In this document: positions 1 to 64,000 of the stretch, one piece after another
Layout of the letters: each line of letters opens with the position of its first letter
Numbering within the stretch: the stretch's first letter is position 1
Made by a program: the position numbers and the translations under genes
The notes under the pieces: generated by a model
Databases searched by the model: none
The model's input: the letters and a program-made list of their open reading frames with translations, nothing else
What the model was told of the DNA's origin: nothing
Assembly (NCBI GenBank): GCA_003149065.1
Contig: QGFZ01000001.1
Coordinates: 1-64,000, forward strand
From: Ruminococcaceae bacterium R-25
Lineage (GTDB): Bacteria > Bacillota > Clostridia > Saccharofermentanales > Saccharofermentanaceae
Reading direction: 5' to 3'
Length of the DNA: 64,000 bases

Positions 1-1930
<1,930 letters not shown>

Positions 1931-2054
1931 ACAAGGTTATGTAATTTCAAGTCTTTTTTCCAAGATACATTCTTGAGAGGATTCTTCAATATTCGTTACT
2001 TCTTTCTTGAAGTTAGTTTTCTTTGCAGTCCTGAGGGTATAAGACTCTCAACCA

Positions 2055-2172
<118 letters not shown>

Positions 2173-2177
2173 TAAAT

Positions 2178-2253
2178 TCCTCGATAGCTCAGTCGGTAGA
2201 GCGTTCGGCTGTTAACCGAAATGTCACAGGTTCAAGTCCTGTTCGGGGAGCCA
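2178..2253 (+). tRNA. tRNA-Asn (anticodon GTT), CCA encoded
   Basis: A cloverleaf can be folded. The acceptor TCCTCGA pairs with TCGGGGA, followed by discriminator G and an encoded CCA. The D arm is GCTCAGTCGGTAGAGC. The anticodon stem TTCGG/CCGAA encloses CTGTTAA, giving anticodon GTT. The T arm contains GGTTCAAGTCC. It starts only about six bases after the 5S gene and is probably cotranscribed with the rrn operon. Confidence 0.96.
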
Positions 2254-2286
2254 AAGCACCAGTCAAATGACTGGTGCTTTTTTGTT
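2253..2286 (+). terminator. Intrinsic terminator of the rrn/tRNA-Asn operon
   Basis: The stem AAGCACCAGTC / GACTGGTGCTT with a short loop is followed by a T run. It begins directly at the tRNA CCA end. Confidence 0.93.
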
Positions 2287-2367
2287 GCCTTGATATAGAT
2301 ATTCCTTTTTAATAGAATTGATTTAACAGACAGGATTTGTTTTCGATCAAATTAAAGGAGGTACGAT

Positions 2368-2904
2368 ATGGGCTTATTTTCGAATTTATTTGGCGAAAAG
2401 GGGAGGGAAGCTGACAGCGTTATTGATAAGATGAAACAGCTGGCAGATGATCTTGATGGTGTTAAATATGCTGATGAGGATGAAAAGAGGATTATTAACG
2501 GCGGCTCATCTTCTGCAGCAAGCAGTGGATCTTTTAGCGCAACATTTACAGAAGAAGCTGAATGCGGTGACTCATGGGGCCCTGTGATGCCTTCTGAACC
2601 TAACCAGTTCAATTCAGGTCTCAAATACAAGGATTATTTTGAGAAGATCTTTAAGGAGGAGTTCTCCACTTATCAGATCGAGGAGTTTAAGGTAGGTTGG
2701 CGTGATGTTGCCTATAATTTTATCCAGGACGGACAGAAGAAGCTTGTCGTAGAGCTCATGGGTGACAGTACCCAGCGTCACAAAGTGAGAAATGACTGCA
2801 GGGCTCAGGGCATACCTTACCTTCGTTTCTACTATGATCACGACGGATGGTGGAACACCAGATCCTATGTTACAAGACGTATTGCCGGGCAGCTCGCAAA
2901 ATGA
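2368..2904 (+). CDS. Hypothetical protein with a possible nuclease-like C-terminal domain
   Basis: This is a 178-residue soluble protein of unknown function. The start is the ATG eight bases after a strong AAAGGAGG site. The N-terminal half is charged and has a Ser/Ala/Gly-rich linker (about residues 46-60). The C-terminal part (about 85-178) has a compact alpha/beta look, with a strand ending in LVVELMG and then the motif GWWNTRSYVTRR. The order hydrophobic strand, E, charged helix, second strand is reminiscent of PD-(D/E)XK-type nucleases, but I cannot verify the catalytic residues. It has no signal peptide or membrane segment. It stands alone between the rrn operon and a convergent zinc-ribbon gene. 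The coding call is secure; the function is not known. Confidence 0.85.
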   Translation: MGLFSNLFGEKGREADSVIDKMKQLADDLDGVKYADEDEKRIINGGSSSAASSGSFSATFTEEAECGDSWGPVMPSEPNQFNSGLKYKDYFEKIFKEEFSTYQIEEFKVGWRDVAYNFIQDGQKKLVVELMGDSTQRHKVRNDCRAQGIPYLRFYYDHDGWWNTRSYVTRRIAGQLAK

Positions 2905-2947
2905 TTCACGAGTTAATCTGATATTCTTTTTGTCAGTTAAAAATATT

Positions 2948-2980
2948 AAAGCCAGGATCTGATTGATCCTGGCTTGTTTT
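2948..2980. terminator. Bidirectional terminator between convergent genes
   Basis: The perfect stem AAGCCAGGATC / GATCCTGGCTT has T-rich sequence on the right. On the other strand the T-containing sequence is ...TTTAATATTT. It ends both the upstream plus-strand gene and the minus-strand zinc-ribbon gene, whose stop codon lies in its right flank. Confidence 0.85.
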
Positions 2981-4070
2981 ATATAAACCTCGATCTGAAG
3001 ATCAGATAAGCTACGAAGGCAGTTGTTGCGATTATTCCAAGAACAATCATCAGAGAAATAAAAAACTTGAGGGTGGATGGCGGATCGCAGGCCACTTTAC
3101 CCGTACTGCCGTTTATAGCTACATCATATTTATTTCCTTTATAAGTAAACGAAGCAAGATAGACTGGAGCTAATATGTATTTGTATGTAACGTCGGTATA
3201 AGAGGTCTTATATTTCAGATTTTGGTATTTGTCTCCACCAAATTTGCGGAGCGCAGCTTCCGGAATTAATCTATTCAGTTCCCTAGTAATATAATCCTGA
3301 GCAACATCAAAACCATGTTTTAGTGATGTCGAATTACGTTCTGCATAGTATCCGGCCATGTAATCAGGATTAAATGGACGTGCAGATAACAGGCTGGATA
3401 GCCGTAAATTATCGACCTGACCGTTGTATACTTTTGAACTGGCAGATATAGGAATTTCACTGTAATGCTTTTCGAAGCTTCCTTTGCAGGTTTTGTAATA
3501 AATGTTACCTTCACTGTCGTAATAACCGATATCGATCAAATAAGAGGACGAAGTATTAGCTTCGAAACCGAAAAAAGGAAGATAAAGAGGAAACAGATTA
3601 TCAAGCTTACAATGTTTTACTTTGTTCGGAATAAAATGTTTCTTTTTCAGGTGTTCGCGAAAATACATCCTGGCCTTATCTTCATCAAATGAAAAAGGAA
3701 TGATCCCGTTTGGTCTCATGATGCTTCCGGTCCCGGCAGCAGGAGTAATGTTTGTAGAACCGCAGAACGGACAGGTGCCGGACACCTGCAGGGAATCATA
3801 GATAAGTTCAGCTCCGCAGTTGTCACATGAAAGAATCTTGCATTTATCTCCCGGTATTGCACAGTTAGAGTTAAAGATAGCGTTGTATGGTATGCCTTTG
3901 ACTTCAAGATCCTTATGCGTTCCGTAAGATATCTCTTTGAACTTTCCGCAAAGAGAACAATACATCTGCCTGGCTTTTGCATTATAAGTGAGGGTGCCGC
4001 CGCAGTTAGGACATTTGCGCTCCGTTCCAGGCATGGTGGTTGTCTTTGTGAACTTGTTATCGTCTGCCAT
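2979..4070 (-). CDS. Zinc-ribbon protein with a C-terminal membrane anchor
   Basis: A 363-residue protein. Two double-cysteine knuckles form an N-terminal zinc ribbon (CPNCGG and CSLCG, about residues 20-42). A second pair follows (CDNCGAE and CPFCGS, about 81-104). The middle region (about 120-320) is a soluble domain without recognisable catalytic motifs, rich in Tyr and aromatic residues. A hydrophobic helix at about 336-358 followed by RSRF suggests a C-terminal tail anchor with most of the protein in the cytoplasm. It resembles the loosely defined TFIIB-type zinc-ribbon membrane proteins of Firmicutes, whose role is unknown. It is divergent from the DUF975 gene, and the shared intergenic region holds TTAAG direct repeats. 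Confidence 0.88.
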   Translation of the reverse strand: MADDNKFTKTTTMPGTERKCPNCGGTLTYNAKARQMYCSLCGKFKEISYGTHKDLEVKGIPYNAIFNSNCAIPGDKCKILSCDNCGAELIYDSLQVSGTCPFCGSTNITPAAGTGSIMRPNGIIPFSFDEDKARMYFREHLKKKHFIPNKVKHCKLDNLFPLYLPFFGFEANTSSSYLIDIGYYDSEGNIYYKTCKGSFEKHYSEIPISASSKVYNGQVDNLRLSSLLSARPFNPDYMAGYYAERNSTSLKHGFDVAQDYITRELNRLIPEAALRKFGGDKYQNLKYKTSYTDVTYKYILAPVYLASFTYKGNKYDVAINGSTGKVACDPPSTLKFFISLMIVLGIIATTAFVAYLIFRSRFI

Positions 4071-4128
4071 AATCTATCCCTATATATATATTTAAAGGCC
4101 GGCTGTACAAAATCATTATAGCAAATGC

Positions 4129-4149
4129 TTAAGTTAAGTTTAAGTTAAG
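4129..4149. promoter_or_regulatory. TTAAG direct repeats, candidate OmpR-family regulator site
   Basis: Four TTAAG elements start at 4129, 4134, 4140 and 4145. They form two 10-bp blocks repeated with an 11-bp period, close to one helical turn. Tandem direct repeats one turn apart are the usual binding layout for OmpR/PhoB-type response regulators. The site lies in the divergent promoter region of the zinc-ribbon and DUF975 genes, which precedes the first response regulator. Binding is an inference. Confidence 0.45.
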
Positions 4150-4273
4150 GTTTAGCGCTTTTGCTGTTAAGGTTCGACAGTTAGAATATGAATCGTAAGG
4201 GATAGGAACCGGCCGGTTTCATTCGAAAAAAGAAAATTAGGAATAGATAATAGAAAGAAAAGAGGTCGCAAAT

Positions 4274-5080
4274 ATGTGGACAAGGAAGAGTGTTAAGCAA
4301 AAAGGTAAGAAAGCCTTTTTCGGGAATTTTTGGAAGTGCGTTCTGGTTGCAATCATCTTAAGTATAGCAGTCGGTGCAGCCAGCTCAGGATTCAGCGGAG
4401 GAACCTCGATTTCTCAGACCTTTCAGAATATCTACAGTGGCAGGGTAACGAGTGAATCTTCAACAGTATCAGACGATGATTCAGACAACGATTCACATCA
4501 GGTTACTTTCGATATTGACTTGTCAGATCCTAACAGCGTTGATCAGGATGATGTAAATTTGTTTATCGGCATCGTCGTCGTAGGAACCATAATCTATATC
4601 ATCATCACGGCATTCGCTCTGGCATTCAAGTACTTCCTCATGATACCGTTCGAATACGGATGCAGAAAGTTCTTCAGAAAGAATCTTGATGAACCCGCAA
4701 AGCTCTCGAACATCGTATATGTTTTCGATTCTCACTATAAGAACATCGTAAAGACAGCATTCCTTACAGATCTTTTCGTCTGGCTTTGGAGCTTACTCTT
4801 TATCGTACCCGGAATCATCAAGGCATATCAGTACAGATTGGTTCCTTACATCATGAGCGAGAATCCTAACATGAACTTCAAGGATGCTCAGGCAGAAAGC
4901 GCAAGACTTATGCAGGGCAACAAGTGGAAGTCATTCGTCCTTGACCTTTCATTCATCGGCTGGGACATCCTCTCACTTCTTACATGGGGCACACTCGAGA
5001 TCTTCTTCGTAGGACCTTACAAGGCTTCTGCAGATGCAGCTCTCTATGAGTCAATCAAGTACGGCATCGATGCAAAATAA
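4274..5080 (+). CDS. DUF975-family integral membrane protein
   Basis: A 268-residue polytopic membrane protein. The start MWTRKSVKQKGKKAFFGNFW followed by a hydrophobic helix is typical of the DUF975 family, which is common in Clostridia and lacks a defined function. Hydrophobic segments lie at about 22-40, 96-125, 160-185 and 215-250. An acidic, Ser-rich loop (about 60-90) lies between the first two. The conserved stretch YRLVPYIMSENPNM and the following QAESARLMQGNKWKSF match the family's cytoplasmic amphipathic region. It lies upstream of a two-component system, with a hairpin between. A membrane-stress or transporter-accessory role is only a guess. Confidence 0.85.
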   Translation: MWTRKSVKQKGKKAFFGNFWKCVLVAIILSIAVGAASSGFSGGTSISQTFQNIYSGRVTSESSTVSDDDSDNDSHQVTFDIDLSDPNSVDQDDVNLFIGIVVVGTIIYIIITAFALAFKYFLMIPFEYGCRKFFRKNLDEPAKLSNIVYVFDSHYKNIVKTAFLTDLFVWLWSLLFIVPGIIKAYQYRLVPYIMSENPNMNFKDAQAESARLMQGNKWKSFVLDLSFIGWDILSLLTWGTLEIFFVGPYKASADAALYESIKYGIDAK

Positions 5081-5114
5081 CACAGGGAATAGGAATAGGA
5101 TATAATAATGTCAG

Positions 5115-5141
5115 CCGGAGGAGATTTTAGGTCTCCTCCGG
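5115..5141 (+). terminator. GC-rich hairpin between the DUF975 gene and the response regulator
   Basis: The 10-bp perfect stem CCGGAGGAGA / TCTCCTCCGG has a seven-base loop. It lacks a clean T run (TCGGCTTTG follows), so it could be a weak terminator or attenuator, or an mRNA processing or stability hairpin at the head of the two-component operon. Confidence 0.5.
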
Positions 5142-5165
5142 TCGGCTTTGAAAACGGAGAATCTT

Positions 5166-5855
5166 ATGAATTACAAAGTTTTGATCGCAGATGATGAGAA
5201 TGAGATAAGAAACCTCTTAAGGCTCTATCTCGAAAACGACGGCTTTACTGTTTCAGATGTTGCTTCAGGCGATCTCGTAGTAGGCGCCATGGCTGAGTTT
5301 AAGCCGGACATCGTGCTCCTGGATGTAATGATGCCGGGAAAAGACGGAATTCATGTTCTTAAGGACATCCGTGAAGAAAGCAATGTCCCTGTCATGATCA
5401 TTTCTGCGAGAACTGCTGATGCCGAGAGGATCTTAGGTCTTAACGTCGGTGCCGACGATTATATCTGCAAACCGTTTAATCCTTTGGAAGTAGTTGCCAG
5501 GGTTAAGTCAAACCTCAGAAGATTCTATTCTCTGGGAAGCGGCGAAGAGCATAATTCCAATAAGACGATCACATTAGGCGATTTGGAACTTGATACCGAA
5601 AAGTGCCTTCTCCTTAAATCAGGAAAGCCGATGGAGCTTACTTCAGTTGAATATAAGATCATGGAGCTTCTTATGAAGCATCCGGGAAAGGTCTTCACCA
5701 AGCAGCAGATCTATGAGCATGCCTGGGGCGAAGATTATTTTGTAGCAGACAATAATATAATGGTTGCGATCAGCAAATTGAGGACAAAACTCGACGAAGA
5801 TCCGTCACGTTATATAAAGACATTAAGAGGCTTGGGATACAGGCTTGATGTCTGA
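5166..5855 (+). CDS. OmpR/PhoB-family response regulator
   Basis: A 229-residue two-component response regulator. An N-terminal receiver domain (about 1-120) has the acidic pocket ADD near residues 8-10, phospho-acceptor D53 in LLDVMMPGKDG, and the conserved lysine in ICKPF. A C-terminal winged-helix DNA-binding domain (about 130-229) shows the OmpR signature MELTSVEYKIMELLMKHPG and ends IKTLRGLGYRL. The ATG at 5166 is preferred over an in-frame TTG at 5148 because GGAG lies six bases before it. It is followed 48 bases later by its likely partner kinase. The TTAAG repeats upstream of the DUF975 gene are a candidate target. Confidence 0.95.
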   Translation: MNYKVLIADDENEIRNLLRLYLENDGFTVSDVASGDLVVGAMAEFKPDIVLLDVMMPGKDGIHVLKDIREESNVPVMIISARTADAERILGLNVGADDYICKPFNPLEVVARVKSNLRRFYSLGSGEEHNSNKTITLGDLELDTEKCLLLKSGKPMELTSVEYKIMELLMKHPGKVFTKQQIYEHAWGEDYFVADNNIMVAISKLRTKLDEDPSRYIKTLRGLGYRLDV

Positions 5856-5874
5856 AAACCGCATAAAACAGGCA

Positions 5875-5891
5875 GTGTAACATTGTTACAG
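5875..5891. promoter_or_regulatory. 17-bp palindromic box, copy 1 (GTGTAACATTGTTACAG)
   Basis: Near-perfect inverted repeat (one mismatch in the outermost pair) lying 12 bases before the histidine kinase ATG and touching its RBS. The same palindrome recurs at 21486, 48619, 48643 and 50487. At this location it could act as an internal operator or as an RNA hairpin masking the kinase RBS. Confidence 0.65.
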
Positions 5892-5903
5892 AGGGGTTAA
5901 TCA

Positions 5904-7130
5904 ATGGCGAAAAGTCAAAAAAGCAGTGGAAAAGAGCTAAAAGCCTTTTTGCTTATCAGATTTTTCTTAGTCCTTGCGGTTGTAAGCATGGTCGAGCTCA
6001 TTGTAGTCGGACTTACTGACAAATTTTTGATGCCCGTTCTGGTTACGATTACAAAATACGATAAAGTGATCCAGATAAACGGCGCTGAAGGCCTTTTCAT
6101 GGTCGTATTCGTCCTCCTGGCAACAGCTATCGTAAATAAGCTGTTTCCTGCTTTAAATGCATCTCCTGTCGCAGTGAATCAGTTTTTGGAAACTCTCCTG
6201 ATAAGGCGAGGTTTTATTGTAAACAACGTAGAGGATGCGACCGAAACATTGCACGCCTTAAGCAATAATCCGTATGTTATCTTGCCGTTATTAGGATCGC
6301 TCCTCCTTGTAGCATTAATCCTTCTGCTGCCTTATATAGTCGGAGGCATTATCTTTTCGATATCAGTCGCAAAAGAGATCAGGAGGCTCGACCGGGAAAG
6401 AGAAACCGAGCGCCGCAAGGATGAAGAGCGCCGCTACCTCATGATCTCCAACATAGTTCATGATTTAAAGACCCCGATGACTACTGTCTATGGTTACGCA
6501 AAGGCCTTAAATGACGGCATCGTGCCTGAAGCAAAAAGGCCTGAATATTTAGATGCAATTATGGCCAAATCAAACAGGATGAATGAAGTTGTTGCTCTCT
6601 TGCTTGATTACGTTAAGCTCGACAGCGAAGGATTTACGATTAAAAGAGAGAGGATCGATCTTTGCGAACTCATCAGGTCCTGCTGCGCATTCTGCTATAC
6701 GGACATTGAATCGGCAGGTGATGAGTTAGATATCGATATACCCGAAAAGCCTTTATATATAAGCGCTGACAGCGTTCAGTTATCGCGTGTTTTAACTAAT
6801 CTCATAACTAATGCAATACGTCATAATGATGCCGGAATAACGATAAAGGTTGCCATTAAGAGTGAGAATTTTTCAACTGCTGAGGACGTCAAAGTCTTTG
6901 TTGCAGATACCGGAAATGAGATCCCTGCGCCCTTAAATGAGCAGATTTTCGATCCCTTCGTAACAGGTGACGAATCACGTTCGTCAGGTGCAGGAACAGG
7001 CTTGGGACTTCCGTTGTCCGTCCGTATCTGCGAGATGCACGACTTCTCGTTAAAGCTCACGCAGTCTCCTGAGATAAAGCGTTATCACTTGGGCGATGAA
7101 TATAAGAAGGCTTTCGTTATCTCGATGTAA
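5904..7130 (+). CDS. Membrane sensor histidine kinase
   Basis: A 408-residue sensor kinase. Hydrophobic segments at about 16-45, 62-85 and 125-153 anchor it, with short external loops, so the sensing surface is mostly in or near the membrane. The dimerisation/phospho-acceptor domain has the H-box with H186 (NIVHDLKTPMTTVYGYAKAL). The ATPase domain has the N box (NLITNAIRHND), the G1 box (VADTGNEIPAP) and the G2 box (GAGTGLGLPLS). It is encoded directly downstream of the first response regulator, presumably in one operon. The gap between them contains a palindromic box. Its signal is not evident from sequence. The following lipoprotein gene may be part of the same system. Confidence 0.94.
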   Translation: MAKSQKSSGKELKAFLLIRFFLVLAVVSMVELIVVGLTDKFLMPVLVTITKYDKVIQINGAEGLFMVVFVLLATAIVNKLFPALNASPVAVNQFLETLLIRRGFIVNNVEDATETLHALSNNPYVILPLLGSLLLVALILLLPYIVGGIIFSISVAKEIRRLDRERETERRKDEERRYLMISNIVHDLKTPMTTVYGYAKALNDGIVPEAKRPEYLDAIMAKSNRMNEVVALLLDYVKLDSEGFTIKRERIDLCELIRSCCAFCYTDIESAGDELDIDIPEKPLYISADSVQLSRVLTNLITNAIRHNDAGITIKVAIKSENFSTAEDVKVFVADTGNEIPAPLNEQIFDPFVTGDESRSSGAGTGLGLPLSVRICEMHDFSLKLTQSPEIKRYHLGDEYKKAFVISM

Positions 7131-7204
7131 CCTTCCGAGATTAGCATAAACAGCCGTTTTGAAGTAAAATCCTTATGCTGGAATTGATGGAATAAGGAGT
7201 TCAC

Positions 7205-7813
7205 ATGAAGAAAAAGATCTTAACCGCAGTTTTGCTTTTCGCAGTAGTTTTTACTGCATGCGGCTGCTATGCGCGCGTAAAGAACAGAGAAGAACTTATC
7301 AAGTATGCAAATGATACATACGGAGATGCGAAATTTCTCGGCTCAAAGAAAAAACTTAAGGGCAAGGAATCCTTTACGACCATTCTAATGGAAGATAAGG
7401 AATCAGAATTTAACTATTCTGTAACGTCGAAACTTGTTGATGAGACCGGCGACGGAAAGCCTTCAAGTTATGTAGTTAAGATTGAATCTGACTTCGAAGA
7501 AAAGTATTTTTTGATACTTACGAATGAGGCAGTATTTGACATTGATCCCGTAGCATCTGCTTATGGTTTCCATTATGACTGTGTAGATGACGTTGTCAGA
7601 ATAGACTTTTTAGGCAGTGTTGATGGAGCAACGATTGAGGAAGCTCTGTCGCAATTTGACAGGATCCTTGCAGGATACGACACACGTGGTCTCCGTCCGA
7701 ACGAATATCACGTTTACAATGTTTCAGGTGATTTCATCGGAACTTACGATGCGGGATTAGAAGTGTTTACCGGCGTGGATATTGAGCCGGATTTTGAAGA
7801 TACAGATATTTAA
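7205..7813 (+). CDS. Predicted lipoprotein of unknown function
   Basis: A 202-residue secreted lipoprotein. The first 21 residues form a lipoprotein signal (KKK, then a hydrophobic core and FTACGC). C19 or C21 is the likely lipidated cysteine. The rest is a soluble, acidic alpha/beta domain without a motif I recognise. A GAYD-like stretch and an acidic tail are visible. The gene sits between two two-component systems, 9 bases before the second response regulator, so it is probably cotranscribed with it. A sensory accessory role is plausible but unproven. RBS AAGGAG precedes the ATG. Confidence 0.85.
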   Translation: MKKKILTAVLLFAVVFTACGCYARVKNREELIKYANDTYGDAKFLGSKKKLKGKESFTTILMEDKESEFNYSVTSKLVDETGDGKPSSYVVKIESDFEEKYFLILTNEAVFDIDPVASAYGFHYDCVDDVVRIDFLGSVDGATIEEALSQFDRILAGYDTRGLRPNEYHVYNVSGDFIGTYDAGLEVFTGVDIEPDFEDTDI

Positions 7814-7822
7814 GGAGGCTTT

Positions 7823-8518
7823 ATGCGTTACGACTGCCTTATCATTGACGATGAGCAAGAACTTGCGAATAACACCTGTGAGTATTTCAATATGTTTGAC
7901 GTTAAGACAGCTGCTGTTTATTCCAGCGCTGAAGCGAATAATTTCTTAAGTTCGAACCAGACAAATCTCGTTCTTCTTGATATTAACCTCTCTGACGGAA
8001 GCGGCTTTGAACTCTGCAAGAAGATCCGTCAGACAATGAATATTCCGATCCTTTTTATCTCTGCGAGAAATACCGATGACGACAAGATAATCGCGCTTAA
8101 TATCGGAGGCGACGATTATATCGAAAAGCCATATTCTCTGGGCGTTCTGCTCGCCAAGGTAAAGGTCGTCTTAAAGCGTTTTGCATCGGTTTCCGAGACA
8201 GAAGATACTAAGAGCAGCGACTTCGATGACGGCTATCTTAAGACCGATTCAGTTAATAAGACTGTTTACGTAAACGGCGTCGAAAAGAAGATCACATCGA
8301 TCGAGTGGAAACTTCTCGAATACCTTATCGAAAATAAAAACAGGCTTGTCACCAAGGTCGAGATTTTCGACAATGTATGGAACGACAGATTTACCACTGA
8401 CGGAACACTTAATGTCCATATCAGAAAGATCAGGGAAGCGATCGAAAAGGATGCGCAGGATCCCAAGTATATCGTTACTGTATGGAAGGAAGGCTACAAG
8501 TTCGTAGCACCTGAATAA
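7823..8518 (+). CDS. OmpR-family response regulator of an exporter-linked system
   Basis: A 231-residue response regulator. The receiver domain has acidic residues IIDDEQ near 7-12, phospho-acceptor D53 in LLDINLSDGSGF, and the lysine in IEKPYSLG. The C-terminal winged helix (about 135-231) contains ITSIEWKLLEYLIENKNRLV and VWKEGYKF. The strong RBS AAGGAGG lies before the ATG. The stop codon is separated by one base from the next gene's ATG, so translation is probably coupled to the kinase. The downstream ABC exporter is its likely target, and TTAAG repeats just before the exporter ATPase are a candidate binding site. Confidence 0.95.
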   Translation: MRYDCLIIDDEQELANNTCEYFNMFDVKTAAVYSSAEANNFLSSNQTNLVLLDINLSDGSGFELCKKIRQTMNIPILFISARNTDDDKIIALNIGGDDYIEKPYSLGVLLAKVKVVLKRFASVSETEDTKSSDFDDGYLKTDSVNKTVYVNGVEKKITSIEWKLLEYLIENKNRLVTKVEIFDNVWNDRFTTDGTLNVHIRKIREAIEKDAQDPKYIVTVWKEGYKFVAPE

Positions 8519-8519
8519 G

Positions 8520-9770
8520 ATGAGAAAAGCACCGTTTATCCTGTTACTTATCCTTACATTCACCGCCGAAGCTTTGGCGTGCTATTTTACTGTAACGAAG
8601 ATGCAGGATGTGAAGACCGACCCTGTGAAGGTAAACGAGTGCATATATTCAATTACAGAAAATTACGGTGATACATCAAAGTATAATACACAGCTCGACT
8701 ATGTCATTATCGGCAACGGCGGAGAGCTCATCTATAAGACAAAGGACGGCCTTTCTGAATCGGTAAACGAAGCGATAAAGACAAGGGGTCTCATATTAGA
8801 CCTCACAGTAGACGGAGAGCAGGTAGGCAAGGTCATCTTCGACTACAGCATGGATGAACAGCTGTCTGATGTTAAGAGCAAGATAATTATGTTGTTCGCC
8901 ATTATCGGCATGCTCCAGATAGTGATCCTTGTCATCTGGTATATCTATATAAGAAAGAACATCATATCACCATTTAAGAACCTTAATTCCTTTGCTGCAA
9001 GAGTTGCAGAGGGCAACCTCGACATGCCTCTTGAGATGGATAAAGGGCATGTCTTCGGCGCGTTTACTGAGAGCTTCGATCTCATGAGATCAGAGCTTAA
9101 GAAAGCGCGTATTGCAGAGAAAAAAGCGAGCGACGACAAGAAGGAAATGGTCGCAAAACTATCGCACGACATCAAGACTCCCGTAGCTTCCATCAAGTCC
9201 ACATCTGAGATCGGAATGGCCATCACAAAAGAGGAAAGAACGAAGGAGATGTTCGGTGTTATCAACTCGAAAACCGATCAGATCAAATCACTTGTCGACA
9301 ATCTTTTCACATCAAGCGTTCAGGACATAACCGAGATCGATGTTAATCCCGGGATGCAGCCTTCCGATATCATTTCGGGACTTATCAAAAATTCCGATTA
9401 TCTTAAGCGTGCAGGTTCATTTGTCATTCCCGAATGCAACGTATTCATCGACAAATTAAGGCTCCAGCAGGTGTTCGATAATATCTTCATGAACTCATAT
9501 AAATATGCGGATACAGTCATCAGTGTTAATCCTGAGCTCACCGGTGATTATCTTGTAATAAGGATCTCCGATGAAGGCCCCGGTGTTAAGGAAGAAGAGC
9601 TCCCGCTTCTCAAAGAAAAGTTCAGAAGAGGCAGCAACGCCAGCGACAAGGACGGTGCAGGTCTGGGCCTTTACCTTACTAATTACTTCATGGAAAAGAT
9701 GGACGGACAGTTGGGACTTAAGAACCTGGATAAAGGTTTTGAAGTGTCAGTGTATATTAGAGTTGTTTAA
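8520..9770 (+). CDS. Sensor histidine kinase with extracytoplasmic loop and HAMP domain
   Basis: A 416-residue kinase. TM1 (about 5-25) and TM2 (about 122-144) enclose an extracellular domain of about 95 residues. A HAMP-like linker follows (about 145-200). The H-box contains H216 (KLSHDIKTPVASIKSTSEIG). The ATPase domain has an N box (NIFMNSYKYAD), a G1 box (SDEGPGVKEEELP) and a G2 box (GAGLGLYLTNYFME). The sizeable outer domain is unlike BceS-type kinases, which lack one, so it may sense a ligand directly. It lies between its response regulator and an ABC exporter, giving a regulator-kinase-ATPase-permease order. Confidence 0.94.
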   Translation: MRKAPFILLLILTFTAEALACYFTVTKMQDVKTDPVKVNECIYSITENYGDTSKYNTQLDYVIIGNGGELIYKTKDGLSESVNEAIKTRGLILDLTVDGEQVGKVIFDYSMDEQLSDVKSKIIMLFAIIGMLQIVILVIWYIYIRKNIISPFKNLNSFAARVAEGNLDMPLEMDKGHVFGAFTESFDLMRSELKKARIAEKKASDDKKEMVAKLSHDIKTPVASIKSTSEIGMAITKEERTKEMFGVINSKTDQIKSLVDNLFTSSVQDITEIDVNPGMQPSDIISGLIKNSDYLKRAGSFVIPECNVFIDKLRLQQVFDNIFMNSYKYADTVISVNPELTGDYLVIRISDEGPGVKEEELPLLKEKFRRGSNASDKDGAGLGLYLTNYFMEKMDGQLGLKNLDKGFEVSVYIRVV

Positions 9771-9789
9771 TAATCGATTTTAGAATTAT

Positions 9790-9815
9790 TTAAGAATTCC
9801 TTAAAGGCACTTAAG
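9790..9815. promoter_or_regulatory. TTAAG/TTAAA tandem repeats before the ABC exporter
   Basis: TTAAG (9790), TTAAA (9801) and TTAAG (9811) recur at 11- and 10-bp intervals between the kinase stop and the ABC ATPase start. One-turn direct repeats fit binding by an OmpR-family regulator, here probably the one encoded at 7823. The half-site is the same as in the array at 4129. Confidence 0.5.
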
Positions 9816-9856
9816 GGTTGAAAAAGTATCCTAATGCCATAAGGAGGTCGGAAGAC

Positions 9857-10612
9857 ATGAAAAACATTATTGAGACTAAGAAACTTTGCAAGACATTTTC
9901 CAACGGAGGCGTGCAGCAGCACGTTCTCAAGAATATCGATCTTGAGATCTATGAAGGCGATTTCACGATCATCATGGGCGCTTCAGGTGCAGGTAAGTCC
10001 ACACTTCTTTATTCCCTTTCAGGAATGGATAAGCCGACATTAGGTTCAGTTAAGTTCGATGGCACAGACATCACAAAGATGAATACAGATGAGCTCGCTA
10101 TCTTCAGAAGAGGCAACTGCGGTTTCGTTTTCCAGCAGGTATATCTCGTAGATTCTATGAGCGTTTTAGATAACATCATGGCAGCAGGACTTCTCGTGTT
10201 TAAGGATAAGAAAGTCCTTGCAAAGAAGGCAGGAGAACTTCTTAAGGCAGTTAATATCGATGAGACTCTCTGGGGCAAGTTCCCTACACAGATCTCAGGC
10301 GGTGAGGCTCAGAGAGTCGGTATCGCAAGAGCTTTGATCAACGATCCGAAGCTTGTTTTCGCTGACGAGCCTACAGGTGCTTTGAACTCACAGACAGGTA
10401 AGGCAGTTCTTGATACACTTACAAAGTTCAATGAGAAGGGCCAGTCGATCGTAATGGTTACACACGATATCTCAAGCGCAAGAAGAGGCAACCGCATCCT
10501 TTATGTTAAAGACGGTGAGATCGCAGGTGAGTGCAACCTTGGCAAGTATGTAACAGGTGACAAAGAGCGTCATCAGAAGTTAGCTGACTTCCTCGCAACG
10601 ATGGGGTGGTAA
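9857..10612 (+). CDS. ABC exporter ATP-binding protein (MacB/LolD/BceA type)
   Basis: A 251-residue ABC ATPase. It has Walker A GASGAGKST (residues 41-49), the Q-loop in FVFQQVYLV, the signature ISGGEAQRVGIARAL, Walker B KLVFADEPTGAL and the H-loop VTHD. The NS(Q)TGKAVLDTL stretch after Walker B is typical of the MacB/LolD/BceA class that works with FtsX-like permeases. The ATG at 9857 follows AAGGAGGTCGG, and an in-frame TTG at 9818 has no RBS. Its stop lies two bases before the permease ATG. The system probably exports or removes an antimicrobial or other amphiphile from the membrane, as in many sensor-linked Firmicute exporters. The substrate is unknown. Confidence 0.95.
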   Translation: MKNIIETKKLCKTFSNGGVQQHVLKNIDLEIYEGDFTIIMGASGAGKSTLLYSLSGMDKPTLGSVKFDGTDITKMNTDELAIFRRGNCGFVFQQVYLVDSMSVLDNIMAAGLLVFKDKKVLAKKAGELLKAVNIDETLWGKFPTQISGGEAQRVGIARALINDPKLVFADEPTGALNSQTGKAVLDTLTKFNEKGQSIVMVTHDISSARRGNRILYVKDGEIAGECNLGKYVTGDKERHQKLADFLATMGW

Positions 10613-10614
10613 TC

Positions 10615-12990
10615 ATGGACAAGACATTATTGCTTACCAAATCGAACCTCAGGAAAAACAGAGGTACGTCAGTTGGACTGTTCCTTCTGATGTTTATCGC
10701 AACCCTTTTGATCGGTGTGTCATTGATGATATTTTTCGATGCACTCCCGACAGCAAGATCAGAAGCTGAACGTCTTAATGCCGGCGACGGATACATCATG
10801 GTCAGAAACGGAATAAGTGATATCACTGATGAGAAGATCGAAGAGCTGATCAAGGATGATACCGATAACTATTTTGTATACAAGAATCTCCAGTTCGGTG
10901 CTGTCCCGCTTCCGTTCGGATCCGGCGATGTATCAATCGATATCGCGCTCTGTGACAGCAGTGCATTTAACAGACAGATGGACAAGATGGAAGTGATCAT
11001 GGAAGATACATCTGTTACAGGTGATTATATCTATCTTCCTTATCAGTTCTATTCCGGCGGCGGTATTAAGCTGAATGATAAATTCGAGTTTTCCGTCGAA
11101 GGTGTCAAATACAGTTTTACCGTAAAGGGCTTTACGGCATTAACATACGGCGGATGCAACAATACAGCTTTGTTCTCCTTTGTAGTTGATGACGATACCT
11201 ATAACGAGATCCTGGAAAGAAACGGTGAGACAGCAGAAGGCCTCATTATCGTATATGATCTGAAGGAAGGCGTCAGCAACGGCGAATTCAAGATCAGGAA
11301 CAGAAACGAACTGCTTAAGATCAATCCCAAAGCAATTACAACAGGTTATGATATTGATACAGTTATCAGTTCAAGAACATTTATCGGTCTTATCCTCGCC
11401 GTATCATTTCTTGTAATCACATCACTGGTTGTTGCAGCAGTTGCAATGATGCTCGCAAACTGCATCTCCAACTACATCAAAGAGAACATGAAGACTTTAG
11501 GCGCTCTTAAGGCGATCGGATATACGGGAAAAGACATCAAGGGTTCACTTGTTTTCTGGTTCTTCATCCTTTCTGTTTTGGGAAGTGCAGCAGGAATTGC
11601 AGCAGCATATCTGATCATGCCTGTTTTCGCTGAAATCGTAGTCGGTCAGATGGGTTTCCCTTATCAGGTTTCATTCAATCTTCTGGCTACAGTGATTCCG
11701 GTAACATTCATTATCGTATTTACCTTTATCGTTACAGCTGCCTGCGCTTCCAAGGTATCGAAGATCCATCCGATCCTGGCACTGAGAGAAGGTATCGAAT
11801 CACACAATTTCAAGAAGAATCATATAGCTCTTGATAAGACATCTTTAAGCCTTAACGCAAGCCTTGCGATGAAGACATTTTTCGGCAACATGAAGCAGAA
11901 CGTGATCACATTCATCGTAACCGGATTCATGATCTTCACATGCGTTATCTCGCTTCTTATGTATGAGAACTTCAGCCGTCATCCGAAGCTGGAGATCCTC
12001 ATGACTGAAATGTGTTCAGGCGTCGTTACGTTCGACAATGGCACTGCTGATGAGGGACTTGAATATCTCGAATCCAGATCTGATATCAAGAACATCAGAA
12101 AGATCATCAACACGAATTTCTACTATGAGGAGAAGGAAAGCCTTTTCACATACATCGTTGATGATATGTCGAAAATGAACAACCAGGATCTGTGCTATAA
12201 AGGAAGACTGCCCCAGTACGACAACGAAGTTGCTGTAAGCGGTGCGTTCGCAAAAGTATACGGATTTGATGTCGGCGATGAGATCAAGCTTACCCTCGGT
12301 GAGAATTCATACTCTTACCTGATAACTGGTTATATTCAGACAACGAATAACAACGGACGCGAAGCTATCTTCACTTTCGATGCAGCTGAACGCATCATGG
12401 ATATGGATCACATTCCTGCATGGTACTGGTTCGATCTTAAGGAAGAATCCGGTGATTCAAAGGAAAACAAGGAAGCAACCGACAAGGTCATTGACGAATG
12501 CAAAGACAAGTATGGCGAGCATATCGTAAACACGATGAATTTCTACGAGATCCTTGAAGGCAGCATGACTACATTCAAGAGTATCTCTGCAACGATGCTC
12601 ATCGTTATGTGCACGATATCCGTAGTGGTCATTGCCTTGATATTGTTCCTTCTCATCAAGTCCCTCGTTTACCACAAGCGTAAGGACTACGGAATCTTAA
12701 AGGCTTTAGGCTACACATCAGGAAGCCTCATGCTCCAGACAGCATTAAGCTTCATGCCTGCGGTAATTGCATCTGTGATCGTCTTCTCAGTCGCATCCTA
12801 CTATCTGGCAAATCCTTACATGTCTACATTCATGCACATGTTCGGACTGGTTAAGTGCAATTTTGATATCCCTGTTCCGGGCGTAGTAATAATCGCATCA
12901 GGACTTGCAATCGTATCTTTCTTCCTTGCTCTCCTGCAGACAAGAAGGATCAAGAAGATCGAAGCATACAACATGCTCGTAGCTGAATAA
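10615..12990 (+). CDS. ABC exporter permease with two FtsX-like domains
   Basis: A 791-residue permease. An N-terminal helix (about 15-40) is followed by a large extracellular region (about 45-250). The first FtsX domain (about 255-390) has the typical ALKAIGYTGKDI coupling motif after the first helix. A fifth helix near 430-450 leads into a second extracellular region. The C-terminal FtsX domain (about 650-790) contains GILKALGYTSGSL. Two FtsX domains in one chain, with one partner ATPase, suggest that the complex contains a single large permease or a dimer of it. The operon position downstream of a two-component system implies inducible expression. Confidence 0.93.
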   Translation: MDKTLLLTKSNLRKNRGTSVGLFLLMFIATLLIGVSLMIFFDALPTARSEAERLNAGDGYIMVRNGISDITDEKIEELIKDDTDNYFVYKNLQFGAVPLPFGSGDVSIDIALCDSSAFNRQMDKMEVIMEDTSVTGDYIYLPYQFYSGGGIKLNDKFEFSVEGVKYSFTVKGFTALTYGGCNNTALFSFVVDDDTYNEILERNGETAEGLIIVYDLKEGVSNGEFKIRNRNELLKINPKAITTGYDIDTVISSRTFIGLILAVSFLVITSLVVAAVAMMLANCISNYIKENMKTLGALKAIGYTGKDIKGSLVFWFFILSVLGSAAGIAAAYLIMPVFAEIVVGQMGFPYQVSFNLLATVIPVTFIIVFTFIVTAACASKVSKIHPILALREGIESHNFKKNHIALDKTSLSLNASLAMKTFFGNMKQNVITFIVTGFMIFTCVISLLMYENFSRHPKLEILMTEMCSGVVTFDNGTADEGLEYLESRSDIKNIRKIINTNFYYEEKESLFTYIVDDMSKMNNQDLCYKGRLPQYDNEVAVSGAFAKVYGFDVGDEIKLTLGENSYSYLITGYIQTTNNNGREAIFTFDAAERIMDMDHIPAWYWFDLKEESGDSKENKEATDKVIDECKDKYGEHIVNTMNFYEILEGSMTTFKSISATMLIVMCTISVVVIALILFLLIKSLVYHKRKDYGILKALGYTSGSLMLQTALSFMPAVIASVIVFSVASYYLANPYMSTFMHMFGLVKCNFDIPVPGVVIIASGLAIVSFFLALLQTRRIKKIEAYNMLVAE

Positions 12991-13023
12991 ACGAATAACA
13001 GGGAATAGATTGAGTTTGTTGAA

Positions 13024-13056
13024 GGAGCCGTCCATAATGGGCGGCCCCTTAATTTT
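13024..13056 (+). terminator. Intrinsic terminator after the ABC exporter
   Basis: The stem GGAGCCGTCCA / TGGGCGGCCCC (one mismatch, one wobble) with loop TAA is followed by TTAATTTT. It closes the two-component/exporter operon. Confidence 0.8.
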
Positions 13057-13158
13057 CGCTTGTGTTAGAATCATTAAAACCAAATGTTAATTTGCGTTGC
13101 TTGTGTCCGGCGCGCCATAAAGCTATAACCGGAGCATAAGCAATGGAGGTTTTGCAAT

Positions 13159-13884
13159 ATGCTTAGCGACAACATAAAGAACTTAAGAAAACAGAAAGGC
13201 TATACGCAGGAGACCCTTGCGCAGGCTTTAAATATCGTCAGACAGACTGTATCAAAATGGGAGAAGGGATATTCGGTACCTGACGCCGATATGCTCGAGA
13301 AACTGTCGGAGGTTTTGGAAGTACCGGTAAGCGATCTCCTTGGCAAGCCCTCAGAAGCTGCTGAGCAAGCCTCAGAGCTCGAGAAGATCTCGGCGCAGCT
13401 TGCAATACTTAATGAGCAGATGGCGCGCGAGATGGCCAGACGTAAGCGCAACCGTAAGATCAAGATAATTATTGCCTCAGTCATCTTTGGTCTGCTTTTT
13501 ATCTTTGTTGCTTCTATTCTGATAACGCATCCTGTCTCCAGCAGTATTATGTCAGGCGATGCATCCAACGTCAGAGTATTAGAACGCCAGTCTTCTTTAT
13601 ATTCACAGGAAGAAATAGAAAGTGCGATCGAAGTTATCAAGCGTGATTTCGAGAATGACTGGAACGGATGCACTCTTAATACCATTTACTATGCAGGCGA
13701 TGAAGTCTGTGCTGATGAGACGCGCGAAAGAGGTGTTAAGACCATAGTGCTGATGTCGGATTTTACTACCGGCAATTATGATTTCGGCAGTCTTAATTCA
13801 AATTACACATATACTAACTGGAACTGGATCCTGATCGAGAATGAGCACGGCCGCTGGGAACATATCGACCACGGTTATGGCTGA
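13159..13884 (+). CDS. XRE-family HTH protein with a membrane anchor
   Basis: A 241-residue protein. An N-terminal helix-turn-helix of the XRE/Cro type (residues about 3-60) reads LRKQKGYTQETLAQALNI then RQTVSKWEKGYSVPD, a standard signature. A coiled-coil-prone basic segment follows (about 70-100). One transmembrane helix (about 103-123) leads to an external domain of about 115 residues without a known motif. The architecture suggests a membrane-tethered transcription factor or sensor. The start has GGAGG 14 bases upstream. The last 10 bases overlap the end of the convergent reverse transcriptase gene. Confidence 0.9.
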   Translation: MLSDNIKNLRKQKGYTQETLAQALNIVRQTVSKWEKGYSVPDADMLEKLSEVLEVPVSDLLGKPSEAAEQASELEKISAQLAILNEQMAREMARRKRNRKIKIIIASVIFGLLFIFVASILITHPVSSSIMSGDASNVRVLERQSSLYSQEEIESAIEVIKRDFENDWNGCTLNTIYYAGDEVCADETRERGVKTIVLMSDFTTGNYDFGSLNSNYTYTNWNWILIENEHGRWEHIDHGYG

Positions 13885-15086
13885 TAGTACTCGTTTACAA
13901 GACTCCTGTAACCTAATACTTTCAAGTCTTCGTATCTTACGTTGAAGCGCGCCTTTGTGTGCTTTCCGCTTATCAGGAATCTAAGAAGATCCTGCGCGTA
14001 AAGATCTATCTCGTGGAGGCTTCTCGTAGTCGTGATAACAGGGAAGAACCACAGGCTCCATGTAAGGTCAGAATCTTCATTTACTTCAAGAAGTTTATGG
14101 TTGAAAATGCGGATGAAAGCGGACGCAGCCTTTGTTCCATCCAAGCCCTCTCTGTGATACCAGCGGTCAAGTGCTCTGGCTTTCCTTCTCATCTTCTGCT
14201 TGAGCTTTATGACCGATGCCGGCGCGATATCGATATCGCCGTTCTTGACCTGGACGCCCAGGAATGTGAATCCGTCTTCAGGCGTGGCTGTGACTTCCTT
14301 AGCAGGATTGACCGTGAGGCCCTTGCTTTTCAGGTGTTCCAGGATGGTGTCCTTATATGTTTGTAATTCTTCTTCAGTGTTCGCGAAAACAATGATGTCA
14401 TCCAAATATCTTGCATATAAAACGCCCAGTTCTTTGAAGTGTTCATCGAGTTCTTTCAGGTAGAGATTTGCATAGAATGAAGCAATCGGCGTGCCTGCCA
14501 TAATGCCTTTCTGCTCGGTGATCATGACTTCTCCGGATTTGACTCTTTCTTCCTTTAAGAGAGCCTTCATGAAGGCGAGAAGCTTATCATCATCGGTGAC
14601 CGTTTTATCTAAAGCATCGCACATCTTATCGACCGGGATCGAATTGAAATAATCGCTTACATCGATCTTATATGAATACATGTTCCTGATGTTTTTGGTG
14701 TGGAAGATAGCCATGATCGCATCCTTTGCACACACGCCCGGACGGAATGAATAAAGGCTGCTGGTGTAGATGTGATCGTATTTTCGAAGCGTCAGATAAG
14801 TCAGTAGCTTTAAGAGCATGTTGAAGTTATAAGGATACTTATAGACGGTGCGCTTTTTTCGCGAACTCATCTTGCTGATTATCGACTTGGCGGGGATGGG
14901 GAGATCTGTAAGCGTTCTGACCTGTTGTTCATATTCCATGTAAGCTTCGCTGTCGATGAATTCGCGGAGCTCTTTCTTGAAGCGCTTAGAACATCTAAGC
15001 CCGTCCTTATATTCATAGAATCTTTCCCAGCTGCTCTTGTCGAAGAGCTTGTCGATCAGTGACACAAAAATACCCTCGTTCTCCAT
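13875..15086 (-). CDS. Stand-alone reverse transcriptase
   Basis: A 403-residue reverse transcriptase. Palm motifs are present: the RT-2-like LYSFRPG (about 111-117), motif A with D142 (YKIDVSDYFNSI), motif B (KGIMAGTPIASFYANLYL), motif C YLDD (227-230, with Leu in place of the usual Ala) and motif D/E (GLTVNPAKE, FTFLGVQV). The C-terminal part (about 290-403) is helical and basic, ending KVLGYRSLVNEYY. It could serve as a thumb. No HNH endonuclease or maturase zinc motif is visible, and no group II intron RNA domains V/VI were recognised. It is neither obviously a retron nor a DGR enzyme. A nested inverted-repeat structure lies about 80 bases upstream on the same transcript side. The SD before the ATG is weak. 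A phage-defence or RNA-templated role is possible. Confidence 0.9.
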   Translation of the reverse strand: MENEGIFVSLIDKLFDKSSWERFYEYKDGLRCSKRFKKELREFIDSEAYMEYEQQVRTLTDLPIPAKSIISKMSSRKKRTVYKYPYNFNMLLKLLTYLTLRKYDHIYTSSLYSFRPGVCAKDAIMAIFHTKNIRNMYSYKIDVSDYFNSIPVDKMCDALDKTVTDDDKLLAFMKALLKEERVKSGEVMITEQKGIMAGTPIASFYANLYLKELDEHFKELGVLYARYLDDIIVFANTEEELQTYKDTILEHLKSKGLTVNPAKEVTATPEDGFTFLGVQVKNGDIDIAPASVIKLKQKMRRKARALDRWYHREGLDGTKAASAFIRIFNHKLLEVNEDSDLTWSLWFFPVITTTRSLHEIDLYAQDLLRFLISGKHTKARFNVRYEDLKVLGYRSLVNEYYQP

Positions 15087-15100
15087 TCTCTGTGGGTAAA

Positions 15101-15154
15101 TTGTACCACTTGGAGAGGATCGACGCCTATTTTGGGTATAGTTGTACCACTTGG
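15101..15154. repeat. Direct repeat pair TTGTACCACTTGG (left side)
   Basis: The 13-bp sequence TTGTACCACTTGG occurs at 15101 and at 15142, 41 bp apart. Both copies are followed by (G)GAG...CGAC. Related copies occur in the same orientation on the other side of the nuclease gene, at 16211 and 16232. They could be recombination or integration repeats bounding the inserted segment, or binding sites of a regulator. Confidence 0.7.
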
Positions 15155-15163
15155 GAGTGTTCG

Positions 15164-15255
15164 ACTATCGCATAGTGCCTTAAAAAAGGCCAATAATTAT
15201 ATAAAATGGCGTTTTTATATAATTATTGCTCTAAAAAAAGGTCCCATGCGATAGT
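15164..15255 (-). ncRNA. Nested inverted-repeat element upstream of the reverse transcriptase (candidate ncRNA)
   Basis: Outer arms ACTATCGCAT (15164-15173) and ATGCGATAGT (15246-15255) are perfectly complementary. They enclose a perfect 16-bp inner hairpin, CAATAATTATATAAAA (15191-15206) with its complement (15213-15228), and loop TGGCGT. Between outer and inner stems lie A/T runs and a small GCCTT/AAGGC hairpin. It is 78 bases upstream of the reverse transcriptase start. On the minus strand the order is therefore structured RNA, then RT, as in retrons and other RT systems with a dedicated template RNA. It might instead be a bidirectional terminator or a small palindromic element. Expression is not known. 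Confidence 0.5.
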
Positions 15256-15302
15256 AACGAGGAATAAGACGCTTTAAAAGGAGCTCATGAAATAGTGAAA
15301 AA

Positions 15303-15316
15303 TGAGACTAGTCTCA
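15303..15316. promoter_or_regulatory. 14-bp palindrome TGAGACTAGTCTCA
   Basis: A perfect palindrome about 95 bases before the nuclease-like gene. A further GTCTCAA half-site follows at about 15331. It may be an operator for the 15410 gene. No promoter could be assigned with confidence. Confidence 0.4.
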
Positions 15317-15409
15317 ATTACACCCTAAAAGTCTCAACTTGCTCCAAATCTATATCATTACAGTGCCCACGATTCTATAATTTTCAAAAATAATCGGAGG
15401 TTGCTTAAT

Positions 15410-16198
15410 ATGGCTAAAGCAGTTCGAAATGTATTAAGAGATCGATACGATTTAATAACTAAAACAATAGAAAATATAGAGAAGAAATTGAAGGCATTAC
15501 CTGCTGGCTGGATTAATATCAGACATCAAAATGGGAAAGCCTATTATTACTATGCCAATGCAAAGTCTAAAGAAAGGTTTCTAACTATAAAAGATAAAGA
15601 ACTCATTAAGCAACTTCTGCAGAAGCGCTATCTTAAAGAAGTTTTAAAAGCTGCTAAAAACGAGTTGTTGGCGCTCTCGAAAATGTTGAACATCTATCCG
15701 GCAGATCTGCCGGAAGAGATGTTCGAGAAACTGCCTGAGGAACTTAGGTCGGGTGTTGAGCCGATCATTCTTGGCAACGAGCAGGATGCGCGTGAATGGA
15801 TGGAGGAACCATATGTTGGGAAGCCGTTTAAGGATGATGCTCCGGTGTATATGACGATAAAGGGGGAGCGCGTCAGATCGAAGTCTGAGGTAATGCTTGC
15901 GGACAGGTTATTTTTCAGGGGAGTGCCGTATAAATATGAATGTCCGATCATGATCGATGGGGTAGTGATCCATCCTGATTTTTCGATGAAGAGAATGAGC
16001 GATAACAAGATCATCTATCATGAGCATTGCGGAAAGATGGATGACCCTGAATATTATAGTGATCTGGTGGAAAGAATAAATCTGTATAACCAGGCGGGAA
16101 TTATGCAGGGCGACCGGCTGACGTTTTCTTTCGAGACTTCGGACAAACCTTTGGACATAAGAGTCATTGACCGTTTGATAGACGAATTCTTTAAGTGA
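15410..16198 (+). CDS. PD-(D/E)XK-like nuclease-family protein
   Basis: A 262-residue protein of unknown role. The C-terminal half (about 150-262) has a nuclease-like residue pattern: ERVRSKSEVMLAD with E160, a strand ending YECPI with E177, HPDF with D190, and IIYHEHCG with E205, then FSFETSDKPLD. This E...D-x(n)-E layout resembles PD-(D/E)XK folds, but catalytic assignment is inferred. The N-terminal part (1-90) is helical and basic. A related gene occurs at 63452-64000. The ATG at 15410 is chosen because CGGAGG lies 10-12 bases upstream; an in-frame TTG at 15401 is too close. The first roughly 250 bases are visibly more A/T-rich than the rest, hinting at a chimeric or transferred origin. 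Direct repeats flank it. Confidence 0.85.
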   Translation: MAKAVRNVLRDRYDLITKTIENIEKKLKALPAGWINIRHQNGKAYYYYANAKSKERFLTIKDKELIKQLLQKRYLKEVLKAAKNELLALSKMLNIYPADLPEEMFEKLPEELRSGVEPIILGNEQDAREWMEEPYVGKPFKDDAPVYMTIKGERVRSKSEVMLADRLFFRGVPYKYECPIMIDGVVIHPDFSMKRMSDNKIIYHEHCGKMDDPEYYSDLVERINLYNQAGIMQGDRLTFSFETSDKPLDIRVIDRLIDEFFK

Positions 16199-16210
16199 GA
16201 ACAAGCTGTT

Positions 16211-16244
16211 GTGTACCACTTGCTCCCTCACTTGTACCGCTTGG
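16211..16244. repeat. Direct repeat pair GTACCRCTTG (right side)
   Basis: GTGTACCACTTG (16211-16222) and TTGTACCGCTTGG (16232-16244) match the two copies at 15101 and 15142 in sequence and orientation. Together the four copies bracket the candidate RNA element and the nuclease-like gene. Confidence 0.6.
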
Positions 16245-16313
16245 TCCTAAAAGCATTGAGCGCCGAAACAGGGCCCGATAGAATGACCTCAAAACCTAAG
16301 GAGGTACAGGAAA

Positions 16314-16901
16314 ATGACAGACATTACCAACATCAATGTTAGAACTGAGAATAACTACAGTGAACTTAAGAGAGAGGCGATGATCCTCCAGAAAAAGGGA
16401 CTGCCGTTCATGATGGCATCGGTCGTTATCTGGACAGCAGTTACGATCGTAAGGACACTTCCGGTAGATATCATGACGAAGAATCTTTATACATTCTATT
16501 GCCCGGGACTGCTTATCCCGTGTGTGATCATCTTTTCGCTCATCATAGGCGCAAAACCTTTTTCAAAGAGGAATAATCCTTTTAATAAACTGGGCTTGAT
16601 CAACACCATGAATCAGATGCTTTATCTCTTGATCGTCATGTGGGCATTTAATCAGAAGCCTGAAGCGATGCTGATGCTTTTCGCGATGGTGTTCGGAGCA
16701 CATCTCTTGCCATTCGCATGGCTCTATGAGAGTAAGACTTATCTTGTTACATCGATCGTTACTACACTTGGATCTTTGCTCATATCGATCTTTGCACCTG
16801 AATTATATATAGGCATCTTCATGATCGTATGCCAGATCGTGATGTCGGTTTTGCTCCTGATTGAATGCAGAAAACTTGATCGCGAAAATGTAAGAGGATG
16901 A
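16314..16901 (+). CDS. DUF7010-like integral membrane protein
   Basis: A 195-residue membrane protein. After a charged N-terminus come about five hydrophobic helices (roughly 28-48, 62-82, 98-115, 120-140 and 148-185). The opening pattern LQKKGLPFMMASVVIWTAVT fits the DUF7010 family of uncharacterised Firmicute membrane proteins, by memory rather than by search. It has a strong RBS (AAGGAGG). It is followed 42 bases later by a LytTR regulator and a DUF3021-like protein, so all three may form one operon. Function unknown. Confidence 0.82.
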   Translation: MTDITNINVRTENNYSELKREAMILQKKGLPFMMASVVIWTAVTIVRTLPVDIMTKNLYTFYCPGLLIPCVIIFSLIIGAKPFSKRNNPFNKLGLINTMNQMLYLLIVMWAFNQKPEAMLMLFAMVFGAHLLPFAWLYESKTYLVTSIVTTLGSLLISIFAPELYIGIFMIVCQIVMSVLLLIECRKLDRENVRG

Positions 16902-16942
16902 ATTATAATGATTCCAAATATCGGGGTAAATAGGAGTCGCAA

Positions 16943-17383
16943 ATGAGGGTTTCGATCAAGAAAGACATTGAGTCAGGCACGGCAGTGGAGATCCACTGCC
17001 GTGAAATCACTCCGGAAACTGAAAGACTTGAGCGCTATATTAAAAGATTCGACGAGCACATAATCGGCACTGCAAACGGCCAGGCTCATCAGATCGCATT
17101 AGAGCAGATCCTTTACATCGAAGCAGTTGATAAGAAGACTTTCCTCTATACGGCAGGGAACGTCTATGAGACGGAAAAGAGGCTTTATGAGCTTGAGGAG
17201 ATGCTCGATGAGAAGACTTATTTCAGATGCTCGAAATCAGTGATCGTAAACCTCAATAAGATAACAAAGCTTAAGCCTGAAGTTACCAGAAACATTCTTG
17301 CGACACTTACGAACGGGGAAGTAGTGGTGATCTCGAGAAGAAACGTTAAGGCGCTTAAGTCTTTGATAGGTTTGGAAGGATAA
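16943..17383 (+). CDS. LytTR-family DNA-binding regulator
   Basis: A 146-residue regulator. The C-terminal about 100 residues form a LytTR domain, with IALEQILYIEAVDKKTFLY, the FRCSKSVIVNLNKI core and VVISRRNVKALK. The N-terminal 45 residues are a short basic/acidic extension with no receiver domain, so it is not a phosphorylation-controlled regulator. It is followed after 4 bases by a DUF3021-like membrane protein. The LytTR-DUF3021 pair is a recurrent two-gene module in Firmicutes, in which the membrane partner is thought to control the regulator. Confidence 0.92.
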   Translation: MRVSIKKDIESGTAVEIHCREITPETERLERYIKRFDEHIIGTANGQAHQIALEQILYIEAVDKKTFLYTAGNVYETEKRLYELEEMLDEKTYFRCSKSVIVNLNKITKLKPEVTRNILATLTNGEVVVISRRNVKALKSLIGLEG

Positions 17384-17387
17384 TGAT

Positions 17388-17834
17388 ATGGAAAATATAA
17401 AGAATCTGTTTGTTTATTTCAGAAATGCTCTGGCTTTTTCTTATTCTTGGCTCGTAGTGTGCGCGATGCTGATCAGCCTTGCCGGCGGCGGTGTAAATCT
17501 CAATACGTTAATGCTGGTAAAGATCCTAGTGCTTTGCGCGTGGGGTTCGGCGTGTTTTGTTTTCGCGTTTTTCACGAAGCTCATGAAAAAGAAGGGTTTC
17601 GTATTTGACCTTACAGTGTTCTTCCTGACGTTCATTCCTGTCGAGATCCTGATGTTTTACTGGATGAATATCTTCTCGGGCGCAGGCACGATGAAGCTCT
17701 GGATAATCCTCGGCATATTTGTCCTAATTTGCTATGCGACCTGTATCCTGATCGATGTGTTTGTCATGAAAAAGCGTGCGAAAGAGTATACCCGTAAGCT
17801 CTTGGAATATAATGCGAAAAAATCAGGAAATTAA
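17388..17834 (+). CDS. DUF3021-like membrane protein
   Basis: A 148-residue protein with four hydrophobic helices (about 15-35, 43-62, 70-95 and 105-128) and a basic C-terminal tail KKRAKEYTRKLLEY. Size, four-helix layout and position four bases after a LytTR gene fit the DUF3021 family. The partner regulator probably recognises its own promoter upstream of 16314. The function of the pair is not established. Confidence 0.85.
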   Translation: MENIKNLFVYFRNALAFSYSWLVVCAMLISLAGGGVNLNTLMLVKILVLCAWGSACFVFAFFTKLMKKKGFVFDLTVFFLTFIPVEILMFYWMNIFSGAGTMKLWIILGIFVLICYATCILIDVFVMKKRAKEYTRKLLEYNAKKSGN

Positions 17835-17941
17835 GAAATAGCAAAAATGGTATATCTTTTAGCAATAAAGGTTTTACAAATGCACCCTATAAATGTTACT
17901 ATCAAAGATACGAACAACTCTAGAAGTAAACAGAGGTGCCT

Positions 17942-18925
17942 ATGAAAAAGAACGAGCGTAAAGACCTTGTTACCAACATCTACACAGCTGATCCTTCCGC
18001 ACACGTATTCAACGGAAAGATCTACATTTATCCTTCACATGACGAAGACCTGGACATCCCTGAGGATGACGATGGTGAGCAGTATGTCATGAAGGATTAT
18101 CACATCCTTTCCATGGACAGTCTTGACAGCGAGTGCGTTGACAACGGCGTAGCTATCAGCGAAGACGATATTCCGTGGGTTTCAAGACAGCTCTGGGCTC
18201 CTGACGCAGTTTATACTAACGGCAAGTATTATCTTGTTTTCCCTGCAAAGGACAAGGACGATATCTTCAGAATCGGCGTTGCTGAGTCTGATTCACCTGT
18301 AGGCCCTTTCAAGCCTCAGGAAAATTACATTCAGGGAAGCTACAGCATTGACCCTGCAGTCCTCTTAGACGATGACGGCAAGATCTGGTGCTATAACGGC
18401 GGTCTCTGGGGCGGCCAGCTCGAGATGTGGCAGTCCGGTTCATTCAATCCCAATGAGCACCGTCCTGAAGGCGATGAGAAGGCATTAGGACCGATCGTTG
18501 CACAGTTCAAGCCTGACATGACAGGCTATGTTGCACCTCCTAAGATGATCACTATCCTCGACGAAAACGGCGAGCCTATCAAGGCAGGCGATGAGGACAG
18601 AAGATACTTCGAAGATCCCTGGATGCACAAGTTCAACGGCAAGTATTATTTCTCATACTCAACAGGCACAACACACTACCTCTGCTATGCAGAAGGCACT
18701 TCACCTGAAGGTCCTTTCACATACAAGGGAAGGATCATGGAGCCTGTTATCGGCTGGACAACACATCACTCCATCGTTAATATCGACGGCGAGTGGTACC
18801 TCTTCTATCACGATGCAAAGAGATCCGGCGGCTGCTCACACAAGAGAAGCGTTAAGTTCACAAAGCTCAACATCGCTGAAGACGGCACGATCGAAAAGAT
18901 CTATCCTTACGATCACGAAGCCTGA
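17942..18925 (+). CDS. Glycoside hydrolase family 43 (xylosidase/arabinofuranosidase type), cytoplasmic
   Basis: A 327-residue five-bladed beta-propeller glycosidase. GH43 residues are recognisable: the catalytic base D17 (TADPSAHVFNGKIYIYPS), the pKa-modulating D137 (SIDPAVLLDDDG) and the general acid E224 (YFEDPWMHKFNGKYYFSYS). WAPDAVYTNGKYYLVF is a typical second blade. It has no signal peptide, so it acts on imported oligosaccharides from xylan or arabinan. Substrate cannot be fixed from sequence. The ATG at 17942 is preferred to an in-frame GTG at 17936. It is a single gene with its own terminator, about 10 kb from the pentose gene cluster it likely supports. Confidence 0.92.
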   Translation: MKKNERKDLVTNIYTADPSAHVFNGKIYIYPSHDEDLDIPEDDDGEQYVMKDYHILSMDSLDSECVDNGVAISEDDIPWVSRQLWAPDAVYTNGKYYLVFPAKDKDDIFRIGVAESDSPVGPFKPQENYIQGSYSIDPAVLLDDDGKIWCYNGGLWGGQLEMWQSGSFNPNEHRPEGDEKALGPIVAQFKPDMTGYVAPPKMITILDENGEPIKAGDEDRRYFEDPWMHKFNGKYYFSYSTGTTHYLCYAEGTSPEGPFTYKGRIMEPVIGWTTHHSIVNIDGEWYLFYHDAKRSGGCSHKRSVKFTKLNIAEDGTIEKIYPYDHEA

Positions 18926-18947
18926 TAAGAAACCAATTAAATATACA

Positions 18948-18977
18948 AGGGCATCTCTTATGAGGTGCCCTTTTTGT
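18948..18977 (+). terminator. Intrinsic terminator after the GH43 gene
   Basis: The stem AGGGCATCTC / GAGGTGCCCT with loop TTAT is followed by TTTTTGTTT. Confidence 0.9.
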
Positions 18978-18990
18978 TTGCAAAATATAA

Positions 18991-19119
18991 GCAGAAAGAG
19001 AAATCATTAAATTCAAGAAAATTCTTGAATGTACAGGATCGTACACGGATCGGCTGCCTGCGAAGCCTGATATGAACCGTGCCGGACCCGCCACAGGCGC
19101 ATAAGCGTTCTCTTTCTGC
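18991..19119. ncRNA. Candidate structured RNA with a long closing stem and internal hairpins
   Basis: A perfect 12-bp stem, GCAGAAAGAGAA (18991) / TTCTCTTTCTGC (19108-19119), encloses four smaller pairings. These are ATTCAAG/CTTGAAT (19011-19030), TGTAC/GTACA (19030-19045), CACGG/CCGTG (19044-19081, with an inner GGCT/AGCC) and CGCC/GGCG (19089-19099). Such a multi-branched fold fills the gap between two convergent genes. The strand is not determined and no known family was recognised. A chance set of small stems inside one long repeat remains possible. Confidence 0.4.
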
Positions 19120-19141
19120 TATGGAATATTATACTCGCGGG

Positions 19142-19165
19142 CTGATTCAAATCAAATTGAATCAG
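19142..19165 (-). terminator. Hairpin at the 3' end of the surface-protein gene
   Basis: A 9-bp perfect stem, CTGATTCAA / TTGAATCAG, overlaps the minus-strand stop codon. No T run follows on the minus strand, so termination is uncertain. Confidence 0.4.
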
Positions 19166-20508
19166 TTGGAATCTGCGCCGTCCTGCTGACCGTTACTGCC
19201 GTTGTTGCCTTCGCTGCTGTTACTGGATGAGGTGCTGCTGTCGGACTGGCTGCTGTTATTATTATCAACGGTACCGCTGCCGGAATTTTCCTGGCCGTTT
19301 CCACCGTTTTCGCTGCCGTTTCCGGCGTCGGGTTTGACATTGCCGCCTTCGTTGTCCTTATTGTTTCCGCCTTCATTGGAAACATCGTCGTTTCCTTCGC
19401 TGGTGCCTGTGCCGCCTTCGCTTGAACCTCCGTTCTCGCTGCTGTTTTCATTAGTTGCAACAGGAGTAGGTGTAGCTGTCGTCTTTTTAGCGACAGGCCA
19501 ATAGACCTGTGTCTTTTGGGGCACCGTTGTAGGCGTAGGTGCCGGAGTCTCTGTGGGCTCAGGTGTAGGTGTCGCCGTAGGTTCAGGTGTGGGAGTAAGC
19601 GTGGCCGCAGCTTCAGATGATTCTTCAGCTGCGGTGGTCACTTCTGCCATGGTCGTGGGCGGAACATTGCTGACGCCTTTTGAATTGTTTTTCCTCTGGT
19701 CAAAGTAGAAAGCGAAACCGCATACAGATGCGATTCCGAAAAATGCAACAGTGCAGATAGCTGCGCTCCATGAGGACATCTTTACTTTGCTGTAAGATTC
19801 CCTGTGCATGTGAGCAAGGTTCATATTCACGATTGCCGGATCTTCTATAAGCGTTTTCTCGTAAGAAACAAGGATAGGATCTTCTCTGGTTTTGTTTTCG
19901 TGCGGATTTTCGAAAAGCTCGTCGTCGAGATCAGGCTCATATGCCTGGGATTCATACTTTTCTACGGGTTCTTGTCCAACTTCCGGTTCAGCTTCCTGTT
20001 CTGGAGCATATTCAGGTTCTTGCTCTGATTCAGATTCAGGTTCAGCATGATAATCGGTGCCTATATCTGCAAAAGGGTCTTCGTCGTAAACTTCGCTTTG
20101 AGATTCAGGTTCTTCTTCAGATATTATTTCGCGGCTGTGAACTTCTGCTTCTGCAGCGGGCAGTGTATCTTCGGTTTCCGGTACTGTCTCATAGCCGTAG
20201 ATATTGTCTTCTTCGCTGACCATGTCCTTGGCATATCTGTCAATGCGCGTCTCGCTTTGTGTTTCTTTCGGAGTCTCTTTTTGCGATTCATTCCCGTAGT
20301 AGGCTCCGATTGCTTCGGATGTTGCTACTGCGCCGTATTTGAAGACGGAGGATTCTTTTACGTCGTATTCGCCTGCAACGGAATCGTCACCGTATTCGAA
20401 ATCATTAGAACCATTGGAAGTGCTTTTCGCGTTTCCAAAATCAGCACCAAAGGCCGGAAAATCCGGACTGAATTTATTTTTATCTTTGTTGTCTGATATG
20501 GCCCCCAT
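19162..20508 (-). CDS. Single-pass membrane protein with Pro/Thr stalk and Gly/Asn/Ser tail
   Basis: A 448-residue protein without a recognised domain. The N-terminal about 250 residues are acidic and low-complexity (many Glu/Ser/Tyr) and presumably cytoplasmic. One transmembrane helix lies near residues 248-270 (AAICTVAFFGIASVCGFAFY). After it comes a Thr/Pro-rich stalk of repeated TPTPEPT units (about 300-345) and a Gly/Asn/Ser/Glu-rich tail (about 365-448). The layout resembles Firmicute wall-spanning surface proteins with an intracellular acidic region. No sortase motif or peptidoglycan-binding domain is visible. RBS AAAAGGGG precedes the ATG. It is divergent from the FliB-like gene. Confidence 0.85.
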   Translation of the reverse strand: MGAISDNKDKNKFSPDFPAFGADFGNAKSTSNGSNDFEYGDDSVAGEYDVKESSVFKYGAVATSEAIGAYYGNESQKETPKETQSETRIDRYAKDMVSEEDNIYGYETVPETEDTLPAAEAEVHSREIISEEEPESQSEVYDEDPFADIGTDYHAEPESESEQEPEYAPEQEAEPEVGQEPVEKYESQAYEPDLDDELFENPHENKTREDPILVSYEKTLIEDPAIVNMNLAHMHRESYSKVKMSSWSAAICTVAFFGIASVCGFAFYFDQRKNNSKGVSNVPPTTMAEVTTAAEESSEAAATLTPTPEPTATPTPEPTETPAPTPTTVPQKTQVYWPVAKKTTATPTPVATNENSSENGGSSEGGTGTSEGNDDVSNEGGNNKDNEGGNVKPDAGNGSENGGNGQENSGSGTVDNNNSSQSDSSTSSSNSSEGNNGSNGQQDGADSN

Positions 20509-20649
20509 CTTTTACCCCTTTTGCCTTCCGCGCATGGTTTTGTATAATGAACGCGGATAGATTTTTCTATTCTTGAGCATCAATATTACTATTTTTCTGT
20601 TCTTATACATTAGTATAGATATTTGTCTGAAAAAGAAAGTGTTATTATC

Positions 20650-21459
20650 GTGACGATTTATTGGCCGAATTATTACAAAGATTTCAAATGCAAAGCAGGA
20701 AACTGCCTTCATACATGCTGTGCCGGCTGGGTTATCGGTATCGATGAGAAGTCGCTTAAACGGTTTGAAGGTGAGCCTGAAGTAGCAAGCAGGATTTCTG
20801 ACGGATGTTTTGTCCTGAAAGATAACGGCAGATGCCCGTTCTTAAGGGATGACAACCTTTGCGAGATGATCTTGAAGCACGGCGAAGATTTTCTTTGTGA
20901 CATTTGCAAAGAGCACCCCAGGTTTTATAACGCTTTCGATGACCATACCGAAGCGGGAATCGGCCTTGTCTGCGAAGAGGCGTGCAGACTGGTTTTGGAA
21001 GCCGAAGGTCCCTTTGAACTTGTTGCTGACGACGGCTCGAAAATGGAACTTCCGGATTATGTAAAAGTAATATTCGATACCTCAAAGCCACTTACTGAAA
21101 AGCTTTCTGCGATCAGCGGCGGCAGAAGGGCCAATTCGAAGATAAGATCAGAGATCTTCGATGAGATGGAAGTTATGGATCCTAAGTGGACAAAGCTTTT
21201 GAGCAAGGTCATTGAAGCTCCCGTATCGGAGGAAGATGAGAATAAGGCGGTCCTTGAAAATGAGAAGGCGCTGACCAATTTCGCGGCATATCTGCTCTAC
21301 CGTTATAAGGGTGCGGGAAGATTTGCGGCTGAGTCTGTTTATCTTCTGTCTGACCTCATCGTTAAGGGCTGCGGACTCTTGGATGTTGCCAGAGTCTTCT
21401 CGTGCGAAGTCGAATATTCCGACATCAATATAGATCAGGCTCTTGAGACATTCGCATAA
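20650..21459 (+). CDS. FliB-like lysine N-methylase family protein
   Basis: A protein of about 269 residues with the cysteine-rich N-terminus of the FliB family (flagellin lysine-N-methylase). It shows YYKDFKCKAGNCLHTCCAGW, then GRCPFLRDDNLCEM and LCDICKEHPRF. The cysteines could bind a metal cluster. The family transfers methyl groups to lysines of flagellin in enterobacteria, but clostridial members often lie far from flagellar genes, as here, so another substrate is possible. Start is uncertain: GTG at 20650 follows a weak AAAGAAAG purine tract; an alternative TTG at 20623 has no RBS. The downstream cupin gene is separated by a palindromic box. Confidence 0.82.
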   Translation: MTIYWPNYYKDFKCKAGNCLHTCCAGWVIGIDEKSLKRFEGEPEVASRISDGCFVLKDNGRCPFLRDDNLCEMILKHGEDFLCDICKEHPRFYNAFDDHTEAGIGLVCEEACRLVLEAEGPFELVADDGSKMELPDYVKVIFDTSKPLTEKLSAISGGRRANSKIRSEIFDEMEVMDPKWTKLLSKVIEAPVSEEDENKAVLENEKALTNFAAYLLYRYKGAGRFAAESVYLLSDLIVKGCGLLDVARVFSCEVEYSDINIDQALETFA

Positions 21460-21485
21460 GGTCTGAAATTTACGGAAAAACAACT

Positions 21486-21502
21486 GTGTAACAATGTTAC
21501 AC
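21486..21502. promoter_or_regulatory. 17-bp palindromic box, copy 2 (GTGTAACAATGTTACAC)
   Basis: A perfect 17-bp palindrome 30 bases upstream of the cupin ATG, between the FliB-like gene and the cupin gene. It is identical to the copy at 50487. Confidence 0.75.
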
Positions 21503-21531
21503 TCATTAAAATCAAGCATTTGGAGGATATT

Positions 21532-21861
21532 ATGGTTTTCGATTACAACCAGGCAGAATGGACACCTAACCCGGGTTTTAAGGGAGGCGAGGGCACTTTT
21601 TTCAATAAAATGTTCACCGACGGAACCAATAAAATGATGCAAGGAAAGTTAGAACCCGGTTCTTCGATCGGATATCACAAGCACGAAGGAAACTGCGAGA
21701 TGATATTCATCGTAGAAGGCCGGGGAAAGGTGCTTTATGACGACGGTGAAGAAGAAGTTCATGCCGGAATGGTCCATTATTGTCCTGAAGGACACTCACA
21801 TTCGCTCATTAACAACAGTAGCGAAAATCTGATATTCTATGCAGTGGTACCCAAACAGTAA
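21532..21861 (+). CDS. Small single-domain cupin protein
   Basis: A 109-residue cupin. The first cupin motif is GYHKHEGNCEMIFIVEGRG and the second lies near HYCPEGHSHSL. The histidines H44 and H46, a glutamate, and a C-terminal histidine would coordinate a metal. It could be an isomerase, dioxygenase or sugar-binding protein; single cupins of this size are rarely assignable. The ATG at 21532 has GGAGG eight bases upstream. A palindromic box lies just before the RBS, so the gene may belong to the same regulon as the pilus genes. Confidence 0.88.
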   Translation: MVFDYNQAEWTPNPGFKGGEGTFFNKMFTDGTNKMMQGKLEPGSSIGYHKHEGNCEMIFIVEGRGKVLYDDGEEEVHAGMVHYCPEGHSHSLINNSSENLIFYAVVPKQ

Positions 21862-21881
21862 GGAATAAGGGAGGGGTAGAT

Positions 21882-23255
21882 ATGCCGCATTCATCAGGTG
21901 GCGGTTCGCATGGAGGCGGATCGCACGGAGGTTCGCATGGAGGCTCTGGCGGTCCACGCATTTCGACGCATTACTTTGCCGGAGCAAGGCACTATAGAAA
22001 ACATCATGTAAGCACCGGCGAGGACGAGTATATCTATGCTTCGTCGATGCCGAGAAGAACAGGGCTCAGCAGCATAAGCTTTATTATTGTTTTCGCAGTC
22101 TTTTTCTTAGGCTTCGGCTTTGCGGGAATCATTTCTGACAGGCCTAATAAGCTTAAGATAGATTACTGGGACACCGCAGCCATTCACGACGACTTAGATT
22201 TTATAAAACACAAGGCTTCATTGCTCGCGACAATGGAGGAATTCCAGGAGATTACAGGAATCTGCCCTGTGATCTATACAACCTTTGATGAGGCCTGGCA
22301 GGATAGTTATGCGGACCTGGAATCTTATGCCTACGATGTTTATGTCACTAATTTCAAAGACGAATCGCACTTTGTTATCGTTTACAGCATAAAAGAAGAT
22401 GACCAGGTACTTCTGAAAAACGAGAAAACAGGCGTTCCGGATTATGCATGGGAAGCGATCCAGGGTAATGACACCGATAACATCCTCACTGAAACAACTT
22501 TCAAACACTTTGCCGACAAGGTTCAGAAAGAACTTGAGGATGGTGAAAATCCCGGCAGGGCTTTCGATGACGCTTTCCAGTATCTGAACAACAGGTTTAA
22601 AAACCAGTTAAAACCCGGTTCGTTCACAAGGATAGTAAGCATCCTGATGTCCTGCACGCCGCTCTTTATAGTTGCCGGATTCTTTGCATTATTCCTTATC
22701 CTCAGCATCAAAAATTATAAGAAAGATAAGGATGTCGTTTACGAAGAGGTGCCTTTGGAAATTGATCCTAATGACCCTGCGCTGGCATCCGGTACGTCAG
22801 TTACGGGAAACTATCATTCCAAAGAATTTCATTACGACGCATCACAAGGCGGCCCTGTTTCCAAAGCGGCAAAGGTTATTACTTACGCTGTAACGATTCC
22901 GTTTATTGCAGTTGGTTTTGGCATGATTGCGGCAGGCATCGGAATAATGCGTTCGGCAGACGCTGCTGGCGGCGGCTTTGTTCTCATATTCGGAGTGATC
23001 TGGACTATTATCAGCTTTTTCACGCTGGTCAAAATGACGGCAGCTTTCATGAAGGCGAAAAAGCAGACGGGAGATTCTGCTCCTCTTACAGCTGAATATC
23101 CTGACATGAATACTGTTAATAATGCTAAACAGAGTACGGCCACATCAGCTCCGGACCAGGCAGAATTTGATCCCAGGTTCTTCAATAATCCCAAGAGCAA
23201 CATCGAAGATGACGATGAAGACTACAAGCGAATGAAACGAAAAGGTTTTGAGTGA
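21882..23255 (+). CDS. Membrane protein with Gly/His/Ser-rich N-terminus and TPM-like external domain
   Basis: A 457-residue protein. The first 25 residues are a run of Gly/Ser/His (SHGG repeats), possibly metal-binding or sticky. TM1 (about 65-85) is followed by an external alpha/beta domain (about 95-235) that resembles the TPM fold: EFQEITGICPVIYT, then DVYVTNFKDESHFVIVYS. TM2 (about 250-272) leads to a linker, then TM3 and TM4 (about 335-385). The C-terminal tail is cytoplasmic, acidic and lysine-rich. TPM-domain proteins act in membrane protein repair or phosphatase-like roles in other systems. The assignment is by fold pattern only. Strong RBS GGGAGGGG. Confidence 0.8.
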   Translation: MPHSSGGGSHGGGSHGGSHGGSGGPRISTHYFAGARHYRKHHVSTGEDEYIYASSMPRRTGLSSISFIIVFAVFFLGFGFAGIISDRPNKLKIDYWDTAAIHDDLDFIKHKASLLATMEEFQEITGICPVIYTTFDEAWQDSYADLESYAYDVYVTNFKDESHFVIVYSIKEDDQVLLKNEKTGVPDYAWEAIQGNDTDNILTETTFKHFADKVQKELEDGENPGRAFDDAFQYLNNRFKNQLKPGSFTRIVSILMSCTPLFIVAGFFALFLILSIKNYKKDKDVVYEEVPLEIDPNDPALASGTSVTGNYHSKEFHYDASQGGPVSKAAKVITYAVTIPFIAVGFGMIAAGIGIMRSADAAGGGFVLIFGVIWTIISFFTLVKMTAAFMKAKKQTGDSAPLTAEYPDMNTVNNAKQSTATSAPDQAEFDPRFFNNPKSNIEDDDEDYKRMKRKGFE

Positions 23256-23263
23256 TATTCATC

Positions 23264-23297
23264 AATAACGGGCTGGCATTTCAGTCCGTTATTTTTT
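23264..23297 (+). terminator. Intrinsic terminator after the TPM-like gene
   Basis: The stem AATAACGGGCTG / CAGTCCGTTATT (one wobble) is followed by TTTTTT. Its right arm overlaps the stop of the opposite-strand pseudogene. Confidence 0.9.
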
Positions 23298-23839
23298 GCA
23301 GATGAGTTTTGTGATTTTTCCTGATACAAAAGAGCACACGAACACGAACGGCGTGAGGAGAACCATCGTCCATATGAAGATCAGTATGGTTATCTTTGGC
23401 CAGGTGATGAGGAACGACAATTCGCTTGTGTTCTTGAAAAACATACCGCTTAAGAGCCAGTAGAAAATCGAGTTGTTTCCGATGAAGGGATCACGTATCT
23501 GCTCTTGAATTTTATGTTGTCCATAAGGAGCAATATACAGCATACGAAGATGGGCCCGAAGACCACGTCCGCCATGCAGCAGTGATAGAAAACAGAGTCG
23601 CCGAAAAATGTGTTGACGATAAATCTCAGATAGACCATGTTTCCGAGGATGAGGAGCGACAAAACGATAACCAAAATGCTTGGGAATTTATCTGCAAATC
23701 CGCGCACTTTTTTGTATGTATCGTATTTTCCGAAAACAGCGGCAACAGTATAAGGCAGCGCGATGCCCTTGAGGATGGTGGCCTTTTCGGAGGTGATATC
23801 CGTACCTGCGGGTGTCTTTGTCTTGCCATTATCAGTTAT
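23289..23839 (-). pseudogene. Frameshifted polytopic membrane protein
   Basis: Two overlapping minus-strand frames together encode one membrane protein. The first runs from about 23839 (no good start; an ATA codon sits where a Met would be expected), through ALPYTVAAVFGKYDTYKK, to LLLMDNIKFK near 23510. The second continues from IQEQIRDPFIGNN to the stop at 23289. A one-base change in the region around GACAACATAAAATTC would join them. Predicted helices alternate with short loops on both sides. The family is not recognised. It lies directly after the nuclease lipoprotein gene. A sequencing error or a genuine decay event are both possible. Confidence 0.65.
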
Positions 23840-24479
23840 TCTCGTAGGTCCTGAAAGTGTCGGCGTATCTCAGATTCGGTTTGATATAAACAGGCTTGGC
23901 GTGGCCTGTCGCGAGCATGATCTCGTTGACCATTATGTATGTGCTTCCGGTATCGATCCAGACATAAGCCAGTGTCCTCTCATACTGGTCGTAACGGCCT
24001 TCATCGTATTCAAGATAGACGGTCTTAACATCAGCTAAGAGCTCTTTCAAAAACTTGGAAGCATCTCTGCCTTCTTCGGTATTCTTGCTCTCGTCTTCCA
24101 GAACTGATTCGGGAGCATTGATTCCGGTAAGACGGACCCTCAGCCTGTTGCCGTCAGGGTCGTGGACGATTATCGTGTCGCCGTCAACCACGCGTTCCAA
24201 TTCGCAGGGCACTAAAACAGAAGGGTCGATCTGGAGCGTGACGCCGAAGGGAAGATCTGTGCCGCCGATATCGTTCTCGGAATAGGCGGAAGCTTCAGTA
24301 TCGGTCGTTTCCTTGTAGACCGTCTGCTGGGGTCTTGGCTCAAAGCAGCCCGTAAGAAGGACGGATACCAGCGCCAAACATAGTGCCACGGCAGGAATCG
24401 AGCGCAAAAAGCGCCTGGAAATCCCTGTTTTCGAGAGGCATGATACCGGGTTAACATCTGACTTTATTACATTTTTCAT
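23832..24479 (-). CDS. Thermonuclease (SNase-like) lipoprotein
   Basis: A 215-residue extracytoplasmic nuclease. A lipoprotein signal (hydrophobic core, then LLTGC with C45) is preceded by an unusually long basic n-region, so the start may lie downstream of the listed ATG, which lacks a clear SD. The SNase domain (about 90-210) shows ERVVDGDTIIV, VRLTGINAPES with the active-site Arg and Glu, and YERTLAYVW with the second Arg. These correspond to R35, E43 and R87 of staphylococcal nuclease. It likely degrades extracellular DNA or RNA from the outer membrane face. The downstream neighbour is a broken membrane gene. Confidence 0.9.
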   Translation of the reverse strand: MKNVIKSDVNPVSCLSKTGISRRFLRSIPAVALCLALVSVLLTGCFEPRPQQTVYKETTDTEASAYSENDIGGTDLPFGVTLQIDPSVLVPCELERVVDGDTIIVHDPDGNRLRVRLTGINAPESVLEDESKNTEEGRDASKFLKELLADVKTVYLEYDEGRYDQYERTLAYVWIDTGSTYIMVNEIMLATGHAKPVYIKPNLRYADTFRTYENN

Positions 24480-24581
24480 TAAAGTATTTTAATCCATAAT
24501 TTTTGCTCTGCAAATACGGACAATCTATGTTAGAATTCTGTCTAGTAATTTTTCATATATTAATTAAGGGGGCGTAAGAAT

Positions 24582-27500
24582 ATGCCAAAGAGAGAAGATA
24601 TCAACAAGATCCTCATCATCGGTTCAGGTCCTATCATCATCGGCCAGGCTTGCGAGTTCGACTATTCCGGAACCCAGGCTTGTAAGGCTTTGAGAAAGCT
24701 CGGTTACGAGATCGTTCTCGTAAATTCCAATCCTGCAACCATCATGACTGACCCTGATGTAGCTGACAGAACCTACATCGAACCGCTCAACGTTAAGAGA
24801 CTTGAGCAGATCATTGCAAAAGAGCGTCCTGATGCACTTCTCCCTAACTTAGGCGGACAGTCAGGCCTCAACCTCTGTTCAGAGCTTGCCAAAGCAGGTA
24901 TTCTCGAAAAGTACAGCGTACAGGTAATCGGCGTACAGGTCGATGCCATCGAGAGAGGTGAGGACAGAATCGAGTTCAAGGAGACAATGACTTCCTTGGG
25001 AATCGAGATGCCCAGATCCCACGAAGCATATTCTGTAGAAGAAGCAGTCAAGATCGCAGATGATCTCGGCTACCCTGTCGTTATCAGGCCTGCTTACACA
25101 ATGGGCGGCGCAGGCGGCGGCCTTGTTTACAACATCGACGAGCTTAAGACAGTAGTCGAGAGAGGTCTTGCAGCTTCCATGATCCACCAGGTACTCGTTG
25201 AAGAGTCCATCAGCGGTTGGGAAGAGCTCGAGCTCGAAGTTGTAAGAGACGCTAAGGACAACGTAATCACAGTCTGCTTCATCGAAAACATCGACCCTAT
25301 CGGCGTTCACACAGGTGACTCTTTCTGCTCCGCGCCGATGCTTACTATCTCTCAGGATGTTCAGGATATTCTCCAGGATTATTCATACAGGATCGTTAAG
25401 GCTATCGAAGTTATCGGCGGCTGCAACTGCCAGTTCGCTCACGACCCCAAGACAGGAAGGATCGTTGTTATCGAGATCAACCCGAGAACATCCAGATCTT
25501 CAGCTCTTGCTTCAAAGGCAACCGGTTTCCCGATTGCATTAGTTTCCGCAATGCTCGCTTGCGGTCTCACACTTGATGAGATCCCTTGCGGCAAGTACGG
25601 CACACTCGACAAGTACTATCCGGACGGCGACTATGTCGTAATCAAGTTCGCAAGATGGGCTTTCGAGAAGTTCCACGGCGCACAGGACAAGCTCGGCACA
25701 CAGATGAGAGCCGTAGGCGAAGTCATGAGCATCGGTAAGACATATAAGGAAGCTTTCCAGAAGGCTATCAGATCCCTGGAAAAGGACAGATACGGCCTTG
25801 GTTTTGCAAAGGATTTCAACAAGCTCTCCAAGGAAGAGCTTATGCTCAAGCTCACACAGCCTTCTTCAGAGCGCCAGTTCATCATGTATGAGGCTTTGAG
25901 AAAGGGTGCAACAGTTGAGGAACTCTATGAGCTCACAAAGATCAAGCACTGGTTCATCGAACAGATGAAAGAGCTTGTTGAGGAAGAGGAATCTCTCCTC
26001 AAGGGCGCAGGCAGGATTCCTGATGAGCCCGTTCTCCGCCAGGCTAAGCTCGACGGCTTCTCTGATAAGTATCTTTCTCAGCTCCTCAGCGTTTCCGAAG
26101 ACCTTATCCGCCGTGCACGTTATGAATACGGCATCAAGGAAGCCTGGGAAGGCGTTCACGTATCAGGCACACAGGATGCAGCTTATTACTATTCCACATA
26201 TCACCTCGCTGAGGACAAGTCACCTTCTTCCAACAACAAGAAGATCATGATCCTTGGCGGCGGTCCTAACAGAATCGGTCAGGGTATCGAGTTCGACTAC
26301 TGCTGCGTACACGCTGCATTGGCACTTAAGAAGCTCGGCTTCGAGTCCATCATCGTTAACTGCAACCCTGAGACGGTTTCAACAGACTACGATACTTCCG
26401 ACAAGCTCTATTTCGAGCCTCTTACATTGGAAGACGTTCTCGCTATTCACGAGAAGGAAAAGCCGATCGGTGTTATTGCCCAGTTCGGCGGCCAGACACC
26501 TCTGAACCTTGCAGCTTCACTCAAGGCTAACGGCGTAAACATCCTGGGTACAACACCTGAGACGATCGACCTCGCTGAGGACAGGGATCACTTCCGTGCC
26601 ATGATGAACCGCCTTGGCATCCCGATGCCTGAAGCAGGCATGGCTGTAAATGCTGATGAGGCTATCTCAATCGCAAACAAGATCGGCTATCCTGTTATGG
26701 TTCGTCCTTCTTATGTTCTCGGCGGAAGAGGAATGGAGATCGTCCACGACGACGAGATGATGAGAGTCTATATGAATGCAGCTGTAGGTGTTACACCTGA
26801 CAGACCGATCCTCATCGACCGTTTCCTCCACCACGCAACAGAGTGCGAGGCAGATGCTATTTCCGACGGCACAAACTGCTACGTTCCTGCAGTAATGGAG
26901 CACATCGAGCTTGCCGGTATCCACTCCGGTGACTCCGCATGCATCCTTCCTTCAAAGAACCTCTCACCTGAACTCGTTGAAACAATTAAGGAATATACAA
27001 GAAAGATCGCTGTTGAAATGCACGTTGTAGGTCTTATGAACATGCAGTATGCGATTGAAGACGGAGTCGTTTTCGTGCTCGAGGCTAACCCCCGTGCATC
27101 CAGAACCGTACCGCTCGTATCCAAGGTCACAGGCACCAACATGGTCAAGATCGCTACTGACATCATGACAAGCAGCATCACAGGCAGACCTTCACCGGTA
27201 CCGGAACTCCACGACAAGGTAATCCCTCACTACGGAGTTAAGGAAGCGGTTTTCCCGTTCAACATGTTCCAGGAAGTTGACCCTGTACTCGGACCTGAAA
27301 TGAGATCCACAGGTGAGGTTTTGGGTCTTGCTACACACTTCGGCGAAGCAAGCTTCAAGGCTCAGGAAGCAACAAAGACAGAGCTTCCGCTCGAAGGCAG
27401 CGTTCTCCTTTCTGTTTCCGATCTCGACAAGGTAGACCTCATCGAAGTAGCTCAGATGTTCTCTGATCTCGGCTTCAAGATCTATGCTACAGGCGGCACA

Positions 27501-27797
27501 TATGACATGATCGTCGGCAACGGAATCAAGGCTGAGAAGGTCAAGAAGCTCTATGAGGGAAGACCTAACATCGGTGACATGATCCTCAACAGAGACATCG
27601 ACCTCGTAATCAACACACCTGCCGGCAAGACTTCATCTCACGATGACTCTTACATCCGTAAGGATGCTATCCGCCAGCATGTTCCTTACATCACAACAAT
27701 GGCTGCTGCCAAGGCTTGCGCTGAAGGCATCAAGGCTGCCAAGGAGCGTGACTTTGAGGTCAAGGCTCTCCAGGATTACCACGCTGAGATCAAGTAA
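24582..27797 (+). CDS. carB: Carbamoyl-phosphate synthase large subunit
   Basis: This 1071-residue subunit makes carbamoyl phosphate for pyrimidine and arginine synthesis from bicarbonate, ammonia (from the CarA glutaminase) and two ATP. Two homologous ATP-grasp halves are visible: residues about 1-400 start ILIIGSGPIIIGQACEFDYS, and about 550-935 start IMILGGGPNRIGQGIEFDY. An allosteric MGS-like domain follows (about 940-1071) with KIYATGGTYDMI. The length is normal for the family. RBS is AAGGGGGC. carA is not adjacent, so the small subunit must be encoded elsewhere. It is a single-gene unit with its own terminator. Confidence 0.98.
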   Translation: MPKREDINKILIIGSGPIIIGQACEFDYSGTQACKALRKLGYEIVLVNSNPATIMTDPDVADRTYIEPLNVKRLEQIIAKERPDALLPNLGGQSGLNLCSELAKAGILEKYSVQVIGVQVDAIERGEDRIEFKETMTSLGIEMPRSHEAYSVEEAVKIADDLGYPVVIRPAYTMGGAGGGLVYNIDELKTVVERGLAASMIHQVLVEESISGWEELELEVVRDAKDNVITVCFIENIDPIGVHTGDSFCSAPMLTISQDVQDILQDYSYRIVKAIEVIGGCNCQFAHDPKTGRIVVIEINPRTSRSSALASKATGFPIALVSAMLACGLTLDEIPCGKYGTLDKYYPDGDYVVIKFARWAFEKFHGAQDKLGTQMRAVGEVMSIGKTYKEAFQKAIRSLEKDRYGLGFAKDFNKLSKEELMLKLTQPSSERQFIMYEALRKGATVEELYELTKIKHWFIEQMKELVEEEESLLKGAGRIPDEPVLRQAKLDGFSDKYLSQLLSVSEDLIRRARYEYGIKEAWEGVHVSGTQDAAYYYSTYHLAEDKSPSSNNKKIMILGGGPNRIGQGIEFDYCCVHAALALKKLGFESIIVNCNPETVSTDYDTSDKLYFEPLTLEDVLAIHEKEKPIGVIAQFGGQTPLNLAASLKANGVNILGTTPETIDLAEDRDHFRAMMNRLGIPMPEAGMAVNADEAISIANKIGYPVMVRPSYVLGGRGMEIVHDDEMMRVYMNAAVGVTPDRPILIDRFLHHATECEADAISDGTNCYVPAVMEHIELAGIHSGDSACILPSKNLSPELVETIKEYTRKIAVEMHVVGLMNMQYAIEDGVVFVLEANPRASRTVPLVSKVTGTNMVKIATDIMTSSITGRPSPVPELHDKVIPHYGVKEAVFPFNMFQEVDPVLGPEMRSTGEVLGLATHFGEASFKAQEATKTELPLEGSVLLSVSDLDKVDLIEVAQMFSDLGFKIYATGGTYDMIVGNGIKAEKVKKLYEGRPNIGDMILNRDIDLVINTPAGKTSSHDDSYIRKDAIRQHVPYITTMAAAKACAEGIKAAKERDFEVKALQDYHAEIK

Positions 27798-27822
27798 TAG
27801 TTTAATAAGTATTTGTTTAATG

Positions 27823-27852
27823 CGGCCGGACCTTATGCCCGGCCGTTTTTTA
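27823..27852 (+). terminator. Intrinsic terminator after carB
   Basis: The stem GCGGCCGG / CCGGCCG(T) with loop ACCTTATG is followed by TTTTTTA. Confidence 0.9.
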
Positions 27853-28072
27853 TGTGGCTCTGGACGCCGGTTTGCCCGTATGTCTGGTGCGGCATTTAAT
27901 ATGGCTGCTGCCATACTGTTTGCCGTATTTTAGGCTGTTTTCGGTGAAAATCACGGCATTCAATACGGCTATAACCACATCAATTGCTGTATTTGCAGTG
28001 CTGACTCAAAAATCAAGCAAAAGTCAGACACTGCATGGATATCCGCCTGGATTCTAAGTCTGACATGTAATT

Positions 28073-28312
28073 GAGCGGCAAAACGAACGGCTATAGCCGC
28101 CCAAATAGCCGCCCAAATGGCCCCAAAACGCAAAATAAGCGGTAAAACGAACGGCTATAGCCGCCCAAATAGCCGTCCAAATGGCCCTAAAACGCAAAAT
28201 GAGCGGTAAAATGAACGGCTACTGCCGTCCAAACTACCGTCCAAATGGCCCCGAAACACAAAACGAGCGGCTAAATGAACGGCTATAGCCGCCCATTCCG
28301 CCGTCCATCCTG
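28073..28312. repeat. 64-bp tandem repeat array, about 3.7 copies
   Basis: Units start at 28073, 28137, 28201 and 28265 (last one partial). Each begins RAGCGG(C/T)AAAA(C/T)GAACGG and most contain the palindrome GGCTATAGCC followed by GCCCAAATAGCC. Period is 64 bp and the copies differ by a few substitutions. No open frame spans the array. The rest of the 27853-28626 gap is A/T-rich with no recognised gene; the bases around 27990-28070 hold a GTCAGAC/GTCTGAC inverted pair. Confidence 0.9.
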
Positions 28313-28626
28313 CACCAACCACAAAACCTCATTTTGCCACAGTTTTCACTAGATAAATCTTGCTATTGCTGACCGCAAGAAATGTATAGCAATTTTTGTA
28401 GAAATCGGGCTTTTCGCCACTGCTTGAAAACCAAAACTCATTGAAAACAAAGAATACTTACTCTAAAAAGTTAGCAAAATAAGATTAATGGCCGAATCGC
28501 AAAAAGTGTTGAATTTGTTGATTACGCATAACTTTTTTTGAATAATATTTGCATTTTGGTAAATGCCTTTTATCTTTTAATCATTTAGTATGTTTCTTGT
28601 ACTATTATGCGAATCGGGAGGTTCAT

Positions 28627-30090
28627 ATGTATTTTATAGGTATTGATCTCGGCACATCGGCTGTGAAGCTGCTCCTTATGAAGAGCGGGGGAGAGATTAT
28701 CAGAACTGTTTCTGAAAGCTATCCCGTAAACTTCCCTCAGACCGGCTGGTCCGAACAGAATCCTGAGGATTGGTTCGATGGAACGATCAAGGGACTTTCC
28801 AAGCTCCTTGAGGGCATCGACGGAAACGAAGTTGCAGGTATCAGCTTCGGCGGCCAGATGCACGGACTTACTCTTCTTGACAGTGAAGGCCAGGTAATCA
28901 GACCGGCTATTCTCTGGAACGACGGCAGATCCCAGGTAGAGACAGATTATCTCAACAATGAGATCGGCAAGGCAAATCTTTCCAAGTACACAGGCAACAT
29001 TGCTTTCGCAGGCTTTACTGCACCTAAGGTAATGTGGGTACACAAGAATGAACCTGAGAACTTCGCAAAGATCGCAAAGATCTTGCTCCCTAAGGATTAT
29101 CTCGCATACAGACTCTCCGGCGTTTTCGCTACGGACGTTTCTGATGCTTCAGGCACGCTTTATTTCGACTGCGAAAACAGAAAGTGGTCAGACGAAATGC
29201 TTAAGATCTTGGACATGAAGGCTGAGTGGCTTCCCGAAGTGTTCGAGAGTTATGAGGCAATCGGTAAGATCCTCCCTGAGATCGCTGACAAGCTCGGAAT
29301 CAATAAAGACTGCGTAATTGCTGCAGGCGCAGGCGATAATGCTGCGGCGGCCGTAGGTATGGGGATCATCGGCAATGGTGGATGTAATATCTCACTCGGT
29401 ACTTCCGGAACGATATTTATCGCATCCAGCACTTTCAAGAATGATGAAGCTAACTCGCTTCACGCATTCGATCACGCTGACGGCGGATTCCATCTCATGG
29501 GCTGTATGCTCTCTGCTGCTTCCTGCAACAAGTGGTGGATGGAAGAGATCATCGGCACAACAGATTACGCTAAGGAGCAGGAAGGCCTTGAGGCACTCGG
29601 TACCAACAAAGTATTCTTCCTTCCTTACCTTATGGGCGAGAGATCACCTCTCAACAATCCTGACTGCCGCGCTATGTTCGTAGGCATGTCAATGGATACA
29701 ACACGTAAGGATATGACACTTGCAGTCATGGAAGGCGTTGCATTCGCACTCAGAGATTCCTTCGAGTGTGCTAAGAAGATGGGCCTTGATATCAAGAGTT
29801 CCTCCATCTGCGGCGGCGGCGCAAAGTCCAAGCTTTGGTGCACGATCGTATCCAACGTTCTCGGTATTGAACTTACTCAGACAGAGAATGACGAAGGTCC
29901 TGCTATGGGCGGCGCTCTCCTCGCAGCAGTTGCATGCGGCGAATATGCTTCAGTAGAAGAAGCTTGCGCAGCTACAGTTTCCAAGCATGTTTCCGTTGTT
30001 CCTACACCTGAGCTCGTTGCTAAGTACGACGAGAGATATAAAGAGTTTTCAAAAATCTATCCCGCAATGAAGGAGGCAGGTTTATGGTAA
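28627..30090 (+). CDS. xylB: FGGY-family carbohydrate kinase, xylulokinase-like
   Basis: A 487-residue kinase of the FGGY/ASKHA fold, probably phosphorylating D-xylulose to D-xylulose 5-phosphate. Typical elements are the phosphate loop YFIGIDLGTSAVKLLLM, FGGQMHGLTLLD (xylulokinase substrate motif), AAGAGDNAAAAVGMG, GTSGTIFIAS and the adenosine motif GGGAKSKLW. The ATG at 28627 is preferred because AATCGGGAGG precedes it; an in-frame TTG at 28549 would add a spurious leader. It is the first gene of an operon with DUF4867, a fucose/arabinose-isomerase-family protein and transketolase. Ribulokinase-type substrate use cannot be excluded given that isomerase. Confidence 0.9.
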   Translation: MYFIGIDLGTSAVKLLLMKSGGEIIRTVSESYPVNFPQTGWSEQNPEDWFDGTIKGLSKLLEGIDGNEVAGISFGGQMHGLTLLDSEGQVIRPAILWNDGRSQVETDYLNNEIGKANLSKYTGNIAFAGFTAPKVMWVHKNEPENFAKIAKILLPKDYLAYRLSGVFATDVSDASGTLYFDCENRKWSDEMLKILDMKAEWLPEVFESYEAIGKILPEIADKLGINKDCVIAAGAGDNAAAAVGMGIIGNGGCNISLGTSGTIFIASSTFKNDEANSLHAFDHADGGFHLMGCMLSAASCNKWWMEEIIGTTDYAKEQEGLEALGTNKVFFLPYLMGERSPLNNPDCRAMFVGMSMDTTRKDMTLAVMEGVAFALRDSFECAKKMGLDIKSSSICGGGAKSKLWCTIVSNVLGIELTQTENDEGPAMGGALLAAVACGEYASVEEACAATVSKHVSVVPTPELVAKYDERYKEFSKIYPAMKEAGLW

Positions 30091-30749
30091 TTTACGAGGC
30101 AACATCTTCCAATTTCAAAAAGTACGGAAGAATCGTTAAGAACATCGATTTTGCACCCATTATCGATGCGCTCAACAAGATCGCTATCCCTGAAGATCAC
30201 GTAGCTTATGAGCCTACAGTAGCTTCTCTTGAAGAGGCTTCCGCCAAGGTTGATGTCAGCAGACTTTTCGGCGGTGAGTTAAAGCTTGAGACAGGCTATT
30301 GTGCAGGTCACAACACTCTTCTTAACGCTGTTGAGTATCACAGATCTTCTGAGGTCAACGTAGCTGCTACAGACTGCATCCTTCTCTTGGGTTCTCTGCA
30401 GGACGTAACTGACGATTTTCAGTATGACACATCCAAGATCGAAGCATTCCATATCCGTAAGGGTACTGCTGTTGAGCTCTATGCTACAACACTTCACTAT
30501 GCACCCTGTGGCATCGAAAACGATGGCTTCATGGTTGGCGTAATCCTTCCTTATGGAACAAACTTCGACTTGGAAGAAGACCATATCGACTGCCTGGCTA
30601 ACTCAGGCGACGAAGATAAGCTCCTTACAGCAAAGAATAAGTGGCTTATCGCTCATCCCGACGCTCCCGGTGAGAAGGGACATTTCCCCGGACTCATTGG
30701 TGCTAATATTGAAGTTGATGTAACTAAAAAACAGATGGAGGAAATCTAA
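30084..30749 (+). CDS. DUF4867-family protein
   Basis: A 221-residue protein of the DUF4867 family, which recurs next to sugar isomerase/kinase genes in Clostridia. It begins inside the last codons of the kinase gene (ATGGTAA overlap) and stops one base before the isomerase start, so the three are translationally coupled. The middle part (TAVELYATTLHYAPCGIEND) looks like a cupin-type barrel with a His and a Cys. Most likely it is an ancillary enzyme, perhaps an aldose mutarotase or epimerase-like activity. That role is inferred only from context. Confidence 0.88.
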   Translation: MVIYEATSSNFKKYGRIVKNIDFAPIIDALNKIAIPEDHVAYEPTVASLEEASAKVDVSRLFGGELKLETGYCAGHNTLLNAVEYHRSSEVNVAATDCILLLGSLQDVTDDFQYDTSKIEAFHIRKGTAVELYATTLHYAPCGIENDGFMVGVILPYGTNFDLEEDHIDCLANSGDEDKLLTAKNKWLIAHPDAPGEKGHFPGLIGANIEVDVTKKQMEEI

Positions 30750-30750
30750 A

Positions 30751-32259
30751 ATGTCAAAAAAATTATTTAACGCACCCGACGTTAAACTCGCAATCGTAGC
30801 AGTATCCCGTGACTGCTTCCCGGAATCACTTTCCGTAAACAGAAGAAAGGCTCTTGTTAAGGCTTATACCGAGAAGTATGGTGCTGATGACATCTATGAG
30901 TGCCCTATCTGCATCGTAGAGTCTGAGATCCATATGCAGCAGGCTTTGGCAGACATCAAGGCTGCAGGCTGCAACGCTCTTTGCGTATACCTTGGAAACT
31001 TCGGACCTGAGATCTCTGAGACAATGCTCGCTCAGCAGTGGGGCGGTCCCGTTATGTTCTGTGCAGCTGCAGAAGAGTCACAGAATGACTTGGTTGGCGG
31101 CAGAGGCGACGCTTACTGCGGTATGCTCAATGCTTCCTACAACCTCAAGATCCGTGGCGTAAATGCTTACATCCCTGAGTATCCTGTCGGAAACGCAGAA
31201 GAGTGCGCTGACATGATCAAGGAGTTCATCCCTGTAGCTAGAGCTCTCGACGCTATGAAGAACCTCAAGATCATTTCTTTCGGACCTCGTCCGCAGAACT
31301 TCTTCGCATGCAACGCTCCCATCGAGCCTTTGTACAGAATGGGCGTTGAGATCGAAGAGAACTCTGAGCTCGACCTTTTCGAAGCTTTCAAGAATCATGA
31401 AGGCGACGAGAGAATCCCTGCTAAGGTTGCAGAGATGGAAGCAGAGCTTGGCGCAGGCAACAAGAAGCCTGAGATCCTCGAAAAGCTCGCTCAGTACGAG
31501 CTCACACTCCTTGACTGGGTTGAGGCTCACAAGGGTTCAAAGAAGTATGTTGCAATCGCCGGTAAGTGCTGGCCTGCATTCCAGACACAGTTCAAGTTCG
31601 TTCCTTGCTATGTAAACAGCCGTCTCACAGGTATGGGTATCCCGGTATCCTGCGAAGTTGATATCTATGGCTGTCTCTCCGAGTACCTCGGATATGTCAT
31701 CTCCGAAGATATCGTTACTCTCCTCGACATCAACAACTCCGTACCTCACGACATGTACGACGAGTCCATCAAGGGCAAGTTCGACTACAAGTTCACAGAT
31801 ACATTCATGGGCTTCCACTGCGGCAACACATGCTCCAAGAAGCTTGCTTTCTGCGAGATGAAGAACCAGATGATCATGGCTCGTGCTCTCCCTGTAGAGG
31901 TTACAAACGGTACTCTCGAGGGCGACATCGTTCCGGGCGACATCACATTCTACAGACTGCAGTCCACATCTGACGGCCAGATCAGAGCTTACGTTGCAGA
32001 GGGTGAGGTTCTCCCTGTTGCTACTAAGTCTTTCGGCGGCACAGGCGTTTTCGCTATCAAGGAAATGGGCAGATTCTACAGATACTTCCTTATCGAGAAG
32101 AACTTCCCTCACCATGGCGCAGTTGCTTTCGGTCACTACGGAAAGGCTCTCTACAACCTCTTCACATATCTTGGCATTTGCCCTTGCGACATCGGCTACA
32201 ACAAGCCTGAGGGCGACAGATATCCGAAGGAAAATCCTTTCAACGCACCGTTCAACTGA
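30751..32259 (+). CDS. L-fucose/L-arabinose isomerase family protein
   Basis: A 502-residue protein of the fucose/arabinose isomerase fold (COG2407-like). Visible family features are AGCNALCVYLGNFGPE in the N-terminal Rossmann-like part, the central YVAIAGKCWPAFQTQF with E/C motifs, and C-terminal FMGFHCGNTCSKKLAF and HHGAVAFGHYG segments. These enzymes interconvert aldoses and ketoses using a metal ion. L-fucose/D-arabinose, L-arabinose or D-xylose are possible substrates. The neighbouring xylulokinase-like and transketolase genes favour a pentose. RBS GGAGG. Confidence 0.88.
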   Translation: MSKKLFNAPDVKLAIVAVSRDCFPESLSVNRRKALVKAYTEKYGADDIYECPICIVESEIHMQQALADIKAAGCNALCVYLGNFGPEISETMLAQQWGGPVMFCAAAEESQNDLVGGRGDAYCGMLNASYNLKIRGVNAYIPEYPVGNAEECADMIKEFIPVARALDAMKNLKIISFGPRPQNFFACNAPIEPLYRMGVEIEENSELDLFEAFKNHEGDERIPAKVAEMEAELGAGNKKPEILEKLAQYELTLLDWVEAHKGSKKYVAIAGKCWPAFQTQFKFVPCYVNSRLTGMGIPVSCEVDIYGCLSEYLGYVISEDIVTLLDINNSVPHDMYDESIKGKFDYKFTDTFMGFHCGNTCSKKLAFCEMKNQMIMARALPVEVTNGTLEGDIVPGDITFYRLQSTSDGQIRAYVAEGEVLPVATKSFGGTGVFAIKEMGRFYRYFLIEKNFPHHGAVAFGHYGKALYNLFTYLGICPCDIGYNKPEGDRYPKENPFNAPFN

Positions 32260-32279
32260 TATAGTTTGGATATGTATGG

Positions 32280-32309
32280 TGGGGCTTGATCTTTGGGTCA
32301 AGCCCTTCC
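32280..32309 (+). terminator. Hairpin between the isomerase and transketolase genes
   Basis: The stem GGGGCTTGA / TCAAGCCC with an eight-base loop is followed by TTCCG rather than a T run. It probably reduces or separates expression of the downstream transketolase genes within the cluster. Confidence 0.5.
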
Positions 32310-32359
32310 GTATGTCTCAAGCTTGAAGAATAAATCATTAAGAAAAGGGAAAACCTAAA

Positions 32360-33199
32360 ATGAACAACAAAGAACTTCAAATCACAGCGACAAAAGTTCG
32401 CAAGGGAATAGTTGAAGCAGTTCACAGTGCAAAGTCCGGCCATCCGGGCGGATCACTCTCCGCTGCTGATATGTTCACTTTTCTTTATTTTGAAGAAATG
32501 AACATTGATCCTAAGAATCCGAAAGATCCTAACAGAGACAGATTCGTTCTCTCCAAGGGCCACACAGCTCCGGGTCTTTATTCCACACTCGCAAACAGAG
32601 GATACTTCCCTGTAGAAGACCTTAAGACACTCCGTAAGCTCGGTTCTTACCTCCAGGGACATCCCTGCATGACAGAGACTCCCGGCGTAGACATGAGCAC
32701 AGGTTCACTTGGCCAGGGTGTTTCTGCAGCAGTAGGTATGGCTCTCGCAGCAAAGCTTAATGGCGATTCCTACAGAGTTTATGCTCTTACAGGTGACGGT
32801 GAGATCCAGGAAGGCCAGATCTGGGAAGCATTCATGTTCGCAGGCGCTAAGGGTATCGACAACCTCACAGTAGTTATCGATAACAACGGACTTCAGATCG
32901 ACGGTAAGATCGACGATGTTTGCTCACCTTATCCGATCGACAAGAAGCTCGAAGCATTCAACTTCAATACGATCTGCATCGACGGTCACGATTTCGACCA
33001 GATCAGAGATGCATTCGCAAAGGCTAAGGAATGCAAGGGCAAGCCTACGGCTATCATAATGAAGACAACCAAGGGCAAGGGCGTTTCCTACATGGAAAAT
33101 CAGGCAGGCTGGCATGGCAAGGCTCCTTCTGACGAAGAGTATGAGCAGGCTATGAAAGAGCTTGATGAGCAGTTAGCAAAATATGAAGCAGAGGTATGA
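32360..33199 (+). CDS. tktA: Transketolase, N-terminal (TPP-binding) subunit
   Basis: A 279-residue half of a split transketolase. TPP-binding motifs are visible: GHTAPGLYSTL, DMSTGSLGQGVSAAVG, then GDGEIQEGQIWEAFMFAG and NLTVVIDNNGLQIDG. It transfers two-carbon units in the pentose phosphate pathway, feeding pentose carbon into fructose 6-phosphate and glyceraldehyde 3-phosphate. The split form (separate N and C subunits) is usual in Clostridia and archaea. The stop codon overlaps the start of the C-terminal subunit gene. Confidence 0.95.
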   Translation: MNNKELQITATKVRKGIVEAVHSAKSGHPGGSLSAADMFTFLYFEEMNIDPKNPKDPNRDRFVLSKGHTAPGLYSTLANRGYFPVEDLKTLRKLGSYLQGHPCMTETPGVDMSTGSLGQGVSAAVGMALAAKLNGDSYRVYALTGDGEIQEGQIWEAFMFAGAKGIDNLTVVIDNNGLQIDGKIDDVCSPYPIDKKLEAFNFNTICIDGHDFDQIRDAFAKAKECKGKPTAIIMKTTKGKGVSYMENQAGWHGKAPSDEEYEQAMKELDEQLAKYEAEV

Positions 33200-33201
33200 T
33201 C

Positions 33202-34140
33202 ATGGGAGATATAGTAAAAATCGCTACACGTGAGAGCTATGGTAACGCACTCGCAGAGCTCGGCAAAGTGAACCCCAATGTGGTAGTTCTTGATGCCGAC
33301 CTCGCAGGCGCAACAAAGACTTCCACATTCAAGAAGGCATTCCCGGATCGTCATATCGACTGCGGAATTGCAGAAGCAAACATGACAGGCATCGCTGCAG
33401 GTCTTTCCACATGCGGCAAGATCCCGTTCATATCTTCTTTCGCAATGTTTGCTGCAGGCAGAAACTTTGAGCAGGTCAGAAACTCTATCGGTTATCCCCA
33501 CCTCAACGTTAAGATCGGCGCTACACATGCCGGCATCACAGTAGGTGAGGACGGAGCTTCCCACCAGTGCTTAGAGGATATCGCTCTTATGAGAACGATC
33601 CCCGGAATGACAGTTATCGTTCCTTCCGACGACATCGAAGCTAAGGCTGCTGTTTTCGCTGCTGCTGAGACAGAGGGACCTTTCTACATGAGATTCGGCA
33701 GAGCTGCTGTACCGGTAATCAACGACAATCCTGACTACAAGTTCGAAGTAGGCAAGGCAGTTGTCCTCAAGGACGGCACAGACATGGTCATCTTCGCTTG
33801 CGGCGTTTGCGTAGCCGAGGCTCTTGGTGCAGCTGAAAAGTTAGCTGCTGACGGCATCAACGCAGCAGTCGTAAACATCCACACGATCAAGCCTATCGAC
33901 AAGGATACAGTTCTCGAGTTCGCCAAGAAGACAAACAGAGTCTTCACAGTTGAAGAGCACTCCGTTATCGGCGGTATGGGCAGCGCAGTATGCGACGTTC
34001 TCGCTGAAGAGTATCCTGTTAAGGTTACAAAGATTGGTGTCTATGACAGATTCGGTAAGTCCGGCCCGGCTGGTGCTCTCATGAAGGAGTTCCAGCTAGA
34101 CGCAGAAGGAATCTACAACCAGATCAAGGCTAAGATCTGA
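33202..34140 (+). CDS. tktB: Transketolase, C-terminal subunit
   Basis: A 312-residue partner of the preceding subunit, with the pyrimidine-binding domain (GIAEANMTGIAAGLSTCGKI, where the E activates TPP) and a C-terminal domain (FTVEEHSVIGGMGSAVCDVL). The ATG at 33202 is preferred to the overlapping one at 33196 because the AGAGG purine site is about nine bases before it. The two subunits form one heterotetrameric enzyme. It closes the pentose operon and is followed by a strong terminator. Confidence 0.95.
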   Translation: MGDIVKIATRESYGNALAELGKVNPNVVVLDADLAGATKTSTFKKAFPDRHIDCGIAEANMTGIAAGLSTCGKIPFISSFAMFAAGRNFEQVRNSIGYPHLNVKIGATHAGITVGEDGASHQCLEDIALMRTIPGMTVIVPSDDIEAKAAVFAAAETEGPFYMRFGRAAVPVINDNPDYKFEVGKAVVLKDGTDMVIFACGVCVAEALGAAEKLAADGINAAVVNIHTIKPIDKDTVLEFAKKTNRVFTVEEHSVIGGMGSAVCDVLAEEYPVKVTKIGVYDRFGKSGPAGALMKEFQLDAEGIYNQIKAKI

Positions 34141-34165
34141 TCCATATTTCGATAAGAAATATAAT

Positions 34166-34200
34166 AAAGGCTGTCGCTTGAGTAAGCGGCAGCCTTTTTA
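34166..34200 (+). terminator. Intrinsic terminator after transketolase
   Basis: The stem AAGGCTGTCGCTT / AAGCGGCAGCCTT with loop GAGT (one wobble) is followed by TTTTAG. Confidence 0.92.
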
Positions 34201-34225
34201 GTTTAGAACATCTCTTTTGAAAAAC

Positions 34226-34909
34226 TTATTTCCAGTCTTCGCCTTCCTTGTCCTTAAAGGAGATCTCAGCGCCTAACTTTTCGAAGATCCTCTTAAGGAA
34301 GATGGAATAGAACATGGCGATAATCGAGATTCCGAGGAAGATCAAAAGGCTCATGGAAAGGGAAGGGAACTGCCAGAGTGCATATGCCAGACCGCCGGTA
34401 ATAACTATATACATTATAGTAACAGGCATATTTGTCAGTGACAGGAGAAGACCGTTCTTAAGGATCTGGCCGAAAGATTCTTCGAACCAGGCAAGAAGCG
34501 GGAATGAGTAAAGAGTGTGCGCGAGTATTACGCCCAGGAAGAAGTAAGGGATGTACTGTACCCATGAAAGATCGGGCGGGAGCATAGTATTTACCATTAC
34601 GACTTCAGCTATAAAAAATGCTGATACTACTGCATAAAAGAGCTCTAAAAGGGTAGCCTTAAGGAAGTTATCCCTGAAAGCACGGAAATAATCCTTGAAG
34701 ATAGCCGGGTTGTCGCCTGCAAGTATGGCAATGGTTATTCTGTAGAGCGCTGTTAATGAAGCGCCGATGGTAAAGACCGGTATAGACGTAATAATGAATA
34801 ATAAATTAACTATAATCAGATTACATAAACCTGTAAGGAACCTTGTAGCTGTGCTCTTGGGGTTAAAAAATGAAGAGCGCGGTGCAGGAGCCTTCTTGTT
34901 ATCGGGCAT
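34226..34909 (-). CDS. DUF624/YesL-family membrane protein
   Basis: A 227-residue membrane protein of the YesL (DUF624) family. These are associated with carbohydrate ABC importers in Firmicutes. Hydrophobic segments lie near 25-50, 80-105, 110-135, 150-180 and 185-205, with the family motif LTALYRITIAILAGDN. The ATG at 34909 follows AGAGGAAATTGAT; an extended frame starting upstream is rejected. It is divergent from the ABC importer. The family is suspected to help import of plant oligosaccharides, without proven activity. Confidence 0.85.
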   Translation of the reverse strand: MPDNKKAPAPRSSFFNPKSTATRFLTGLCNLIIVNLLFIITSIPVFTIGASLTALYRITIAILAGDNPAIFKDYFRAFRDNFLKATLLELFYAVVSAFFIAEVVMVNTMLPPDLSWVQYIPYFFLGVILAHTLYSFPLLAWFEESFGQILKNGLLLSLTNMPVTIMYIVITGGLAYALWQFPSLSMSLLIFLGISIIAMFYSIFLKRIFEKLGAEISFKDKEGEDWK

Positions 34910-35225
34910 ATCAATTTCCTCTTGTTCTTTATATAATAAACATACAAATACTACCACATAACCACAGAACTTGCGCGCTAAAGAAGCGAATTGCACAAGA
35001 GCCGGCCAGGCCAGTTGGCAAAAATGCGACACGTTACACTCCTTTTTATGCAATTTATCTTCTGCAAAAGCAAAAATTGTACAATTTACTCAAAAAACGC
35101 AAGAATTGTATAACTGTGGTCAAATTGTAGCAAGAAATGTGGAGAAACATATTCCGTTTTTGACTAATATTTACAATGTAGAAGGGCCAAGAGGCCCTGA
35201 ACAATTTCATTAAGGAGGAAACTTT
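34910..35225. other. Divergent promoter region between DUF624 and the sugar importer
   Basis: No gene was seen in 316 bp. It contains the palindrome AAATTGTACAATTT at 35074-35087 and further AATTGTA elements near 35105 and 35123, spaced about 28 and 18 bp. These could be operator half-sites for a regulator of the importer. GTTACAC at 35033 is a half-site of the 17-bp palindrome found elsewhere. Confidence 0.5.
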
Positions 35226-36686
35226 ATGAAAAAGGTTATTGCCAGTGTTCTTTCACTTGCTATGATCGCTGCACTCGCTACAGGCTGTGACACAAAGCCT
35301 ACTGAGACAGCTGCTCCTAGCAACGGAGGAAACGGAGATCCCGCACCTACAGACAACGGTGGAGATCCTACTGAAGCAACAGAAACAACGAAGCAGACTA
35401 TGACATTCGGTACAGGTTCCGAGAAGATCAATCTTTGGTCTTTCACAGACGAGATCCCGAAGATGGTCGGTCAGTATGTTAAGCAGAAGCCCGAGTTCGG
35501 TGAGAAGTATACTGTTGAGTGTACAATCATCGCTACAGACGGTGGTGCTTATCAGACAGCTCTCGACAACGCTCTCGTAGCTGGTGGTGATACAGCTCCT
35601 GATATGTATGCAGCTGAGGCAGCATTCATCCTCAAGTATTCACAGGGTGATATGGCTAAGTTCGCTTCTACATACAAGGATCTCGGCATCGATGTAGACG
35701 CTAAGATCAAGGAAGCTGACATCGCTAAGTACACAATCGAAGTTGGTTCACGCAACGGTGACCTCGTAGCTCTTGGTTATCAGGCTACAGGCTGCGCTAT
35801 GATCTATAACGCAGAAGTTGCTAAGGCTGCTTTCGGTACTGATGATCCGGCTGAGATCGAGAAGATCGTTGGTGCTGGTTCAGGTAACTGGGATAAGTTC
35901 ATGGAAGCTGCTGCTACTCTTAAGTCTAAGGGTTTTGCTGCTGTTTCCGGTGCTTCTGACATCTGGAATCCTTGTGAGAAGTCCGCTGATACAGCTTGGA
36001 TCGTAAACGGACAGCTCAACATCGACCCTAAGAGAGAGAAGTATCTCGACCTCGCTAAGACAATCAAGGAAAACGGCTATTCTAACGATGCACAGTCCTG
36101 GTCAGAGGCTTGGTATGCAGACATGAAGGGCGAAGGCGCTCAGAAGGTATTCGCTTTCTTCGGACCTGCTTGGCTTATCAACTACGTTATGATTGGTAAC
36201 TCCGGCGGAAACAAGGCTGGCGAAGGTACATTCGGTCAGTGGAGAGTATGCGCTCCTCCGGTAGGCTTCTTCTGGGGCGGCACATGGGTTCTCGCTAACA
36301 AGGACACAAGCAAGAAGGAAGGCGTAGCTGAGCTCATCGAGTGGATCACACTTGACTCTTCCGACACAGGTCTCCAGTATCTCTGGGCTAACGGATCTGT
36401 AGACTGGGACAACGATCCTAACACAGCTACAGCTAAGGATACAGTTGCTTCTGCAACAGTTATGGCTAAGTCTGACGGTAAGCTCGACTTCTGCGGCGGC
36501 CAGAACGTATTCCCTGCATTCATCAGCGGTAACGCTTATGCTTCTGCAAAGGCTATGACACAGTATGATGAAACCATCAATGGTTACTTCACAGATGCTG
36601 CTGCTCAGTATGCAGAGGGCAACGTAGATAGAGATGGCGCTATCGAGCAGTTCAAGACGAACGTTCAGGATAACCTCTCCTTCTAA
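35226..36686 (+). CDS. Sugar ABC transporter substrate-binding lipoprotein
   Basis: A 486-residue extracellular binding protein. Signal peptide and lipobox LATGC (C21) are clear. A low-complexity Thr/Gly/Asp linker follows (about 25-65). The mature domain begins NLWSFTDEIPKM, resembling the family 1 oligosaccharide-binding proteins with a tryptophan-rich sugar pocket. SNAQSWSEAWY and FFWGGTWVLA are conserved in the MalE-like class. It should deliver plant-derived oligosaccharides or a disaccharide to the two permeases that follow. No ATPase gene is in the cluster, so a shared MsmK/UgpC-type ATPase elsewhere probably energises it. RBS AAGGAGG. Confidence 0.93.
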   Translation: MKKVIASVLSLAMIAALATGCDTKPTETAAPSNGGNGDPAPTDNGGDPTEATETTKQTMTFGTGSEKINLWSFTDEIPKMVGQYVKQKPEFGEKYTVECTIIATDGGAYQTALDNALVAGGDTAPDMYAAEAAFILKYSQGDMAKFASTYKDLGIDVDAKIKEADIAKYTIEVGSRNGDLVALGYQATGCAMIYNAEVAKAAFGTDDPAEIEKIVGAGSGNWDKFMEAAATLKSKGFAAVSGASDIWNPCEKSADTAWIVNGQLNIDPKREKYLDLAKTIKENGYSNDAQSWSEAWYADMKGEGAQKVFAFFGPAWLINYVMIGNSGGNKAGEGTFGQWRVCAPPVGFFWGGTWVLANKDTSKKEGVAELIEWITLDSSDTGLQYLWANGSVDWDNDPNTATAKDTVASATVMAKSDGKLDFCGGQNVFPAFISGNAYASAKAMTQYDETINGYFTDAAAQYAEGNVDRDGAIEQFKTNVQDNLSF

Positions 36687-36711
36687 TAGGATCTAATTTT
36701 TAGATGCTGTG

Positions 36712-36749
36712 ACGGCAGGGTAGATCAGGTATTTACCCTGCCGTTTTTT
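36712..36749 (+). terminator. Intrinsic terminator/attenuator between binding protein and permeases
   Basis: The perfect stem ACGGCAGGGTA / TACCCTGCCGT with an 11-base loop is followed by TTTTTTA. Being inside the operon, it probably lets the binding protein be made in excess over the permeases. Confidence 0.88.
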
Positions 36750-36768
36750 AAAACTAGAGGAGGCTGAA

Positions 36769-37731
36769 ATGAGAAACAAAAAACTTGTCAATTATGCAAA
36801 ATACGGTTACATATTCTCAATTCCTTTTATCGTAACATTTTGCATTTTTACACTTTATCCGGTAGTTTACACTTTTGTACTCGGATTTACAGACTTAAAG
36901 GGTGCCGGCAATACCGAATGGCATTGGCTCCCTTCAGTTGGTAAGAATCTTTTTACTAACTTCACAGATGTTCTTACATCTAAGACCTTTATGAAGGCAT
37001 TCAAGAATACATGGATCATTTGGATCCTCAACTTTATTCCCCAGATCGGATTCGCTCTCCTGTTCACCGCTTGGTTTACAGACAGAAGATCAAAGGTTAA
37101 GGGAACAGGCTTATTCAAGATCCTTTTCTACATGCCTAACATTATCACAGCAGCTACAATGGCTATTTTGTTCCAGAAGCTGTTTGGTTACCCGATTGGT
37201 GCTGTTAACCAGCTCTTCAACGCTGATCAGCCCTATAACTTCTTAATCAATGAATGGCCTATTAAGCTCATCGTTGCATTCGTACAGTTCTTCCAGTGGT
37301 ATGGTCACACAATGGTTAACCTTATCGCAGGTGTTATCGGTATCAGCCCTGAGATCTTCGAAGCTGCTGAAATCGACGGTGCAAACAGAGTTCAGACATT
37401 CTTTAAGGTAACCATCCCTTGTATCCGTCAGATCATGTTGTTCGTTCTCGTAACATCACTCATCGGCGGTCTCAATATGTTCGATATTCCGCAGTTGTTG
37501 GTAGGCCCTAAGGCAGCTAACGGTGCGGCTCTCACAACAAATATGTACATTAAGAACCAGGCATTTGACGGAAGCTACCTCTATAACAGAGCTGCAGCTG
37601 CATCTGTCATCTTGTTCCTTATTATCGTTGTTCTTTCTGCTATCGTTTTCTATATCCTCAGAGATAAGGACGAAGCTAAGCTCAAGAAGCTTAGAAAGCA
37701 GGAGCTCAGAGCAGCTAGGAAAGGTTTTTGA
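36769..37731 (+). CDS. Sugar ABC transporter permease, MalF/UgpA type
   Basis: A 320-residue membrane protein. Six predicted helices (about 12-40, 75-100, 115-140, 170-200, 220-245 and 280-310). The EAA loop is present as EIFEAAEIDGANRVQTFFKVTIP, which contacts the ATPase. It pairs with the next gene to form the channel. The start lies about 10 bases after GAGGAGG, downstream of a terminator hairpin. Confidence 0.95.
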   Translation: MRNKKLVNYAKYGYIFSIPFIVTFCIFTLYPVVYTFVLGFTDLKGAGNTEWHWLPSVGKNLFTNFTDVLTSKTFMKAFKNTWIIWILNFIPQIGFALLFTAWFTDRRSKVKGTGLFKILFYMPNIITAATMAILFQKLFGYPIGAVNQLFNADQPYNFLINEWPIKLIVAFVQFFQWYGHTMVNLIAGVIGISPEIFEAAEIDGANRVQTFFKVTIPCIRQIMLFVLVTSLIGGLNMFDIPQLLVGPKAANGAALTTNMYIKNQAFDGSYLYNRAAAASVILFLIIVVLSAIVFYILRDKDEAKLKKLRKQELRAARKGF

Positions 37732-37742
37732 GGTGAATAGAT

Positions 37743-38618
37743 ATGGCTAATGAAGTAAAATTATCTTCTATCAAGAAGAATGAGACAGCTCTTAAAGTAG
37801 TTATCTACATTGTCTCGATCTTTTTCTCAATCATGACATTGTTCCCTTTCGTTATGTTGATCTGTAACTCTTACAAGAACACATTCGAAGTTCAGGCGAG
37901 CACATTGTCGCTCTATTCGAAAGAGCCTTTTAAGAACCTTGCATTCAACTGGAAGCAGATTACAAGTAAGGATGCTTTCCACCCTGGCGTAGGTTTCAGA
38001 AACTCCTTTATCGTTGCTACATTAAGCACAATCCTTAACGTATACTTCTCATGCCTCACAGCTTATGCTATTACAGCATATGAGTGGAAGCTCAGAGAAG
38101 GATTCAACGCAATGATCATGGCAGTCATGATGATCCCTGGTACAGTTACAATGATCGGTTTCTTCCAGATGGCTTACAAGATTGGATTGGTTAATAAGCT
38201 TTCAGCTCTTATTCTCCCTTCCATCGCAGCTCCTATGGTTGTATTCTTCATGCGTCAGTATCTGCAGGCTTCCCTCTCAATGGAGATCGTACAGTCCGCA
38301 AGAATCGACGGTGCAGGCGAGTTCAGAATCTTTAACCAGATCGTTATTCCGCTCATGAAACCCGCTATCGCTACACAGGCAATCTTCGCTTATGTTGGTA
38401 GCTGGAATAACCTCTTCTCACCTATGATCCTCCTTACTGACAAGAGTAAGAAGACACTCCCGGTCATGGTATCCTTGCTCAATGGTGATATCTATAAGAA
38501 AGAGTACGGCGCTATCTACTTAGGACTCCTTATCACAGTTCTTCCTCTTATCGTCGTTTACGCTTTCCTCTCCAAGTACATCGTAGAAGGTGTTGCTTTG
38601 GGTGGTGTCAAGTCATAA
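37743..38618 (+). CDS. Sugar ABC transporter permease, MalG/UgpE type
   Basis: A 291-residue second permease subunit. Six helices with the EAA loop SARIDGAGEFRIFNQIVIPL near residue 185. The C-terminal hydrophobic end and VEGVALGGVKS tail are typical of MalG-like proteins. It begins 12 bases after the MalF-like gene and closes the importer operon. Two successive terminator hairpins follow. Confidence 0.95.
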   Translation: MANEVKLSSIKKNETALKVVIYIVSIFFSIMTLFPFVMLICNSYKNTFEVQASTLSLYSKEPFKNLAFNWKQITSKDAFHPGVGFRNSFIVATLSTILNVYFSCLTAYAITAYEWKLREGFNAMIMAVMMIPGTVTMIGFFQMAYKIGLVNKLSALILPSIAAPMVVFFMRQYLQASLSMEIVQSARIDGAGEFRIFNQIVIPLMKPAIATQAIFAYVGSWNNLFSPMILLTDKSKKTLPVMVSLLNGDIYKKEYGAIYLGLLITVLPLIVVYAFLSKYIVEGVALGGVKS

Positions 38619-38667
38619 GGCTTTTAACCTATTTAAGTAGGTTTGTCTCGGATAAACTTTTTACAAC

Positions 38668-38714
38668 ATACTGCGTCTTTGGAAATTGCCTCCCCAAAGA
38701 CGCAGTTATTTTTT
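38668..38714 (+). terminator. Intrinsic terminator after the sugar importer operon
   Basis: The stem ACTGCGTCTTTGG / CCAAAGACGCAGT with a loop of about ten bases is followed by TATTTTTTG. Confidence 0.92.
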
Positions 38715-38774
38715 GCCTGCTTTTCCGTAATCGAAATTGGAGAAGCAAGCATTTATTTTGCTATAAAAGAGCAT

Positions 38775-38815
38775 AAAAAATAAGGACGGGTACTCGAGGA
38801 GATGTACCAGCCCTT
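38775..38815 (-). terminator. Intrinsic terminator of the AraC regulator gene
   Basis: On the minus strand, ATAAGGGCTGGTAC pairs with GTACCCGTCCTTAT (12 of 14 positions) and is followed by six Ts. Confidence 0.8.
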
Positions 38816-38820
38816 ATCCG

Positions 38821-38851
38821 ATAAAAGTGAAAGGAGCACTTTTATTTTTTC
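38821..38851 (+). terminator. Secondary terminator hairpin in the plus direction
   Basis: The 9-bp stem ATAAAAGTG / CACTTTTAT is followed by TTTTTC. It may back up the importer terminator and shield the AraC gene from read-through. Confidence 0.65.
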
Positions 38852-39768
38852 TTTAAACGTCTCATCCTGTTTCTGAACTGGGAAGGTGAGCACCCGTACT
38901 GCTTCTTGAAGCAACGGCTCAAAGAAGTCAGGTTATTGAATCCGCATGACATTGCGATATCACTGATCTGAAGATCTGTGTCGGTGAGTTGCCTTTCGAC
39001 CTCCTTGAGCTTTAAAGTCGTCTGGTAGTCGTTAAATGTCATACCTGTATATTCTTTGAAAAGTCTTGCGAAGTGGAACTTCGAATAGCCAACGTGAGTT
39101 GCTGCTTCGTCCATGGAAACATTCTCAGAACTGTGCATAGCGAGCCATTCAGCAAGTGACTTGAACTTGATATAGACTTCGCGCTGTTTGTCGTTCTGGA
39201 CTACAACGAGGCTGTCTGAATAATCCTTCTTCATGAGCATTCCGAAAACATCCATGAGTTTACTGAAGATGGACATTTCCTTGATCGTTGTCGAATAGAA
39301 GAAGTAGAGGTCGTTGATCTCCATGAATCTCTCGAAAATGAGGCTGTAAACCTCAGGATGCGTTTCGGGAGTAATAAGGAGAGGTTCCTTGATTATTCTT
39401 TTGAATTCTTCGAAGTCAAAGAGACCTTCCAAAAAGTCGATATTAAATAGATATATAAATCTGATACCTGATCTTGTTCCTGCGATCTTATGGAGCATAT
39501 CAGGCGGTACCAGAAGGATTTCTTTTTCCTTAAGGATAATAGTCCTGTCATCGAAAATATAAGTGTAGGATTTTTCGATAGGAATAGTGATCTCAAGACA
39601 ACTGTGCTTATGGACAGGGTAGTCCTCGGAACGGTTGTTGTACCAGATTCGCATGTTTGCGCCGGGAATAAAATCAACTTCTTCTACATCATTGCTGACG
39701 ATTCTTCCGGCAAAGCTGCCGATAGGTTGCTGATATTTGCCCGGAACGGAGTTATCGTTAAACTGCAT
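38842..39768 (-). CDS. AraC-family transcriptional regulator
   Basis: A 308-residue regulator. The N-terminal about 190 residues form a cupin-like sensor (VHKHSCLEITIPI, DRTIILKEKEILLVPPDMLH). The C-terminal two-helix-turn-helix domain (about 205-305) ends MSCGFNNLTSLSRCFKKQYG with CSPSQFRNRM, a clear AraC signature. It lies between the sugar importer and the GH3 gene and is transcribed toward the importer terminator. It probably activates the importer and/or GH3 gene in response to a plant sugar. RBS GGGG at -10. Confidence 0.93.
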   Translation of the reverse strand: MQFNDNSVPGKYQQPIGSFAGRIVSNDVEEVDFIPGANMRIWYNNRSEDYPVHKHSCLEITIPIEKSYTYIFDDRTIILKEKEILLVPPDMLHKIAGTRSGIRFIYLFNIDFLEGLFDFEEFKRIIKEPLLITPETHPEVYSLIFERFMEINDLYFFYSTTIKEMSIFSKLMDVFGMLMKKDYSDSLVVVQNDKQREVYIKFKSLAEWLAMHSSENVSMDEAATHVGYSKFHFARLFKEYTGMTFNDYQTTLKLKEVERQLTDTDLQISDIAMSCGFNNLTSLSRCFKKQYGCSPSQFRNRMRRLKKK

Positions 39769-39948
39769 TATTGATCCCCATATATAAAAGTGAATGTTTT
39801 AATTTTATATACTCAAATTGTCTTTTTCAAGCCTGTTTAGGCATAAAAATAGCAAAATATGTAAAATATCAAGCGGAATCTGACATATATTCATTTCCGG
39901 ATACTGTAAAATCTAAATATCATTTTATAGACAGAGGAGAATACTGCT

Positions 39949-42036
39949 ATGGACAGACAAAAAGCAAAGAAGAGAGCCGAAGAATTAGTTAGCAAAATGA
40001 CCGTGGAAGAGGCTTGTTCGCAGCTCAGATACGATTCTCCTGCAATCGAGAGACTGGGTATTCCCGAATACAACTGGTGGAATGAATCTTTGCACGGAGT
40101 TGCAAGAGCAGGAACTGCAACGAGCTTTCCCCAGGCAATAGGTCTTGGCGCTACTTTCGATACCGAGCTCATGGGTGAAGTAGGCGAGGTATGCGGAAAC
40201 GAAGGCCGTGCTAAATATAATGAATATAAGAACAACGGAGACCGTGATATCTATAAGGGTCTTACTTTCTGGTCACCTAACGTAAACCTTTTCAGAGATC
40301 CAAGGTGGGGCAGAGGCCAGGAGACATATGGTGAAGATCCTGTGCTCATTTCCAGACTCGCTGTTCCTTTTATCGAAGGTTTGCAGGGAGACGGCGAATA
40401 CATGAAGGCTGCTGCATGCGCTAAGCACTTCGTAGTCCATTCAGGACCTGAAGCCGTAAGACACCAGTTCAATGCGACATGTAATGACAAGGATCTCTAT
40501 GAGACTTATATGCCTGCTTTCGAAGCATGCGTTAAGGAAGCAAAGGTCGAATCCGTAATGGGCGCTTATAACAGGACTAACGGTGAGCCCTGCTGCGGAC
40601 ATTCCTATCTTCAGGATGTCATCCGCGATAAATGGGATTTCGAAGGCCACATCGTTTCCGACTGCTGGGCTATAAGAGATTTCCACGAAAACCACAAGGT
40701 AACAAAGACTATAGAAGAGAGCGCCGCATTGGCTCTTAACAAGGGATGCGATCTTAACTGCGGCTGTACTTATATCCATCTCATGAGCGCATATAACCAG
40801 GGCCTCGTTACTGAAGAAACAATCAGACAGGCAGCAGTAAGACTCTTTACCACAAGATTCATTCTGGGCATGTTCGACGAGACTGAATTTGACGGCCTCA
40901 ATTATCTCGATGTCGAATCAAAAGAAAACCTCAAAGTCGCAAAGAGAGCATCTGATGAGAGCATCGTGCTCCTTAAGAATGACGGCATTCTTCCTATCGA
41001 TAAGAATAAGACCAAGGTCATCTCCGTAATCGGCCCTAACGCTGATTCCAGAGCGTGCCTCATCGGTAACTACTATGGAACATCCTCAGAGTACATAACA
41101 GCCTTAGAGGGCATCAGGAACGCCGCAGGAGACGACATGAGGATCCTTTATTCCGAAGGATGCGATATAAGCACTCCTAAGCCTGACTTCCTCTCCCGCG
41201 AGTATCACAGACTCGCTGAGGCAAAGGCTGTAATGAGCAGGTCTGATCTGGTAATCCTCGTCATCGGCCTTAATGAGAATCTTGAAGGCGAAGAAGGCGA
41301 CCAGGGCAACCAGTATAAGTCAGGCGATAAGCCGGATCTTTTATTCCCTAAGACACAGCGAAAACTGATCGACCTGGTAATCGCTTCAGGCAAGCCTTTC
41401 ATCACCGTAGTTATGGCCGGATCAGCAATGGACTTAAGCGTTCTTAACGATAAATCTTCTGCGATCCTTCAGGCATGGTATCCGGGCGCAAGGGGCGGCC
41501 AGTCTATTGGTGACATTTTATTCGGCAAGGTTAATCCTTCGGGTAAACTCCCTGTTACTTTCTATAAGGACACAAACGATCTTCCTGACTTTGAGGATTA
41601 CTCAATGAAGGGCAGGACATACCGTTATCTTGAGACAGAGCCTCTCTATCCGTTCGGCTACGGTCTTACATACGGAAAGATGGATATCACATCTGTTGAG
41701 CACGAAGGCGATAGGGAAAACGGCGTGAAGATCACTGTTGATGTTAAGAACTCCGGCGATATCGCCGCAACTGAAGTCGTTCAGGTCTATTTGAAGGCTG
41801 AAGATCCCAATGAAGTAAAGAATACAAGGCTCGCCGGTTTTGCCAGAATTACGATTGGTGCAGGTGAGACAGGCACAGCTGAAATAACCATTTCTCCTGA
41901 GAGCTTCAAAGTCGTAAACGAGAAGGGTGAGAAGGTTCCGGCAGCAGGAATTGTTAATTTCTACGTTGCGTTTGGCCAGCCTGACAGCCTTACAGAGTCC
42001 TTAACAGGCAAGAAGGCATTTACTTTCGCGATCTGA
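39949..42036 (+). CDS. Glycoside hydrolase family 3 (beta-xylosidase/glucosidase type), cytoplasmic
   Basis: A 695-residue GH3 enzyme. The N-terminal barrel contains WWNESLHGVARAG and the catalytic nucleophile D238 in HIVSDCWAI, with KHF (159-161) and NRT (208-210) substrate-site residues. The alpha/beta-sandwich domain (about 320-560) carries VIGPNADSR and the Fn3-like domain closes the protein (about 595-690). The SDC signature with C239 resembles beta-xylosidases of the GH3 class. Without a signal peptide it would act on imported xylo-oligosaccharides. RBS AGGAG precedes the ATG. The activity is inferred; beta-glucosidase or alpha-arabinofuranosidase activity cannot be ruled out. Confidence 0.93.
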   Translation: MDRQKAKKRAEELVSKMTVEEACSQLRYDSPAIERLGIPEYNWWNESLHGVARAGTATSFPQAIGLGATFDTELMGEVGEVCGNEGRAKYNEYKNNGDRDIYKGLTFWSPNVNLFRDPRWGRGQETYGEDPVLISRLAVPFIEGLQGDGEYMKAAACAKHFVVHSGPEAVRHQFNATCNDKDLYETYMPAFEACVKEAKVESVMGAYNRTNGEPCCGHSYLQDVIRDKWDFEGHIVSDCWAIRDFHENHKVTKTIEESAALALNKGCDLNCGCTYIHLMSAYNQGLVTEETIRQAAVRLFTTRFILGMFDETEFDGLNYLDVESKENLKVAKRASDESIVLLKNDGILPIDKNKTKVISVIGPNADSRACLIGNYYGTSSEYITALEGIRNAAGDDMRILYSEGCDISTPKPDFLSREYHRLAEAKAVMSRSDLVILVIGLNENLEGEEGDQGNQYKSGDKPDLLFPKTQRKLIDLVIASGKPFITVVMAGSAMDLSVLNDKSSAILQAWYPGARGGQSIGDILFGKVNPSGKLPVTFYKDTNDLPDFEDYSMKGRTYRYLETEPLYPFGYGLTYGKMDITSVEHEGDRENGVKITVDVKNSGDIAATEVVQVYLKAEDPNEVKNTRLAGFARITIGAGETGTAEITISPESFKVVNEKGEKVPAAGIVNFYVAFGQPDSLTESLTGKKAFTFAI

Positions 42037-42071
42037 CAAGAATCCAATAAACAGCAGGTATTTGGGCTTGG

Positions 42072-42665
42072 TTACCATCCGAATACCAGTGTGAGGAACA
42101 TATCTCCGAATAATGCAGCTGCACCGAGTCCATATGCAAGGAACGGTGCAAGCTTCATTTTGGAATGACGGTTTGCTTTCTTCCGGAGGAGAAGATAGAT
42201 TGAATATAAGCCTGCGGAAAAGATGCCTATCAGAGTTCCGGCTATCATATATCTCCAACCGAGATATAAGCCTGCGGCAGCCATGAGTTTTATGTCGCCT
42301 CCGCCGAATGCTCCTTTTATCATAAGAGATATAAGCAGCATCGGTACCGAAAAGCAGACAGCACCGATCAAGTGACTTGAAATACTTCCCAAGGATATTG
42401 TCTCAGTTGCAAAAAAGCTTATGACAGCTAGAACTGCAATCAAAATGACTATCAGATCAGGGACAATGCCTTTATTGATATCGGCTGATGCACATGCAAC
42501 AAGCAGCAACAAGAATATTGTGGTCAGTATACCGTGAACATTAAGGCCGCAGACATAAAGCCCTGCAAAAACAGCAACCGCCGCAAATATATAAAACACT
42601 GGCGACGGAATGCTTTTAAGGTCTTTTATGAGTCCGTTTGAAGCTTTCGGCGTATCAGTCGTCAT
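42072..42665 (-). CDS. Prepilin peptidase (A24), protease domain only
   Basis: A 197-residue membrane aspartic protease that should cleave prepilin leaders at the membrane inner face. Both A24 catalytic aspartates are present: D62 in SADINKGIVPD and D124 in GGGDIKLMAAAG. About six helices. It lacks the N-terminal N-methylating domain and the CxxC pairs of full-length PilD. The ATG at 42665 overlaps the last 11 bases of the ATPase gene. A second homologue at 60944 has the complementary features. It ends the minus-strand pilus assembly operon. Confidence 0.9.
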   Translation of the reverse strand: MTTDTPKASNGLIKDLKSIPSPVFYIFAAVAVFAGLYVCGLNVHGILTTIFLLLLVACASADINKGIVPDLIVILIAVLAVISFFATETISLGSISSHLIGAVCFSVPMLLISLMIKGAFGGGDIKLMAAAGLYLGWRYMIAGTLIGIFSAGLYSIYLLLRKKANRHSKMKLAPFLAYGLGAAALFGDMFLTLVFGW

Positions 42666-44340
42666 AGTAGGCGACACGCTCAAGTTCTTCAAATGAAGTA
42701 ATGCCTTGTTCTACAAGAGAGATCGCAGCCTGCTTTAAGGTCTGCATGTTCTGATTCTTTACGGCATAATCTTTCATCTCTTCAGATTCTGCACCGGAAG
42801 TGATGAGTTTACGCATATGCTTATCAACAACAAGAACTTCATGAATAGCGGTTCTTCCGAGATAGCCTGAACCATGACACTGGCTGCAACCAACACCTCT
42901 TTTTGCAGTAGGAATGTCATGTCCTACGAATTCTATCTGTCTTTCAGTAAGAGGTTCCGGTCTAGCGCAGTATGGACAGATCTTACGCATAAGTCTCTGT
43001 GCTATTACACCGACCAGAGCGGAGGACAGCATGTAAGGCTCAGCACCGATATCAACGAGTCTTACGATCGTAGATGCTGCGTCATTGGTGTGAAGTGTAG
43101 ACAAAACCAAGTGACCTGTAACGGCTGCTCTGATGGATATGGAAGCTGTCTCAGCATCACGCGTCTCACCGACCATGATTACGTCAGGGTCCTGACGCAT
43201 GAGAGCTCTTAATCCTACTTCGAATGTGAGTCCTGCAGTAGGGTGGACCTGTACCTGGTTAAGACGGGGCAGATTCTTCTCTACAGGGTCTTCAATAGTG
43301 CTGATATTAATAGGCTTCTGTGAAAGCGATTCAAGAGCCATGTAAAGCGTTGTAGACTTACCTGAACCCGTAGGACCTGTGATGTAGATCAAACCGTTAG
43401 GTGACATGAGCATGGAAAGGAACTTCTTGTAGTTGTCGGGAGTCATACCGAATGTCTGGTTGTTATCGATATGAACAGCGGAGAGGATGAGTCTCATAAC
43501 GACTTTCTCGCCGAAAACTGTAGGAATTACGTTAACACGAACGTTTACGATCTGTCCCTGAATTCTTACACGGAAATGTCCGTCTTGCGGGATACGTCTT
43601 TCGGCGATATCCATCTCGCCCATGATCTTAATTCTTGCAACGAGTGAATCCTGAACGTTTTTCTGCAGCTGTATATAATCGATGAGAGTACCATCGATAC
43701 GCATTCTTACGACGACGTTCTGTTCGAAAGGTTCTATGTGAACATCGGAAGCATTATCCTGGAATGCTTTATCAAGCAGTGAGTTAACAAGGTTGATGAT
43801 AGGAGCATCGTCAGCACCTGCACTTGTATCGATGACAAGTTCATCAAAACTTACACCTGCTGTGTTGGCATTGGCGTTTTCAGCTGCCATCTGAGCCTTG
43901 ATGCCTGCATACTGATAATCGATTGCCGATTTAAGAACATGTTCCTGTGCGATAACAGTCCTTACAGGCATACCGATAGTCTGTCTTATATCCTCAATAG
44001 CATAAAGGTTAAGCGGGTCATTAACAGCGAGGATTACTTCTCCATTGTCCTGAGCGATAGGAAGCATGACATACTGCTCTGCCATCTGCTTAGGGATGAG
44101 CTTTACGGTCTCGGGATCGATTGCATATGAGCTTAAATCGACAACATGGGTTCCGAGTCTGTTTGCGAGAGCAGAGAGCATCTGTTCTTCTGTAACATAA
44201 CCTAATTCTATGAGAACCTGACCGATTCTTTTACCGCCGGTTTGTTTTTGAATTCCAAGAGCCTCTTTGAGCTGGGCATCGCTTACATATCCGGCTTGGA
44301 CCAAAAGGTCACCAATACGAATCTTTGAATTATCTGCCAT
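42655..44340 (-). CDS. pilB: Type IV pilus extension ATPase, PilB/GspE type, with MshEN domain
   Basis: A 561-residue ATPase that powers pilin polymerisation at the cytoplasmic base. The N-terminal MshEN-like region has two similar motifs, RIGDLLVQAGYVSDAQL (8-24) and RIGQVLIELGYVTEEQM (38-54), a pattern associated with cyclic-di-GMP binding in MshE and PilB relatives. Walker A is GPTGSGKST (322-330), followed by the Asp box, Walker B (DPDVIMVGETRD) and the His box (HLVLSTLHTND). Zinc-binding CPYC (455-458) and CSQC (485-488) complete the GspE class. No retraction ATPase (PilT) gene is present in the window. Start follows GGAGGG. It overlaps the peptidase gene. Confidence 0.95.
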   Translation of the reverse strand: MADNSKIRIGDLLVQAGYVSDAQLKEALGIQKQTGGKRIGQVLIELGYVTEEQMLSALANRLGTHVVDLSSYAIDPETVKLIPKQMAEQYVMLPIAQDNGEVILAVNDPLNLYAIEDIRQTIGMPVRTVIAQEHVLKSAIDYQYAGIKAQMAAENANANTAGVSFDELVIDTSAGADDAPIINLVNSLLDKAFQDNASDVHIEPFEQNVVVRMRIDGTLIDYIQLQKNVQDSLVARIKIMGEMDIAERRIPQDGHFRVRIQGQIVNVRVNVIPTVFGEKVVMRLILSAVHIDNNQTFGMTPDNYKKFLSMLMSPNGLIYITGPTGSGKSTTLYMALESLSQKPINISTIEDPVEKNLPRLNQVQVHPTAGLTFEVGLRALMRQDPDVIMVGETRDAETASISIRAAVTGHLVLSTLHTNDAASTIVRLVDIGAEPYMLSSALVGVIAQRLMRKICPYCARPEPLTERQIEFVGHDIPTAKRGVGCSQCHGSGYLGRTAIHEVLVVDKHMRKLITSGAESEEMKDYAVKNQNMQTLKQAAISLVEQGITSFEELERVAYYDD

Positions 44341-44343
44341 TTA

Positions 44344-45177
44344 TCAACCCTCCGCTTCAGCAACTGCATCTGATACAGCTGTTTCATAGTCAGTGATATC
44401 TGCCATATACAGGTTTACGCTGATCTTAAGTCTTGCATTTCCGGAATCAACGAGTTCCTTATAACCTGTTTCGGGATCGATCTGTTCTATCTTAGTTTTT
44501 TCCCATTCAAAGCTTGTGATACGAACAGAAGGCTTGGTGCAAAGATCGTCAATGAGTGCCTGGCAATCTTTTTGTTTTCCGGTAACTACGAGAGTCAGAT
44601 TAGCGCACTGTACTCCTGATGACGAAGTTGACTTGCTTTTGTTTCTGGCAGTTTCGTAAGGAGAAATAAGTGAATCTACAGTTGTAGTTTTAGTTGTTGA
44701 CGAAGCCGTGTTGCTGCCTGATGGAGTGGGAGTAGCGGTTGTAGAGATTTCGACTTTAGTATCACTCTTAGAACTGCTATCATTTGCTAAAGAAGAATAA
44801 ATATATGGTATTTCTTCAACCGCTGCTGAAGGCATTTTAATGGTCAGGTTCTCTGAGAAGAGACCTGATTTTAAAACATAAGATGTGACCATTCGATCGA
44901 TCTCTGAACTGTTCATAAGAGGATAAAAGTCAGAAGTGGATTCTTTGAAATCACTTACAGTCTTGTTATAAATATCTTCTCCGCTGGTCAAATTGATAAG
45001 CTTATTCTTGTATTGGCTTTGGGTTAATTGAGCCTGTTCGATCTTGTCGCTGGTAGCCATTATAGATTTAATATTCGGCCTTATCAGGTACCAGACAAAT
45101 ACAAATACCAATCCTGCGAAAAGAACTACAGCAATAGTCATCTTATCTTTTTTGCTGAGGTTTGTCTGCATAGCCAT
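44344..45177 (-). CDS. PilO-like type IV pilus alignment protein
   Basis: A 277-residue bitopic membrane protein. A single helix (about 14-33) is followed by a periplasm-side coiled-coil region (about 38-75) and a ferredoxin-like domain, the layout of PilO. The linker between (about 125-190) is low-complexity Ser/Thr. It lies between the PilM-PilN-like protein and the ATPase, where PilO is expected. Sequence match to PilO is weak, so assignment rests on architecture and context. Confidence 0.8.
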   Translation of the reverse strand: MAMQTNLSKKDKMTIAVVLFAGLVFVFVWYLIRPNIKSIMATSDKIEQAQLTQSQYKNKLINLTSGEDIYNKTVSDFKESTSDFYPLMNSSEIDRMVTSYVLKSGLFSENLTIKMPSAAVEEIPYIYSSLANDSSSKSDTKVEISTTATPTPSGSNTASSTTKTTTVDSLISPYETARNKSKSTSSSGVQCANLTLVVTGKQKDCQALIDDLCTKPSVRITSFEWEKTKIEQIDPETGYKELVDSGNARLKISVNLYMADITDYETAVSDAVAEAEG

Positions 45178-45178
45178 A

Positions 45179-46675
45179 TCAGTTTACCTCCTCGTTGGTT
45201 GCTGCATCTTGCGCTGTATCATTGGCTGCAAGAGTGCAAACGACATTGATCTGCCAATACTCACCTTTAGAGTCAATAGCATAACCTGTATAGTCAACGT
45301 TTTCGAAAATATCCATTGAAAGCAATTCTGCAATAAACTGGTTGATATCTTCAACCTCAGGAGATGATGCGGTAATTTTGAAAATGCCGGTTGTTGCATT
45401 ATAAGAATCAAAGCTAACATCAACATCATACTTCTTGGCAGCGGACTTGATCTTTTCATTAATTGAAGAATCAGGAACAGGATATGAATTTAGATATTGA
45501 TCCAATAAATCAACACCTCCCTGAATCTCACCCATCTCTGCCATATTGTCATACATAGAATCGTATTCGGCGACTTTTATTTTGGTGTTAGAGTTATTAA
45601 TGTATTGTTCTATCGCTTTAAGTTCAGAACTCTTGATTGCCTTGAAGGTAGCAGTTCCAGCATAGACTAAAACGAGAACTCCCATTATAGCTGCGAAAGG
45701 AATAATGAGTTTTTTCATTCCGCCTGCACCGCTCTTCTTTTTCTCCGACTGTTTTGAACTCGTGAGGATAGAGACACCATCGTTTATTTTGCGAAGGCCA
45801 GCAATCGGATAAATAAAGAAAGGATACTGGGAAGGATCATTTGCAATAGATGTTCCTGAAGGCGGCTGGGCAATTGAAATGTCAGCAGCGCTATCAATGT
45901 TGATAATGTCATTCGCCAATTGACTGACTTGATTATAAGTAAGACCGCAGAACATGATATCCTTAACCGTTTCAGTTAAGTGCTGTGCTGAAGTAAACTG
46001 TCTGATAGAAGAAATAGATGAATAGATCTCACGTGCAAACTCCGGTGTGCCTGGTTGAGCAAACACACGTGAAGTGGAGTCATAATAGTACTTTCCTTCT
46101 GCAAAGAAAATAGTAACAAGAGACTTTCCGTCAAGGATCATGTAGAGCAGAGTTTTGCCCTTTGCCTGCTTAGTAAAAAATTCAGTGGCAATTTGTACAC
46201 CATTATGAATCGTTTTCAACTTAAGACCGGCATTAGTAAAGATGTCAATGTATTTCTTAACAAAATCATTCTCAGCTGTCTCATAAACAACATGCTGTGT
46301 CTTAGCTTTATTATCCTTTGAAACTACATACCAGCCGGTAATGGGATTCTGGAATCTGCCGTACTCAGAATCACGTGTCTCGCGGTCAATGAAATCGGTA
46401 GTTTTCTTTTCAGGGAGTATAGGCGCATCAACTCTGTTAGCTCTCAGCTGAGGGCTGTTGATGATCAGCGTTACTTCCGACTTGGGGAGTTTGTTTGACT
46501 GCCAAGCCAGTTTTAAAGTTTCAGTTACACGTTCCTGATCCATTACAACGCCATTCAGAACAGCACCTTCCGGGAGAGGGGCAGATATCAGTTTTGATAC
46601 TTTAACACCGTCTCCGTTAGGTGATCCCGATGCTATCTGGATGTTGGTATTCGACAGAAATACTACTTCAGACAT
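45179..46675 (-). CDS. PilM-PilN-like fusion protein
   Basis: A 498-residue protein. The N-terminal about 300 residues look like an actin-like PilM/GspL cytoplasmic domain (start VVFLSNTNIQIASGS, then YMILDGKSLVTIFFAEG). A basic linker (KQSEKKKS) leads to a single transmembrane helix (about 321-343) and a C-terminal extracytoplasmic ferredoxin-like domain, the architecture of PilN. In most type IV pilus systems PilM and PilN are separate proteins that bind each other; here they appear to be one chain. The gene lies between pilC and the PilO-like gene. Confidence 0.8.
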   Translation of the reverse strand: MSEVVFLSNTNIQIASGSPNGDGVKVSKLISAPLPEGAVLNGVVMDQERVTETLKLAWQSNKLPKSEVTLIINSPQLRANRVDAPILPEKKTTDFIDRETRDSEYGRFQNPITGWYVVSKDNKAKTQHVVYETAENDFVKKYIDIFTNAGLKLKTIHNGVQIATEFFTKQAKGKTLLYMILDGKSLVTIFFAEGKYYYDSTSRVFAQPGTPEFAREIYSSISSIRQFTSAQHLTETVKDIMFCGLTYNQVSQLANDIINIDSAADISIAQPPSGTSIANDPSQYPFFIYPIAGLRKINDGVSILTSSKQSEKKKSGAGGMKKLIIPFAAIMGVLVLVYAGTATFKAIKSSELKAIEQYINNSNTKIKVAEYDSMYDNMAEMGEIQGGVDLLDQYLNSYPVPDSSINEKIKSAAKKYDVDVSFDSYNATTGIFKITASSPEVEDINQFIAELLSMDIFENVDYTGYAIDSKGEYWQINVVCTLAANDTAQDAATNEEVN

Positions 46676-46705
46676 TTGTTTTGTTTCCTTTCATTTATTG
46701 CAATA

Positions 46706-47902
46706 TTACGATCCTGCACCGATTGTTTGATAGGACTGATATATCGGTTGAATGATAGAGATAATTACGAAACCTACGATTACAGCCATTACAACGATCA
46801 TTACAGGTTCAATGTATGAGGTCAGTTTGAGCAGAGCTTGCTTTGAATAGAAATCCAAATCATTTGCCACGGATTGAAGCATATTGCCGAGCATGCCGGT
46901 TTCTTCGCCAACCTTTATAGTTGAGGGAAGCTTTGATACAAACCCGTTTACTTCTTCTAGAGCTGAAGATAAAGGCGAACCACCGGCTACTTTCTTTTCA
47001 ACCTCATCAAACTGAGCCTCGATATATTTATTACCAATTGTGCTTCTTGATATTTCGATGCAACTGTGAATCGGAATGCCTGACAAATAGAGTGAACTCA
47101 TCGTTCTGGCAAATCTTGCAGAATAGATAACCTTTGTGAGCTTACCCCAGGCCCCCATAACCTTAATATGGTCGATATGATACTTAACTGCCGGCAGTTT
47201 TACGATAATCTTTCCAAATATGATGCCTAATACTACAATAACCAGCAAAACATACCATTTATGAGCAACGAAATCTGAAATACCCATAAGGATCCTGGTA
47301 GGTATTGGAAGGGAAGGTAATTGTGAAAACATTTCTTCAAACTGCGGCAATACATAACCGAATAAGATAGCTACAACGATAACTATCAAAACAGCAAGGA
47401 TCTTCGGATAAGTAAGGGAATTCTTAGCCTGCTGTTCCAGCTGGGATTCACTGGTATACTGATCGGCAAGACGGAGACAAGTAATATCAAGTGTTCCGGA
47501 TGTTTCAGCAGCTTTAATCATGAAGATGAGAAGAGGCGGGAAAGCAGGTTCTAACTCTTCCATCGCAATAGAAAGCGCTACACCCTGAACTATTCGGTCG
47601 CGAAGCCTTAAGAAAAGCTGCCTCTCATAATCACTGATGGATTCGTCATTGGCTATAATCTCAATGGCTTTAACAAGCGTAACACCAGCCTTGATAAGGG
47701 TACCAAGCTGACGACAGAAATCAGCGAGCTTAGGCTTCTTAAGAGGCTTTAATGCAACGTTCTTTTGAAGCGGTTTTGCTTCCAATAAAAGAAGACCAGA
47801 ATCGTGGAAACGTTTCTGCAAATCAGTCTCATCGTAAGCTTCGGCTTTGCCTTTGACGATCTTTCCTTTACTGTCCTGTGCCTGATATTTATATTCCGGC
47901 AT
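46706..47902 (-). CDS. pilC: Type IV pilus platform protein, PilC/GspF type
   Basis: A 398-residue inner-membrane platform protein. Two repeated GspF domains (about 65-190 and 270-395) each show cytoplasmic helices and a TM. The motif YQAQDSKGKIVKGKAEA at the N-terminus and ETSGTLD / ETGMLG in the repeats are family hallmarks. It connects the ATPase to the pilin pool. It is the second gene of the minus-strand assembly operon. Confidence 0.95.
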   Translation of the reverse strand: MPEYKYQAQDSKGKIVKGKAEAYDETDLQKRFHDSGLLLLEAKPLQKNVALKPLKKPKLADFCRQLGTLIKAGVTLVKAIEIIANDESISDYERQLFLRLRDRIVQGVALSIAMEELEPAFPPLLIFMIKAAETSGTLDITCLRLADQYTSESQLEQQAKNSLTYPKILAVLIVIVVAILFGYVLPQFEEMFSQLPSLPIPTRILMGISDFVAHKWYVLLVIVVLGIIFGKIIVKLPAVKYHIDHIKVMGAWGKLTKVIYSARFARTMSSLYLSGIPIHSCIEISRSTIGNKYIEAQFDEVEKKVAGGSPLSSALEEVNGFVSKLPSTIKVGEETGMLGNMLQSVANDLDFYSKQALLKLTSYIEPVMIVVMAVIVGFVIISIIQPIYQSYQTIGAGS

Positions 47903-47928
47903 ACACTAACGTCCCTTTCTTAAGATTT

Positions 47929-48423
47929 CTATTCCACATCGTAATTTAGCAGTTCTAACGAGTAATATACTTTGAAATTACCTTCGAGACCGGATTGAGT
48001 ATTAGTCCTTTCTCCGGAATCAACATATATTACCTGGTACAACCCTTTTCTATATTCAAATTTAATAGGCGCATTGGTTGTTTCGTCCCATTCATACAGA
48101 ATGACAGTACCGTTACGACGTGAGATCTCGGCGATCTTCTCTGCTGCACCTTTAGACAATCCGGTTGGATCGTTGGGATTATATATGGAAGACATATCCC
48201 CATAAAACTCCGTGCCGACGGCTCTTAAAGCTTTGCGTATGTCTCTAGCTTCTTTATAAGCCTGTCTGGCACCGGTATCCAGAGCAAATCCCAAAGCCAG
48301 AATAGTTGTCGAACTGAAAATGACCACTGTAACTACAATGATCCTAAGTGCTTCTCTGAAATTGCTACGCTTATAAAACCGCGTACCTTCAATCTGAACT
48401 TCGTTGGATTTGCTATCTGACAC
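47929..48423 (-). CDS. Single-pass membrane protein at the head of the pilus assembly operon
   Basis: A 164-residue protein. A basic N-terminus with a hydrophobic helix (about 27-50) is followed by a soluble domain with TEFYGDMSSIY and a Tyr-rich end. The helix lacks a prepilin cleavage motif (no G before the helix, no Glu at +5), so it is probably not a pilin. The GTG start is used because GAGGAGG lies ten bases upstream. Being first in the pilus operon suggests an assembly or priming role. The family is not recognised. Confidence 0.75.
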   Translation of the reverse strand: MSDSKSNEVQIEGTRFYKRSNFREALRIIVVTVVIFSSTTILALGFALDTGARQAYKEARDIRKALRAVGTEFYGDMSSIYNPNDPTGLSKGAAEKIAEISRRNGTVILYEWDETTNAPIKFEYRKGLYQVIYVDSGERTNTQSGLEGNFKVYYSLELLNYDVE

Positions 48424-48618
48424 AGAGAGTGCCTCCTCATAAAATTAAATTTATTTTATCACTAAAATCTTTGATAAACACTTATATATACTAATTTGTT
48501 ACATAGCGGTCACAGAATTAAGCGACAGTTTACAAATCCTTTCCTTTTAAGCTTTTTCGGGTGATTTAGAATCGAACTTTTGATGGGGGAGACAGGTTAA
48601 GCGACACCAGAATAATCT

Positions 48619-48635
48619 GTGTAACATTGTTACAA
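48619..48635. promoter_or_regulatory. 17-bp palindromic box, copy 3 (GTGTAACATTGTTACAA)
   Basis: Palindrome with one mismatch at the outermost base. Its centre is 24 bp from copy 4, about two helical turns, which would allow cooperative binding on one face of DNA. Confidence 0.75.
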
Positions 48636-48642
48636 AACAAAA

Positions 48643-48659
48643 GCGTAACAATGTTACAC
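48643..48659. promoter_or_regulatory. 17-bp palindromic box, copy 4 (GCGTAACAATGTTACAC)
   Basis: Palindrome with one mismatch near the left end. Forms a tandem pair with copy 3 in the divergent pilus promoter region. Confidence 0.75.
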
Positions 48660-48873
48660 TTCTGTTCGGTTTCAGCTAACGGAAAAATTGAAAAAATGTA
48701 ATTACATCTGTGTTGTTCTTTTTGATAAGACGAAAAATGACTACAAGTAATTTTAAGATTATTATTTACCTTCTTGTGACTAATTGTTCACAGAACGCAA
48801 CCCTGCAATTATTGATGTGAAATTATCGTGGGTATATAATTCAAATATATTTTATAAAAGGATTTTGTTTTTT

Positions 48874-49329
48874 ATGAAGCTTAAGAGCAAGACCACATTA
48901 TATCGCAGATCTTCCGATATTCTCCGAAGCAAAAAAGGTACGAGTATCGTGTTTGTTTCAATAATTGCGATCATAGTTTTGACAGCTGTAGTTGTACTAA
49001 GGACAACTACAAGTTCTTTGTGGGCTTCTGCCGATAAACAATACTATCAGGATAGGGCATATGTAATGGCAACCAGTATGGGTTCATCTATAAATGCTCT
49101 TATAAACGATGGAACGATAAAACTTGATGACTATAAGAATTCTAATCAGCTTCAAATACTTCAAGACAATGCTGATAACGGCACTGTTTCTGTAACAGTT
49201 ACCCATGACGAAGAAGGAAATGGTTATCTGGTAGAGGTAAAGGCTGAAATGCCAAATTCCGTTTATATCTATCGGGCTTACTATTATAAATCCGCAACTA
49301 CTAGTTCATATAAGAGGCAGATTTTATGA
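48874..49329 (+). CDS. PilX-like pilus accessory membrane protein
   Basis: A 151-residue protein. A basic N-terminus (RSKKGTSIVFVSIIAIIVLTAV) and a hydrophobic helix are followed by a soluble domain rich in Asn/Asp. The helix has G before it, but T and not F/M follows and no Glu lies at +5, so it resembles PilX/PulK-type accessory proteins more than a standard prepilin. The ATG at 48874 follows AAAAGGA; an upstream in-frame TTG gives a spurious leader. Its stop overlaps the next start by four bases (ATGA), so the two are translationally coupled. Confidence 0.75.
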   Translation: MKLKSKTTLYRRSSDILRSKKGTSIVFVSIIAIIVLTAVVVLRTTTSSLWASADKQYYQDRAYVMATSMGSSINALINDGTIKLDDYKNSNQLQILQDNADNGTVSVTVTHDEEGNGYLVEVKAEMPNSVYIYRAYYYKSATTSSYKRQIL

Positions 49330-49676
49330 AATGCATTTGGAAAACAGGCAAAGGCATAAAAGATAATTCCGGCGAGACAATGGTAGAAGTGCTTGTGGCA
49401 TTTACTTTGCTTTCAATACTTCTCGTTATTTTTTCGCAAGGAATAGCGATGGCTACAAAATCTGAGTTTAATGCAGATAAGAGTAGAAACGGTGCGGATG
49501 AAGCAATGAAAAACGCACAGGATTATATGGCTGAAGATGATGCAGGTAAACCATATGATCAGGTTCAAGGGTATTTTGACGATAGAATAAAACGAATGTC
49601 TTATTCTTGTACAGTTGACGGTCAAACATATAATTACGTGTATTATGAGCCGATTTTGTTATCAAACGGCGGGTGA
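49326..49676 (+). CDS. Minor prepilin-like protein
   Basis: A 116-residue protein with a type IV prepilin-like helix. After SG comes ETMVEVLVAFTLLSILLVI: G at -1, Glu at +5, but Glu at +1 where Phe or Met is usual. The rest is a short globular domain (about 75 residues) with no cysteine pair beyond C67-like positions. It likely is a minor pilin in the tip or initiation complex. It overlaps the preceding gene and precedes another minor pilin. Confidence 0.82.
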   Translation: MKCIWKTGKGIKDNSGETMVEVLVAFTLLSILLVIFSQGIAMATKSEFNADKSRNGADEAMKNAQDYMAEDDAGKPYDQVQGYFDDRIKRMSYSCTVDGQTYNYVYYEPILLSNGG

Positions 49677-49680
49677 TCTT

Positions 49681-50457
49681 ATGCGAAGAATAACCATGAG
49701 AAAGAGTAAAAAAGCTATAACGCTTGTTGAACTTGTTGCTGCAATGGCTTTGATGGCAATATTTCTTTTGGCATGTACTTCATTAATATATCCTGTAGTC
49801 AAGATTTATAATCACATGAATGAAATGAGCCGTTCCCAAATACTTGCAGATACTGTAGTCGATTCACTTCGTGCTGAATGTGCAAGAACATATATCTCTT
49901 CTAAGAATGATGTATGGATATCAAATAGATCTGGGGATGAAGTTATGGATAGTTTTCCTGGTAGTACTACATTTCCCAGTGGAGTTCTTGTGATTCGAAA
50001 GAGTTACGAATATTGCGAGACATTGTCTACTAATTATGCTATTTCCGGTACGCTCTGTAATACTATTTATGATGCGGAGAACACGGATGAAATCGATCCT
50101 TTGACAGGAAATCTTACAAGTCGTGCTATCTATACAATGTTTGATACTGTTCCTGTTTCAGTTGATCCGGAAGCTGCAATAGCATCTCAGAAAGGGCATT
50201 TGCACTACGGTTTCTTCAAAGTTGGAGCTGAGGCAAATAATGGAGTTTTCCCATCGGAACTCTATGATTTCACAGATCCTTTTATGGATCCGACATATGG
50301 AAATTTCACTGTAGAGCTTCAATTCCATGATATTAAATATGATGCTTCCGATATGCCTGTATATGTTCTTGTCGATGTGAAAATATTTGATGGATCGAAG
50401 AATATTTATACAAGAAGTAATGTTGTATTGAGTTTTGCATCCCGAGAGTGGCAATGA
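49681..50457 (+). CDS. Minor prepilin-like protein with alanine at -1
   Basis: A 258-residue protein with prepilin leader MRRITMRKSKKA then ITLVELVAAMALMAIFLLA. The cleavage would be after Ala (position -1), a substitution known to reduce peptidase cleavage in some systems, with Glu at +5. The larger C-terminal domain (about 40-258) is beta-rich. It lies between a small minor pilin and the giant pilin. The ATG at 49681 follows a GGGTGATCTT sequence with weak SD. Size and position fit a PilW/GspJ-like minor pilin. Confidence 0.82.
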   Translation: MRRITMRKSKKAITLVELVAAMALMAIFLLACTSLIYPVVKIYNHMNEMSRSQILADTVVDSLRAECARTYISSKNDVWISNRSGDEVMDSFPGSTTFPSGVLVIRKSYEYCETLSTNYAISGTLCNTIYDAENTDEIDPLTGNLTSRAIYTMFDTVPVSVDPEAAIASQKGHLHYGFFKVGAEANNGVFPSELYDFTDPFMDPTYGNFTVELQFHDIKYDASDMPVYVLVDVKIFDGSKNIYTRSNVVLSFASREWQ

Positions 50458-50486
50458 TTCCTTTAGTTCGAGTAAAGCAAATTGGA

Positions 50487-50503
50487 GTGTAACAATGTTA
50501 CAC
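50487..50503. promoter_or_regulatory. 17-bp palindromic box, copy 5 (GTGTAACAATGTTACAC)
   Basis: Perfect palindrome, extendable to 19 bp (A...T outer pair). It lies about 215 bases upstream of the giant pilin-like gene, after the stop of the minor pilin gene at 50457. A/T-rich DNA follows, suggesting a separate promoter for the giant gene. Confidence 0.8.
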
Positions 50504-50718
50504 TCATCGTTATTTGTGTTTCCAATCCAGAGAATATAGACGAAATACTCCTTTCTTTTTATTCATTTTGAGATATTTTTCACGTAACAAATTAGAAATT
50601 TTTTTAATAATTATTTTATTTGAAGTTCCCGAGCGGAAACTTTATAATCAGAGTATAAAATTATATTTATATTTTGCGGTTGCTTTGATGCTTTTTAATG
50701 ATTGATACAGGAGATGTC

Positions 50719-53700
50719 ATGAGAGTCGTAAGAACAATGAATTCAAATACTAAAAAAAGACACGTCACCCGTGGCTTTTCTTTAGTTGAACTTATTGTGG
50801 TTATCGCACTTATCGTGATCCTGGCTACTGTTGGTTTGGTTAGTGCTATAGGATATGTTAAGCATTCAAAGTTTGATAAAAACGAGAAGAATGCCATTAC
50901 TGTATATCAGACAGCGCAAACCGCTTTGTCTCATATGACATCTGCCGGTACTGTTGACGGTTGGGTACGTGATCTTATCTCTGAAGCTTCTATTGATCAT
51001 ATAAATGCTTTGGAACCTATTGATAATCCTGAAGCTAATGAAACAGTAGGCAAGACAGTACATCTTACTTATAATCCCGGAAAGCCGAATAAAGAGAGCG
51101 TGATCCTCTACGATTTGTTGTCCGGTTATTTTTATGATCAGACAATTTTCAATGGTACTATTTCTGTCGAGTTCTATATCAGCATGACATATGATGCTAA
51201 TAAGATTCCTTATTATTCTGCAAGAGTAAAGTCGGCATTTTATAGCATAGAGAATACTGCAACTATCGGTTGGGATGATACTTGTCTTAATGGTTCTACA
51301 GATGGTCTTCCTGATAGAGACACCAATAGAAGATATACTACCACTTTCGTAGGTTATTATGATGGCACTGAAGCTTCAGCTAAGCCGAAGGTCGTTTCTG
51401 TTTTCCTTCCCAGGTCTCAGGACTTTGTTTTGGATGGTCATATTGTCGGACCTACAGTTGATCCTAATGCAAGTGCTGAAGGATATTTATTTAATCTTCG
51501 TAACGGTGAGACCCTTGATGTGTCTTGGGCTATGTTTGATCAAGACGGTAAGCTTCATGGAGATCTTGACCGTAATGAAGAATTAACTATTAAATTATGT
51601 GATGCGCAATCCGGCAATGCTGATTCTTTCAGTGATGTTGTTTTAACAATCGGTCCGGATACTTTAGACGATGTCAGATTTGATATATTAAAAAATAGAT
51701 CAACTCATGAAATTGTCGTAGAAAGAATAAATTCATATTTAATAACAAGAACTTCTTATGAGTCTACTGTAAGTGTCAAGGTAAAGCGTGGTAGTACTGA
51801 AAATGTATATGTATTTCCGATTACCGTAACTAAGGTGGAAGGCGATGGCAGGACCGGATGTCCTGTTGATGCAGAAGGTAATCCGGCAGCATATATTGAA
51901 TACAAGTTATCTTTGGATTGTATGATGATCCGTTCGGATGAAACTCAGAATAATAAAGTTCGATACAATTCCGAAAGACTTTTCTCAAATGATAATACTC
52001 ATTCGCTTCCAAGAAATTTTTATGCAACTATTTCCGGAAGGTTTGATTATTGTACAAATGATCAGGAAGAGCCTGTTAAGCTCTCTGTACCTTTAACTTA
52101 TGCAGCAAGAGCCATGGATGATCCTGTTTATTACACGGGAATGAATGGCACAACATATGTTTATGATCTTCCTAACCTAGATGTTGAAGGTAAGACAGCC
52201 AATGACGAAGACAATAATAATGATGAAGGTATTACCGGTAAGTGTATAGTTAATACACTGTTTGGTGATGCTTACTATAATGATCTTGTAGAAGGAACTT
52301 CATGGACTTCAAATGGCGGAAGTGCGGTAATAACTTCATTCAGACACTTATATAATATTCGTTGGATAGATTCACAAAAGACAGCTGATTACCATATTAT
52401 TCACAATCTTGATTGGTATGTTCATAGCGGAAACAACTATGTAAGCGAAGTCAAGGTCTTTATGTCTCACGTTAGAGAAGATAGAGATAATTATGGTTAT
52501 GACGGAGTTCGTTATCGTTCGCCTGCTCAGAACAATAATCTGTATGTAGTATCATTTCCTGCAATATGTAAGCTTGGTGCAAATCAAACAATTTCATCAA
52601 TGTCAGTTGCCAACAGAACTACTTACGCAATCAATAATGTTCAAATGCGAACGGCTTCTTTTAGAAGCGGTGATGCCGCATATGGTTTGGTATGTACAAA
52701 TTATGGTGTCCTCTATAATTTATATATTAATAACCTTAATATTATCCTTGCTGATGTTAAAGACGGATCAGCAAGTGATTATTCACTTACATCTGCTAAT
52801 TTTAATCCTAATACTACAGTAAATATTAGTACCGGCGGTTCATTGTTGCTTGATGATAAGAGTGTTGGCGGACTTGTAGGTGGTAATTACGGTTTGGTTG
52901 GCCAGGCTGATATAACTGATACTGAGAATGTTATTCGTATGAATAACTGCATCATTATGAGTGGTAATTATTGGCAGTTGGCTAATTTAAGGAAAGATGG
53001 CAAAGAAGCAAGTTCTTCAACTGGCGGCGTTATCGGCTATAACGAAGGAAAGAGTAGTGGCGCACAATCGACTTATGGAATTATCGAAATGCGCGGAGCT
53101 TTCGTTGTCGTTGGTGGTGGTACTTGTGTAGGTGGTGTCATTGGAAAAAACAATGCAAATACTTCTGCAAGACTTATAACAAACGGCGATAAAGTAAAGG
53201 GTACTACATGCGAGTATTCGCTTCCGGCTGAAAATCATAATACAACGAGCTTAAGTTGTGTTGTAGCTGGTCGTGGTAGTGTCGGCGGTGCTATAGGAAT
53301 GTTTGAGAAACATTCTTTAAACTATTCTGTAGGACATGTCTTTGCAAAAGAAGAAGTGACCTATGATTCTGTTACAGGGCAGCCACGTTTCGCTAAAAGA
53401 AATGATAGCGATTATCAGATTGACGTTACAATTCCTGCAAAGGGATTGGTTTTGAAGGTCCCTCATGCGACAAATGATAATGATACAACTCCTGTTGGCG
53501 GAGCTATAGGCACTTGGAACGTTTGTAACGGGTCTTATGCGAGCATACGTGTTCATAATTACGGCAGTGTTATTTCTGCGGATACCACGAGAAAGATCGC
53601 TTGTGGAGCAGCAGTTGGAGAAGATATAAATTGTACTATATCCAAGGTGTTTATCAATGTCGTCAATGAAAAGGGCTCAAGACTCGGTTCTATGTCTGAT

Positions 53701-56700
53701 ACTGCAGGTCCGAGACGTGTTGGTGGTGCTTATGGTTATATCGGTTGTACTTCAACAGACCGTACTATTGCCATTGACATTAGTAATGATGGACACATCG
53801 TTGCAAAAGGAACCGGTAATGGTTACGGCGAAGGTGCAGGCGGTGCAATCGGTGCAACTTCTCATCTCGTTAAAGTTGATTTCTTTGTCAAAGCAATAAA
53901 TAAATCCAATTCGTTGATCAAAGACTTGGGCGGCAGTTTGAATAATTCCAGCGGAACCGGTGGCGTTATCGGTTCTATGGGATATGGTGATACTACGGAG
54001 TTAACTGGAACTTCTGTGCTGTTTGCTGAAAACCATGGAAGTATTAATGGTCAATGCCGAGTTGGCGGAGTTTTGGGTAACGCTGCTCGTACCTCAGGCA
54101 ATATTTATTCAGTTAACTATGGTACTATAACCGGAACATATTATGTCGGCGGTGCAGTCGGAAGACATATTTATAATCATTCAGGTACTATCCAATCTAT
54201 TTTAGATAGCGGATGTTCAATATCTGGTGCTAACTACGTAGGCGGAGCAACAGGAAGATTATCCTACTTTATGGATAATGCCGTTGTTAAGACTATAGTA
54301 CGTGGCAATTCTACAATAGAAGGATCCCTTTCTGCAGTTGGTGGAATTTGCGGTGATTTGCGAATTGCCGGCAGCGGTATCGGTGGCACTATAAAACTTA
54401 GTGGCGACAGTTCGGATCCTATACTTACTGTTAACGGCAAAGATGGTATAGGTGGTGCCATCGGCATTTTGAGATCTGATTTAGTTAATAGTGCTAAGAT
54501 CGCTACTCCTGATCAGAGCAGTACAAATAAGCTGGCTGTACACATAAGCGGCACAAATTACGTAGGTGGTGCTGTTGGATGCCTTAATTCGGCAGGCAAT
54601 ACTGTAGATGAAACCACGCCTAGTAATCTTTTTAACAATACTGCGGCGATAAAGGAGATTTTGGTTACAGTCAGCGTAAAACTTAGTCCGAAATCATTTG
54701 TGTATGGAACAGGTGAGAATGTTGGTGGTGCTGTAGGTGCTGTCATTGGTAGGTATTTAGGAGAGGATTATACAAAATTTGGAGGAATAATTACCGTATT
54801 GACTGCTTCCGGTTCGACCTCGAATTCCGCATATATCCGTGGTAAAAAATATGTGGGAGGAGCAGTTGGCCGCTTCGATAGTGTGGTACCAACCATATCA
54901 AATAATAATGCCACTGGAAATATCCAAGCAGATTTTTCTGCTGCTCGTTGGACTATTGAGGCAACAGTTTCAGCCGGTACTGAAGCTGATGTAGGTGGTG
55001 CTGTCGGTTATTTCAAAGCAACAATAGATAGGAAATATGGCGTTAACGACAATGCTTACCGCATTTCGGTAAATCTTGGACCAACTGATGTAAAGTCTGC
55101 TGGTTATAATGTTGGCGGCGCTATTGGCAAGAATCAGGTAAGAAACGGCATTGTTTCTGTTGGCGGCATTAGTGGTACTGTATCCGGTCAATATAATGTC
55201 GGAGGCGCTATAGGATTAACTGAATATCAGTTATATGAGGTAAATGCTATTGTAGCTTCAACGGGAATCATAGAAGCAACCGGCTCTTCTCCTGAGGCTT
55301 CTTCCTATCTTACTGGCCGTGATAAAGACGGCTCAAAAGGAGATGGTTCTAATGTTGGTGGAGCTATCGGTAAATATAGTTTTACCGGAAGCGATACTAT
55401 TACTATTACATCAAAAATCAATGCTACGGTAAGCGGTAAGATTTTAGGTCCCGGAAATAATGTAGGTGGTGTTGTAGGTTATTGCTATACAACTAAAAAC
55501 AAGCATTTAATTAGAAATATTTCAGCTGTTCTGCAAGGTAATGCCATTGTTAGTGGTGCTGATAATGTCGGCGGAGCAATGGGTTTCAGTTTGAGTAATA
55601 TTACCAATGTAAGATCCAATATTTCCGGTACTTCCAGTATCGAGGGTAAATATCATGTCGGTGGAGCTATTGGCTGGACTTATGCTATCGAACAAGCGAC
55701 CGGTGCCAATGTTCTTGCACAGAATCCTGAGGATCTTAATCCGGATACCCTTACTATAGCTGAGCTTGAAACAAAACTAAATAGTCTATATAAGTCATCT
55801 GGTCGTATAGCTAATATTGTAGCAACTATTTCTGCGGATAAAGCGTTGATAGGTGTTGCATCTATCGGCGGAGCTGTTGGTCAAAGCGGATACAAATCTA
55901 ATATTGGCAATAGTGGTAATACTTATGCATCGCCCGCACTTGTAAATGTTCAAGCAAATCTTAATACAGGTTATCTGTTTGATCCTTTTGAAACAGGTAT
56001 CGGTCTTAATGAGTTGAATCCTATAGATAAACCCAAAGCAAGTGTTCAGGGTGCATATGGTAATGCATGCATTGGCGGTGTAATTGGACTTGTTGTAGAT
56101 GGTCGAATTAACAGCGTAAGATTAGATGGTACAGGTGGTACTGTAAACACTGATTCCCTTTATCCTTGCCCGGAGATTTCAATGAGTGGTGCTGTTCTTA
56201 TGGCAGCCAAGGGCCATTCTATTGGAGGAATAATTGGACAAATCGGTCTTTTGGGATATGGTAAAGATGTTGGTATTGAAGATAGTGGTGCACAGAATGT
56301 TACCGTTTCAGAAATAAGTGCATCTGATACGCTCGGAATCTGTGTAGTATCAATGAATGATGCTAACAATATCGGCGGATGGATAGGAAGCGGCTATGGT
56401 GTTTTCGGTGGCATAGGAAACAGATTATATAGCGATTATAAGAATACGAATACTCGCGCTATTTATAATGTAAATAATATTAAATATATTTACAGTAAAG
56501 GAAACAATGTTGGTGGTTTCTGTGGCTATTCTCGTGGATATAAAAAGAATAGTAATAAAGATAATAATAACAACCAACCGGGTCATGCAACTTGGGCAGA
56601 TATTAACGTTAATCTTAAAAATGCAACGATATGCGGCAGCACTGCTGTTGGAGGTGCATTTGGCCGTGCTGAAGGTGTCAAATTTGCCTGGGGTGCAATA

Positions 56701-57051
56701 AATGTCAATTTGACTGATCACTCCATTATTGGAGATCCTTCAAGGAGCAATATATGCAAAGAGGCTGGCGGAGCAATTGGATATTTGAGAAATCAGACGG
56801 TGGAATTTGGTGTACCGGTTACTGTAACGATTGATTCCACATCAAAGGTCAGGGCTAATGGCAAATTGGATGGATCTGGTATTAGTTACGGAGTAGGCGG
56901 TGCTTTTGGAAGATGCAGCGGAGTATTCGCCAGACTTAAATATGATGGATCAAATTACTATAGTTGTGTTGGTACCATAACTGTTAATTCTGCAGATCCT
57001 AATAATATTTCAGTATATTCATTGTCTTCCAATGCTGGTGGTGTTATTTGA
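50719..57051 (+). CDS. Giant prepilin-leader adhesin, N-terminal 2,110 codons, ended by an in-frame TGA
   Basis: Starts MRVVRTMNSNTKKRHVTRG|FSLVE, with cleavage after G19, F20 at +1 and E24 at +5, followed by a hydrophobic helix (about 24-45). Thus it enters the type IV pilus pathway although it is more than ten times pilin size. Residues about 50-600 hold mixed beta domains. From about 660 onward a GLUG-like repeat recurs about 33 times, each with the core VGG(A/V/I)(I/V)G and a preceding loop, suggesting a beta-solenoid adhesin stalk. The frame closes with TGA at 57049-57051, directly after GGVI. In every other repeat the next residue is Gly, so GGA to TGA is the likely change. The continuation frame is open for another 964 codons. 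The ATG at 50719 follows CAGGAGATGTC. Confidence 0.9.
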   Translation: MRVVRTMNSNTKKRHVTRGFSLVELIVVIALIVILATVGLVSAIGYVKHSKFDKNEKNAITVYQTAQTALSHMTSAGTVDGWVRDLISEASIDHINALEPIDNPEANETVGKTVHLTYNPGKPNKESVILYDLLSGYFYDQTIFNGTISVEFYISMTYDANKIPYYSARVKSAFYSIENTATIGWDDTCLNGSTDGLPDRDTNRRYTTTFVGYYDGTEASAKPKVVSVFLPRSQDFVLDGHIVGPTVDPNASAEGYLFNLRNGETLDVSWAMFDQDGKLHGDLDRNEELTIKLCDAQSGNADSFSDVVLTIGPDTLDDVRFDILKNRSTHEIVVERINSYLITRTSYESTVSVKVKRGSTENVYVFPITVTKVEGDGRTGCPVDAEGNPAAYIEYKLSLDCMMIRSDETQNNKVRYNSERLFSNDNTHSLPRNFYATISGRFDYCTNDQEEPVKLSVPLTYAARAMDDPVYYTGMNGTTYVYDLPNLDVEGKTANDEDNNNDEGITGKCIVNTLFGDAYYNDLVEGTSWTSNGGSAVITSFRHLYNIRWIDSQKTADYHIIHNLDWYVHSGNNYVSEVKVFMSHVREDRDNYGYDGVRYRSPAQNNNLYVVSFPAICKLGANQTISSMSVANRTTYAINNVQMRTASFRSGDAAYGLVCTNYGVLYNLYINNLNIILADVKDGSASDYSLTSANFNPNTTVNISTGGSLLLDDKSVGGLVGGNYGLVGQADITDTENVIRMNNCIIMSGNYWQLANLRKDGKEASSSTGGVIGYNEGKSSGAQSTYGIIEMRGAFVVVGGGTCVGGVIGKNNANTSARLITNGDKVKGTTCEYSLPAENHNTTSLSCVVAGRGSVGGAIGMFEKHSLNYSVGHVFAKEEVTYDSVTGQPRFAKRNDSDYQIDVTIPAKGLVLKVPHATNDNDTTPVGGAIGTWNVCNGSYASIRVHNYGSVISADTTRKIACGAAVGEDINCTISKVFINVVNEKGSRLGSMSDTAGPRRVGGAYGYIGCTSTDRTIAIDISNDGHIVAKGTGNGYGEGAGGAIGATSHLVKVDFFVKAINKSNSLIKDLGGSLNNSSGTGGVIGSMGYGDTTELTGTSVLFAENHGSINGQCRVGGVLGNAARTSGNIYSVNYGTITGTYYVGGAVGRHIYNHSGTIQSILDSGCSISGANYVGGATGRLSYFMDNAVVKTIVRGNSTIEGSLSAVGGICGDLRIAGSGIGGTIKLSGDSSDPILTVNGKDGIGGAIGILRSDLVNSAKIATPDQSSTNKLAVHISGTNYVGGAVGCLNSAGNTVDETTPSNLFNNTAAIKEILVTVSVKLSPKSFVYGTGENVGGAVGAVIGRYLGEDYTKFGGIITVLTASGSTSNSAYIRGKKYVGGAVGRFDSVVPTISNNNATGNIQADFSAARWTIEATVSAGTEADVGGAVGYFKATIDRKYGVNDNAYRISVNLGPTDVKSAGYNVGGAIGKNQVRNGIVSVGGISGTVSGQYNVGGAIGLTEYQLYEVNAIVASTGIIEATGSSPEASSYLTGRDKDGSKGDGSNVGGAIGKYSFTGSDTITITSKINATVSGKILGPGNNVGGVVGYCYTTKNKHLIRNISAVLQGNAIVSGADNVGGAMGFSLSNITNVRSNISGTSSIEGKYHVGGAIGWTYAIEQATGANVLAQNPEDLNPDTLTIAELETKLNSLYKSSGRIANIVATISADKALIGVASIGGAVGQSGYKSNIGNSGNTYASPALVNVQANLNTGYLFDPFETGIGLNELNPIDKPKASVQGAYGNACIGGVIGLVVDGRINSVRLDGTGGTVNTDSLYPCPEISMSGAVLMAAKGHSIGGIIGQIGLLGYGKDVGIEDSGAQNVTVSEISASDTLGICVVSMNDANNIGGWIGSGYGVFGGIGNRLYSDYKNTNTRAIYNVNNIKYIYSKGNNVGGFCGYSRGYKKNSNKDNNNNQPGHATWADINVNLKNATICGSTAVGGAFGRAEGVKFAWGAINVNLTDHSIIGDPSRSNICKEAGGAIGYLRNQTVEFGVPVTVTIDSTSKVRANGKLDGSGISYGVGGAFGRCSGVFARLKYDGSNYYSCVGTITVNSADPNNISVYSLSSNAGGVI

Positions 57052-59946
57052 GTGATGGAAAATGTTAATATGTCCGGATATAAATTTAATGCAACGGATT
57101 ATTGGAGTTTTGCTAATAATGTAACAGTACAAGCAGATGGTGATAATGCTTGCGTTGGCGGATTTGTCGGAAAAATCAGTTCGCTCTCAAGTGACATGTA
57201 TAATTGCTACAGCTTAGGTAAAGTTTCTGTTCGTGCTAACGGTAATAATTCGTGTGCCGGTGGCTTTGTCGGATATGCGACGTTGGCAGATGATAACAGG
57301 AAAATTAATACTTGTTACACAACTGCTAAAGTTATTTCATTATCAGGTGCATATACCGGTGGTTTTGTCGGTGAATTTATTCGCGGCACAATATCCAATT
57401 GTTATGTCGGAGGACATACTTTCCAGGGTAGTTATGTATCCGGTGAGGGCAATGTTACCGGTAAAGGTAATGTAGGTGGTTTTATCGGAGCAACTAATGG
57501 AACAAATACTATTTCTATAAGCGATTGCTATTCAACTGCATCTGTTCTTGGTACCGGAAATAATGTTGGCGGATTTATCGGTAGTTCTTCTGCGAACACC
57601 AAGATCAGTAAATGTTATTGTACAGGCCGTGTTATTGGTTCTGATGAAAATGTTACCGGTTCATTTGCAGGAACTATAGGAGCCGCAAATCTTAATAACA
57701 TTACGAACAATCAAGTAATGCGTAATATTAACAAGGGTGACTTCCCGTTGATCGGACGTTCGTGGACTGCAGAAGTTGCTGATAGTAAAATCAAATATGC
57801 AGATGATACGGAGATTGGAGCAGGCAGATCAGATACCGGCCATCCGTTTGATACAGCATTAACAGATCCGTTTACTCTCCGTGCAGTAATCGGCACAGAC
57901 CATTATGGAGACTGGCCTTTGCCGAGTGGACAGAATACTATTGATGATGCAGTAGTTCAGATCTATGTTCAGACCGGTGAAAACGATCAGGGCGAACCGA
58001 TTTATGATTGGATAGATTTTAAAAATGATACATACGAATACGAATTCAACGGTTCATTTGTAAAACTCGATGAGACCCAGATAAGGCTTCGTGTTCAGGG
58101 CGAGACACTTACCCAGAATACAGATTATATTGTCTATTACCGGGATAATAATAAGGTTGGTCAGGCTACGATTTCGTTTGCAGGAAAGAGTGGCAGTAGT
58201 TATTCCGGTGCAATTAGCAGAACCTTCAATATCACTCCTGCGAATATTGATGGTGCAGAAGCTGTGTTTAATGAGCAGTCTCGTGAATATACCGGTGCGC
58301 GCATTAATCCAGACGTAACAGTTACTTACAATGGTATTAATTTGATATATGGTACGGATTATACCTTTGCATTTGATAGAGACGGAAATGTCGATGAAGG
58401 TTATGATAATGACAATATTAATATCGGCATAATGAATGTTTACATTATTGGTAAGGGTAATTATGTTGAAAGTAAATTGATCGGTCAGTTCGAGATAGCT
58501 TCTGTTGATCTGAGTAATCTTGATGATACTGATATTGATCTTATAGGTGCAGATAACCTTGTTTACAACGAGGTAGACGGTGTAGCTGTTGAGCACTGTC
58601 CTGGTGTTGTTGTCAGATATAACGGTCAAACTCTCAAGGGAACAACTAACCCTGAAGAATATAACGAATGTGACTATGTTGTTTCTTATGAAAGCAATAC
58701 TACGGCAGGCACCGCATATCTTGTCATAACAGGTACTGCGGATCCTTCAATAGGAAAGGGCTCGGTTTATACCGGCATAAGGAGAGTGGAATTCACTATT
58801 TCACCTGCAGTCAATACATGGACAGAAGATGCCGCTATTGATGGATGGATCTATGGCGAAAAGCCTAAGGCTCCGACCGGAAAACTGAAATTTGGCGAAA
58901 TTGTTTATGAATACTGTTATGATTTGGATTGTAATAACAAGATAGACGATATCAGTGCAGTTGGTGTGGGCCAGTATTATGTGAAAGTGTCTGCTGAAGA
59001 AAGCGAAAATTATACGGGACCGACATCTACTATATTAAGCTTTACAATAACACCTTTGGAGATTACGGGTGCTTCTGTTACTGTAGACCCGGGTGAGTAT
59101 CTTTATACCGGTTCTCCAATTGATATTGAAAAGAAAAATATTATTGTTACTGTCGGCGAAGGTGATTCTGCATTTGCGCTTGGACCGGATGATTTTACTA
59201 TTGAGTCTTATGCGCCTTCCAATCACACAGATGCTGGTACTGTAACGATAACGTTAAATGGTGCCGGAAATTATAAAGGTACTGCTCAAGGCACATTCAT
59301 TATATATCGTGAATTTACAGTCACATTTATGGCAAACGGAGAGCAATATGATAGTAAACAGATAAGAGAAGGCTACAAAGCTAGTGCGCCTGAAGATCCC
59401 ACTCCTGCAGAAGGTTATAGATTTGGCGGATGGTACACAGGTTCTGATGTGAAGTATACCTTTAATGAAGCAGTTACGGAGAATATTACACTCTATGCAA
59501 AATGGATCAGAATCAGGACGATTAAATTTGAAACAGGAGATCCTAATGTCATAATAAGTCCTAATCCGCAGATTGTTGATGAGGGAACTTATGCTACTCG
59601 ACCTGCCGATCCGAAACGTGATGGTTATCAATTTGACGGATGGTATCACAATAATTCGCCATACGGATTTGATACTAAAGTTTATGATGATATTACGCTT
59701 CAAGCCAAGTGGACACCTGTTTATACGATTAGTTTCGTTACAGGAGATGGAACTGCGATAGATCCACAGTATGTACCGGAGAATGGTGTAGTAACTGAAC
59801 CTGCAGAGTCTCCTAAACGTAACGGATTTGTATTCGCAGGGTGGTATACTGACGAAGATTGTACTATACCTTATGTTTTTACAAAGCCAGTAACGGGCAG
59901 CTTCCCGTTATATGCTAAATGGGACGTCGATCCCAATAGCGAATGA
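57052..59946 (+). CDS. C-terminal 964 codons of the giant adhesin, separated by the TGA
   Basis: In the same frame as the preceding gene. It continues GLUG-like repeats (five clear VGGF(V/I)G cores, to about residue 195). Then come Ig/MBG-like beta domains (about 280-700) and three InlB-type B-repeats (about 755-960), each ending in a (L)YAKW- or QAKW-type motif and holding GGWY/DGWY/AGWY. No signal peptide, prepilin leader or LPXTG is present, so as a separate protein it could not be exported. The GTG at 57052 and ATG at 57055 directly follow the stop, so coupled reinitiation is possible, with only a weak GGTGG upstream. Best read as the severed end of one 3,075-codon gene. Confidence 0.85.
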   Translation: MMENVNMSGYKFNATDYWSFANNVTVQADGDNACVGGFVGKISSLSSDMYNCYSLGKVSVRANGNNSCAGGFVGYATLADDNRKINTCYTTAKVISLSGAYTGGFVGEFIRGTISNCYVGGHTFQGSYVSGEGNVTGKGNVGGFIGATNGTNTISISDCYSTASVLGTGNNVGGFIGSSSANTKISKCYCTGRVIGSDENVTGSFAGTIGAANLNNITNNQVMRNINKGDFPLIGRSWTAEVADSKIKYADDTEIGAGRSDTGHPFDTALTDPFTLRAVIGTDHYGDWPLPSGQNTIDDAVVQIYVQTGENDQGEPIYDWIDFKNDTYEYEFNGSFVKLDETQIRLRVQGETLTQNTDYIVYYRDNNKVGQATISFAGKSGSSYSGAISRTFNITPANIDGAEAVFNEQSREYTGARINPDVTVTYNGINLIYGTDYTFAFDRDGNVDEGYDNDNINIGIMNVYIIGKGNYVESKLIGQFEIASVDLSNLDDTDIDLIGADNLVYNEVDGVAVEHCPGVVVRYNGQTLKGTTNPEEYNECDYVVSYESNTTAGTAYLVITGTADPSIGKGSVYTGIRRVEFTISPAVNTWTEDAAIDGWIYGEKPKAPTGKLKFGEIVYEYCYDLDCNNKIDDISAVGVGQYYVKVSAEESENYTGPTSTILSFTITPLEITGASVTVDPGEYLYTGSPIDIEKKNIIVTVGEGDSAFALGPDDFTIESYAPSNHTDAGTVTITLNGAGNYKGTAQGTFIIYREFTVTFMANGEQYDSKQIREGYKASAPEDPTPAEGYRFGGWYTGSDVKYTFNEAVTENITLYAKWIRIRTIKFETGDPNVIISPNPQIVDEGTYATRPADPKRDGYQFDGWYHNNSPYGFDTKVYDDITLQAKWTPVYTISFVTGDGTAIDPQYVPENGVVTEPAESPKRNGFVFAGWYTDEDCTIPYVFTKPVTGSFPLYAKWDVDPNSE

Positions 59947-59974
59947 CATAATTCATTAGTATTTCAAGATGTTA

Positions 59975-60011
59975 ACTATCGCCGGGCACAAAGCTCGGCG
60001 ATAGTTTTTTG
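59975..60011 (+). terminator. Intrinsic terminator after the giant adhesin gene
   Basis: The perfect stem CTATCGCCGGGC / GCTCGGCGATAG (one wobble) with loop ACAAA is followed by TTTTTTG. Confidence 0.92.
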
Positions 60012-60278
60012 TATCGGAACCCCAGCTTTGTTAATAGATTGTTCGTAAACACCCCCTCCGTTAACACGCAGTTTTCAAATTAGGGCGTTTTCAGTATTGG
60101 TTAAACAAATTGTAACTCAGTGATGAATTGTGGCGAAAATGTGTTGCACTCCGATTTGAGATGGGATATAGTGTAACCATCAAGCAGTCAACAAGATTTG
60201 ACAACCGTCAAACAGAATTGACAAAAACTCAAAAATCTTATTCACTCGAAGGGTGAAAAATAAAAGGAGGTCACGACC
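60012..60278 (+). other. Upstream region of the major pilin gene
   Basis: No gene. The palindrome TTTGACAACCGTCAAA lies at 60197-60212. GTCAA-type elements also lie near 60187, and TTGACA near 60218 could be a -35 box. GTGTAACC near 60171 is a partial half-site of the 17-bp palindrome. No -10 element at good spacing was identified, and no known riboswitch motif was recognised. Confidence 0.5.
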
Positions 60279-60773
60279 ATGAAAAAGTTAGGTAAGTCAT
60301 CAAAGAAGGGTTTCACATTAGTAGAACTCATCGTAGTCATTGTTATCCTTGCAGTTCTCGCAGCTATGCTCGTTCCTGCACTTGTTGGATACATTGACAG
60401 AGCAAAGAAGGAAAAGGATTATCAGACAGCTTCTACAGTTTATGCAGCAGCTCAGGCAGTTCTCACAGAACAGTATGGTAAGAATAATATTACTAAAGAT
60501 ACTAATGGTAAGTATTCTGTAACATCAATCACAAAGGACCAGTTTAAGGCTGAAGACAAGACAACAGATGCAGTTATTGAATTAGCTGGTGTTGATCCCA
60601 ATAAGGTATCAGGCTACACATTTACTGTTTCGGATACTAATCTTGTTATTTCTTGGGGTTCAGTAACTATCAAGAATGGTGGTGCTGGCGGTGAAGCTGG
60701 TGTTACATACTATTTGTACAAGGACGGCACTTGGGGTGTTACACCAACTACAGATGGTAATAAGCCCGCTTGA
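60279..60773 (+). CDS. pilA: Major type IV prepilin
   Basis: A 164-residue pilin. Leader MKKLGKSSKKG|FTLVELIVVIVILAVLAA, with cleavage after G11, F12 at +1, E16 at +5. The long hydrophobic alpha helix is followed by an amphipathic region (YQTASTVYAAAQAVL) and a small beta-rich head ending GTWGVTPTTDG. No cysteines, so no disulfide loop. The strong RBS AAGGAGG and own terminator suggest high expression, as expected for the main fibre subunit. It lies just downstream of the giant adhesin and upstream of the second peptidase homologue. Confidence 0.95.
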   Translation: MKKLGKSSKKGFTLVELIVVIVILAVLAAMLVPALVGYIDRAKKEKDYQTASTVYAAAQAVLTEQYGKNNITKDTNGKYSVTSITKDQFKAEDKTTDAVIELAGVDPNKVSGYTFTVSDTNLVISWGSVTIKNGGAGGEAGVTYYLYKDGTWGVTPTTDGNKPA

Positions 60774-60810
60774 TAAATTCTTAGGTTTGATTATTAACTA
60801 AAGATATCAA

Positions 60811-60843
60811 GGTAGCCGGAGAGCAATCTCCGGCTACTTTATT
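60811..60843 (+). terminator. Intrinsic terminator after the major pilin
   Basis: The perfect stem GTAGCCGGAGA / TCTCCGGCTAC with a GCAA loop is followed by TTTATTTA. Confidence 0.93.
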
Positions 60844-60943
60844 TATGTCTGAATGTTTATGCTGGGATCACTAACTCTTTTTGCATTTCCTCACACAGTG
60901 TATAATCAAAGTCAGAAATATCCCGTTAAGGAGAATACTTGTT

Positions 60944-61729
60944 TTGATTTTTTCTTATCCTTTGTTTGAGATACCTTTTATAGGAATATATTTAATTATA
61001 TTAGCTTTTATGTTTGGAGCTGTTTTCGCAAGCTTCATTACATGTACGGCTTGGCGTGTTGTCAGAGGTGAGGACTGGATGTTAGGTCACAGCCACTGCG
61101 ATACTTGCGGTCACGAGCTTTCCACGGCAGACCTTTTCCCTATCATTTCATATATTGCTTTGAAGGGTAAGTGCAGATACTGCGGTTCGAAGGTTCCGCC
61201 GAGAGATCTGATTTTCGAGATCATATTGGGACTGTTATTTGCAGGAACGCTTGCACTGCACGGCGTTGTAGATGCAGCAGTCATTGCGGCTCTGGCACTT
61301 GAGATGCTCTTGCTCGGATTGTCTCTGGCGGACTGGGATTCCGGCGTTATTCCTGACGGATTTCTGGCAGCGATCTTGGTAGTCTGGATCCTTACGGTAG
61401 GATTCAGGCAGGACATTCAGAGATTTGCGATAGAGGGCGTTATTGCTTTTATGGCATGCGGTCTGCTCATGGCAATCGCAACTGCAATCATCGGCAAGAT
61501 AATGAAAGCCAAAGTCAGCTACGGCCCGACAAAGCTTGCCATGTGCCTCATGCTTTTCCTTGGCTTTAAGGGTTCAGTCGTAGCTTTGGGCGTTGCGGTT
61601 GTGCTGGGAATCTTTTTCGCGCTTGTCTGCAAGTCGAAAAAGAGAAGGATCTCACTCGCACCTGCAATCTCTATAGGCTTTGTTGTTGCTTTTCTGGTTA
61701 AGGATGCTTTGGCGGTCTTTTTCGCATAA
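60944..61729 (+). CDS. PilD-like prepilin peptidase homologue lacking the second catalytic aspartate
   Basis: A 261-residue polytopic protein. The N-terminal domain has the two cysteine pairs of full-length prepilin peptidases (C52/C55 in CDTCG, C77/C80 in CRYCG) and DLFPIISYIALKGKCRY, which is the methyltransferase part. The first A24 aspartate is present, D130 in LADWDSGVIPD. At the second site, GGGD-K-L is replaced by SYGPTKL (residues 192-198), with P195 at the Asp position, so proteolysis should be lost. The TTG at 60944 is chosen because AAGGAG lies 10 bases upstream. It may N-methylate pilins processed by the short peptidase at 42072. Confidence 0.88.
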   Translation: MIFSYPLFEIPFIGIYLIILAFMFGAVFASFITCTAWRVVRGEDWMLGHSHCDTCGHELSTADLFPIISYIALKGKCRYCGSKVPPRDLIFEIILGLLFAGTLALHGVVDAAVIAALALEMLLLGLSLADWDSGVIPDGFLAAILVVWILTVGFRQDIQRFAIEGVIAFMACGLLMAIATAIIGKIMKAKVSYGPTKLAMCLMLFLGFKGSVVALGVAVVLGIFFALVCKSKKRRISLAPAISIGFVVAFLVKDALAVFFA

Positions 61730-61735
61730 TCTCAT

Positions 61736-63106
61736 ATGAACAAACTGAAACCCGACAAACTATGGATAATCTATGCAGTAGTTTTCGTGACGTATATCTG
61801 CATTGCTATTTTTGCAGGGATCCATCATGAACCGTGGGCGGATGAGGCCCAGGGCTGGCTCATTGCACGTGACTGCCATTCGCTGATCGAGATCTTCCGC
61901 GCCGTAAGGTACGAAGGCACATTGCCGACATGGCACCTGATCAATAAAGTCTTTCAGCTGGCCGGACTCGATTATGAACACATATTTGTAATCCCGCTCG
62001 TGTTCTCGGCAATCGGAGTTATCCTGCTCTTCTTTACGGATGCACCGCTATTAGCCAAAGTAATGCTGCCGTTTTCATTTTTCGCCGTTTACCAGAACAG
62101 CGCTGTAGCGAGACAGTATGCACTGGTTTTCCCGGCCATGATGCTTATCGTATTATTTTATAAGAAGCGTTTAGAGATGCCCATCAGGTATCATCTGTCT
62201 TTGTTCTTGCTCGCAATAACCAGCTCATACGGAATGGTAATTTCGTGCTCATTTATGCTCTGGGATTTCATATGTATGCTGAAGAGCATGTTCAGAGATA
62301 CTGCTTACAAAAAATTCAAGATCCCGTTTTTCGCAACAGGAATCGTAATCCTGATCGTAACTTTCCTGTCATTGCCGCCGGATGATTCTGCTCCCGGTCT
62401 GGTGCTGACATCTTTTTCGAAAAATGCTACCACCGCATTGCTGTTCAATATAAACAGCACGATAGGCCAGTATTTATTCCTGATCTTCATGCTGGTATTC
62501 CTTGCTTACTATTTCAGGCACAACCTTATCCAGGCAGCCGTTATAGCTGCACCGCTCGTGCTGTTTATGGCCTTTTTCTACCAGCGGGAATGGCATATGA
62601 CATATCTGTTCTTCCTTGTAGTCTCGCTGATGATCATTTTCCGTGACGAATCGAAAAGAACGAAGCACAAGTTTGAGAACGGCTTAAATATTGCGGCTAA
62701 TTGCATTGTGGTCTTGCTGCTTGCGGTACAGTGCTATACCGGTTTCTATTCTGTCTATTATGATTATCAACATGCATATTCTTCGGCTAAAGAAATAGCC
62801 GAGTTCTTAAAACCGTATGCTGAATCCGGCGCAAGTATAAACAGAAAAGGTTTTGATGCTGTTGCCATTTCGCCTTACTTTGATGACCATTTATATTCGA
62901 ACGATCCTAACGGCAAATCGTTTTTTATATGGAGCTCATCTGTTTCGAATGATGTTTTTTCAGAAGAATATCCGGATGTAGTCGTTACGCCGGAATATAT
63001 CGAAGGGTTTGATTCAAAATACGATGTGCATTTATTCAACAGCCACATGATATTTAAGCTGGACGAAGTTGAGTCAGCCCCTTGCGTAGTCTATGTGAAG
63101 AAATAG
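61736..63106 (+). CDS. GT-C-like integral membrane glycosyltransferase family protein
   Basis: A 456-residue membrane protein with about nine helices. The first luminal loop contains EPWADEAQGWLIARD (D36-E37), a DE pair typical of the lipid-sugar-binding first loop of GT-C glycosyltransferases such as ArnT/PMT relatives. The gene starts six bases after the peptidase homologue's stop, so it is probably cotranscribed. A role in glycosylating pilin or the adhesin is attractive by position but has no direct support. It could instead act in wall or lipid modification. Confidence 0.8.
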   Translation: MNKLKPDKLWIIYAVVFVTYICIAIFAGIHHEPWADEAQGWLIARDCHSLIEIFRAVRYEGTLPTWHLINKVFQLAGLDYEHIFVIPLVFSAIGVILLFFTDAPLLAKVMLPFSFFAVYQNSAVARQYALVFPAMMLIVLFYKKRLEMPIRYHLSLFLLAITSSYGMVISCSFMLWDFICMLKSMFRDTAYKKFKIPFFATGIVILIVTFLSLPPDDSAPGLVLTSFSKNATTALLFNINSTIGQYLFLIFMLVFLAYYFRHNLIQAAVIAAPLVLFMAFFYQREWHMTYLFFLVVSLMIIFRDESKRTKHKFENGLNIAANCIVVLLLAVQCYTGFYSVYYDYQHAYSSAKEIAEFLKPYAESGASINRKGFDAVAISPYFDDHLYSNDPNGKSFFIWSSSVSNDVFSEEYPDVVVTPEYIEGFDSKYDVHLFNSHMIFKLDEVESAPCVVYVKK

Positions 63107-63200
63107 GCTGATACAGGTCTGTCCATAATGTTTGACTTATCGGCAGTCGTCCTATATAATATGCGAGTTTTAATTCCACGCGAAGAGAGGGGGGATAAAG

Positions 63201-63374
63201 ATGTCTGAGATTAAAGTTAAGGAAGGCGAGTCCCTTGACAGTGCACTTCGCAGATTTAAGCGTTCTTGCGCAAAGTCAGGCGTTCTTGCAGAAGTTCGTA
63301 AGAGAGAACATTACGAGAAGCCTTCTGTAAAGAGAAAGAAGAAGTCTGAAGCAGCTCGTAAGAGAAAGCATTAA
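63201..63374 (+). CDS. rpsU: 30S ribosomal protein S21
   Basis: A 57-residue basic protein beginning [20 protein letters not shown], followed by the S21 core [20 protein letters not shown] and a Lys/Arg-rich tail ending KRKH. It is part of the small ribosomal subunit near the platform. RBS AGAGGGGGG lies before the ATG, and the gene has its own terminator. It has no functional link to the pilus genes. Confidence 0.97.
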
Positions 63375-63386
63375 TAAGACTTAAAT

Positions 63387-63414
63387 GAGGCCACCTGAAA
63401 AGGTGGCCTTTTTG
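63387..63414 (+). terminator. Intrinsic terminator after rpsU
   Basis: The perfect stem AGGCCACCT / AGGTGGCCT with loop GAAA is followed by TTTTTG. Confidence 0.92.
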
Positions 63415-63451
63415 TTGTCCGAACGGGCAACCTCTTTTTTTGTGAGTTCTG

Positions 63452-64000
63452 CTATAGCAGGTACCTGCGTATCTTCTCCTCTATAACCTTCGTGTTCAGC
63501 GGGTGATTGTCCGTCTCAAACGTCAGTATCAGGTGTGACTCATCGAAATCCTTTGAGAGCGTGTAATTTTCGAACTTATTGGCATTCCGATTCACATAAT
63601 CCTGATCTCCGAGCTTACCCAAATGCTCCCAATAGAAAACCTTGCGCAGCCTCACATTCAGACACTTGAAGTCCGGCGCCGCAAATATCACGCCGTTATC
63701 GTATACTGGAAATTCGCAAAGGTACGGCACCTTATTCCTAAACATGGCATTCGCGATCAGTATCTCCGACTTCGACCTTACACGCTCACCATTGTCCGTA
63801 TAGAATTCCGGGTCAGTACTCTTGAACCCCGGCCTTGTGTATGGCTGGCTCAAAAACTGTCTGATAAACTCCTCATCGCTCAAAAACTCAGGTGTGACCA
63901 GTTCCTTTCTGGGATCAGTCAGCTTCTCGTAGACCTGCTGCGCCGCGTCCGGGTCGTAATCTTTAAGGAACCGGTCAATAGCCCTCTTTTGTTCTTCCAA
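63452..64000 (-). CDS. PD-(D/E)XK-like nuclease-family protein, partial (5' end outside window)
   Basis: At least 182 residues of a homologue of the protein at 15410. Shared elements are GERVRSKSEILIANAMF, the strand YLCEFPVY, APDFKCLN, VFYWEHLGKLGDQDYVNR and LTFETDNHPLN. The E...E...D...E spacing is the same as in the first copy, supporting a nuclease-like fold. The gene is convergent with rpsU and runs off the window edge, so its true start is not visible. Confidence 0.85.
   Translation of the reverse strand: MEEQKRAIDRFLKDYDPDAAQQVYEKLTDPRKELVTPEFLSDEEFIRQFLSQPYTRPGFKSTDPEFYTDNGERVRSKSEILIANAMFRNKVPYLCEFPVYDNGVIFAAPDFKCLNVRLRKVFYWEHLGKLGDQDYVNRNANKFENYTLSKDFDESHLILTFETDNHPLNTKVIEEKIRRYLL

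Follow-up and report, generated by a model that had tools for sequence, protein, structure and literature searches.

It is unsettled how type IV pili come to bind new targets, and whether so thin a filament could bear a module of 300 kDa is far from evident. Both matters are raised by a gene in a 64,000-nucleotide stretch of the genome of Ruminococcaceae bacterium R-25 (contig QGFZ01000001.1, positions 1 to 64,000; here called the window), in which a frame at 50719 to 59946 on the plus strand opens with a prepilin leader and runs on through GLUG motifs, Ig-like domains, and InlB-type B-repeats. A preliminary description of this DNA had proposed a pilin-anchored giant adhesin next to a complete pilus assembly set. 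What kind of protein is this, where would it sit, and how does its binding module change? Our analysis suggests that the family probably consists of giant modular minor pilins, most likely located in the tip complex, that display an interchangeable surface adhesin.

RESULTS

A type IV pilus locus surrounds the giant gene

Pilus genes flank the giant gene on both sides, as expected for a modular pilin. The minus strand upstream carries a second prepilin-peptidase-like protein named from its sequence (42072 to 42692), the PilB extension ATPase (42655 to 44340; PF00437), a PilO-like protein assigned by position and size (44344 to 45177), a 498-aa PilM-like protein that probably includes a PilN part (45179 to 46675), the PilC platform protein, also named from its sequence (46706 to 47902), and a 164-aa membrane protein, orf164, that always stands before pilC and had no match in Pfam or NCBIfam (47929 to 48423). 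On the plus strand, three minor pilins precede the giant gene: a PilX/GspK-like protein (48784 to 49329, start probably at 48874), which lacks Glu5; a PilV/GspI-like protein (49326 to 49676; N_methyl); and a PilW/GspJ-like protein (49615 to 50457, start probably at 49681). Downstream on the same strand are a major-pilin-like prepilin (60279 to 60773; N_methyl) and a protein conserved in the relatives' loci that we take, from sequence motifs, to be the prepilin peptidase (60881 to 61729). The assembly set is therefore present on both sides of the gene as proposed, but "complete" was too strong, given that pilT is absent from the cluster in the window and a PilT-like ATPase is encoded at another locus.

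That second type IV pilus locus of the R-25 genome (G000:C2, about 603800 to 613300; L222:5797-15266) comprises pilB2, the PilT-like ATPase (370 aa), pilC2, PilM/N/O-like proteins, and two minor pilins. The pilin genes are also interspersed with genes for multi-pass membrane or surface enzymes, namely a glycosyltransferase-like protein at 61736 to 63106 of the window and, in relatives, a sulfatase-family protein and a YfhO protein (L055:1352-3766; L058:10253-12775); these enzymes may decorate pili or wall polymers.

Leader, domain architecture, and predicted fold

The start at 50719 is preceded at a suitable distance by a Shine-Dalgarno-like AGGAG. The 19-residue class III leader (50719 to 50775) reads MRVVRTMNSNTKKRHVTRG followed by FSLVE, with cleavage expected after G19 and glutamate at +5, and it scored above the cut-offs of both Pfam N_methyl (21.9 versus 21.2 bits) and TIGR02532 (21.5 versus 16.3 bits). 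The elements of a class III signal peptide (Gly or Ala at -1, Glu at +5, and a hydrophobic stretch) are all present and are conserved in the aligned homologues, none of which was seen to have exchanged the leader for a Sec signal peptide. Behind the leader lies a pilin module with a long alpha-1 helix and a beta sheet in the model (mature residues 1 to ~216; 50776 to 51423), followed by a beta domain (51424 to 52320) and a GLUG beta-helix, the first ~30 motifs of which occupy 52321 to 57048. Ig-like beta-sandwich domains (approximately 57949 to 59307) and three InlB-type B-repeats (59314 to 59943; Flg_new, PF09479, E 2.5e-42) complete the frame. Non-pilus domains thus follow the pilin module, as in modular pilins. 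We counted 36 VGGxxG-type GLUG motifs in the whole frame against 0.9 expected from shuffles, close to the 38 or so of the preliminary description, whose start codon, prepilin site, Ig-like domains, and three B-repeats were likewise upheld. Pfam Glug (PF07581), which presumably corresponds to entry IPR011493, reached 42.4 bits in the C-terminal part (curated cut-off, 20.5) and had no match at E 0.01 in the N-terminal part, though the modelled fold matches there.

AlphaFold models (mean pLDDT 78 and 76) predicted a 55-residue N-terminal helix (residues 3 to 57), then pilin-like strands, the beta domain, and the beta-helix, with Ig-like beta domains in the C-terminal part. Foldseek returned no match for the 981-residue N-terminal model at E <= 0.001, and a second aligner then matched its beta-helix to 3n6z (Z 23.2 over 265 residues, 3.4 A) and to the IgA1 proteases 7uvk (Z 22.6) and 7uvl (Z 21.4). 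The model of the C-terminal part also matched 3n6z (Z 22.6), and its B-repeats matched InlB (2y5p; Z 10.5, 1.8 A). Given that pilins were not clearly listed in PDB fold searches with the whole N-terminal model, the putative pilin fold rests on the leader, the helix, and the sheet. By our own estimate (~80 coils at 0.48 nm), the beta-helix would be about 40 nm long, with the C-terminal domains beyond it.

Two other identities were ruled out. The protein is not an M26 IgA1 protease, given that no peptidase domain, including the catalytic Peptidase_M26, was found in Pfam or NCBIfam. Nor is it a sortase-anchored surface adhesin: it starts with a prepilin leader, and its frame ends in a B-repeat (...LYAKWDVDPNSE) with neither LPXTG and a hydrophobic tail nor any other C-terminal anchor, which leaves the pilin helix as the only evident anchor.

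An in-frame stop interrupts the R-25 copy

The protein had been described as one of about 3,075 codons, which missed an in-frame TGA at codon 2111 (57049 to 57051, plus strand) inside a GGxxG motif. The frame consequently consists of two open reading frames, one encoding 2,110 aa of the giant modular pilin (50719 to 57051) and the other a 964-aa continuation (57052 to 59946) with a possible GTG start, no leader, and the last GLUG motifs, the Ig-like domains, and the B-repeats. The residue aligned to the TGA is glycine in six relatives, and the relatives' frames are open (about 2,430 to 3,780 aa, a single uninterrupted frame in nearly all), indicating that the stop is private to the R-25 genome. 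Recoding was ruled out, given that TGA is the ordinary stop of conserved neighbouring genes such as pilB, and the standard code therefore applies. We also found no sign of homopolymer phase variation, either here or at a frameshift in the giant gene of a relative (G100), as neither gene contains a long homopolymer. The 964-aa part is unlikely to be a separate surface protein, given that it has no leader. A GTG/ATG lies directly 3' of the TGA, and re-initiation is possible on that account.

Two origins of the stop come into question, a nonsense mutation and an error in the base or sequence. We see about an even chance that sequencing or assembly introduced it by mistake, or that it belongs to a minority strain, and that the real protein has 3,075 aa. 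One lone lesion in a 9.2-kb frame that is open everywhere else, in a family with open frames, fits this explanation, which has to be set against an assembly of only seven contigs with 99% completeness and against the kind of change involved, since substitutions are not the commonest long-read error type. A real nonsense mutation, with the R-25 gene a decaying pseudogene and the adhesin lost or crippled, is a serious alternative to which we assign slightly less than an even chance. It would account for a stop at a glycine-aligned motif position and for a downstream part without a leader, but 3,075 codons contain no second lesion, the adjoining pilin and machinery genes are intact, and the truncated product retains the pilin module and ~30 of the 36 motifs, so it may still work. 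Unless the stop is a sequence error, it deletes the last 965 residues, and the product, if made, would be the truncated protein of 2,110 aa. For the family, the proposed giant adhesin, anchored by a pilin and encoded next to the pilus genes, is well supported, with the qualification that the R-25 copy is interrupted.

The family is linked to pilus genes across genomes

Relatives were found with a profile of the N-terminal 570 residues, searched against the contigs of whole genomes; a contig search with the whole protein as the query gave no matches. A giant or short form occurs in 37 of the 85 genomes of the rumen genus. The long form accounts for 26 genomes and the short form, which has 474 to 556 aa, ends inside the beta domain, and lacks the GLUG helix, for 11. 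The pilC gene is present in 36 of the 85, so that the whole locus is patchily distributed in the genus, and 35 of these 36 also carry the giant or short form. Three genomes do not match, namely G034, whose pilC is only partial, and G014 and G089, in which the gene lies near contig ends. Imperfect long-form copies are those of R-25, with its TGA; G100, with its frameshift; G013, split over two contigs; and G089, which appears to run off the contig end. In G100, the giant gene (L193:5412-14467) is frameshifted near L193:9540, away from any homopolymer, into overlapping frames of 1,476 and 1,636 aa. Among the 46 best genomes of the genus, 22 have a pilC of this pilus type.

Throughout the genus, the giant gene is linked to orf164-pilC-pilM/N-pilO-pilB and to the X, V, and W minor pilins. 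Three Lachnospiraceae (L063 to L065) encode versions of 2,310 to 2,420 aa and preserve, to the extent that their contigs cover it, the gene order X, V, W, giant, orf164, pilC, pilM/N, pilO, pilB. In another family of the class, one genome (G393/L223) encodes a version of 3,284 aa with X, V, W, a major pilin, a peptidase, and pilC as its neighbours. The preliminary description had looked to homologues with the same leader and repeats beside pilB/pilC for support, and they exist in the 26 long-form genomes of the genus, the three Lachnospiraceae, and the one genome of another family.

The short form comes with a change in a neighbouring pilin. The PilW-like minor pilin has 236 to 304 aa in all 25 long-form genomes in which it was found, and in short-form genomes it has ~950 to 1,640 aa and carries DUF285/BspA leucine-rich repeats (presumably the BspA-type entry, IPR026906). 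Wherever the PilW gene of a short-form genome was located, in eight of eight cases, it had this load, the other three genomes being unscorable, and Cna_B also occurs on PilW in one of three short-form proteins scanned. In a pilC tree, the short forms make up one clade (100/96), and the long-form Lachnospiraceae lie outside the genus. Most simply, a single switch replaced the GLUG load of the giant pilin by a leucine-rich-repeat load on PilW. The mutual exclusivity of the two loads is suggestive rather than statistically shown, given that the change of carrier maps to one clade and hence represents a single evolutionary event.

Pilus tip or cell wall

In the preferred reading, the leader and alpha-1 helix would direct processing by the prepilin peptidase and building into the type IV pilus, where the giant would most likely join the adjacent minor pilins X, V, and W in a tip complex. 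Its pilin module would display the long GLUG beta-helix, tipped by the Ig-like domains and B-repeats, as an interchangeable surface adhesin. We infer leader processing, tip location, adhesion, and the ligand, which could be plant fibre, mucus, or other microbes. The tip-complex role is suggested by the analogy with Streptococcus sanguinis and by the rule that a subunit without Glu5 caps the tip complex (PMC10191384); the PilX-like protein in the window lacks this residue. The truncated R-25 copy and the frameshifted G100 copy are points against this reading.

The subunit could also stay in the membrane as an anchor, outside any filament. We consider it unlikely that the protein is such a membrane-anchored, wall-spanning adhesin, which uses its pilin leader and helix for nothing more than export and anchoring. 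The predicted beta-helix would be long enough, by our estimate, to cross a monoderm wall, the pilin helix is the one evident anchor of the protein, and within a filament so bulky a module could get in the way of other pilins. A role at the pilus tip nevertheless fits better with the constant linkage to pilus assembly genes and minor pilins, the co-occurrence with pilC, and the comparable load on PilW in one clade.

Exchange of the adhesin module between sister genomes

Upstream of the giant gene and through its first 704 nt, the DNA of two sister genomes, G001 and G090, is 93.7% identical; the rest of the gene has no blastn similarity, and 93.75% identity resumes just 3' of it. The break, at nt ~700 (codon 235), falls in the linker after the pilin module and is sharp within about 20 nt, with residue identity dropping from 48/50 to 22/50 across it. 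The replaced parts share ~47% protein identity and the same architecture. In a second pair, G061 and G100, the machinery is 92.7% identical in DNA up to nt ~214 of the giant gene; past this point, protein identity is no more than 39 to 49% for the giant and for the X, V, and W pilins, and DNA similarity returns at the major pilin. Similarity between the short-form genomes L207 and L209 breaks ~217 nt into PilW. These sequence comparisons indicate that the adhesin module is exchanged wholesale at the boundary between pilin and adhesin while the anchor and the machine are retained. The gene is single copy in the R-25 genome, with no second giant copy or donor cassette, so the donor would be another strain or species. 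Chimerism of metagenome-assembled genomes is possible for single cases, and the match on both flanks counts against it for G001 and G090. Rapid divergence in place under diversifying selection, which would explain why the replaced parts still align with the same architecture, is quite improbable next to a breakpoint that sharp with 93.7% DNA identity on both sides.

DISCUSSION

We tentatively propose, at somewhat under even confidence, that the pilus tip acts as a dock for giant adhesin cassettes that are swapped whole through horizontal recombination where pilin and adhesin meet and are carried on either of two tip pilins, only one of which is loaded at once. If this is so, binding specificity would change by module swap with the machine untouched. 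The genomes offer natural experiments in G001 and G090, which have near-identical machinery and the same anchor with different modules, and in the clade with the other tip pilin loaded. Tip-complex assembly, the limits of pilin cargo, and the attachment of rumen bacteria would become directly testable.

The closest known systems are PilB and PilC of S. sanguinis, modular pilins of a tip-located complex with a vWA and a lectin module, respectively, and a 2021 census listed 264 modular pilin architectures, including IPR012902-IPR011493, with IPR026906 among the frequent modules (PMC8179133, PMC9934059). Like PilB and PilC, the R-25 family joins a further, C-terminal module to a prepilin leader and pilin module, in a monoderm pilus locus. 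However, S. sanguinis PilB is ~50 kDa and the census extreme 860 aa, compared to about 2,400 to 3,800 aa here. In the R-25 family, moreover, sister genomes have the entire module replaced, and either of two minor pilins can bear the load. The predicted repeat fold resembles the GLUG beta-helix of IgA1 proteases (7uvk, 7uvl) and Bacteroides ovatus BACOVA_03286 (3n6z) at Z 21 to 23, but the giant pilin has no peptidase domain that we found, and its beta-helix is attached to a pilin. The C-terminal repeats share the fold of the Listeria InlB B-repeats, which here make up the distal end of a pilin.

In shufflons, cassettes are inverted inside a single locus; with no second copy in the R-25 genome, exchange here must come from outside. 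PilV of IncI-type plasmids resembles the giant in being a minor pilin of a type IV pilus in which a conserved portion is followed by an exchangeable C-terminal adhesin (PMC9045228). Beyond the 2021 census, giant GLUG pilins were not described in the literature searched, which left most subscription papers outside. The idea of modular pilins is already published (Raynaud 2021); as far as the literature searched shows, what is new is the size of these proteins, the wholesale exchange between sister genomes, and the fact that one or the other of two tip pilins can be heavily loaded.

What the first reader, a model, noticed from the sequence alone, without database searches (positions are those of the whole stretch)
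57049..57054. In-frame TGA exactly at an invariant glycine of the repeat
The frame is open on both sides for thousands of bases, and every other repeat reads VGG(x)(I/V)G. Here it reads AGGVI then TGA then VMENVNM. A single GGA-to-TGA change would restore the pattern. It looks like a recent nonsense mutation, phase-type inactivation, or programmed read-through.
Basis: seen in the sequence. Interest (0 to 1): 0.85.

Follow-up and report, generated by a model that had tools for sequence, protein, structure and literature searches.

The report
Stop codon splits giant pilus protein
A gut-type bacterium carries a single stop codon in the middle of a very large pilus surface protein that its relatives make in one piece, most likely an ordinary recent loss-of-function mutation (or a sequencing error) rather than a special decoding trick.

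Summary
TGA at 57049-57051 cuts one open frame (50698-59946, +) into 2117 and 964 codons. The uncut gene would be a giant type IV prepilin: N-terminal prepilin motif, 39 GLUG-like repeat motifs (one holding the stop) and C-terminal Flg_new repeats. It lies in a type IV pilus locus.

In the same genus, 22 of 25 fetched homologous regions hold a complete unbroken frame (2433-3781 aa). Of the other three, one is cut by a contig end, one is frameshifted elsewhere and one is a different protein. Glycine occupies the TGA column in 13 of 13 close relatives.

Nothing supports recoding. TGA ends 25 of 52 local ORFs. RF2 is present. SelB and tRNA-Sec stay below cut-off. None of 44 tRNAs has a UCA anticodon, and tRNA-Trp has a normal anticodon stem. 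No RNA fold, slippage repeat, invertible repeat or second copy was found.

Best reading: a recent nonsense change truncating a modular pilin-adhesin. An assembly error cannot be excluded. Programmed read-through is unsupported.

The parts
50698..57051 (+). N-terminal piece of the split gene, 2117 aa as ORF; likely true start ATG 50719 (2110 aa). Prepilin N-terminus followed by GLUG-like repeats.
   Evidence: ORF and translation; PF07963 above its cut-off, TIGR02532 above its cut-off; start choice
50767..50832 (+). Prepilin cleavage/methylation motif (residues 24-45 of the ORF)
   Evidence: PF07963, 21.9 bits against cut-off 21.2
57049..57051 (+). In-frame TGA at the column where relatives have Gly
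57052..59946 (+). C-terminal piece, 964 aa: last GLUG-like repeats and three Flg_new (Listeria-Bacteroides) repeats; no prepilin motif found
42072..42692 (-). Peptidase_A24 (type IV leader peptidase catalytic domain)
   Evidence: PF01478, E 2.2e-13
42655..44340 (-). Pilus assembly ATPase (MshEN-T2SSE)
   Evidence: PF00437, E 1.9e-128
46706..47902 (-). Pilus platform protein (T2SSF)
   Evidence: PF00482, E 1.3e-47
49326..49676 (+). Small prepilin-like protein
   Evidence: PF07963, E 3.3e-05
49615..50457 (+). Prepilin-like protein
   Evidence: PF07963, E 6.9e-05
60279..60773 (+). Pilin of ordinary size
   Evidence: PF07963, E 3.1e-09
60881..61729 (+). Protein with the N-terminal domain of bacterial A24 prepilin peptidases
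   Evidence: PF06750, E 1.2e-23

Best explanation
The sequenced strain carries a recent nonsense change in a giant modular type IV pilin. Intact relatives make a single protein of about 2400-3800 aa; its N-terminal prepilin helix would be built into the pilus and its long beta-solenoid plus C-terminal repeats would be displayed outside as an adhesin. Here RF2 ends translation at codon 2118 of the frame, leaving either a shortened pilin without the last solenoid turns and the C-terminal repeats, or an unstable product. The 964-codon remainder has no prepilin motif and no good ribosome binding site, so it is probably not made, or made only by rare UGA leakage. Shown here: the stop, the intact relatives, the conserved Gly, the pilus locus, the standard code. 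Inferred: that the stop is real in the strain, the adhesin role, the fate of the product, and its recency.
For: 22 of 25 fetched homologous regions of the genus hold one complete unbroken ORF and no relative shows a stop in that column. Gly at the TGA column in 13 of 13 close relatives. TGA is an ordinary stop here, 25 of 52 ORF ends, with RF2 present. Conserved columns are kept downstream (119 of 131) as upstream (277 of 301), within the range of intact relatives, and zero further stops bound neutral divergence since the event to about 2.5%: young if neutral. A second, unrelated break (frameshift) in relative G100 hints that breaks in this gene occur. No Shine-Dalgarno core before GTG 57052 or ATG 57055.
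Against: No reads and no second strain could be examined, so a base error is open. Retention of the C-terminal piece is equally what selection for a read-through product would give. Nothing shows the truncated pilin is made, displayed or non-functional.
Confidence: 0.65

Rival explanations
1. A single-base error in the assembly or consensus (or a mixed population); the strain's gene is intact.
For: One base-level oddity in an otherwise open frame of more than 9 kb, with no further decay; no relative has it.
Against: No direct evidence of poor sequence: the assembly has only 7 contigs, completeness 99.22, contamination 1.24, and no other break was seen in this gene. Quality at the base could not be examined.
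Confidence: 0.2
2. Real stop, but tolerated through basal UGA leakage by near-cognate tRNA-Trp: mostly short pilin, a few percent full length, without dedicated recoding signals.
For: PMC7918605 (discussion) cites 6% read-through of a TGA in prfB+ Bacillus subtilis and argues that in-frame stops are widespread, brief and possibly leaky; the downstream frame is intact and conserved.
Against: tRNA-Trp has the normal 5-pair anticodon stem, RF2 is present, no stimulatory fold. Trp in a Gly position of the solenoid could itself be harmful (inference).
Confidence: 0.08
3. Two separately translated proteins: termination at TGA and restart at the abutting GTG or ATG.
For: GTG and ATG directly follow the stop and the downstream frame is open.
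Against: No Shine-Dalgarno core upstream. The second product would begin in mid-solenoid without a prepilin motif, and no relative is split there.
Confidence: 0.04
4. Dedicated recoding of UGA (selenocysteine, a Gly-reading or other suppressor tRNA, or an alternative code).
For: The stop falls exactly on a Gly position, as a code with UGA as Gly would give (such codes are recalled, not looked up).
Against: 25 of 52 ORFs end in TGA; RF2 present; none of 44 tRNAs has anticodon UCA; SelB and tRNA-Sec below cut-off; no SECIS-like fold better than shuffles.
Confidence: 0.01

Closest known systems
Modular type IV pilins (Streptococcus sanguinis PilB and PilC; PMC8179133)
   Same: Prepilin N-terminus with extra, probably displayed modules, encoded in a pilus locus of a monoderm-type bacterium (paper passages).
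   Different: The added part is a GLUG-like solenoid of roughly 2000 aa plus Flg_new repeats, not a vWA or lectin module. Intact relatives reach 3781 aa; the paper names an 860-residue protein as its most extreme multi-domain case. The window's copy is broken.
GLUG-repeat beta-solenoids of IgA1-protease-like proteins (PDB 3n6z)
   Same: 3n6z is the best structural match of the predicted repeat region, probability 1.00, E 1.1e-3; PF07581 Glug matches; IgA1 protease chains match the profile over one stretch.
   Different: TM-scores only 0.32/0.42 and no match passes E 0.001. No peptidase domain was found by Pfam in either piece.
[quoted passage not shown]
   Same: A lone stop in an otherwise conserved frame; the paper finds such stops widespread and short-lived.
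   Different: The paper demanded the stop in two or more orthologues; here it is in one genome only.

Membership tests
Modular type IV pilin | Prepilin cleavage/methylation N-terminus | tested here: met
   PF07963 and TIGR02532 above their cut-offs
Modular type IV pilin | Extra module(s) fused to the pilin part in one chain | tested here: met
   Met in relatives as one ORF; in the window the repeats up to the stop are still in frame with the prepilin start, those beyond are cut off
Modular type IV pilin | Encoded with a type IV pilus assembly machine | tested here: met
   ATPase, platform protein, prepilin peptidase domains and pilins nearby; pilus genes beside it in 8 of 8 named loci examined, of 41 returned
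Modular type IV pilin | Assembled into or displayed on the filament | not testable with these tools
   needs pilus preparations
Nonsense-mutated gene (pseudogene) | In-frame stop absent from orthologues | tested here: met
   No stop in that column in any of the 24 homologues whose alignment spans the site; Gly in 13 of 13 close ones
Nonsense-mutated gene (pseudogene) | Loss of function or relaxed selection | tested here: inconclusive
   Downstream conserved columns kept 119 of 131, like upstream 277 of 301: too young, or still selected
Programmed stop-codon read-through / recoding | Stop conserved among orthologues | tested here: not met
Programmed stop-codon read-through / recoding | Decoding machinery or stimulatory RNA element | tested here: not met
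Phase-variable gene | Slippage repeat, invertible segment or silent cassette at the switch | tested here: not met

The most novel reading that the evidence does not exclude
The stop is a natural length switch for a pilus adhesin: most molecules end at the UGA as a short-armed pilin and a few percent leak through to the long-armed form, so one gene displays two adhesins and the population benefits from the mix.
Probability: 0.05. Interest if true: 0.65.

Novelty: new member of a known kind. Interest (0 to 1): 0.22.

Why it matters
As a stop codon it is ordinary: a lone nonsense change or base error in a fast-changing surface gene. The useful by-product is the gene it breaks. A genus with gut and rumen members keeps, inside its type IV pilus locus, a prepilin of roughly 2400-3800 aa that carries a long beta-solenoid. 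If these are assembled into pili they would be much longer than the modular pilins described in the paper passages seen here, and the broken copy would be a natural test of what the last third does.

Tried and rejected
Alternative code or recoding was tested by tRNAs, RF2, SelB, tRNA-Sec and stop usage and rejected. A 4-bp anticodon-stem tRNA-Trp was sought and not found. A SECIS-like or read-through hairpin was sought in four stretches: z-scores 0.75, 0.29, -0.26, 0.63, so rejected. Phase variation by slippage or inversion: no suitable repeats; the one tandem array in 50600-60200 is a weak one at 56540-56570, about 480 bases away. A silent cassette or paralogue: the DNA is single copy; protein hits elsewhere in the genome are weak ones to the C-terminal repeats or to pilin N-termini. 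The global MAFFT of the window plus the 11 first-fetched homologues misregistered the distant ones, so I relied on local and close-set alignments; the 9 and the 13 are subsets that I chose as collinear or close. In the pairwise test over all 25 homologues, 24 spanned the site: 18 Gly, 3 gaps, 3 other residues (L, T, V, in alignments of 26-30% identity). In the 13-member set the G100 row is only its C-terminal ORF, so its upstream value of 0.425 is an artefact. The genus search found matches in 51 of 85 genomes at E 1e-20, many of them only to the repeats; I fetched 25 regions. Literature: the searches for GLUG with prepilin and for rumen giant pilin adhesins returned nothing; the large-minor-pilin search returned only PMC8179133. 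None names this family, but the library is limited. Two searches for read-through in adhesins gave nothing pertinent by title and abstract listing.

Full report
Observation. The TGA lies at 57049-57051 in a frame open from 50698 to 59946 except for it. The pieces are 2117 and 964 aa. The better start is ATG 50719, which has AGGAG before it.

What the gene is. The N-terminal piece begins with a prepilin motif; the C-terminal piece has GLUG and three Flg_new stretches. A model of the 461 residues around the stop, read with TGA as W, is mostly strands with mean pLDDT 82. Its best PDB match is 3n6z, a putative IgA1 protease, E 1.1e-3 and TM 0.32/0.42; the lower-ranked hits are weak and are mainly polygalacturonases, phage tailspikes and the like, which are right-handed beta-helix proteins (recalled). 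I therefore call it a beta-solenoid (inference). A profile of the same region matches IgA1 protease chains in the PDB over one stretch only; that this is their GLUG-like repeat region is my inference. No peptidase domain was found.

Surroundings. Pilus genes flank it: Peptidase_A24 at 42072, an MshEN-T2SSE ATPase at 42655, T2SSF at 46706, prepilins at 49326, 49615 and 60279, and an A24_N_bact protein at 60881. The genome collection returned 41 loci; I examined the eight strongest (L084-L091), and in 8 of 8 the long gene also stands beside pilus genes. Their titles are Clostridiales, Clostridia or Ruminococcaceae, several from rumen or gut samples, including Ruminococcaceae bacterium AB4001. 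The T2SSE and T2SSF neighbours are 77-86% identical while the best segments of the long protein are only 30-45% identical. That is the pattern of a fast-changing surface protein on a conserved machine (inference).

Relatives at the site. Both pieces, searched separately, find the same single ORF in relatives with collinear spacing. I fetched 25 homologous regions from the genus. In 22 there is a complete unbroken ORF with a prepilin-type start; G013 is cut by its contig end; G100 is broken by a frameshift elsewhere; G021 is a different protein without a prepilin start that matched only the C-terminal repeats. At the TGA column, Gly occurs in 9 of 9 chosen collinear relatives, 13 of 13 close relatives and, by pairwise BLAST over all, 18 of 24, with three gaps and three other residues in low-identity alignments. 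No relative has a stop there.

Code and decoding. TGA ends 25 of 52 ORFs in the window plus 12 kb, a mechanical ORF set that includes the TGA in question. RF2 is present at 498.8 bits against a cut-off of 370. SelB and tRNA-Sec are below cut-off. The 44 tRNA places were all read by ARAGORN, 30 and 14, and none has anticodon UCA. The tRNA-Trp found has five anticodon-stem pairs. This matters because PMC13092985 (abstract and section 20 read) shows that a 4-bp stem, not the normal one, raises UGA read-through in E. coli. Folding around the stop is no better than shuffles.

Age and selection. Downstream conserved columns are kept 119 of 131, upstream 277 of 301, within the range of intact relatives. 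A neutral C-terminus would gain about 1.2 stops per 1% divergence; zero further stops bound the divergence to about 2.5%. So the event is young, or the C-terminus is still selected; the test cannot separate these. PMC7918605 (abstract, section 4 part 1 and section 7 part 1 read) concludes that such stops are widespread, persist only briefly and may be read through; it cites 6% UGA read-through in a prfB+ B. subtilis strain. That keeps mild leakage alive as a rival.

Mechanism. Most likely RF2 terminates at this codon; the shortened pilin is either displayed without its last repeats or degraded; the remainder is not translated, having no Shine-Dalgarno core before GTG 57052 or ATG 57055. These steps are inferred. 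A base error is the main rival, at 0.2.

Verdict. The wider interest is the family of giant modular prepilins. PMC8179133 (search listing and passages) reports modular pilins as widespread and very diverse and names an 860-residue protein as the most extreme case with multiple added domains; most intact relatives here are about three to four times that length. PMC6916266 (passages) recalls that type IV pili in monoderms were first described in Ruminococcus albus, where they mediate adhesion to cellulose; whether the present pili do so is unknown.

Noticed in passing
L155:4379-8839 and 8473-13464 (genome G100): A relative's copy of the same giant prepilin gene is split by a frameshift into overlapping ORFs of 1487 and 1664 aa, at a different place from the window's stop. 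Real break or assembly error not decided.
   Followed up: partly
window 42072-42692 and 60881-61729: The two halves of a prepilin peptidase seem to lie in separate genes: Peptidase_A24 alone at 42072, A24_N_bact alone at 60881, on opposite sides of the giant gene.
   Followed up: no
window 50698-59946 and genus relatives: A family of giant prepilins up to 3781 aa is encoded in the type IV pilus locus across this genus; the long gene sits at different places relative to the pilus genes in different species.
   Followed up: partly
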